Shown in pieces: positions 1-35,386 of a stretch of DNA of 35,386 nt. Location of the stretch: contig JALOMS010000001.1 of the NCBI GenBank assembly GCA_025455345.1, positions 1 through 35,386 of the forward strand, given 5' to 3'. Position 1 is the stretch's first letter, and the number at the start of each line of letters is the position of its first letter. Source of the stretch: Thermoflexibacter sp. Its GTDB lineage: Bacteria > Bacteroidota > Bacteroidia > Cytophagales > Thermoflexibacteraceae. The notes under the pieces were generated by a model. It had not been told where the DNA came from. It did not search any database and saw nothing but the letters and a program-made list of their open reading frames with translations. Made by a program: the position numbers and the translations under genes.

Positions 1-98
1 TAATTCACCATTAGTAATTCAAAAAATAGTCATTAGTAATTCACCATTAGTAATTCAAAAAATAGTCATTAGTAATTCACCATTAGTAATTCAAAAAA
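1..98. repeat. 36-bp direct tandem repeat, about 2.7 copies (TAATTCACCATTAGTAATTCAAAAAATAGTCATTAG)
   Basis: Copies start at 1, 37 and 73 (partial); the array runs into the ATG of the first ABC permease and is cut by the window edge. Confidence 0.9.
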
Positions 99-1342
99 TG
101 TTCGATTTAGACAAGTGGCAAGAAATTTTTGGGACAATTCGCCAAAACAAGTTGCGAACCTTCCTCACCGCTTTTGGGGTGTTTTGGGGTATTTTTATGC
201 TCATTCTCCTTTTGGGTGCGGGGCGCGGTATGCAAAACGGGGTGGGTCAGGAGTTTGCGGGGGAGGCTCTGAATAGTATATGGATTTGGGAAGGAAAGAC
301 CAATATGCCTCACCAAGGGCTAAAAGCGGGACGCGAAATTAGGTTCACCAACCAAGATTTGCAACTCATTTCCAATGACTTAGGAGATAGAATGAATATG
401 CTTGCGCCAAGAAATCGTATTTTTGGTGAATATACTATCAACTACAAAACCAAAAACGGTTCTTACCAAGTCTTAGGAACAAAAGGTGATTTTTTCAAGC
501 TGAATGGAGAGAAGTTCATCAACGGTAGAATGTTGAATCAGAACGACTTTGATGAGAAGCGCAAGGTAGTGGTCATTGGCGAAAAAGTGAGAAAAACGCT
601 ATTTGGAGATAAAGAAGCAATTGGGGAGTACCTGAATATCAGAGGGATATTTTTTAAAGTGGTGGGCATTTTCACTACCAATCAAAACAACGGACGCAAC
701 GAAGAACGCGCTTACATTCCGTTTTCTACCCTGCAAATGGTGTTTAATCAACCCAATCAGGTGCAAGTCATGGTGCTAAACGGCATAGATGGAATCCCTG
801 CGGTAGAAATTGAAAATTCGGTGCGTAAGGTGCTTGCCAACAGCCACAAATTTAGTACGGAAGATACGCAAGCAATTGGTCTGAACAACAACGAGGAAAA
901 CTACAAGCGATTCACTGGGCTTTTCAAAGGGATAGAAATGTTTGTGTGGTTTGTGGGCATAGGGACGTTAATCGCTGGTATTGTGGGAGTTAGTAATATT
1001 ATGCTGATTATCGTAAAAGAGCGCACCAAAGAGATAGGTGTTCGCAAGGCACTCGGCGCAACCCCTTGGAGTATTGTGAGTTTGATATTGCAAGAGTCCA
1101 TTTTTATTACAGGTTTTTCAGGTTATATGGGAATGTTGTTAAGCATAGGATTGTTGGACAGTTTGCGTTACTTGATAGAGGCAACAGGCGCGGAACTTCC
1201 GTATTTCACACGCCCAGAGGTAGATACCTACGTGGCGATTTCTGCAACGCTGATTTTGGTCTTGGCAGGTGCCTTGGCTGGACTGATTCCTGCCCTGAAA
1301 GCGGCAAACATCAAACCAATAGAGGCATTGAGGGCGGATTAG
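98..1342 (+). CDS. ABC transporter permease, FtsX/MacB family
   Basis: N-terminal MacB_PCD-like domain followed by FtsX permease motif 'GVSNIMLIIVKERTKEIGVRKALGATPWSI' and C-terminal 'GLIPALKAANIKPIEALR'. Confidence 0.93.
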   Translation: MFDLDKWQEIFGTIRQNKLRTFLTAFGVFWGIFMLILLLGAGRGMQNGVGQEFAGEALNSIWIWEGKTNMPHQGLKAGREIRFTNQDLQLISNDLGDRMNMLAPRNRIFGEYTINYKTKNGSYQVLGTKGDFFKLNGEKFINGRMLNQNDFDEKRKVVVIGEKVRKTLFGDKEAIGEYLNIRGIFFKVVGIFTTNQNNGRNEERAYIPFSTLQMVFNQPNQVQVMVLNGIDGIPAVEIENSVRKVLANSHKFSTEDTQAIGLNNNEENYKRFTGLFKGIEMFVWFVGIGTLIAGIVGVSNIMLIIVKERTKEIGVRKALGATPWSIVSLILQESIFITGFSGYMGMLLSIGLLDSLRYLIEATGAELPYFTRPEVDTYVAISATLILVLAGALAGLIPALKAANIKPIEALRAD

Positions 1343-1396
1343 GGTTTTATGAATCTGGAATGAAATACAAAATTTGGAATCTGGAATGAGAAATCT

Positions 1397-1470
1397 GGAA
1401 TAAAAGTGCCGTAGGCACGACCGCTTTGTAGAAAAAAAGAACGTACCCAAGCCAATAAGTGCCGTAGGCA
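1397..1470. repeat. 74-bp dispersed repeat, copy 1, containing GTGCC-GTA-GGCAC hairpin units
   Basis: Identical by eye to 2443-2516 (ggaataaaagtgccgtaggcacgaccgctttgtagaaaaaaagaacgtacccaagccaataagtgccgtaggca). Confidence 0.9.
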
Positions 1471-1491
1471 TGAAACAGTTAAAACTTTAAA

Positions 1492-1535
1492 TTAGCCCGA
1501 ACGGTTCGCCGTTGCGATTACAAATTCGGACTAAC
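1492..1535. repeat. Stem-loop repeat element TTAGCCCGAA...TTCGGACTAAC with inner AACGG-TTCG-CCGTT hairpin
   Basis: Outer inverted repeat plus an inner perfect 5-bp stem with TTCG loop; the 20-mer GATTACAAATTCGGACTAAC recurs at 3521-3540. Confidence 0.65.
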
Positions 1536-1551
1536 AAGGTAAATTAAAATT

Positions 1552-2010
1552 ATGAAAATATACCTTATAGTTATTTTATTGACTTTCAATGCTTTATTGG
1601 CTTTTGGACAAAATATAAAAGTCAATAAAATTCATTTTGAAAAATTGCTTAAAACAGTGGCAGACGGTTGGAATGAAGGAAATGCAAGAAAAGCAGCAAA
1701 TTGTTTTACTGAAAATGCAATTTATACGGAACCACCTGATAAACAAAACTATGTAGGCAGAGAAAGATTGTTTCAGTTTTTTGGAGGGGAGGCAGGTAGA
1801 AAATCTACAATGAAAATGACTTGGCATAATTTGGCTTTTGACAAGCAAACTCAGATTGGATTTGGAGAATTTACTTTTGAATATGAAGGAGGTAAAGTGC
1901 ATGGCATAGTAACAGTAAAACTCCAAAATGGATTGATTAGCAATTGGAGAGAATATTGGTACGAGTCTAATTTGGATTGGGAAAAGTTTATTGGACAAAA
2001 TAAATTTTAA
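1552..2010 (+). CDS. Secreted NTF2/SnoaL-like domain protein (DUF4440-like)
   Basis: Signal peptide-like N-terminus, then 'VADGWNEGNARKAANCFTENAIYTEPPDKQNYVGRERLFQFF...' typical of SnoaL-like proteins. Confidence 0.7.
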   Translation: MKIYLIVILLTFNALLAFGQNIKVNKIHFEKLLKTVADGWNEGNARKAANCFTENAIYTEPPDKQNYVGRERLFQFFGGEAGRKSTMKMTWHNLAFDKQTQIGFGEFTFEYEGGKVHGIVTVKLQNGLISNWREYWYESNLDWEKFIGQNKF

Positions 2011-2028
2011 AATTGAAAAAATAGAACC

Positions 2029-2319
2029 ATGAAAGATACTCCTGAATTTATCATGCAAAAACAATTTGAGATTATCTATGCCAAGCCAATATCGGAAAGG
2101 TGGCAAATGGCAGTAGATATGTCCGATTTTGGTAGGGCAATGGTTGAAAAAAGGGTACGCAAAAATTTTCCTCACTTTGACGAAATAGAGGTGAAAGTGC
2201 AGACTTTCAAAGAGTTTTATGCCGATACTTTTTCCGAATCTCAAATGGAGGCAATCGCAGAAAGCATGAGAAAATATTGGAAAGGGAAAAAACAAAATGA
2301 GATACGGAATCTGGAATGA
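2029..2319 (+). CDS. Hypothetical protein (96 aa)
   Basis: Complete ORF with ATG just downstream of the SnoaL-like gene; no clear family recognised. Confidence 0.6.
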   Translation: MKDTPEFIMQKQFEIIYAKPISERWQMAVDMSDFGRAMVEKRVRKNFPHFDEIEVKVQTFKEFYADTFSESQMEAIAESMRKYWKGKKQNEIRNLE

Positions 2320-2442
2320 AAGACAAAATCTGGAATCTGGAATGAAAATACAAATACAAAATCTGGAATGAGATACATAATGAGAAATCTGGAATGAAAA
2401 ATACAAAATTGCAATGGTGGAATGTGGAAAATCTTGAATATT

Positions 2443-2516
2443 GGAATAAAAGTGCCGTAGGCACGACCGCTTTGTAGAAAAAAAGAACGTACCCAAGCCA
2501 ATAAGTGCCGTAGGCA
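2443..2516. repeat. 74-bp dispersed repeat, copy 2
   Basis: Identical by eye to 1397-1470, again preceded by degenerate GGAATCTGGAATGA repeats. Confidence 0.9.
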
Positions 2517-2532
2517 CGAAAAAGTTAAAATA

Positions 2533-3255
2533 ATGAAAATCAATGTAAATATGGATAAAATAAAAGCATATCAATTATTAGTCGAAAAGCGCAAAACACT
2601 TGATTTACAAAGTTTAACTAATAGTCAATTGTTTAACCCTTCAACAACACCGTTTGACAGCAATCATTTAGACAACTGGGCAACTTGGCAGGGTAATTTA
2701 GACGCAAAAATATTACTCATAGGTCAAGATTTTGCTGATTTTAAAACTTTCGTATGTACTGATGGCAAAATAGAACCCAAAGACAAGCAATATGCTTATC
2801 CCTCTAATAAGAATTTGGAAACTTTATTCAATTCAATAGAAATAAAAATTGGACACCCTAATACACCTATTCCAAGAGAGTTATTTTTCACCAATGCTAT
2901 TTTGGGTTTGAAAAAAGAAGGAGGGATGACAGGAAAAATTGTGCGTGAATGGATAAGTATATTTAGTTTAGACTTTATCAAGCCTCTTATCGAAATCATA
3001 GAGCCAAAAATAATTATTACTCTCGGGAATGTGCCTTTTTACTCTATGTTTGAAATATTTGAAAATACTAATGTATTCAAAAATAAGGGTATAGCCAAAT
3101 CACATAATTTGATAAACAAGGTTGCAAATTCACCTTATCAACTCAAAGAAAATAGGTGGTATTTTCCTATGTTTCATTGTGGCGGATTAGGAATACGAAA
3201 TAGAGTTTTAGAAAAGCAAATGGCAGATTGGCAAAAAATTCAAGCATATTTATGA
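2533..3255 (+). CDS. Uracil-DNA glycosylase superfamily-like protein
   Basis: 'DAKILLIGQDFADFKTF', 'FFTNAILGLKKEGGMTG', 'IEPKIIITLGNVPFYSMF' and 'FHCGGLGIRNR' match the order of UDG-superfamily motifs. Confidence 0.6.
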   Translation: MKINVNMDKIKAYQLLVEKRKTLDLQSLTNSQLFNPSTTPFDSNHLDNWATWQGNLDAKILLIGQDFADFKTFVCTDGKIEPKDKQYAYPSNKNLETLFNSIEIKIGHPNTPIPRELFFTNAILGLKKEGGMTGKIVREWISIFSLDFIKPLIEIIEPKIIITLGNVPFYSMFEIFENTNVFKNKGIAKSHNLINKVANSPYQLKENRWYFPMFHCGGLGIRNRVLEKQMADWQKIQAYL

Positions 3256-3485
3256 TTATGAATTATAAAATACTTTCAGATGATGAAATAGATAAAATTA
3301 TTGCTAATCAAGGCGTTAGCAAGAAAGATGTAATTACTGTTGAGAATTTTCTAATGACAATCTCAACGGAATATGATAAAGAGGTACACTTATCAAATTT
3401 AGAGTTAGATACAAAATTATATCAATTGGATAGTAAAGCGTATAATGCCATAAGACATGGTATTGAAATGCTTTATGCAGCGTAA
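3252..3485 (+). CDS. Hypothetical protein (about 77 aa from ATG), translationally coupled to the UDG-like gene
   Basis: ATG at 3252 overlaps the upstream TGA (ATGA); the ORF-track start at 3228 is a TTG inside the upstream gene. Confidence 0.5.
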   Translation: MIMNYKILSDDEIDKIIANQGVSKKDVITVENFLMTISTEYDKEVHLSNLELDTKLYQLDSKAYNAIRHGIEMLYAA

Positions 3486-3510
3486 ATACATTTTGCTACT
3501 TTAAAAAAAT

Positions 3511-3540
3511 TGTTAGTCAAGATTACAAATTCGGACTAAC
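3511..3540. repeat. Short copy of the GTTAGTC...GACTAAC stem element
   Basis: gttagtc-aagattacaaattcg-gactaac: perfect 7-bp arms; shares 20 nt with 1516-1535. Confidence 0.6.
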
Positions 3541-3611
3541 TAATACTAAATCAACAATTAACAACAAATAATTAACAATTAGTCATTAACCATTCGTAAT
3601 TAAAAAAAACT

Positions 3612-4859
3612 ATGTTCGATATAGATAAATGGTCAGAAATCATCAATACGATTCGCAAGCACAAGACGCGAACCGCACTCACTGCCTTTGGGGTATTTTG
3701 GGGGATTTTCATGTTGATAGTCCTGCTTGGGGCGGGCAAGGGCTTTGAGAATGGCGTGGTGAATGGTTTTGACATTGCCCGAAATGCCGTTTTTATGTGG
3801 TCGCAACGCACTTCCGAGCCTTACATGGGCTTGAAGCCAGGGCGTTTTATCCGCTTCAATACTGAGGACGTAGGAGCGATTCGCGCCAATGTGCCAGAGG
3901 TGGACGTAGTTGCTCCGCGCAACGACTTGGGGAGCGTAACCGTAGGGCGTGATACCAAAGTAGGTACTTTTGAGGTCTATGGCGACTATCCTGACTTTTT
4001 TAGGGTAAAGCCCATGACGATGGAGAAAGGGCGATTTATCAATGACTTAGACATTAATGAGCGCAGAAAGGTGGCAATCATTGGGACGGAAGTGCAAAAA
4101 ACACTTTTTAAAGAGGACGAAGACCCGATTGGGCAGTACATCAAAATCAGGGGGATTCCTTTTAAAGTGGCGGGTATTTTCAAAACTTCGGGCAGTGGCG
4201 AGTCTATCAGGCAGGACGCAAAAACGATTTTTCTACCTCATTCTGCAATGATTCAGGCATTTAACCAAGGAAATCGCATTTATTGGTTTGCCTTCACGCC
4301 CAAAGAAGGCATAGAAGCAAAAATTATAGAGGATAAGGTGAAGGTACTTTTAGCACAACGCCACAAGGTTGCCCCCAACGACTTGAAGGCTTTTGGCTCG
4401 GCAAATGTGGAGGAGGAGTTTAAGCGCGTGCAGGGCTTATTCATTGGTATTGCGGGATTTAGCTGGTTGGTGAGTATTGGAACTATCATTGCGGGCATTG
4501 TGGGCGTGAGCAATATTATGCTTATTATCGTGAAAGAACGCACAAAAGAAATTGGTATCCGAAAGGCGTTGGGAGCTACTCCTTTCTCTATTATTAGTTT
4601 GATTATCCAAGAATCTGTCGTCATTACCTCATTTGCAGGATACATAGGCTTGATGGTGGGCATTGGGCTAATGGAGTTAGTTGGCTACCTGATGAGAGCA
4701 AATAATGTGGAAATGGACTTTTTTGCACCCCCCGAAGTGAACCTGACTGTAGCGGTTTCTGCGGTAATATTCTTGGTCTTTACGGGTGCGCTGGCGGGTT
4801 TAGTCCCTGCGGCAAAGGCGGCGAGTGTGAACCCTGTGGTGGCACTGAAAGATGAGTGA
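3612..4859 (+). CDS. ABC transporter permease, FtsX/MacB family (paralogue of 98-1342)
   Basis: Shares 'MF DxDKW.EI..TIR..K.RT.LTAFGVFWGIFMLI.LLGAG' and 'GIVGVSNIMLIIVKERTKEIGIRKALGATPFSIISLI' with the first permease. Confidence 0.93.
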   Translation: MFDIDKWSEIINTIRKHKTRTALTAFGVFWGIFMLIVLLGAGKGFENGVVNGFDIARNAVFMWSQRTSEPYMGLKPGRFIRFNTEDVGAIRANVPEVDVVAPRNDLGSVTVGRDTKVGTFEVYGDYPDFFRVKPMTMEKGRFINDLDINERRKVAIIGTEVQKTLFKEDEDPIGQYIKIRGIPFKVAGIFKTSGSGESIRQDAKTIFLPHSAMIQAFNQGNRIYWFAFTPKEGIEAKIIEDKVKVLLAQRHKVAPNDLKAFGSANVEEEFKRVQGLFIGIAGFSWLVSIGTIIAGIVGVSNIMLIIVKERTKEIGIRKALGATPFSIISLIIQESVVITSFAGYIGLMVGIGLMELVGYLMRANNVEMDFFAPPEVNLTVAVSAVIFLVFTGALAGLVPAAKAASVNPVVALKDE

Positions 4860-5014
4860 AAGAAAAATGTGGAATGTGGAATAAAAAAGAATATTGAGCT
4901 GGTATTGCGTTTTTATATTTGTTTGAAAATAAGGATTTATGTAGTGTTAAGACTATCCAAACTTTGGGATAGTAATGATATTAACACATTTCTATGTTTT
5001 GTTTTCCTTACCTA

Positions 5015-5131
5015 TAAGTAAGTGTACATGGTTTACTGTAAAGTATATATCAGCATTTTATGTTCATTATCAAGTGCTTGGATTCTTTGAATAGCGTTCT
5101 ACAGTATCGATTTAACTTGCACACTTACTTA
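5015..5131. repeat. MITE-like element, copy 1 (117 bp, TIR TAAGTAAGTGTRCA)
   Basis: 5015-5028 taagtaagtgtaca versus 5118-5131 tgcacacttactta (13/14 inverted); alignable with 9128-9243. Confidence 0.65.
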
Positions 5132-5170
5132 CCAAATTACTATAATTTACCTATTGGTGTATAGGCATTG

Positions 5171-6319
5171 TTAAAGACTCTGCTGAACATCTACATTTGT
5201 TTCATCTCTATGCTTTGCCAAATAACGCATAAAAGGCGTACCACCTGTCCCTACTTCTGTACTATTATTACTTTGTGCCGCTTGTTTGGCAATATAGTTA
5301 GCGGCATATTCTAAATGTTTAGAACGGAAACGATGTAATTCTGTAAAGCATTGTTTATAAGCTTCTTGGAGTTCATCGTGTTGTGGATTTTCTGCTAAAA
5401 GGCTTCTTACTTTGGATTCACTTTCTACTTTTTCTATAAAACGACGATGTTCTTGTACCATATATTCTCTCATTTCCATTAAATATTCTTTGAGCATATC
5501 ATTTTCGTGACGAATACCTAAAAGACCATCTATAGTCGGAACAATGGCACTCTGCGCCCCAGTTTCTCCTCTGTAAAACTGTGCTTTGCCGTCAAAACAA
5601 CCCTCGTACTGAAGACCATTGGGCATGGCTGGATTATTTTTTGTGCCAAAAATGTAAGGACGTACACGGGTATAGTAGATATAAGGGTCGCAATATTCTG
5701 GCATACGGTTCATAGTTTGATTAATATCTTGCAAACTTGCTAAGACTTCTTTTAACCCTGCTATTACACCATTGATTTCCTTTTTTTCTGCACTGAACAG
5801 AGTCGCTGGAATAGCTCTTAATGCTCTTGCCGCCTTTGCTTCTATCTCTACATGAATCAAAATAAACCAGTCCTCATCTGCACCACCTAAAAAATTTTCT
5901 GTCATTAACAAGTTACCAATGTGGGGAGGTTTGTTCTCATCTATTCTCTGCCAATTAAAAAGACAATAAGAAGGATAAGATAATATGGCAGGTCTTCCAA
6001 GCTTTTGGGCTACTGTTACAAAAGGTACGGAAAGATAAGCTGGTAGTAGTGCAGGGACTTCTTTTTTGCCCCAGAGATAGGCATGAGTCAAATAAGATAA
6101 GACACGCATATCTCGCTCCAAGTTAGCGGTGTTTTCCGTGTTGATTTGATAAGGCGGAAGCTGGGCTAAAAACTCCTCAAGTCTGCCTGTAAGGAGTAAT
6201 TTAGGTACTTGTCGCAAAACTTTCTCCCAAGTAGCGTTAGAAATATCTAATCCAACAATAGGTTTCTCAGGTAAGAACCCCGTTTCAGGGCTTACTTTGT
6301 AATCTTCTAATTTAATCAT
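5171..6319 (-). CDS. Indoleamine 2,3-dioxygenase family protein
   Basis: IDO motifs: 'RPYIFG', 'NGLQYEG', 'FYRGETGAQSAIVPTIDGLLGIRH', 'MREYMVQEHRRFI', 'RSKHLEYAANYI', 'GTGGTPFMRYLAKHRDET'. Confidence 0.93.
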   Translation of the reverse strand: MIKLEDYKVSPETGFLPEKPIVGLDISNATWEKVLRQVPKLLLTGRLEEFLAQLPPYQINTENTANLERDMRVLSYLTHAYLWGKKEVPALLPAYLSVPFVTVAQKLGRPAILSYPSYCLFNWQRIDENKPPHIGNLLMTENFLGGADEDWFILIHVEIEAKAARALRAIPATLFSAEKKEINGVIAGLKEVLASLQDINQTMNRMPEYCDPYIYYTRVRPYIFGTKNNPAMPNGLQYEGCFDGKAQFYRGETGAQSAIVPTIDGLLGIRHENDMLKEYLMEMREYMVQEHRRFIEKVESESKVRSLLAENPQHDELQEAYKQCFTELHRFRSKHLEYAANYIAKQAAQSNNSTEVGTGGTPFMRYLAKHRDETNVDVQQSL

Positions 6320-6356
6320 GTTAAAAAAATGTGTTTATTGGTAAAAAATTAAACTA

Positions 6357-6364
6357 CAAATGTA
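6357..6364 (-). promoter_or_regulatory. Candidate Bacteroidetes -7 box (TACATTTG) for the IDO gene
   Basis: Reverse complement of CAAATGTA matches TAnnTTTG, 37 nt upstream of the ATG; no well-spaced -33 TTTG. Confidence 0.35.
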
Positions 6365-6429
6365 AGAAAATAGAAATTAGAGAATTACAAAATGGAAGGA
6401 AAGGTTTTAATAAGGATATCGAGTGTTCT

Positions 6430-7098
6430 TTAATAAGTATTATCTACAATACGATGAATCACTTCATCTAACTCTTTGGCTGATAGATACAATTTGTCCA
6501 ATACTTGTATATTGAACTCATCTCCAGGGTTTTCTTTGTTAAATAAGGCAACTAAACCTAAAATATTAGCTAAGGGTCGGCGAATTTCATGAGAGTTTAG
6601 GCGTGCTATCTCCGCTAACTGTTCATTTTTCTTTTCTAATTCATTGATATAATTCACCTTATCGGTAATGTCTTGAGCAAATCCAAGTATTTTAGTGGCA
6701 TTGCCGTAATGGTCTCTCTCAAAAACTAACTCCTTACTCTCAAACCAACGATACTGCCCATTCCTATGACGAATGCGATAAGAAAATGTATTCAAGTCAT
6801 TGTCTTTCATTGCCATAGAGTGTTTGATATTGGCGGCTACACTTGGATAGTCCGCCGAATGATACAGGCTTAATGAAAAATCTGGCTGATTAATAAACTC
6901 CTGCTCACTGTATCCCAACAAATTACGAACCTCTCTACTCATATACTCCATGCCCAATGTTTCGACAGACATAATATAAATGATAACAGAGATATTATTC
7001 GTAATTTTCTCCAAAAGTTCATACTTGTCTTGCAGACTTAATAGGTTTTCGTTTTTTATCATAAATTTTTTCTTATTGCAGTGGATTAGGTAAATCAA
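6430..7098 (-). CDS. PAS (PAS_3/PAC) domain protein with HisKA-like tail, no HATPase domain
   Basis: 'YRIRHRNGQYRWFESKELVFERDHYGNATKILGFAQDITD' PAC motif, 'LNSHEIRRPLANILGLVALF' HisKA-like segment; the ORF stops before any ATPase. Likely start is the internal Met (MIKNENLL). Confidence 0.8.
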   Translation of the reverse strand: MIYLIHCNKKKFMIKNENLLSLQDKYELLEKITNNISVIIYIMSVETLGMEYMSREVRNLLGYSEQEFINQPDFSLSLYHSADYPSVAANIKHSMAMKDNDLNTFSYRIRHRNGQYRWFESKELVFERDHYGNATKILGFAQDITDKVNYINELEKKNEQLAEIARLNSHEIRRPLANILGLVALFNKENPGDEFNIQVLDKLYLSAKELDEVIHRIVDNTY

Positions 7099-7185
7099 AA
7101 GTCAGCCCAATTATCAAAATACATCAATTATTACTTACTCTGTCAAATATTTTGAAGCAAATTTATAGGTAATACCTAAGTTTAT

Positions 7186-8019
7186 TTAATGTTTCAACTT
7201 AATTCCATGCTCCAAAATTACTATTTTACCTTGTTTATACAAGTTTCCTATTAACCTTTTAAAGGTTTTTTTACTCATTTGAAATTGTTGTTTGATATCT
7301 TCTGGGGAGCTATCGTCTCCATAAGGTAAGAATCCATTATTTTGTTTTAGATTTAATAAAATAACATCTGCTTGATTTTTGATACCATCAAACCCTTCCT
7401 TGCGAAGACTAAGGTCTATTTTGTCATCTTCTTCACGTATATTTTTGATGTATCCTTTGATTTGCTCACCTATTTCTAACTCCTTGAATACCTCATTTTT
7501 ATATAACATACCCGCAAATCTATTGTTCACAATGCACATAATACCAAGTGTAGTAAATTCATACACCATGAGCTTGACCTCCTGTCCTATTTGGAACTCA
7601 CTTGTATCCTTTTCCAAAAAAGAGCCAATTTTGCTTACTCCCAGCAGTCTATCTGTACGTAAGTCTAAACACACCCTAACTACGTGTCTTTCTCCCACGT
7701 CCATAGGCTTATGTTGTTCTTTGATAGGGACAAATAGGTCTTTTTCCAGTCCCCAATCCAGAAAAGCACCTATTTTTGAGATTTGTTTTACAGTCAAACA
7801 AGCAAACTCTCCCTCTTGGGCATAAGGTTTTAAGGTTGTTGCGATTAAGCGGTCTTCAGAATCCGAATAAATAAATACATTCAATTTATCTCCTATTTTA
7901 ACTGACTCAGGAATATATTTATTAGGCAATAATAGCTCGCCTTTGTCAGAGTCCAGATATAAACCTTGAGGAGTTTTTTTTACCACTTTAAGTAAATTAA
8001 ATTTGCCTATTTTCAGCAT
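7186..8019 (-). CDS. CvfB/YitL-like S1 RNA-binding protein
   Basis: Repeated S1-like segments ('KIGAFLDWGLEKDLFVPIKEQ', 'GYIKNIREEDDKIDLSLRK') and C-terminal winged-helix 'SSPEDIKQQFQMSKKTFKRLIGNLYKQGKI'. Confidence 0.88.
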   Translation of the reverse strand: MLKIGKFNLLKVVKKTPQGLYLDSDKGELLLPNKYIPESVKIGDKLNVFIYSDSEDRLIATTLKPYAQEGEFACLTVKQISKIGAFLDWGLEKDLFVPIKEQHKPMDVGERHVVRVCLDLRTDRLLGVSKIGSFLEKDTSEFQIGQEVKLMVYEFTTLGIMCIVNNRFAGMLYKNEVFKELEIGEQIKGYIKNIREEDDKIDLSLRKEGFDGIKNQADVILLNLKQNNGFLPYGDDSSPEDIKQQFQMSKKTFKRLIGNLYKQGKIVILEHGIKLKH

Positions 8020-8153
8020 ATTAAAGAAAAATATAAATGTAATATTGATGTAATATAAAATATTGTTTAACGTAACTACTTAAAAATTAAACATTTTTGT
8101 TTAAAAATTTAATAAAATTTTGCATAAAAATTAGGATTTTACTTAAACAACAA

Positions 8154-9089
8154 TTAATTTTGTTCCGTTGCAAAATTAATATTCCGCTTCAATCCCATTA
8201 ATTTTGTACGCTGAACGGCTGATTTTTTGAAGATATTGCGGAAGACTTCTTCTGTAATATCTTTCCAGCCGTTTTTTGTCATTTTACTCAATTCCTCATT
8301 GGGTTCAAACTGTGATTCTTGATGCGGTTTAGAAAATTTGTTCCAAGGGCAAACATCTTGACAAATATCACAACCAAATATCCAATTCTCAAATTTGCCT
8401 TTGTAATCACTTGGTATTTCCTCTTTGAGTTCAATCGTAAGATAAGAAATACATTTGCTACCATCTACCACATAAGGGCTTACGATAGCATCCGTAGGAC
8501 AAGCATCTATACAACGTGTGCAAGTGCCACAGTAATCTTTCGTCGGTGCATCATACTCCAACTCTAAATCTAAAATAATTTCTGCTACAAAGAAAAAACT
8601 TCCCATTTCACGATTGAGCAAATTGGAGTGTTTACCTATCCAGCCTATTCCACTTTTTGCTGCCCAAGCCTTGTCCATCACAGGAGCAGAGTCCACAAAC
8701 ACTCGTCCATGTACCTCTCCTATGCTTGCTTGGATATGAGAAAAAAAATCCTTCAATTTATCCTTAATAACAAAATGATAATCAGTACCATAAGCATACT
8801 TTGAAATTTTTAAAGTCTCATCAGTGTGCAGAATCACCTTCTTAGGATAGTAGTTATACAATAGAGAAATGACAGATTTAGCATCGGGAACAAGCAAACG
8901 CGGGTCAAGCCTTTTATCAAAATGATTTGCCATATAGCTCATCTTCCCATGCATTTGTTGATTAAGCCATTGCTCTAAGCGTGGTGCTTCCTCTTCCAAA
9001 AACGTTGCTTTGGAAATACCACAAAAATCAAAACCTAATTCTTTTGCTTTTTGCTTTATAAAGGTTGTATATTCGTGTTTTTTTATCAC
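8154..9089 (-). CDS. queG: Epoxyqueuosine reductase QueG
   Basis: '[21 protein letters not shown]', double 4Fe-4S '[16 protein letters not shown]' and '[13 protein letters not shown]'. Confidence 0.95.
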
Positions 9090-9127
9090 TTAACTTTCAG
9101 TCCAAGATGTCTTGTTTAAATAATTGA

Positions 9128-9243
9128 TAAGTAATTGTGCATTTTTAATGTAAAATATGCTTTGGCGTGTTTAGTTTATCATCAAATACTGGCACACCCT
9201 AAAGGGCATGCTACAGTGTCGATTTAATTTGCACACTTACTTA
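9128..9243. repeat. MITE-like element, copy 2 (116 bp)
   Basis: 9128-9141 taagtaattgtgca versus 9230-9243 tgcacacttactta (13/14 inverted); right 33 bp is 31/33 identical to 5099-5131. Confidence 0.65.
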
Positions 9244-9407
9244 AATGCTATCTAAGCCAATAGAAAAATATACAAACAATTACACTTAGATACACTTTTT
9301 TATCATTAGCAAAGATACAAAATCCTTTGCTCAAAGTAGTTTACAAATTTATTTTATACTTTATGAATATATTTTATTCTTAAGGAAATCAATATATTAA
9401 CACTTCT

Positions 9408-10046
9408 ATGTCTGACAAATTTTCTCTTATTCTCAAATACTTTCCTATACTAACGGAAAAACAAAAATTACTTTTTGACCAGATGTTTGACCTTTATCAA
9501 ACTTGGAACGAGAAGATAAATGTTATTTCTCGCAAAGATATGGATAATTTTTATGAAAGACATGTGCTTCACGCTTTGGGGATAGCTAAAGTTATTCATT
9601 TTAAAGCGCATACACGCGTGATAGACGTAGGTACGGGGGGAGGCTTCCCAGGCATTCCCTTAGCTATTTTTTTTCCAGAAGTCAAGTTTCATCTCATAGA
9701 CTCAATAGCAAAAAAAATAAAGGTAGTCGAAGATGTAATTTTGAAATTAGGTCTGGAAAATATTTCCTGCCAACAAATTCGCTCCGAAAATCTCAAAAAC
9801 AAGTATGATTTCATTGTTAGTAGGGCAGTTGCAGACATTGGCACTTTTTATCAACAGACCAAACATTTGATAAACTCTCAAGGCAATAATGACTTACCTA
9901 ATGGCTTTTTAATGTTGAAAGGAGGAGATTTGGCATCAGAGTTTGCTAATGTGAAGCAATATTTTAAGTTTTACGAACTCAAAAATTTTTATGAAGAAGA
10001 GTTTTTTGCAACAAAGAAAATAGCCTACCTCAAACAGGACAAATAA
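9408..10046 (+). CDS. rsmG: 16S rRNA (guanine-N7) methyltransferase RsmG
   Basis: 'NVISRKDMDNFYERHVLHALGIAK', 'VIDVGTGGGFPGIPLAIFFPEVKFHLIDSIAKKIKVVEDV', 'VSRAVAD'. Confidence 0.95.
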   Translation: MSDKFSLILKYFPILTEKQKLLFDQMFDLYQTWNEKINVISRKDMDNFYERHVLHALGIAKVIHFKAHTRVIDVGTGGGFPGIPLAIFFPEVKFHLIDSIAKKIKVVEDVILKLGLENISCQQIRSENLKNKYDFIVSRAVADIGTFYQQTKHLINSQGNNDLPNGFLMLKGGDLASEFANVKQYFKFYELKNFYEEEFFATKKIAYLKQDK

Positions 10047-10079
10047 AAAACTCTTGCTTTATAGTGAAACAAGAGTTTT
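10047..10079. terminator. Bidirectional hairpin terminator between rsmG and rpsT
   Basis: AAAACTCTTG...CAAGAGTTTT, 10-bp arms flanked by A/T tracts in a convergent gap. Confidence 0.85.
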
Positions 10080-10115
10080 AAGGTATATTTTGGGATTAGC
10101 TAAAAAGTAAAATGA

Positions 10116-10376
10116 TTAAGCCGCTCCTAATCTATTGACAAATTTTGCTAATCTTGATTTCTTGTGTGCTGCATTATTTTTATGAATGATATTTTTCTTT
10201 ACTAACTTATCAATCATAGAATGAACTGTTTTCAACAGAACTTGAGCTTCAGCTTTGTCTTCTGTTTCTGTAAGTCTTCTGATAAAAGTACGCGCAGTTT
10301 TATGTTGGTATCTATTTCTCAAACGCTTGCGCTCGTCAGACCTAATTTTTTTAATTGCAGATTTATGATTCGCCAT
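10116..10376 (-). CDS. rpsT: 30S ribosomal protein S20
   Basis: 'MANHKSAIKKIRSDERKRLRNRYQHKTARTFIRRL' and 'HKNNAAHKKSRLAKFVNRL'. Confidence 0.98.
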   Translation of the reverse strand: MANHKSAIKKIRSDERKRLRNRYQHKTARTFIRRLTETEDKAEAQVLLKTVHSMIDKLVKKNIIHKNNAAHKKSRLAKFVNRLGAA

Positions 10377-10432
10377 TACCTTTTATATTTTTAAAACTAA
10401 ATAATTCTTTGTCCTTTCAAAATTTTGGACTG

Positions 10433-10464
10433 CAAAGTTAGTACAATAAATCTGTTTTTGCAAA
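10433..10464 (-). promoter_or_regulatory. Bacteroidetes-type promoter TTTG-N20-TAACTTTG for rpsT
   Basis: Plus strand CAAAGTTA (10433-10440) and CAAA (10461-10464) with a 20-nt spacer, upstream of the rpsT ATG. Confidence 0.7.
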
Positions 10465-10479
10465 AAACTTCTTATTTTT

Positions 10480-11241
10480 TTAAGGCTGTGCTTCTTTTTT
10501 ATCTTTGTCTATTCTTTTTATTTGTTTGAAAGTTCCATTTTTTTGGATTTGATACCAACTTTCTCTATAATATCTTGTATCATTTTCACCAGAAGTAGTA
10601 AGTATGAAAGGTGATTCTTGGGTGAAAGTATGAGATTGGGCAAAAGTATTATCATAATTAATATCTATAAAATGTAGGTCATTTTTTGAAACAAACCTTA
10701 CGTACCTATATTCGCTCTGCTGTATATTTTGTGTACTTTCTTCTGATTCGTAACTATTCCGATAAGAAAGCAATATGCCGTCTATATACTTGCCATCTTT
10801 ACCATAATTAAGCAAGTAATATTTCCACTTTTGCGTAGGGTCACCTTCGGCATCCACAGAAATAACAACAGAGTAAAAATCAGGGCTAAGAGGAATAGAA
10901 AAAGCAGAATGACAAGTAAGAAATTGATTATCACCTACATTTCTATTAAAACTTACCTTTTTTAAATCTTGGTCAATAAAGACATTGTTTTGTAAAAATT
11001 CTTGGAAATAGGCTACATTGATTTCTGCACCTCCCTGAAAATCAGCACCATTATTAGTATCTATACTTTCTATGATTGCTGTCTTTGGAGGAAATAGCTC
11101 TAAAAATTGCTCAAATGTGGTATTTGCTAAAACATCTTGCTCTTTCTCTATATTTTTAGCGCACGATAGCATTGCTAAAGAGATGAAAATAAAAGCCAAA
11201 AGCCTAAAATAGTGAGTTAATTTGAAACAATCTGTGTCCAT
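10480..11241 (-). CDS. Hypothetical lipoprotein
   Basis: N-terminal hydrophobic segment with lipobox-like 'LAMLSCAKN'; no family recognised. Confidence 0.7.
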   Translation of the reverse strand: MDTDCFKLTHYFRLLAFIFISLAMLSCAKNIEKEQDVLANTTFEQFLELFPPKTAIIESIDTNNGADFQGGAEINVAYFQEFLQNNVFIDQDLKKVSFNRNVGDNQFLTCHSAFSIPLSPDFYSVVISVDAEGDPTQKWKYYLLNYGKDGKYIDGILLSYRNSYESEESTQNIQQSEYRYVRFVSKNDLHFIDINYDNTFAQSHTFTQESPFILTTSGENDTRYYRESWYQIQKNGTFKQIKRIDKDKKEAQP

Positions 11242-11860
11242 AGTAATAGTTTGTTTTGATATTTTTATAACAAGAGTAATATAGATTATTTTTTTTTCTA
11301 AATTACGTATTTTTAAGCAAAAAAGTTGAAAAAATTACGTCTTTTTTTAGATAATTATTTATTAATTTATTTGATGATGATTAAAAGGAAGAAGAGGAAT
11401 AAGAATTTTTAGAATAGTAAGTGTAGGCAAAGCTATATGGAAGGGAGTAAGCAAATCAAAAGCAACTTTTATGAGTAAAGTATCTTGATAATCAATTTTT
11501 TATAAATATAATTTGTCAAAGTTTTTTGCCTAACTATCCGTCAAAAATAGCATAAGATTACCTATATGAAATAATTTTTGTGTCTATTTGCTATAAAATA
11601 ATAGGATAACTATTAAATTTGATAACATAAAAATAGAATATTTTATCATATAATTTTTTGAACAATTATCTAAATCATACAGCTTATATAATGAAAATGT
11701 ACAGATGAGGTATTTTATTGATTACATTTTAAGTAATAAAGCAACATTAGTTTGTGTTATTTAAAATATAAAAAATAAGTATCATATAGTGTTTATCAAT
11801 AATTTAATTTATAACTACTCAAGACTATTTAATTGCCTTTATCATTAAATCGAGAAGAAA

Positions 11861-14800
11861 ATGAAAAAACTACTCCCTTTGATTGCCTTACTCATGCTTT
11901 GTGCGTGTGGAGGCGAAGAAAAAACGCAAACGATTGCAAAAAATGATTACGATAAACTCTCGGACGCTGAAAAGCGACACGCAGACAACGCCTTGGCTGG
12001 CTTAGAAACCAAAGAAGGTTTGGTAACTCAGCTTTTTGCCGCAGAGCCTAAACTGATGAATCCCACCAATATAGACGTGGATTCCAAAGGTAGAATTTGG
12101 GTGTGCGAGGGCTATAACTACCGTATGCACCTCAATCCCAATAATCCCGTACACAACGAAGGCGACCGTATCATCATTTTGGAAGACAAAAACGGAGATG
12201 GTGTTTCGGACGAAACCAAAGTGTTTTACCAAGGGACAGACGTAAATTCGGCACTTGGGATTTGCGTTTTGGGCAATAAAGTCATAGTTTCTTGTAGTCC
12301 CAATATTTTTGTACTGACCGATACCAATGGTGATGACAAGGCAGATACCAAAGAAATTTTGTTCAAAACACAAGGCGGTTTCCAACACGACCATGCCGTT
12401 CATGCGGTTAGTTTTGGGCATGATGGCAAGCTCTACTTCAACTTTGGCAATGACGGCAAGGCATTGTTGGACAAGGATAGCGTAGTCATCAATGACCAAT
12501 TTGGCAGACCAATTATTGCAGATACCAAACTCTACCAAGAGGGCATGGTGTTCCGTTGCGATTTGGACGGAAAAAATGTGGAGGTTTTAGGCTACAATTT
12601 TAGAAATAATTACGAAGTGGCAATGGACTCTTACGGTACACTTTGGCAGTCAGATAATGACGATGATGGTAATAAAGGCGTGAGAATCAACTATGTAATG
12701 GAATACGGTAACTTTGGTTTCAAAGACCAAATGACAGGCGCAAGCTGGCAAGCAAGGCGCACCAACTTGGAAAAAGAAATTCCCTTGCGCCACTGGCACT
12801 TGAACGACCCTGGCGTAGTCCCTAATCTCTTGCAAACAGGCGCAGGTTCGCCTACGGGTTTGCTGGTCTATGAAGGAAATTTACTTCCACAAGAGTTTCA
12901 AAATCAGGTCATTCACTGCGATGCGGGTCCTAATGTGGTGCGCGCTTACCCTGTAACTAATGATGGTGCAGGGTATAAGGCAACCATGGTAAATATTTTG
13001 CAAGGCACGAAAGACCAATGGTTTAGACCTGCGGACGTGTGTGTAGCACCTGACGGCTCGTTGATAGTGGCAGACTGGTATGACCCTGGCGTGGGTGGAC
13101 ACCAAGTAGGCGACTTGGATAGAGGAAGACTTTACAGAATTACTGTTCCCGACAAGCAAAAATATGAAGTTCCTGCTTTTGACCTTTCTACGCCCGAAAA
13201 AGCCATAGAAGCACTGAAAAGTCCTAACATGGCAACGCGCTATTTGGCTTGGACAAAGCTGAACGAAATGCAAGAACAAGCAGAAACTGCTTTGGCAACT
13301 ATTTGGAAAAATGACTCCAACCCACGCATGAAAGCGCGTGCCTTGTGGTTGCTCTCTAAAATCAAAGGCAAAGGCGAAAACTATGTGAACGAAGCATTGA
13401 AAAGCGAAAATCCTGATTTGAAAATGGCAGGAATTAGAGCAGGGAAAGAATTGAAAATGAATTTATTACCTGCTTATCAGACTTTGGCAAAAGACCCTTC
13501 GCCACAAGTAAGACGCGAAGTTGCGCTTGCGCTTAGAAACAACAAAGCACCCGAAGCCGCAGAAATTTGGGCAGAATTGGCGACACAGCACAATGGCGAC
13601 CGTTGGTATTTGGAGGCTTTGGGGATAGGTGCAGATGAGCAGTGGGATAGCTTTTTAGAGGCGTATTTGAAGCGTGTAGGTGAGGACTGGAACAAAGACA
13701 TTATTTGGAGAAGTAGGGCGAAGAAAACGCCTACCATGCTTGCCAAGATGATTCAAGGAAGCAAAGGAGAGGAAAAATTGCGCTATTTCAGAGCATTCGA
13801 TTTCCAAAAAGACAATACCAAGCAAAATGTATTACTCACGCTTTTTGACGCAAACCATGCAGAGCAAGGCGAAATTGACAACTTGGTTTTGAGGCACTTA
13901 GACAAAAATGTACCTAAAACACCTAAGTTGAAAAAGGCATTGGAAGCGGCATTGCTTTCTACCAAAGGTACGTTAGATTTTGTAGATTTGGTAAACCAAT
14001 TTGAACTAAAAGACCAATATCCTGCCCTCATGGAACTGATTTTCACCAAATCGGATAGCATAGAAGCAAGCGAAGGCGCGAAAATATTGATGAAAAAAGG
14101 AGGGAAGGATTTACTTGCCAAAGCACTGAAAGACAAGGACAACCAAAAAGTGAGAAGTACGTTAAACGTGTTGGGCAAATTGGACAGTGAAGAATCCAGA
14201 GAACTGATTTCCAGTGTGATGAACAACGAAGAATACGAAATGGCTACGCGCGCCTTGGCTTTGGAAAAGTACGGCGCAGGTTGGGGCGGGCAAGAGCAAC
14301 TTTGGAAGTTAGTCAAAGAAAGTAAGCTCAAAAAAGACTTAGAACCTACTGCTAAACAGGTACTTACCTCCGCTTGGCGCGCAGACATCAAAAGTGAAGC
14401 AAGTAAGTTTTACGGCGGCGAAACTGCCCAAGAAACCTCACCCATTGCCAAGTTAGTGTCGCAAACAGGCGATGCAAGCAAAGGAAAAGCGGTTTACACC
14501 CAATACTGCGCCCAATGCCACCAAGTAAAGGGCGAAGGCACAGATTTTGGTCCCAAGCTATCCGAAATCGGGACAAAACTGCCCAAAGAAGGGCTTTACA
14601 AGTCCATTTTGAAACCCAACGAAGGCATTAGCTTTGGTTACGAAGGCTTTGTATTCAAACTGAAAAGTGGAACTACGCTTGTGGGCGTGATTTCCAGCAA
14701 AACGGAAACGGACATTGATGTAAAGCAAGTAGGCGGTACAGTTACTAAAATCCAAAAAGCAGATATTGCAGAGCAAAAAGAATACGATGGCTCGCTTATG

Positions 14801-14875
14801 CCTGCTTTCCAACTCCCTGAAAAAGAACTGATTGACTTGGTAGAGTATTTGAGTGGATTGAAGAAGACGAGTTAG
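11861..14875 (+). CDS. PVC-type heme-binding CxxCH lipoprotein (NHL/PQQ-dehydrogenase-like propeller, HEAT repeats, C-terminal cytochrome c)
   Basis: Lipobox 'LLMLCACGG', propeller motifs 'NPTNIDVDSKGRIWVCEGYNYR', HEAT-like helices, C-terminal 'YTQYCAQCHQVKGEGTDFGPKLSEIG'. Confidence 0.9.
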   Translation: MKKLLPLIALLMLCACGGEEKTQTIAKNDYDKLSDAEKRHADNALAGLETKEGLVTQLFAAEPKLMNPTNIDVDSKGRIWVCEGYNYRMHLNPNNPVHNEGDRIIILEDKNGDGVSDETKVFYQGTDVNSALGICVLGNKVIVSCSPNIFVLTDTNGDDKADTKEILFKTQGGFQHDHAVHAVSFGHDGKLYFNFGNDGKALLDKDSVVINDQFGRPIIADTKLYQEGMVFRCDLDGKNVEVLGYNFRNNYEVAMDSYGTLWQSDNDDDGNKGVRINYVMEYGNFGFKDQMTGASWQARRTNLEKEIPLRHWHLNDPGVVPNLLQTGAGSPTGLLVYEGNLLPQEFQNQVIHCDAGPNVVRAYPVTNDGAGYKATMVNILQGTKDQWFRPADVCVAPDGSLIVADWYDPGVGGHQVGDLDRGRLYRITVPDKQKYEVPAFDLSTPEKAIEALKSPNMATRYLAWTKLNEMQEQAETALATIWKNDSNPRMKARALWLLSKIKGKGENYVNEALKSENPDLKMAGIRAGKELKMNLLPAYQTLAKDPSPQVRREVALALRNNKAPEAAEIWAELATQHNGDRWYLEALGIGADEQWDSFLEAYLKRVGEDWNKDIIWRSRAKKTPTMLAKMIQGSKGEEKLRYFRAFDFQKDNTKQNVLLTLFDANHAEQGEIDNLVLRHLDKNVPKTPKLKKALEAALLSTKGTLDFVDLVNQFELKDQYPALMELIFTKSDSIEASEGAKILMKKGGKDLLAKALKDKDNQKVRSTLNVLGKLDSEESRELISSVMNNEEYEMATRALALEKYGAGWGGQEQLWKLVKESKLKKDLEPTAKQVLTSAWRADIKSEASKFYGGETAQETSPIAKLVSQTGDASKGKAVYTQYCAQCHQVKGEGTDFGPKLSEIGTKLPKEGLYKSILKPNEGISFGYEGFVFKLKSGTTLVGVISSKTETDIDVKQVGGTVTKIQKADIAEQKEYDGSLMPAFQLPEKELIDLVEYLSGLKKTS

Positions 14876-14888
14876 GAAAGAAAACTTT

Positions 14889-14926
14889 AGAGGAGTTCCA
14901 CTTTTTTAAAAAAGTGGAACTCCTCT
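14889..14926. terminator. Perfect 19-bp inverted repeat (AGAGGAGTTCCACTTTTTT/AAAAAAGTGGAACTCCTCT)
   Basis: 38-bp palindrome just after the stop of the 1004-aa gene. Confidence 0.8.
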
Positions 14927-14956
14927 TTGTAAAAAGAGCAAAATAGCCTATATTTG
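14926..14956 (+). promoter_or_regulatory. Bacteroidetes-type promoter TTTG-N19-TATATTTG
   Basis: TTTG at 14926-14929, TATATTTG at 14949-14956, 19-nt spacer, 25 nt before the ATG at 14982. Confidence 0.7.
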
Positions 14957-14981
14957 ATAAGATTTGTAAACAAAAGGGACT

Positions 14982-15620
14982 ATGGCAAAGAAACTTAAAA
15001 ATACAATTTCATTAACAGATGTAGCGAATGTAATAGAGAAATTAGACCTCTACACAACAAGAGAATGTAAACATCTGCAAGTCTGGTGGGAAAACAAGGG
15101 GGCTATTTCTCCTATATATGAAATTTTGTTAGAACAAAGGCGCAAAGAGTTGGAAATTAACCTAAGTGCTTGGAACGAAGAGGAACTAAAAATGGAGTTT
15201 GTCAGTCCTGTTTTCCAAGCAAGTGAGCTGAATATAGAGGGTAAAATAAAGGTTTTTTATGAAAGACCCTTAGAGGCTACCCTACAAGGCTACGAATTTG
15301 CTGTAATTTGTGATTGTATAGTAGCAACACCTACACAGGCTGGCAGACCGCAAAATCCCTATTTTTTCTTACAAGAATTTAAAAAAGCAAAAGGGGACAC
15401 CATAGACCCCGAAGCACAGATGTTAGTAGCCATGCTGATAGCACAGCAGAAAAACAACAATAATAAGCCTATCTATGGTGGCTGGTTTAGGGGGGAAAAT
15501 TGGCATTTTACGACCCTGAACGGGAACGAATACTGCACTGCGCCTACTTTGTTTGCGACAAGGAAGGAAGACTTGCAACAGATTGTCTATATGCTACAAT
15601 ACCTTAAAACACTGGTTTGA
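14982..15620 (+). CDS. Hypothetical protein, possible PD-(D/E)XK nuclease fold
   Basis: 'FAVICDCIVATPTQAGRPQNPYFFLQEFKKAKGD...DPEAQMLVAMLIAQ' resembles D...ExK plus a following Q-containing helix. Confidence 0.6.
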   Translation: MAKKLKNTISLTDVANVIEKLDLYTTRECKHLQVWWENKGAISPIYEILLEQRRKELEINLSAWNEEELKMEFVSPVFQASELNIEGKIKVFYERPLEATLQGYEFAVICDCIVATPTQAGRPQNPYFFLQEFKKAKGDTIDPEAQMLVAMLIAQQKNNNNKPIYGGWFRGENWHFTTLNGNEYCTAPTLFATRKEDLQQIVYMLQYLKTLV

Positions 15621-15623
15621 AAA

Positions 15624-15660
15624 CAAAAGGAGCAAACTTTTGGAAAGTTTGCTCCTTTTG
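15624..15660. terminator. 17-bp stem hairpin terminator
   Basis: CAAAAGGAGCAAACTTT-TGG-AAAGTTTGCTCCTTTTG immediately after the 14982 CDS. Confidence 0.85.
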
Positions 15661-15711
15661 TTTTGGAAAAAATAATAAATTGCTGAACTCTCAAATAAAA
15701 GTGATACGAAA

Positions 15712-17223
15712 ATGAAAAAAGTATTTTTAGTGATAGTTTTTTTCCTATCCGTTTCTTGCTTGTGGGCGCAGTCCCAAACAAATACCCAACCTAACGTAGT
15801 AATTATTTATGCTGACGATATTGGCTATGGAGATTTAAGCTGTTATCAGCCTAAAAACAGAGTAAAAACACCCAATACAGACAAGTTAGCAAGCCAAGGT
15901 CTGCGGTGTATGCGCGCCTATACCTCCTCTGCTACCTGCACGCCCTCACGCTATTCGCTCATGACAGGCGAATATGCGTGGCGAAAAAATGGTACAAATG
16001 TGCTTCCTGGCGATGCTCCTGCGCTCATTAAATCGGGTCGTCAAACACTTGCCTCTATTTTTCAAAAAGCAAACTACCAAACAGGAATTGTGGGTAAATG
16101 GCACTTAGGTTTGGGCGGTGCAGAGGGCGCAGATTGGAACGGAGAAATCAAAGAAACACCCAACGACATTGGGTTTGGTTACTCTTTTATCTTGGCAGCA
16201 ACAGGCGACCGAGTACCTACGGTTTATGTAGAAAACAGAAAAGTAGTAGGACTGGATAGCAAAGAACCTATCCAAGTCAGTTACAAAGAAAAAGTAGGCA
16301 ATGAACCCACAGGGCGTGAAAATCCTGAACTTTTAAAAATGAAACCTTCTCATGGGCATGATTTTACCATTGTAAACGGAGTGAGCAGGATTGGCTACAT
16401 GGCAGGTGGCAAAGCCGCAAGATGGATAGACGAGGACATGGCAGACATCTTTACCCAAAAAGCAGTGAAATTTATAGAACAAAATAGAGAAAAGCCATTT
16501 TTCTTATATTTCTCTACACACGATATTCACGTGCCGCGTATGCCTCATGCGCGCTTTGTAGGCAAGAGCGGCATGGGCGCAAGAGGTGATGCCCTCTTAG
16601 AATTTGATTGGTCGGTGGGTGAAATTATGAATGTGCTTGATAAATATGGATTGACTGAAAATACCATTGTCATTTTGTCGAGCGATAATGGGGCAGTACT
16701 TGACGATGGCTACCAAGACAAAGCCGTAGAACTACTTGGTCAGCACTATCCTTTTGCAGGTTTGCGAGGGGGCAAGGGGAGTATATTTGAGGCAGGAACA
16801 CGCGTGCCATTCATTGTTCGCTACCCTGCTAAGGTAAAAAAAGGCGTTTCTCATGCAAAAATTAGCCAAGTCGACCTCTTGGCAAGTTTTGCTACTCTGT
16901 TAGGGCAAGAAATCAATCAAAATGAAGTGAAAGACTCTCAAAATCAATTAAATGCTTTACTTGGGAAAGATAAAAAAGGGCGAGAACTCGTTATACAGCA
17001 CGCAGGGACTTGGGCTATCCAAGATAGGACTTGGAAATACATAGAGCCAAGCAACAAAAATAAAATGAATGTGGACATCAATATAGAATTGGGCAATAAC
17101 CCAGAACCACAGCTTTATCATTTGGGGAAAGACCCAAGTGAGCAGGAAAATCTGGCAGACAAATACCCTGAACAGCTAAAAAGATTAGTAGAACTATTGG
17201 GAAAAGTGAAACAAGGCAGCTAA
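15712..17223 (+). CDS. Secreted sulfatase (arylsulfatase, Cys-type)
   Basis: Signal peptide 'MKKVFLVIVFFLSVSCLWAQ'; 'PNVVIIYADDIGYGDLSCY', formylglycine motif 'CTPSRYSLMTG', 'GKWHLG', 'SSDNGAV'. Confidence 0.95.
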   Translation: MKKVFLVIVFFLSVSCLWAQSQTNTQPNVVIIYADDIGYGDLSCYQPKNRVKTPNTDKLASQGLRCMRAYTSSATCTPSRYSLMTGEYAWRKNGTNVLPGDAPALIKSGRQTLASIFQKANYQTGIVGKWHLGLGGAEGADWNGEIKETPNDIGFGYSFILAATGDRVPTVYVENRKVVGLDSKEPIQVSYKEKVGNEPTGRENPELLKMKPSHGHDFTIVNGVSRIGYMAGGKAARWIDEDMADIFTQKAVKFIEQNREKPFFLYFSTHDIHVPRMPHARFVGKSGMGARGDALLEFDWSVGEIMNVLDKYGLTENTIVILSSDNGAVLDDGYQDKAVELLGQHYPFAGLRGGKGSIFEAGTRVPFIVRYPAKVKKGVSHAKISQVDLLASFATLLGQEINQNEVKDSQNQLNALLGKDKKGRELVIQHAGTWAIQDRTWKYIEPSNKNKMNVDINIELGNNPEPQLYHLGKDPSEQENLADKYPEQLKRLVELLGKVKQGS

Positions 17224-17324
17224 TTTGTAAATTGATAAAAAGAAGTATAAACTTAACAGCGTATCAAACATTCCAAAAGTTTGCTCCTTTTGCTTGATTT
17301 TCGTAAATTCGCCTTTAAAAGTCC

Positions 17325-18461
17325 ATGATTTACTTAGACAACAACGCCACTACAAAAATAGATGAAGAAGTGCTTGCCTTTGCCTTGCCTTTCCTCACTA
17401 CCAACTTTGCCAATGCGTCAAGTACGCACCGCTTTGGGCTTGTTGCCAATGAAGCAGTTAAAAACGCAAGAAAACAAGTCTGTACGCTACTCAATTGCGA
17501 ACCCAATGAAATCGTCTTTACTTCTGGCGCAACAGAAGCAATCAATTTGGTTATCAAGGGCTTGCAAAGCGTTCCTAATCGCAAACACATCATCACCGTA
17601 CAGACGGAACATACTGCTGTTTTGGACACTTGCGTCTATATGGAAAGTATTGGCTATGAGGTAACTTACCTCCCCGTACAGCGCAGTGGACTACTCGATT
17701 TGGGTTTATTGAAAGAGCATATTACAGAAAATACCTTGCTTGTTTGTGTGATGTTTGCCAACAACGAAATAGGCACGATTCAGCCTATCAAGCAGATAGC
17801 AGACTTGGCACATGAAAAAGGGGCATATTTTTTTACAGACGCAACCCAAGCAGTTGGCAAAATTCCTGTCAAAGTGAACGATTTGGGTGTGGACTTTTTA
17901 GCATTTTCGGGGCATAAGTTACACGCTCCCAAAGGCATAGGCGCGCTCTATGTGCGGGCGCAAGCAGGACGCAAGGCACACCTCACGCCTTTACAGCATG
18001 GCGGTGGGCATGAAAAAGGCTTGCGAAGCGGTACGCTCAATGTGTTCGGCATCGTAGGTTTGGGTCAGGCGTGTGAAGTAGCTCAAAAAAACATGGAAAA
18101 AAATACCACCAAAATTGCTGAAATGCGCGATTTTTTAGAAAAGGAACTTTTGAAAATAGAAAACACTTTTGTAAATGGAAATATAGAAAATCGCCTACCA
18201 AACACCACCAATATTTGCTTTGAAGGGGCAGACAGCGAGGCAATAATTTTGGGCTTGGAAGACATTGCCGTTTCCAACGGTTCGGCGTGTACATCTATGA
18301 AAATAGAACCTTCTCACGTACTCAAAGCTATCGGGCTAACGGACGAGCAGGCTTTCCAATCTATTCGCCTAAGCCTGAGCAAGCACAACACGATGGAAGA
18401 GATGAAAATAGCCGCAGAGAAAATCACTAAATTGGTAAGGGAATTGAGGGAAATGTTGTAA
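17325..18461 (+). CDS. Cysteine desulfurase (NifS/IscS/DndA-like)
   Basis: 'MIYLDNNATTKID', 'FTSGATEAINLVIKG', PLP lysine 'AFSGHKLHAPKGIGALYV', catalytic Cys 'SNGSACTS'. Confidence 0.95.
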   Translation: MIYLDNNATTKIDEEVLAFALPFLTTNFANASSTHRFGLVANEAVKNARKQVCTLLNCEPNEIVFTSGATEAINLVIKGLQSVPNRKHIITVQTEHTAVLDTCVYMESIGYEVTYLPVQRSGLLDLGLLKEHITENTLLVCVMFANNEIGTIQPIKQIADLAHEKGAYFFTDATQAVGKIPVKVNDLGVDFLAFSGHKLHAPKGIGALYVRAQAGRKAHLTPLQHGGGHEKGLRSGTLNVFGIVGLGQACEVAQKNMEKNTTKIAEMRDFLEKELLKIENTFVNGNIENRLPNTTNICFEGADSEAIILGLEDIAVSNGSACTSMKIEPSHVLKAIGLTDEQAFQSIRLSLSKHNTMEEMKIAAEKITKLVRELREML

Positions 18462-18486
18462 ATTTGTAGAAGAAGAAATAAACAAT

Positions 18487-18696
18487 ATGATAACAGAAAC
18501 AAGATTAGATAAGACAAAATTTGTCATTGTTAAGAAAGGGCAAGAAATCGATGATATATTCTACTGGTTAGAACGCTTGCCAATAGAAAGAATCATTGCT
18601 TTGGAAATGATTAGAAACGAATATAATACATGGAAATATGGTACTGAACGAGGATTTCAAAGAGTTTATCAAGTTGTTAAACGACAATGGAGTTAA
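18487..18696 (+). CDS. Small partner protein (69 aa) of the nucleotidyltransferase; possible antitoxin/toxin pair member
   Basis: 'EIDDIFYWLERLPIERIIALEMIRNEYNTWKYG...RVYQVV' resembles small proteins usually found upstream of DUF6036 nucleotidyltransferases; overlaps the next gene by 59 nt. Confidence 0.65.
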   Translation: MITETRLDKTKFVIVKKGQEIDDIFYWLERLPIERIIALEMIRNEYNTWKYGTERGFQRVYQVVKRQWS

Positions 18697-19093
18697 ATAC
18701 TTGATAGTAGGTGGTTATGCAGTAGCCTTACATGGTTATCCAAGATATACCAAAGATTTAGATTTTTGGATTTGGATAGACAGAGAAAATGCTGAAAAAA
18801 CAGTAAAATCATTGAAAGAATTTGGTTTTGCCTCTTTGGGGCTTACAGCAGAAGATTTCTTAGACCCTGAAAATATAGTGCAGTTAGGCTATCCGCCAAA
18901 TAGAATAGACCTAATTACAGACCTCACAGGGCTAACATTTGAGGATTCTTATAGAAATCGCAAAGAGGTTGATTTTGAGGGAATTAAAATTAATTTCATC
19001 TCAGTAGATGACCTCATCACTAATAAGAAGAAAGCAGGCAGGTTACAAGACCTTGCAGACGCAGAAAAATTAGAGAAGGGGAAAAAGAAATAA
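18638..19093 (+). CDS. Nucleotidyltransferase (DUF6036/AbiEii-like)
   Basis: 'KYLIVGGYAVALHGYPRYTKDLDFWI' (GG..A/ KDxD nucleotidyltransferase signature) and 'INFISVDDLITNKKKAGRLQDLADAEKL'. Confidence 0.85.
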   Translation: MVLNEDFKEFIKLLNDNGVKYLIVGGYAVALHGYPRYTKDLDFWIWIDRENAEKTVKSLKEFGFASLGLTAEDFLDPENIVQLGYPPNRIDLITDLTGLTFEDSYRNRKEVDFEGIKINFISVDDLITNKKKAGRLQDLADAEKLEKGKKK

Positions 19094-19108
19094 ATAAAAA
19101 AAATCTTT

Positions 19109-19116
19109 TACCTTTG
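19109..19116 (+). promoter_or_regulatory. Candidate -7 box (TACCTTTG) for the DUF4007 gene / defence operon
   Basis: Matches TAnnTTTG, 28 nt before the ATG at 19145; no clear -33 TTTG. Confidence 0.4.
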
Positions 19117-19144
19117 CCTTCCTTAAAAAAATGTGATTCTAAAA

Positions 19145-19993
19145 ATGCAAAATACCGCGCAACTTTCATTTTCGGGGCATGAAACTTTTGTTTGTAAGCA
19201 GTTTTGGCTCAAAAAAGGCTACGACTTCGTAAGCAAGGGCAAGAAATTTTCGGATAGCAGGGCAGTTGTGGATTTGGGTGTAGGGAAAAACATGGTCGGA
19301 GCTATCAACTTTTGGCTCAAAGCTTTTGGCATGACAGAGCAAAACGAACTCACATACATAGCGCATTATCTTTTTGGTAAAGAAGGCAAAGATATTTATT
19401 TGGAAGATATAGGAACAATTTGGCTACTGCACTATCTCCTCATCAAAACAGAACGCGCTTCTATTTATAGCCTCTTTTTCAATGAGTTCCTGAAAGAAAA
19501 GCCCGATTTTAACAAGGAAAGACTCAGAACTTGGCTTGTAAACCGCACTGAAAGTAAGTTTTCTGAAAATACGATAGACAGAGATATAGACGTACTGCTG
19601 CGAACCTATCTCAAACCTAAGAATAGCAAGAGCATAGAAAAGGATTTTATCAATATCTTTGTAGGCTTAGGCTTGCTCGTAGAGAAAGATAAGAAAATGA
19701 GTGTAGTGATAGACGAAAAACCTCACGTGCCTGCGCCTATCTTCCTCTACGCTATCTTGGATAATCCCGACTTTGCCAATACAAACAGCATTAGCCTCAA
19801 AGATTTGCGCTTTGCCAAAAACTCTGTAGGGCTTGTGTTTGGCATGACCAATGACGGCATTTATCAGAAAATCAAGGAATTAGAACAGCAATATCCCGAA
19901 GCAATTATTTTTACAGAAACAGCAGGAAATCCTGTACTCCAATTCAAAGAAAAGTTAGATAAAACAAAGATTCTCAATGAATATTACCAATAA
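19145..19993 (+). CDS. DUF4007 family protein (SspB-like)
   Basis: 'LSFSGHETFVCKQFWLKKGYDFV', 'AVVDLGVGKNMVGAINFWLKAFGMT' are hallmark DUF4007 motifs; the ORF track starts at an upstream GTG (19133). Confidence 0.85.
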   Translation: MQNTAQLSFSGHETFVCKQFWLKKGYDFVSKGKKFSDSRAVVDLGVGKNMVGAINFWLKAFGMTEQNELTYIAHYLFGKEGKDIYLEDIGTIWLLHYLLIKTERASIYSLFFNEFLKEKPDFNKERLRTWLVNRTESKFSENTIDRDIDVLLRTYLKPKNSKSIEKDFINIFVGLGLLVEKDKKMSVVIDEKPHVPAPIFLYAILDNPDFANTNSISLKDLRFAKNSVGLVFGMTNDGIYQKIKELEQQYPEAIIFTETAGNPVLQFKEKLDKTKILNEYYQ

Positions 19994-20041
19994 GTTTTTC
20001 AAAGTTTTTATTAATATTGTGCAAACATATTTTTGAAAACA

Positions 20042-21160
20042 ATGACGCAACTTCCTTTCAATAATAGTTTATCCATAAGCAAACTCTCCTCTATTTTTAA
20101 TGATACGACCAACTCGTATAAATTTTTTTGGTTTTTGGCAATCTTAGAAAGTTTAAAAGAAGGAAAAAATGAAGAAATAAGTTTGGAGAGTTTAACCGCT
20201 AAAATGCTTTCATTAGTTTGGTTTCCAATTAATTACTATCGTCTTTCCTTTGGTAAACAAGACCAATTTTCAAATAAGGTAAGAGATTTAAAGTTGCAAT
20301 TTGGCTTCTCTCAAAACATGAAAAAAGAAGAGTTAGAAAAGCAAATCTTGAATTTTAGTAGCCAAAAAGAAGTTCAAGAGGTTTTCAAACTTTTAACCAA
20401 ATATGTTCCATTTAGATTTTTAAGACCATTTTTTACTGAAAATTTGCGTGGAATTATTGATAACCAAGTAAATGATTTAATCGTACAATTAGCAGAAAAA
20501 AATTTTATAAACTCTTTAAATCCAATTCTTTACAAGTTTTCAATAGACAAAAAAAGTATTATAATGAATCCTTTGTGGCTCAACTATTTAGAAACTCACT
20601 TAGGAATTTTAGAGGCTTTTTGTAAGTATCATCTTATTTTGTATTTGCAAAAAAATAACCCAAATACGCCAAATGTTGCGGACAAATTAGAGCCTGAAAC
20701 AGAAAGAGATTTGAAAAACGCAAAGATTTTTTGGAAAACTTATTTAACTGAAAATCAAAATTTTAATTGTATTTATTCTACTCAACTTGTTTCGTCGCAG
20801 AATTTAAGTATAGACCATTTTTTACCATTTTCTTTTGTTGCTCATGACCAAATTTGGAATTTATTACCTACAACTAAAAATGTAAATTCTTCAAAAAGTG
20901 ATAATATTCCCGACTTACAACTATATTTCAAATTGTTTTTAAATATTCAATATCAAGCATTTAAAGTTAATTTTGAAAAAAAACATTTAAAGATTTTAGA
21001 AGATTATAGCAATATTTTTAATTCAGATTTAGAAAATATTTATGCAATGAATTTGCATGATTTTTCAGAAAAAATGCAACAAACTATTTTACCTTTGGTA
21101 CAAATTGCGTCAAATATGGGTTTTCAAAAAAATTGGACTTTTAAAAATTTCAGACAATAG
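20042..21160 (+). CDS. HNH endonuclease domain protein
   Basis: 'FNCIYSTQLVSSQNLSIDHFLPFSFVAHDQIWNLLPTTKNVNSSKSDNIP' is an HNH core (DH..P...HD..NL...N..KS). ATG at 20042; ORF-track start is TTG. Confidence 0.8.
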   Translation: MTQLPFNNSLSISKLSSIFNDTTNSYKFFWFLAILESLKEGKNEEISLESLTAKMLSLVWFPINYYRLSFGKQDQFSNKVRDLKLQFGFSQNMKKEELEKQILNFSSQKEVQEVFKLLTKYVPFRFLRPFFTENLRGIIDNQVNDLIVQLAEKNFINSLNPILYKFSIDKKSIIMNPLWLNYLETHLGILEAFCKYHLILYLQKNNPNTPNVADKLEPETERDLKNAKIFWKTYLTENQNFNCIYSTQLVSSQNLSIDHFLPFSFVAHDQIWNLLPTTKNVNSSKSDNIPDLQLYFKLFLNIQYQAFKVNFEKKHLKILEDYSNIFNSDLENIYAMNLHDFSEKMQQTILPLVQIASNMGFQKNWTFKNFRQ

Positions 21161-22844
21161 GAATCCAAATTCGCACCTCACAGTCAAAGAAAGAATTGAA
21201 CCTTCTTTGCCAACTCGTTTCTTGCTCAAAGAGAAACGTTTAGCAGGAAAAATATTAGATTTTGGTTGCGGTTTGGGTGCAGATGTAGATTTTTTGAGAA
21301 AAAACAAGTTTGATGTTACCGCTTACGACAAACATTATTTCCCCGAATATCCACAAGAAAAATTTGATACAATCATTTGTAATTATGTTTTGAACGTGCT
21401 TTTGCCCGAAGAACAAACACAAGTTTTAATGGAAATAGCACAGCTATTAAAATCAAGTGGAAAAGCCTATTTTGCAGTTCGCAGAGATATTAAGAAAAAT
21501 GGTTTTGTCTATAATCCGAAAAGAAAAGTTACTGTTTATCAATGCAATGCTGTACTTCCTTTTCAGTCTATTTTTAAAACAGAATATTGTGAAATTTATG
21601 AATATCAGCATTATACAACACTTCACAAAGGCAATAAATTAATAAGTCCCTTTTTTGAAGAGAATGAAATTAGAGAGCTTATCATAGAAACTGCCACTGT
21701 TTTCGCTATTAAAGACAAATTTCCTGTGAATGAAGGTCATGCTCTTGTAATTCCTAAAAGATTGGTAAGCAATTATTTTGACTTAGATTTTAGAGAACAA
21801 ACAGCGATTTGGCTTGCTGTCAATAAGGTAAAATCTATTTTAACACAACAACACAATCCTTATGGTTTCAATGTCGGTTTTAATGTAAATGAAGCGGGTG
21901 GGCAAACTGTTTTTCACACACATATTCACGTTATTCCACGTTACAAAAATGATGTAGAAAATCCCAAAGGTGGAATCAGGAATGTAATCCCTCAAAAAGC
22001 AGATTACACTAAGCAAGAGCAAAAGAAAACTACTAATTTTACAAAGCCTCAAAATACTGTCTTAGTGGCTATTATGAACGATAAAAAAGATTTTTTGATA
22101 GCAAAAGAACAACTTTGGTATCGTATTCCTGTGAAGTCTGCACCTAAAAATTTGAGAGAGAACAACGTTAAATTTTTGGCTTTTTATCAAACCAAAATAT
22201 TTGAAAATGAGCAATATTCTATTCGTTGGTATGCTGAAATTACAAAAATAAACATTGTAAAACGTAGCTATTTATTTCCTGATGAACCTAAAAATCCAAA
22301 AACAGAGCAAGAATATTACAAATTGGAATTTGCTCAATTATTGGCTTTGCCTGAACCAATCATTAGTAAAAAAAATAGAAGAATTACCTTTATTCCTACT
22401 ACTGAATATAAATTTTTCAATGCAAAGGAAATCAACTACTTATTTAATGATAGTGTTATAGAAGATAAATTTTGGGAGGCTCTTGTGCAGAATAATATTT
22501 CGTCAGAAAGGCAATATCATGTTTCTAAAAATAATTCAAATTGGTTTTTGGACTTTGCTATATTTTGTAAAGATGGAAATATCAATATCGAGTGTGATGG
22601 TGATACTTTCCACACAGAAAAAAAAGACGTAAAAAGCGACAAAATAAGAAGCAATGAGTTAGAGAGTTTGGGTTGGTCTGTATTGCGTTTTCACACAGAC
22701 CAAATAGAGCATAATTTAGAAAATTCTATCAATGTAGTCAAAGAAACTATCAATAAATATGGTGGAGTAAAGGATACTGAAAGGAAAGATAAATACATTC
22801 TTTATCCCAAAGATGATGATAAAACACAAATAAAACTCTTTTAA
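21057..22844 (+). CDS. Multidomain protein: class I SAM methyltransferase + HIT hydrolase + uncharacterised middle domain + DUF559/Vsr-like endonuclease
   Basis: 'ILDFGCGLGADVDFLRKNKFDVTAYDKHYFPEYPQEKFDTIICNYVLNVL' (MTase); 'NEGHALVIPKRLV...GGQTVFHTHIHVIPRY' (HIT HxHxHxx); 'WFLDFAIFCKDGNINIECDGDTFHTEKKDVKSDKIRSNELESLGWSVLRFHTDQI' (DUF559/Vsr-like). Exact start uncertain; overlaps the HNH ORF by 104 nt. Confidence 0.85.
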   Translation: MIFQKKCNKLFYLWYKLRQIWVFKKIGLLKISDNRNPNSHLTVKERIEPSLPTRFLLKEKRLAGKILDFGCGLGADVDFLRKNKFDVTAYDKHYFPEYPQEKFDTIICNYVLNVLLPEEQTQVLMEIAQLLKSSGKAYFAVRRDIKKNGFVYNPKRKVTVYQCNAVLPFQSIFKTEYCEIYEYQHYTTLHKGNKLISPFFEENEIRELIIETATVFAIKDKFPVNEGHALVIPKRLVSNYFDLDFREQTAIWLAVNKVKSILTQQHNPYGFNVGFNVNEAGGQTVFHTHIHVIPRYKNDVENPKGGIRNVIPQKADYTKQEQKKTTNFTKPQNTVLVAIMNDKKDFLIAKEQLWYRIPVKSAPKNLRENNVKFLAFYQTKIFENEQYSIRWYAEITKINIVKRSYLFPDEPKNPKTEQEYYKLEFAQLLALPEPIISKKNRRITFIPTTEYKFFNAKEINYLFNDSVIEDKFWEALVQNNISSERQYHVSKNNSNWFLDFAIFCKDGNINIECDGDTFHTEKKDVKSDKIRSNELESLGWSVLRFHTDQIEHNLENSINVVKETINKYGGVKDTERKDKYILYPKDDDKTQIKLF

Positions 22845-22879
22845 AAAAGACATTCCTAAAATTTGTTTTATACCAGCCT

Positions 22880-22900
22880 AAGCCGTAACCATTGCGGCTT
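22880..22900 (+). terminator. Hairpin plus T-tract between the fusion gene and the dndC-like gene (terminator or attenuator)
   Basis: AAGCCG-taaccattg-CGGCTT followed by a run of T. Confidence 0.7.
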
Positions 22901-22937
22901 TTTTTATTATATTTTCTCACATAAACAAATTGAAATC

Positions 22938-24047
22938 ATGAAGACTAAAAAAATTCGACACGTACTTGGCATATCCGGGGGCAAGGACAGCACTGCCTTA
23001 GCTATCTATCTTCGGGAGCGATACCCTTCCTTAGAGATAGAATACTATTTCTGCGATACGGGCAAGGAACTTGACGAAACCTACGACCTGCTCAAAAACT
23101 TAGAGGTTTTTTTAGGTAAGAAAATTACCTACTTGCAAGGTGTCAATGTAGAAGGCGTTGCGCCCTTCGACCATTTTTTGAAGCTAAACGGCGGCTACTT
23201 GCCTTCGTCCTCTGTGCGTTGGTGTACACGCAAACTCAAACTCGCACCTTTTGAGAAGTTTATCGGAGATGACCTTTGCGTATCTTACGTAGGGATTCGC
23301 GGAGATGAGGACAGAGAGGGCTATGTATCTACAAAACCCAATATCCAAACGATTTTCCCTTTCCGCAAAAATATGTGGAGTAAGGAAATGATAAATAAGC
23401 TATTGAAAAACAGCAATATAGAAAACCTTGTAGGGCTTTATGATACCCTTGCAAGCGGGAGTGTGCGGGCGCGTGCCTTAGCGGTAGCGCAAGAGCCTAT
23501 CAGTGCGAAGTTTCCGCAAGCAAGCAAACTCAATTCCCTGCTCGATATCAGCATTGAGTCATTCAATCGGGTCATGTTTGCCTACTTGCGTACTATCAAC
23601 TCCGTAGTAGGGCAGTTGGAGGATTTTCCCCTGCTCGACAACGAAGACATATTGGCAAAAGACGATATTTTCCGCATTTTGAGGGAAAGCGGGGTAGGTA
23701 TGCCGCAGTATTACACAGAAATCCCTTACGAGGTAGAGGGCTTGGCAGGAACGTATCACCGCAGTAGGTCGGGCTGCTTTTTCTGCTTTTATCAGCAAAA
23801 AATAGAGTGGATTTGGCTTTACGAACAGCACCCCGACAAGTTTGCGGAGTCGCTGCGCTACGAAAAAGACGGCTTCACATGGATACAAGACGAAAGCCTT
23901 GCTGACCTCGTGAAGCCTGAACGCATGGCACAAATTAAAAAGGAACACCTCTTACGCACTCAACTCAAAGCAAGCAAAAAGAAATCTCCGTATCTCTTGG
24001 ATATTCTGGAAGACGCAGAGGAAGGGTGTTTGAGTTGTTTTGTGTGA
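22938..24047 (+). CDS. PAPS reductase/ATP-pyrophosphatase family, DndC/SspD-like
   Basis: PP-loop 'GISGGKDSTALAIYL', 'FCDTGKELDETYDLL', cysteines 'RWCTRKLK' and 'SGCFFCFYQQ'. ATG at 22938 preferred over the upstream ORF-track start. Confidence 0.88.
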   Translation: MKTKKIRHVLGISGGKDSTALAIYLRERYPSLEIEYYFCDTGKELDETYDLLKNLEVFLGKKITYLQGVNVEGVAPFDHFLKLNGGYLPSSSVRWCTRKLKLAPFEKFIGDDLCVSYVGIRGDEDREGYVSTKPNIQTIFPFRKNMWSKEMINKLLKNSNIENLVGLYDTLASGSVRARALAVAQEPISAKFPQASKLNSLLDISIESFNRVMFAYLRTINSVVGQLEDFPLLDNEDILAKDDIFRILRESGVGMPQYYTEIPYEVEGLAGTYHRSRSGCFFCFYQQKIEWIWLYEQHPDKFAESLRYEKDGFTWIQDESLADLVKPERMAQIKKEHLLRTQLKASKKKSPYLLDILEDAEEGCLSCFV

Positions 24048-24057
24048 GTGAGGTTGC

Positions 24058-24203
24058 GCCCCTACGGGGCTTATGAGGTGAGGTAAATTATCTCTTTTCT
24101 ACCAATATTTCACCCCTACGGGGTTTTGCAATCAGTTCCGTTAGGAACGGCATATTTGTAGGGAAGGGTTTGATAGGTAAGGAGATAAGTCCCGTTAGGG
24201 GAC
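24058..24203. repeat. Cluster of four short hairpins GCCCC-TAC-GGGGC, ACCCC-TAC-GGGGT, GTTCC-GTTA-GGAAC, GTCCC-GTTAG-GGGAC
   Basis: Located at 24058-24070, 24112-24124, 24135-24148, 24189-24203; different stems around similar cores. Confidence 0.85.
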
Positions 24204-24295
24204 GAGAGAATAAGAAATAAGATTGGCAAGTTGCGTTATTTTATAGCAATCTTAAATGTGATTATTTTTTTTAAGTCTATTGTTATTTCTTCATT

Positions 24296-26518
24296 ATGCT
24301 TAAAGAATTGTACTATCCCAAAAGTTGTATTTATCAAACAGGCAAAGAATACGAACCTCTACATTTCTTTGTAGAAGTCTTGCCTCATGCAACTACTTTT
24401 GATTTGCTTTTAGGTTATTTCAGTTCTTCTGCAATTAGTGTTCTTTCCATTGGTTTTGCTCATTTTATTGCAAATGGTGGTAAAATGAGAATCATTATCA
24501 ATGATGTGCTTTCCGAAAAAGACAAACAAGCAATTCAAAAAGCGAAGGAAGGCGAAATAAGCATAGATTATGCTATTCAAGATGTACTAAAACTCAAAAA
24601 TCACTTAGATAGCTACGGAGAACACTTTTTTAACTGTCTTTCATACTTGATTGCCCAAAATAGAATAGAAATTATCTCTATCAGACCGAAAGGCAGTAGC
24701 GGGATAGCGCACTACAAATCAGGCGTTTTCAGTGATGGTGAAAACAAAGTTCACTTTAACGGTTCTTGCAATTTTACTGCAAAGGCATTATTGGAAAACT
24801 TAGAAAAGTTAGATATTCGCAAATCTTGGGCAGGTGAAGCAGACTTTGCTTACATAGAAGAAGCAGAAAAAGATTTTGAGCAGCTATTTAGCAAGCAAGC
24901 AGATTTTGTAGAATATTTGGCAATAGAAGACATCAAAGAAGTAATTAACAATCAGTTTGGAAGCAAGGATTTAGATGAGTTACTTTCTGATGAATTAGAA
25001 TTAGCAAGGGCAAAGAATCTTAAACTCAATGCAAGTCATACCTTAAAATCAAAAATAGAGAAGTTAGAGCAGTCTATCATCAGCAAGCAAAATGAGCCAA
25101 AATTCCCTTACAAAGAAGGCGCAAGAGCCTATCAAAAAGAAGCATACGAAAATTGGGTAAGGAATAACTACAAAGGCATTTTTGCGATGGCAACGGGAAC
25201 GGGGAAAACTATTACTTCTTTGAATTGTTTGTTGGAAATTTACAAGCAAACCCATGTTTATCAGGCTATTATTCTCGTTCCTACTAATGTTTTGATAGAG
25301 CAATGGGCAAAAGAGTGTAAAAAATTTAACTACAAAAACATTTATAAGGTATCTTCTAACTATGATTGGAAAAAAGAGTTGAGTGGTTTGAATACTGAGT
25401 TTACTTGGAACAAAAATGCAAAGCCAAATTTTATCATCATTGCAACTTATAAAACCTTTTTTGGCGAGGCGTTCCAGAAAGGAATTTATAAGAAACTGCC
25501 TGAATCTACTTTAATGATAGCAGACGAGGCGCATAACCTTGCTTCTCCTTCTCATTTGCTTTTACTCCCTACTTTTCGTTTCTCAAAACGCATAGGGCTT
25601 TCTGCTACTCCTAAAAGAATTTATGACGCACAGGGAACAGAAGAAATAGAAAAGTTCTTTGATGATAAGCCGCCTTACGTCATCAATTTTGACATGAAAA
25701 GAGCAATAGATGAGCGTTTTCTATGTAGGTACAACTATTTTCCAAAAATAGTAACGCTTACAGAAATAGAGCAAAAGCAATATGTGGAAATTACCAAGAA
25801 ACTAAGCCGATTCCCCAAAAATGGAGATTGGCTTGAAAATGAGAATGTGCAAATGATGCTTATGCAACGCAAGCGCATTTTGCACAAGGCAGAAAATAAG
25901 CTAATCGTATTTCGGGAAATATTAAAAGGATTAAAACAAGAAGATAAACTTCACTATGCCTTAGTCTATGCCCCCGAAGGCTTCAAAAATAGGAATGAGG
26001 AAGATGAAATAGCTTTTGAGGAAGAAAATGCGGAATCAGAGAAAGTAATTGATTTGTATATCAAAGCACTTAGGGAGATTTCACCAAATACCACAACTGC
26101 ACAATACACAAGCACAACAAAAGACAAAGATTTTATCTTAACACAGTTTGAAAAAGGAGGCATAGATGTCCTTTTTTCTATGAAATGCTTAGACGAAGGA
26201 GTAGATATTCCAAGAACTGAAACAGCTATCTTTTGTGCAAGTACAGGCAACCCTCGTCAGTTTATTCAGCGCAGGGGGCGTATTCTTCGCACACATGATG
26301 ACAAAGAAATTGCGACAATTTATGACTTAGTAGTAGTTCCCTACACAGAGTCTAACAGTCCTTATTTTGAGATAGAGAAGCGATTGTTTAAGAACGAATT
26401 AGCAAGGGTTGCTAATTTTGCAGATTTAGCAAATAATCATTACGAAGCACTTGCTTATTTGAATCCCCCACTGGATATTTACGGCATTAACATCTATTCA
26501 CTTGAATCTGATTTTTAA
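24296..26518 (+). CDS. DEAD/DEAH helicase with N-terminal PLD-like nuclease domain (Dnd-associated restriction-type)
   Basis: PLD-like 'HYKSGVFSDGENKVHFNGSCNFT'; Walker A 'MATGTGKTITSLN', 'IADEAHNL', 'GLSATPKR', 'RQFIQRRGRILR'. Confidence 0.9.
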   Translation: MLKELYYPKSCIYQTGKEYEPLHFFVEVLPHATTFDLLLGYFSSSAISVLSIGFAHFIANGGKMRIIINDVLSEKDKQAIQKAKEGEISIDYAIQDVLKLKNHLDSYGEHFFNCLSYLIAQNRIEIISIRPKGSSGIAHYKSGVFSDGENKVHFNGSCNFTAKALLENLEKLDIRKSWAGEADFAYIEEAEKDFEQLFSKQADFVEYLAIEDIKEVINNQFGSKDLDELLSDELELARAKNLKLNASHTLKSKIEKLEQSIISKQNEPKFPYKEGARAYQKEAYENWVRNNYKGIFAMATGTGKTITSLNCLLEIYKQTHVYQAIILVPTNVLIEQWAKECKKFNYKNIYKVSSNYDWKKELSGLNTEFTWNKNAKPNFIIIATYKTFFGEAFQKGIYKKLPESTLMIADEAHNLASPSHLLLLPTFRFSKRIGLSATPKRIYDAQGTEEIEKFFDDKPPYVINFDMKRAIDERFLCRYNYFPKIVTLTEIEQKQYVEITKKLSRFPKNGDWLENENVQMMLMQRKRILHKAENKLIVFREILKGLKQEDKLHYALVYAPEGFKNRNEEDEIAFEEENAESEKVIDLYIKALREISPNTTTAQYTSTTKDKDFILTQFEKGGIDVLFSMKCLDEGVDIPRTETAIFCASTGNPRQFIQRRGRILRTHDDKEIATIYDLVVVPYTESNSPYFEIEKRLFKNELARVANFADLANNHYEALAYLNPPLDIYGINIYSLESDF

Positions 26519-26524
26519 CGTCTT

Positions 26525-26758
26525 ATGATATACGATAAAGATAAAATATTACAAGAATTTTTGAAAGACCCGCTTTTGCGTGAAAAATATAATATTCCAG
26601 AAACACACCTGCAAAGTATTAAGACTTGCAGAGATAAATCGGAATACCCAATTATTGAGTTATTACAAGAACTCATTAAGTTAGAAGAAGATAAAACTAT
26701 AAGTGAAAGTCGTCTTTCAGGCAAATATTATGATATAGTTGGAAAAAAATTAAAATAA
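26525..26758 (+). CDS. Hypothetical protein (77 aa) in the defence operon
   Basis: ATG ORF tightly packed (6-nt gap) between helicase and DndD-like genes. Confidence 0.65.
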   Translation: MIYDKDKILQEFLKDPLLREKYNIPETHLQSIKTCRDKSEYPIIELLQELIKLEEDKTISESRLSGKYYDIVGKKLK

Positions 26759-26766
26759 ATAACATT

Positions 26767-28947
26767 ATGATTATCAAAGCAATCCGTCTGCAAAACTTCT
26801 TGTGTTACTACGGAGAGAACGAGATTACGTTTTCCGAAGGTTTAAATCTCATCTTAGGGGCTAACGGTTTTGGGAAATCCAAGCTCTATGATGCTTTACA
26901 TTGGGCTTTTGATGATTATATTTTTAATACAGAAACAGGCGAATCTGAAAACACAAGTATTGTCAAGTCAAAATTAGTTTGCGACAAGACAAAGGCAGAG
27001 TGTGCAATAGGAGAAATCATTACAACTTCTGTAGAGATAGAAGTAGAGCATACAAGCAAAGAAACCTACCGCCTAAAAAGAGTTTACACTATCAAAAAAA
27101 TAGGAGAGAGTCAATTTACAGAGCCTTTGAAAAGTGAAACAAGCCTTTTTTATAAAGATGTGCTGTATTTTAAACCTACTATTGAGGATTTTACAGAAAA
27201 AGTAGAAAAACTAATTCCTTCCTCTACTCGCCCTTACGTTTGGTTCAAAGGCGAAAGAGGAATAGAAAAATTAATCAATACCACAGATGAAAAGAGTCTA
27301 AGAGAGGTAATTGAGAGGTTATCTAACATTTCTCGTTGGGAAAGTTACAAGAAAATAACAGAAAAAGCCACAGAAACCGCCTCTGCGGATTTAACTAAGC
27401 AAAGAAATACCAATAAGAAAGAAGCTGATAAAATAGCCGATTTGGAAAGGCAAAAAAATAATTTAGAAAAAGAGATAGAGAGATTAGAAAAATATATAGA
27501 AGACGATGAAAAGAATAGGGCAATAGCAGAGGAAGAGCAGGAAAAATACTTGGCTAAAAAAGATGATGCAAATAAGATTAAAGAAATTCATACCAAGCTA
27601 TTTTCTGCAAAAAAACAATATGAAAATATAAAGAAAGAGTATGAAAAGAAAGATATGGGTTTTACAACTCAACTATTTGATAAACAATGGATTTTGTTGG
27701 GCTTAGATAAATATATTGCCGAGTTTGGGAAAAAAATCCAAAATTATGACTATGAAAAGGAAGATTTAAAAAGGAAACAAACAGGAAAAGAAAGCAAGTT
27801 TAAACTATCTGCCAACATTCCTGACCCTATCAAATTGCAAGAAATGTTGGACGAGGGAAAATGCTTTGTCTGCGATCAGCCTATTGCCGAACATTCCGAT
27901 GCCTATCATTTCATCGAAGAAAAAATGAATTATAAGGAAGAGATAACGAAAGTATTAGACACATTAAATAATCATGAGGAGTTTTTTAGCCAACTGCGTA
28001 ATAATGCACTTAGATTAGAAACTGTAATTCAAGATGTTCCCCAAGACATTACAGAATATATGAAAGAAATTGAGCATTTGAAACAACAAGCAAAAATCGC
28101 AGAAGAAGAAGTAAATAGAATAGAAAACGAACTAAGTCGCTTGGTGCAAAGTGCTAATATAGAGGAAGAACAAGCAGATAATATTATGACTAACTACCGT
28201 CATGCTAAAAAACGAGCGAACGATTTAATAAGTAATATTGCTACAAATCAAGAGCAATTAAGAATAAACAAGGCTAATCTAAAGGAAAAAGAACAGGAAT
28301 TACATAAACTCACCAAAGACGATAGTGAAGTGCTGTACCTTGAAAAGGTAAAAGAAATATTAGAAGATATAAAAACAATTGCTCATAATACAAAAGATAG
28401 GATTTACCAACAACTTATCCAACAATTAGAAGACAAGGCAAATAAGCATTTTACCAATATCAATAATATTGGTGGTGCTTTTGTAGGAAAAATCAAATTC
28501 CAACCTTGGGGAAAAGGCTTTAGACCTAAAATTATGAGTAACGGGGTTGAAGTTTTTAGCTCAAATACATCTAATATTAGTGCTATGAAGTTATCTATTA
28601 TCATGGCAATTATCTCAGCAAAAGATAGAAATGCAGAATTTTATCCTTTGATAGCAGACGCACCTGTTTCTGATTTTGATGAAGTAAAAACAATTACGCT
28701 ACTAAATGAAATAGGTAACACTTTTACACAAAGTATTATCATGTTTAAAGACCTTCTAAAAGAAAATAAAAACCCAAATAGTCAGCAAGATATTTATATA
28801 GTTGATGACGAAGCATTAAATGATTTACGCCAAAAACTTCCGAAAGATAAGCCTATTGTGGTTCATCAACTCTTTGCTTATAATAACTCAGATGTAGATA
28901 ATCGAACTGGAACTTATACTAAAATTCAAAAAGTGAAAGAGTTATGA
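26767..28947 (+). CDS. SMC/Rad50-like ATPase, DndD-like
   Basis: 'IRLQNFLCYYGENEITFSEGLNLILGANGFGKSKLYDALHWAF' Walker A, long coiled coil, zinc hook 'CFVCDQPI', Walker B-like 'PLIADAPVSDFDE'. Confidence 0.87.
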   Translation: MIIKAIRLQNFLCYYGENEITFSEGLNLILGANGFGKSKLYDALHWAFDDYIFNTETGESENTSIVKSKLVCDKTKAECAIGEIITTSVEIEVEHTSKETYRLKRVYTIKKIGESQFTEPLKSETSLFYKDVLYFKPTIEDFTEKVEKLIPSSTRPYVWFKGERGIEKLINTTDEKSLREVIERLSNISRWESYKKITEKATETASADLTKQRNTNKKEADKIADLERQKNNLEKEIERLEKYIEDDEKNRAIAEEEQEKYLAKKDDANKIKEIHTKLFSAKKQYENIKKEYEKKDMGFTTQLFDKQWILLGLDKYIAEFGKKIQNYDYEKEDLKRKQTGKESKFKLSANIPDPIKLQEMLDEGKCFVCDQPIAEHSDAYHFIEEKMNYKEEITKVLDTLNNHEEFFSQLRNNALRLETVIQDVPQDITEYMKEIEHLKQQAKIAEEEVNRIENELSRLVQSANIEEEQADNIMTNYRHAKKRANDLISNIATNQEQLRINKANLKEKEQELHKLTKDDSEVLYLEKVKEILEDIKTIAHNTKDRIYQQLIQQLEDKANKHFTNINNIGGAFVGKIKFQPWGKGFRPKIMSNGVEVFSSNTSNISAMKLSIIMAIISAKDRNAEFYPLIADAPVSDFDEVKTITLLNEIGNTFTQSIIMFKDLLKENKNPNSQQDIYIVDDEALNDLRQKLPKDKPIVVHQLFAYNNSDVDNRTGTYTKIQKVKEL

Positions 28948-29483
28948 GAAAATTAATGGACATAATAGAAGGAAAAATTTTTAAAATTTCTTCTAAATAT
29001 TTCACCTCTAAACCTATTGAGAAAGGTTTATTAGTCGACTATGCTCGTAAATTAGGTGGACAAAAAGGTTCTGGAAATGAAGAAGGAAAAATAGAGCGAG
29101 GTATGGCTTTTGGGACTGTTTTTGATTTCTTATTATATGCTTTTTTATTAGGTGTAAGACTGAATAAATACGAACCAATACAAGAAAAAGAACAAACAGA
29201 AGCTCCTTTCCAAACAATTAGGGATAGTGGGCAAAAGCGGATTAAAATTATTCAATTTATAGTGATGATTCTTTTAACAAAATCACAAAAAGAACTAATA
29301 GATATAGAGCAGATGAATGAAAAAGAATTAGAAGATTTTGCAAAAGAACTTATTACTATGCTTGAAGGCTATGCAAATGGAGGCTTTGAGATAATCAGCC
29401 TTTATAGAGAGGATAATGAACAGTATTTTGAAGACACCAACAATTTCGTCAATTTCCTTACAGATAGTCAAGAGCAGTTTTAA
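28944..29483 (+). CDS. Hypothetical protein (179 aa), last gene of the defence operon
   Basis: ATG overlaps the TGA of the DndD-like gene (ATGA); no similarity to canonical DndE recognised. Confidence 0.75.
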   Translation: MRKLMDIIEGKIFKISSKYFTSKPIEKGLLVDYARKLGGQKGSGNEEGKIERGMAFGTVFDFLLYAFLLGVRLNKYEPIQEKEQTEAPFQTIRDSGQKRIKIIQFIVMILLTKSQKELIDIEQMNEKELEDFAKELITMLEGYANGGFEIISLYREDNEQYFEDTNNFVNFLTDSQEQF

Positions 29484-29581
29484 AAAAGCCTATCATAACT
29501 CATATTATTCTCACACTTATAACACTTGCCAACTAAAATAAAAAGGAACTTTTTTCTTAGTCCATATCAAAATGCCTGAAT

Positions 29582-30859
29582 TTAGCATGGAATCGCAGGC
29601 AAAATCTGCCCACTTACCTCGCCAAATCCAACACGTACATTGTTTTTTTGACAATAACCGCGCATGGTTACGGTATCATAATCTTCCAAAAACTTTCGCA
29701 AACTTCCATCGGGCATAGAGAGAGGATTAGAACCACGCCAAGTAAGCTCAAGCATGGAACCAAAACTGTGTGGTTCTTTGCCACTAATCGTGCCTGAAGC
29801 ACACAAATCCCCAATATTAAGGTTACAGCCATTCACCGTATGATGTGCTAATTGCTGGCTCATATTCCAATACAAATACTTAAAATTGGATTGGCAAATG
29901 ATTTTTTCACCTTGTTGGGGAGCTGTGATAGCGACTTCCAGATTGATGTCATAGTTTTTTGCTCCTTCAAACGCTAAATAGGATAAAACAGGCGGCTCTT
30001 GTATTGGGCTATTGGTCTTAAAAGCGGCTAATGCTTCCATAGGTACTATCCAAGGAGAAATGGAAGAGGCAAAGTTCTTACCTAAGAAGGGACCAAGAGG
30101 TACGTATTCCCAAGATTGAATATCTCTGGCAGACCAATCATTAAAAAGAACTAATCCAAAAATGTAATCTTCTGCTTGTGAGGTACTGATTCTCTGCCCC
30201 AATTGGGTAGATTTGCCTATGACAAAGGCAACTTCCAACTCAAAATCAAGCATTTGTGTTGGTTTGAATTGAGGTAGTGTTTGTTCGGGAGATTTGACCT
30301 GTCCCCAAGGACGAATGATAGGCGTTCCTGATACGACTATAGAGGAGGCTCTGCCATGATAGCCCACAGGCAAATGTTTCCAATTAGGCAGTAGGGCATT
30401 GGCGGGGTCGCGGAACATTTTGCCTACATTGGTCGCATGCTCCTCGCTTGAGTAAAAATCAGTATAATCTCTTATATAGATAGGCAGGTGCATCTCTACT
30501 TCTTTGGCAGGAACTAAAATGTTATTTGCTTGATTTTTAAGACTACCATTTCCTAAAGTTAATAGTTCTATCAAACGATTTCTGAATTGTTGATGAATAT
30601 TTTTTCCTAAGCCTATAAACTCATTGAGCGTATTTTTTTGAAAAACAGTCTTATCAAAAGCAAGACTATCCAAAAAATTTAACTCGGAAAGGGCTTGCAA
30701 ATCGATGATGTAATCGCCAATTCTTATTCCTGCTCTGGCAGAATGTCTTGGTGAGCTAAATATACCATAAGGGAGGTTATAAATACTGAAATCACTATGG
30801 GCTGGGATATCTACCCAAGAAATAATTTCAGAGAGTATATGATTGTGCATGACATTCAA
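29582..30859 (-). CDS. fahA: Fumarylacetoacetase
   Basis: 'RDYTDFYSSEEHATNVGKMFRDPANALLPNWKHLPVGYHGRASSIVVSGTPI', 'LDFELEVAFVIGK', 'LFNDWSARDIQSWEYVPLGPFLGKNFASSISPWIV'. Confidence 0.96.
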   Translation of the reverse strand: MNVMHNHILSEIISWVDIPAHSDFSIYNLPYGIFSSPRHSARAGIRIGDYIIDLQALSELNFLDSLAFDKTVFQKNTLNEFIGLGKNIHQQFRNRLIELLTLGNGSLKNQANNILVPAKEVEMHLPIYIRDYTDFYSSEEHATNVGKMFRDPANALLPNWKHLPVGYHGRASSIVVSGTPIIRPWGQVKSPEQTLPQFKPTQMLDFELEVAFVIGKSTQLGQRISTSQAEDYIFGLVLFNDWSARDIQSWEYVPLGPFLGKNFASSISPWIVPMEALAAFKTNSPIQEPPVLSYLAFEGAKNYDINLEVAITAPQQGEKIICQSNFKYLYWNMSQQLAHHTVNGCNLNIGDLCASGTISGKEPHSFGSMLELTWRGSNPLSMPDGSLRKFLEDYDTVTMRGYCQKNNVRVGFGEVSGQILPAIPC

Positions 30860-30869
30860 TTGGTTAAGA

Positions 30870-32693
30870 TTATACGCCTTCGTTTTGTACTTTTTCTATG
30901 TAAGTATCTATAATTTTAGTAAGAATATCTAAAGGTACAGCACCATTTTGTAGTAATACTTCATGAAAATCTTTGGCATTAAATTTTTCTTTCAACGTTT
31001 CTTGTGCTTTTTTTCTTAAACTCTTAATTTGTTGATAGCCTGTATAATAAGCACATGATTTGGCTGGATACATAATCACACCATCTACCATGTAAAGCAC
31101 TTGTTCGTAACTTAGTCCAGAGTGCGTGATGGCATAAGCGATGGCTTGGTCTCGTGTCCACTTTTTGAAATGTATGCCTGTATCTATGACCATCGCTATT
31201 GCGCTTGCTAAACTCAAGTGATACATTCCTAAACGGTCATGTAAGGATTTGAAATATCCGTATTCATTGGCTAATTCTAAAGAATAGTGCGCCCAACCTT
31301 CATTAAATGCGTCAAAGTATAAAATACGACGGAAAGTGGGTAGTGTTTTTGCCTCTCGTTGTATAGAGATAGGAATATGTTTGCCTAAAACAATATCTCT
31401 ACACACTAAAGCACGATTTTCAAATGCTCTCCATTGTTGTTTTTTACTCATATTTAAGTACACAAATGCAAGGGGTTTTTCATCTAAAGCAGAGTTTTGA
31501 TAGGTAATAGAAGGAAGGTATTTTTCTTTGAATAAGGGAGCAAATTGTACTCTCAAAACTGTTTTAGGCTTTGTTTCAAAGATGTAAGAAAGATTTGTAT
31601 CTAACTCTTTGATTAAAGTGCGAATATCCTTTTGTAGTCTTTCGTTTTCTTTGTTTTCATACGAGAATGCGGTATCTTGGGCGATTTCTTTGATACAATC
31701 ACTTATTGAGAGTGTAGCAGGGTATTGAAGTTCGTCTAAAACAGAACGCATCTTTTGGGTGATATTGGCAACTTCTTCTAATCCCGATTGGTGCATTTCT
31801 TCTGGAGAAAAGTCTGCGTTCGTATATTTTCTTAGCATAAAGGAATAATAACCTTCTCCGTCTTGAAATCGCCAAATTCCTACATCTGTATCTTCTACCA
31901 ATCTGCTTTCTTTGATTTCGTCAAGCATACGAATCATCTGTTGATAGGCAGGATAAACGGAGTTATCTATTTGCGCTTTGACCTCACTACCCAATTCTCC
32001 TTTAATTTTACCATTGATATTGGGCAGTTTATCTATCTTTTTCATGAATTCTGTATAGAGGATATTTTGTTGTGATTTGACCTTTGTAAAATTACTTAAT
32101 TGGGTTAGTAAATTGTCTATCACGAAATTAGGCATGGACAAAACGGAATCCTCCTGAGCCTTGATTCGGGCAGAAATCTGCTCGAAATACTTAGAAAACT
32201 TAGCAAGGCGGTAGATGTAATCTCTTGCTTCAGAATAAGAAGTAATCTTATGCTCTGACACCATAAAAAATGGTAGCTCTATGTGCGCTCCCTTGATATG
32301 ATTAAGGGGATAACTATAATCTTTGTAAAGAAGGTGTTCGTGGACTTCATTTTCAAGAAACCAATCCAAAACATCAGTAGAAATAAGCTGAGCAGTAGTT
32401 TGCTGGGAGCGTTTATAACTTCTCAACATTTCAAAATCTTTTTCTAAGCGATGATAGCGTTGCTGAGCTTTTTCTGCTGATACATTATTTAATTCGTTGT
32501 TGTAAAAACTAATCCCATAATCTTCCCAAAATCCAAATCGGGTCATTTCTTCTGGCAGGTCTAAGCCATACTCTATCAATAACCTTTCATAAAAATCGTC
32601 TATATCAAAAGGTTTGTACCAAATTGTATTGACTAACCAAATGGTTGGCAATAAAATAACAATCCATAAAAAATATTTGGTATAAAATCGCAT
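30870..32693 (-). CDS. DUF885 family protein (putative metallopeptidase-like)
   Basis: 'FNEGWAHYSLELANEYGYFKS', 'YPAKSCAYYTGYQQIKSLRKKAQETL', 'LLQNGAVPLDIL' are DUF885 motifs. Confidence 0.88.
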   Translation of the reverse strand: MRFYTKYFLWIVILLPTIWLVNTIWYKPFDIDDFYERLLIEYGLDLPEEMTRFGFWEDYGISFYNNELNNVSAEKAQQRYHRLEKDFEMLRSYKRSQQTTAQLISTDVLDWFLENEVHEHLLYKDYSYPLNHIKGAHIELPFFMVSEHKITSYSEARDYIYRLAKFSKYFEQISARIKAQEDSVLSMPNFVIDNLLTQLSNFTKVKSQQNILYTEFMKKIDKLPNINGKIKGELGSEVKAQIDNSVYPAYQQMIRMLDEIKESRLVEDTDVGIWRFQDGEGYYSFMLRKYTNADFSPEEMHQSGLEEVANITQKMRSVLDELQYPATLSISDCIKEIAQDTAFSYENKENERLQKDIRTLIKELDTNLSYIFETKPKTVLRVQFAPLFKEKYLPSITYQNSALDEKPLAFVYLNMSKKQQWRAFENRALVCRDIVLGKHIPISIQREAKTLPTFRRILYFDAFNEGWAHYSLELANEYGYFKSLHDRLGMYHLSLASAIAMVIDTGIHFKKWTRDQAIAYAITHSGLSYEQVLYMVDGVIMYPAKSCAYYTGYQQIKSLRKKAQETLKEKFNAKDFHEVLLQNGAVPLDILTKIIDTYIEKVQNEGV

Positions 32694-32706
32694 AGATTAA
32701 GAAAAT

Positions 32707-33603
32707 CTATTTTGTAACGTTAATAATGAGTTTGCCCTTCTCGTCCCATTCTTTAGTAATATAAGATTGAAATTTCTCATCAAATGGACGACTTGAGTAA
32801 ACCGTTTCTCTCTTGCGCGCGTACTTGGTTTGGTCATAATATTCATACCATTTACCTACTTTCTCTCCATCTATATATTCTCCTCTTTCTTTGGGTCTGC
32901 CACTTTCATAATAGGCTTTATAAGCACCGTGTTTTACTCCGTTGTGCATGGGCGTGATTTCCTTCACTTTAGTTTTTCCTGCATCGTAGTAAGTAATTTG
33001 TGTATCTTCGTACAAGCCTTTGTCATAGTAGAATTTATCTACCAAATTGGTATCCTTGTCAAATATCTCCCACCTGCCATGTTTTACACCAAAATAGAAA
33101 TATCCTTCTTCCAATGTTTCTCCATTCCATGTCTTTCTGTAATGTCCATGTAGCAATGCGCCATTCTCTTTATCAAACTTGGCAGATTTTACAATCTCTC
33201 GCTTTTTTTTGTTCAGAAAATAAATATCTTCGTTATGAGGAGGGGGAGCTTGATAATCATTGATATACTGAAATCGCTCAATCATAATATTTTCTCCACG
33301 CAAGTGTTTGATGAAGGTTCTGGCAGTTTTCTTCCCCAGATATTCATTTTTAGGAGTTTTGGCAGATTGAGCAAAGCCATTTCCCTTTTTCAAACCCATC
33401 TCTGCAAGCAATCCTTTTTTTTCTTTGTCCTGTTTCTTTGCTTTGGTATTCAGCTCGATAGAAGGCAATACCTCAGTAGTAAGTTCTACATTTTCAGCTT
33501 GTAGAGTATCATCTTCTTCTATATCCAAGATTTGACCACTTGCACTTGTGAGGGTAAGTGCAAAGACTATTACAAAAGTAAAAAACAAAAATCTTGCTGT
33601 CAT
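32707..33603 (-). CDS. Secreted MORN-repeat/YwqK-like protein
   Basis: Signal peptide from Met at 33603 (MTARFLFFTFVIVFALTLTSASGQ); 'GVKHGRWEIFD', 'GVKHGAYKAYYESGRPKERGEYIDGEKVGKWYEYY' repeats. Confidence 0.8.
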   Translation of the reverse strand: MTARFLFFTFVIVFALTLTSASGQILDIEEDDTLQAENVELTTEVLPSIELNTKAKKQDKEKKGLLAEMGLKKGNGFAQSAKTPKNEYLGKKTARTFIKHLRGENIMIERFQYINDYQAPPPHNEDIYFLNKKKREIVKSAKFDKENGALLHGHYRKTWNGETLEEGYFYFGVKHGRWEIFDKDTNLVDKFYYDKGLYEDTQITYYDAGKTKVKEITPMHNGVKHGAYKAYYESGRPKERGEYIDGEKVGKWYEYYDQTKYARKRETVYSSRPFDEKFQSYITKEWDEKGKLIINVTK

Positions 33604-33628
33604 ACGCTTTATGATTTGATTGTATGTA

Positions 33629-33636
33629 CAAAGATA
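33629..33636 (-). promoter_or_regulatory. Candidate -7 box (TATCTTTG) for the MORN-repeat gene
   Basis: Reverse complement of CAAAGATA, 25 nt upstream of the ATG at 33603; no -33 TTTG seen. Confidence 0.4.
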
Positions 33637-33727
33637 ATTTATTCTAAGATAAAATGAAAAATATATTACAGCTTTATGTCTAACAGGAGTCATCTTTTTA
33701 GCTAAACTTGATGTGAGCGAGCATTTC

Positions 33728-35386
33728 CTAACTCCCCCCTACTCCCTGCTCCACCAATTCAATTTCCTCTGGGGTGAGGTCGTAGAGTTGGTAAACCAAT
33801 TGGTCTATTTGGGTTTCTTCTGTTTGGGTATTTTCGCCTCTTTCTTTTTTTGCCAAGATAGAATCTACTATTTTGATGATGGCTTTTTGGGTTTTGGTAT
33901 CTGCGTTGGGAATCACAAATTTTTCCACAGAGGTCTTTTTGAGTACATAAGCCCCGCCTGCGGTATATTCGCCTACACGAATGAAGTAATAATTGAATAG
34001 CTTGCTATTGAACAATGCCAATATAAATTTCAGTGGAATGGTTTTAGATACCAAAAAATAAGAAGCACTGGTAAGAAAATGTTTCTGATTGTCATAAGCA
34101 AAATTCCAATGTCCTGATATTAAGCCCCATACAATTTTATTTTTGTCGAAATCAGCATAGTAAGTATTGGCATATCTCTGCAAGGCATACCATTCATACC
34201 TTATCCCCGTTTCTTCTTTATTTCTATTAGATAACTTCTTTTTAAATCTGGAAAGGTGTGCCAAAAGTACAGGGTAGTTTTTCTGAAATTCTATTTCTGC
34301 CTTCTCCGTAACCAATTCATTCCTTTTGGTATTTTTCAAAGGAAAATGCCATGGGATAAAAAGTAGATGAAGATGATTAAACTGCAAAGCGTACTTATAA
34401 ATGTCTTTACCTCTTAATAAAGGTTTAATAATATTGGCAATCTTTGGCTCCTGTGCTAATAATTCTTTTTTATCGTCCTCAGAAATTACAAAAGCCTCAT
34501 CAAAACCTGTGGTAATCCCTCTGTAAATGCTTATATCAGTTATTTCACTAATCGCTTTTCCCTTTGATTTTATTTTATTGATGAGTTGGCTCGTATCTAA
34601 GCTGTGGAACAACCAAGCACTTGCTTTGAGTGCGTCTTGGGGAAGGTAGGTCGCCAGATTTTCAATCAAAAGTCCTAAGTTTTGGAGGTCATCTACTTTG
34701 TCCTTAAAAAATCGGTGATACCTAAATTTTTCTTGTGCTACTCCTTTGCGAATAATGAGGATAGCACTTGACACCAATGCCGCTTTGAAAGTTCTAACTT
34801 GTTCTAAATCAATAATATCATGGAAAGTATAACCTGCTAAAAACTCTCGTAATTTTTTCCCGTATTCCGCATTGAAAAACTTATTGGAATTAATAACGCT
34901 CACTATGCCTTGCGCCTGTGCGAGTGCGATAGATTTCTCAAAGAAATAGGTACTTAGGTCAGCCGTCCCTGCATAGACCTGATAGCTTTCTTTGAGATAA
35001 CTGCTCATGTAGGCAAGCTCGCGGTGCTGTATGTAAGGCGGGTTGGAAATAATTGCGTCAAATCCTTCAAAATCACCATTGTCTTTCAATACTTCGGGAA
35101 ACTCGAATCGCCACTCAAAGGCATTGCGATAGACAATGTTATTTTTCGTTTCTTCTAATTCTCTGGTCAAACGCTCTTTTTCCTCTTCCAATTGCTTGAT
35201 TTTATCCCTTTCTAATCCATTGCCCTCTCCATTGCCTTCCTTTTTGTCTATGCCCTTGTTGAACAAGTCATCACTTGCTCTCAAAACCAGTTCGGCGTTT
35301 ACCCTTTGCAAGCGAACTATGCGCGGGTCGCTGTATTTTGCGATTTCTGTTTTGAAGCTACTTTTGATTTCTGCAATGATTTTTTC
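33728..35386 (-). CDS. Eco57I/TaqI-like N6-adenine DNA methylase or Type IIG R-M protein, N-terminus truncated by the window edge
   Basis: NPPY catalytic motif 'DAIISNPPYIQHRELAYMSSYLKESY', 'GIVSVINSNKFFNAEYGKKLREFL', C-terminal target-recognition-like region; frame stays open to 35386 (EKIIAEIKSSFKTEIAKYSDPRIVR...). Confidence 0.88.
   Translation of the reverse strand, partial: EKIIAEIKSSFKTEIAKYSDPRIVRLQRVNAELVLRASDDLFNKGIDKKEGNGEGNGLERDKIKQLEEEKERLTRELEETKNNIVYRNAFEWRFEFPEVLKDNGDFEGFDAIISNPPYIQHRELAYMSSYLKESYQVYAGTADLSTYFFEKSIALAQAQGIVSVINSNKFFNAEYGKKLREFLAGYTFHDIIDLEQVRTFKAALVSSAILIIRKGVAQEKFRYHRFFKDKVDDLQNLGLLIENLATYLPQDALKASAWLFHSLDTSQLINKIKSKGKAISEITDISIYRGITTGFDEAFVISEDDKKELLAQEPKIANIIKPLLRGKDIYKYALQFNHLHLLFIPWHFPLKNTKRNELVTEKAEIEFQKNYPVLLAHLSRFKKKLSNRNKEETGIRYEWYALQRYANTYYADFDKNKIVWGLISGHWNFAYDNQKHFLTSASYFLVSKTIPLKFILALFNSKLFNYYFIRVGEYTAGGAYVLKKTSVEKFVIPNADTKTQKAIIKIVDSILAKKERGENTQTEETQIDQLVYQLYDLTPEEIELVEQGVGGS

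Follow-up and report, generated by a model that had tools for sequence, protein, structure and literature searches.

Examination of the gene run at positions 17325-29483 (plus strand) of the window, the whole 35,386-nucleotide stretch of Thermoflexibacter sp. DNA analysed here, suggests an Ssp-Pbe defence locus in which sspC has been replaced by a mobile HNH/methyltransferase-HIT-DUF559 cassette, with the writing of phosphorothioate (PT) marks disabled or altered (probability about 0.58). The architecture and the sspC swap are in themselves very probable, and the most likely explanation is a recurrent module swap, after which PT writing is disabled or altered and a nuclease cassette remains together with Pbe.

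Searches for ORFs and families (Pfam, PADLOC and NCBIfam profiles, with the PDB for SspB) recovered all the genes named in an earlier note on this DNA, in the order given there and on the plus strand. Judged by these matches, the locus consists of SspA, SspB and SspD of the Ssp PT writer followed by the PbeABCD cassette, and most of its parts belong to already named families. The earlier note had described a PT-type modification-restriction locus; a mixture of two systems it indeed is, with its parts coming from Ssp and Pbe and not, as had been thought, including DndC and DndD.

The Ssp writer genes

The cysteine desulfurase SspA (17325..18461, plus strand) scores 523 bits with its PADLOC profile, nearly tied by that of DndA (520 bits), and has the catalytic-cysteine loop SNGSACTS and 69 of 70 conserved columns. 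SspB (19133..19993, plus strand), a DUF4007 protein of the DNA-binding nickase family, is an SspB-type component as previously proposed: it matches Pfam PF13182 at 253 bits, PADLOC SspB at 299 bits and the solved SspB structure (PDB 6JUF/6LB9) at E 8e-19, and keeps 33/33 conserved columns. The PAPS-reductase-like sulfur carrier, earlier regarded as DndC-like, is SspD (22938..24047, plus strand, in an ORF extending to 22863), given that it scores 315 bits with PADLOC SspD against 27 bits with DndC; it contains the SGGKDS motif and keeps 112/116 conserved columns. Its similarity to relatives begins near the ATG at 22938, which is probably the true start instead of 22863, because a terminator-like hairpin of 9 pairs followed by a T run (22880..22900, plus strand), situated between the cassette and sspD, falls inside the longer ORF. 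Across the region, terminator-like sites are no more numerous than expected by chance. By the conserved-column check none of these three writer proteins shows decay.

Between sspA and sspB, what had been taken for a nucleotidyltransferase pair holds for one member. The 151-aa protein (18638..19093, plus strand) is a DUF2204/DUF6036-like nucleotidyltransferase (Pfam, 30 and 28 bits, respectively) and is probably an added gene; a related one lies upstream of SspD in locus L002. The 69-aa ORF upstream of it (18487..18696, plus strand) had no match in Pfam, PADLOC or NCBIfam, and was not found in related loci.

The PbeABCD cassette

The PLD-helicase that the earlier note counted among the locus's own nuclease/helicase effectors is present, but it is the known protein PbeA (24296..26518, plus strand), an HKD nuclease fused to an SF2 helicase that scores 984 bits with PADLOC PbeA and 415 bits with TIGR04095; its HYKSGVFSD, GTGKT and DEAH motifs are intact and 165/166 conserved columns are kept. 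The 77-aa ORF that follows (26525..26758, plus strand) is without a family match and is a PbeB candidate by position, where relatives carry ORFs of 76-80 aa. The ATPase earlier called DndD-like (26767..28947, plus strand) is PbeC, a zinc-hook (CxxC) ABC ATPase scoring 103 bits with PADLOC PbeC against 28 bits with DndD, in which the previously noticed hook, CFVC, was confirmed alongside the Walker A motif GANGFGKS. The 179-aa ORF (28944..29483, plus strand), whose identity had been missed, is PbeD: it is homologous to genes behind PbeC in related loci (up to 76 bits), and matches TIGR04062 ('DNA phosphorothioation-associated protein 4') at 25.5 bits, under that profile's cut-off of 74. Neither profile nor fold comparison linked PbeD to DndE, whose fold was not reproduced, and Dnd proper was not found among the locus proteins by PADLOC scores and these comparisons. 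The window copy of PbeABCD is intact in sequence.

Absence of SspC and the cassette in its place

SspC, the AAA+ ATPase of the writer, is absent from both the locus and the assembly (785 contigs, 86.7% complete) by a profile search with positive controls. In 69/70 comparable loci a complete SspC stands between SspB and SspD, and the nearest relative retains it; here the slot is taken by two genes, one for an HNH protein and one for a methyltransferase-HIT-DUF559 fusion. The earlier note had overlooked both this absence and the occupants of the slot. The long downstream ORFs of three other loci (L047, L032 and L019), considered as SspC candidates, proved to be unrelated proteins. A 1050-aa ORF in L032 is a prokaryotic Argonaute.

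The HNH nuclease (20033..21160, plus strand; Pfam HNH_4, 39 bits) belongs to a family conserved in 20+ genomes. Its structural model (pLDDT 90) resembles solved folds only in the HNH core, and the helical remainder found no match among solved structures; kinship with Cas9 was rejected, the similarity being confined to the ~80-residue HNH core. The fusion protein (21057..22844, plus strand, with an uncertain start as the first homologous residues lie near 21160) matches Pfam HIT (73 bits), Methyltransf_23 (43 bits), MTES_1575 (45 bits) and DUF559 (41 bits). It is 53-56% identical to 290-aa methyltransferase-HIT proteins, and DUF559 is a separate gene in locus L108. Its methyltransferase part weakly matches TIGR04096, a DNA phosphorothioation-associated putative methyltransferase (38 bits). 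A HIT gene adjoins an HNH gene also on plasmids of other phyla, whereas in the window methyltransferase, HIT and DUF559 are fused and HNH is encoded separately next to them. No description of HIT-HNH pairs or of the TIGR04096 methyltransferase as a defence system was found.

Comparison of loci L047 and L041, which are 97-98% identical, reveals that such a cassette replaces sspC almost exactly. Such cassettes occur at sites of shortened sspB or sspC in at least 6 other genomes, with truncated ssp genes adjoining HNH or methyltransferase-HIT genes in L081, L168, G023, L032, G267 and L019; in L032 most of SspB is lost too, and in L174 the HNH and methyltransferase-HIT genes stand directly upstream of a PbeC-PbeD pair. 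The HNH genes of these loci do not form one clade. A single fixed insertion site was rejected, given that the left breakpoints differ between loci; the right junction before sspD is common to L047, L032 and L040. The SspB stubs are unlikely to be working partners of the HNH protein, because the HNH and HIT genes in L081 lie in reverse orientation. The GC content of the cassette (26-31%, against 39% in SspB and 46% in SspD) is a weak sign, since PbeB, PbeC and PbeD are equally GC-poor.

Is phosphorothioate writing lost?

In the ordinary form found in relatives, SspA would take sulfur from cysteine and SspD carry it, while SspB nicks DNA and SspC provides ATP-driven DNA handling, placing PT marks on host DNA; PbeABCD would then block the replication of viral DNA that lacks them. 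In the window the writer is left without its ATPase SspC, and PT writing is therefore most likely off or weakened, with the HNH cassette acting as an added, independent nuclease module. We infer both the loss and the roles of the cassette and Pbe in this cell, and a loss of PT writing is slightly favoured. In Natrinema the loss of writer genes beside an intact pbe was tolerated, but protection was abolished (PMC6459918). Against a loss stand the undecayed SspA, SspB and SspD of the window, as a dead writer should decay in time, and the strong conservation of SspD in the SspC-less loci L032 and L040 (dN/dS 0.03); the latter argument is weakened, and falls short of proving function without SspC, because the SspC-bearing L041 has a nearly identical SspD.

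It is rather unlikely, yet conceivable, that SspA, SspB and SspD continue to make PT marks, PbeC (and PbeD) taking the place of SspC, as an Ssp-Dnd/CxC chimera. PT writers need a desulfurase, a PAPS-reductase protein, an ABC/CxC or SspC-type ATPase, and DndE or SspB (PMC12707154), all of which the window possesses if PbeC counts; the undecayed SspB and SspD and the gene order of L174 agree with this. However, PbeC is not the normal replacement for SspC, because most Ssp-Pbe loci keep both, PbeD is not tied to DndE, and L032 is also without most of SspB. We consider doubtful the related proposal of an SspA/SspB/SspD writer with a PbeC/PbeD motor, coupled to PbeA and to HNH/methyltransferase-HIT-DUF559 effectors replacing SspC.

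That SspC is encoded elsewhere and acts in trans, in which case the cassette would be an addition to an ordinary Ssp-Pbe system, is likewise unlikely: with the assembly incomplete and in 785 contigs, sspC may be in the portion of the genome not recovered, but the near-invariant position of SspC between SspB and SspD and the negative assembly search speak against it. A misjoining of the cassette between sspB and sspD is very improbable. The assembly is fragmented, and the cassette contrasts in GC with its neighbours; yet the order SspB-HNH-methyltransferase-HIT-SspD recurs in the independent genome of L047, G267 carries SspB-cut SspC-HNH-methyltransferase-HIT, and PbeB, PbeC and PbeD share the low GC. 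We accordingly prefer the replacement of sspC with PT writing disabled or altered.

Ssp-Pbe pairing in other genomes

PbeA lies within about 10 kb of SspD in 54/80 related loci, and most Ssp-Pbe loci retain SspC and PbeC. Among PbeA neighbourhoods sampled in Bacteroidota (n=10), Ssp is the commonest partner (6, against 2 with Dnd and 2 with neither), and the pairing also occurs on a Rhizobium plasmid. The genes thus do co-occur in other genomes, a point on which the earlier note had staked its case, and its suggestion of an intermediate gives way to a common partnership.

The window shares SspA, SspB and SspD by profile, and its relatives the full SspABCD, with systems whose restriction partner is SspE or SspFGH (PMC8092258); it differs in lacking SspC, in the HNH/methyltransferase-HIT-DUF559 genes of the sspC slot and in having PbeABCD as the partner, no match to SspE or SspFGH being found among the locus proteins with PADLOC. 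It has the PbeA, PbeC, PbeD order of the Natrinema/Haloterrigena DndCDEA-PbeABCD systems (PMC6459918), including a small ORF that separates PbeA from PbeC, whereas the writer adjoining it is of Ssp and not Dnd type, which also sets it apart from CxC ABC ATPase systems (PMC10853773). With Type 4 BREX (PMC12839542) it has DUF4007, PAPS-reductase and desulfurase components in common, but it is without the SspC/BrxC ATPase, and scans of the locus proteins (Pfam, PADLOC, NCBIfam) found no PglZ or BrxL. No description of SspBCD with Pbe was found in the literature searched; the 2020 ABC-ATPase survey defining CxC systems lies outside that search, and an earlier mention is possible.

Wang et al. (2021) reported that >80% of sspBCD clusters lack both SspE and SspFGH, and suggested that other restriction partners may exist (PMC8092258). 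In many Bacteroidota loci, and on at least one Rhizobium plasmid, PbeABCD is a candidate for such a partner. Moreover, the Ssp-Pbe locus looks like an exchange site for defence genes, in which stubs of sspB, sspC, pbeC or pbeD are left behind. The natural SspC-less variants would permit a direct test of the need for SspC in PT writing, and of whether Pbe needs PT.

The Ssp-Pbe locus

Every ORF between 17325 and 29483 is open and on the + strand. Comparisons with Pfam, PADLOC and NCBIfam give the order SspA, a 69-aa ORF, a nucleotidyltransferase, SspB (DUF4007), an HNH nuclease, a methyltransferase-HIT-DUF559 fusion (MTase-HIT-DUF559), SspD, PbeA, a 77-aa ORF, PbeC and PbeD. All motifs checked in SspA, SspD, PbeA and PbeC were found, and of the columns conserved in at least 97% of relatives, the window proteins retain 69/70 in SspA, 33/33 in SspB, 112/116 in SspD, 165/166 in PbeA and 28/30 in PbeC. 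PbeD is divergent, retaining only 6/13, with a predicted structure of moderate confidence (pLDDT 77). The 77-aa ORF is a candidate PbeB from its position alone. A terminator-like site at 22880-22900 is 1 of 11 such sites detected, against 8.0 +/- 2.9 expected. Between SspA and SspB (18487-19093) the 69-aa ORF overlaps the nucleotidyltransferase (DUF2204/DUF6036), and the two look like a toxin-antitoxin-type pair; nucleotidyltransferases of this family also occur near HNH in locus L105 and ahead of SspD in L002.

The locus is flanked by ordinary genes, a sulfatase upstream and an FAA hydrolase downstream. At 33728-35311 (- strand), close to the contig end and 4 kb away from the island, is another restriction-type gene, possibly cut, for an Eco57I-type adenine methyltransferase with a TaqI_C domain. 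The protein at 5171-6319 (- strand) strongly matches indoleamine 2,3-dioxygenase (PF01231, E 1e-93), a family known mainly from eukaryotes.

Association of Ssp with Pbe

A scan for SspD, with one genome per species, yielded 80 loci, nearly all labelled Bacteroidota, from which profiles were then built. Profile searches place PbeA within ~10 kb of SspD in 54 of the 80, a lower bound since several loci end at contig ends; in 49 of these PbeA shares the strand of SspD, and in 22 it lies directly behind it. Two contigs, L056 and L077, are labelled as Bacilli and Erysipelotrichaceae bins and bear Bacteroidales-type Ssp-Pbe loci, for which mis-binning seems more likely than transfer. Among 396 genomes of the window's phylum, which the relatives of its genes indicate to be Bacteroidota, 10 have PbeA, neighboured by Ssp in six (including the window), by Dnd in two and by neither within ~10 kb in two. 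By annotation, the Rhizobium plasmid pRinCIP108029a carries an AAA ATPase, PbeD and PbeA adjoining a divergent desulfurase-DUF4007-ATPase-PAPS-reductase set. On a Pontibrevibacter plasmid the partner of Pbe is Dnd. PbeA and its ATPase also occur on plasmids of Lactiplantibacillus, Leuconostoc, Halorhabdus and Pseudanabaena, where no writer genes are annotated nearby, in agreement with the reported stand-alone occurrence of such systems (PMC10853773). In the literature searched, PbeABCD is reported alongside Dnd, and SspABCD alongside SspE or SspFGH; no description of SspBCD together with Pbe was found there.

Displacement of SspC by an HNH cassette

In 70 loci both SspB and SspD are full-length. 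A complete SspC separates the two in 69 of these, typically with overlap among the three reading frames, and the sole exception is L047. In the window this interval is filled by the HNH and MTase-HIT-DUF559 genes. A profile from 11 SspC proteins, which detects intact SspC in control genomes, did not find SspC in the window's genome (86.7% complete). Loss of SspC is probably derived, because the nearest relative, a Cytophagales bin (SspB 73% and SspD 71% identical to the window), retains it directly behind SspB.

The HNH and MTase-HIT pair sits where ssp genes are cut in several other loci. SspB ends at profile position 58 in L081, 68 in L168, 107 in G023 and 140 in L032; SspC ends at 72 in L047 and 676 in G267, and in L019 only its C-terminal part is left. 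The displacement appears most clearly on comparing L047 with L041, whose sspB and sspD are 97-98% identical: in L047, HNH and MTase-HIT take the place of L041 bases 6996-9993, which run from sspC codon 72 to a point 16 bp ahead of sspD. The right-hand junction of this replacement is also common to L032 and L040. Where HNH lies outside the sspB-sspD interval (L053, L106, L119, L170) SspC is retained, although in L170 it is split between two frames. Phylogenetically, the HNH genes at the cut ssp loci are not a single clade, well-supported branches forcing at least 5 changes. Strong HNH matches were obtained in 21 genomes from two samples (of 396 and 294 genomes, without counting the genome of L047), and in 11 of the 21 there are genes of Ssp, Pbe or Dnd, or their stubs, within ~10 kb; for scale, PbeA occurs in only 10/396 genomes.

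The MTase-HIT protein is ~290 aa in other genomes, and in L108 DUF559 is a separate gene immediately behind it; hence the window protein fuses a module that elsewhere exists in pieces. The HNH protein has a confident predicted structure (pLDDT 90), its likeness to known folds being confined to the HNH core. Tight two-gene HIT and HNH pairs (L178:2032-3417, L180:3007-4379) adjoin IS elements on Hymenobacter and Aromatoleum plasmids, and HIT plus HNH may be the core of the module. HNH and MTase-HIT also stand immediately ahead of a divergent PbeC-PbeD pair in L174:1-4835, a 4.8-kb contig from which SspD is absent. The same HNH family occurs near DUF4007 and SspC-like pieces on two cyanobacterial plasmids, Synechocystis pSYSM (L120:4732-12807; SspC-like protein only 563 aa) and Geminocystis pGM3709_04 (L121:793-10352; split in two ORFs). 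Beside HNH-MTase-HIT in Ssp-Pbe loci or remnants are an Argonaute (L032:4884-8036), Hachiman HamAB (L166:10040-13510), a DdmD-like gene (L165:10287-14069) and RloB (L040:3980-4522).

Functional implications

A phosphorothioate (PT) writer requires a desulfurase and a PAPS-reductase protein, together with an ATPase and a DNA-recognition component, each of the latter two coming in two alternative kinds (PMC12707154). On the simplest reading of these sequences, with the SspC ATPase gone, PT writing in this cell would be off or weak. Alternatively, PbeC (and PbeD) could substitute for SspC, which would satisfy this parts list and accord with the lack of decay in SspB and SspD; however, most loci keep both ATPases, and a link of PbeD to DndE was sought in this analysis and not established. 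A third option is that sspC resides in the portion of the genome absent from the assembly.

If PT writing is indeed off or weak, the cell would survive with a silent Pbe and depend on the HNH cassette, a proposal we base on an archaeal system in which removal of the writer genes beside intact pbeABCD caused no toxicity and abolished protection (PMC6459918). We read the Ssp-Pbe locus as a place of module exchange, at which the ends of the locus persist as stubs. The HIT domain of aprataxin acts on 5'-adenylated DNA, and by analogy that of the cassette might do likewise.
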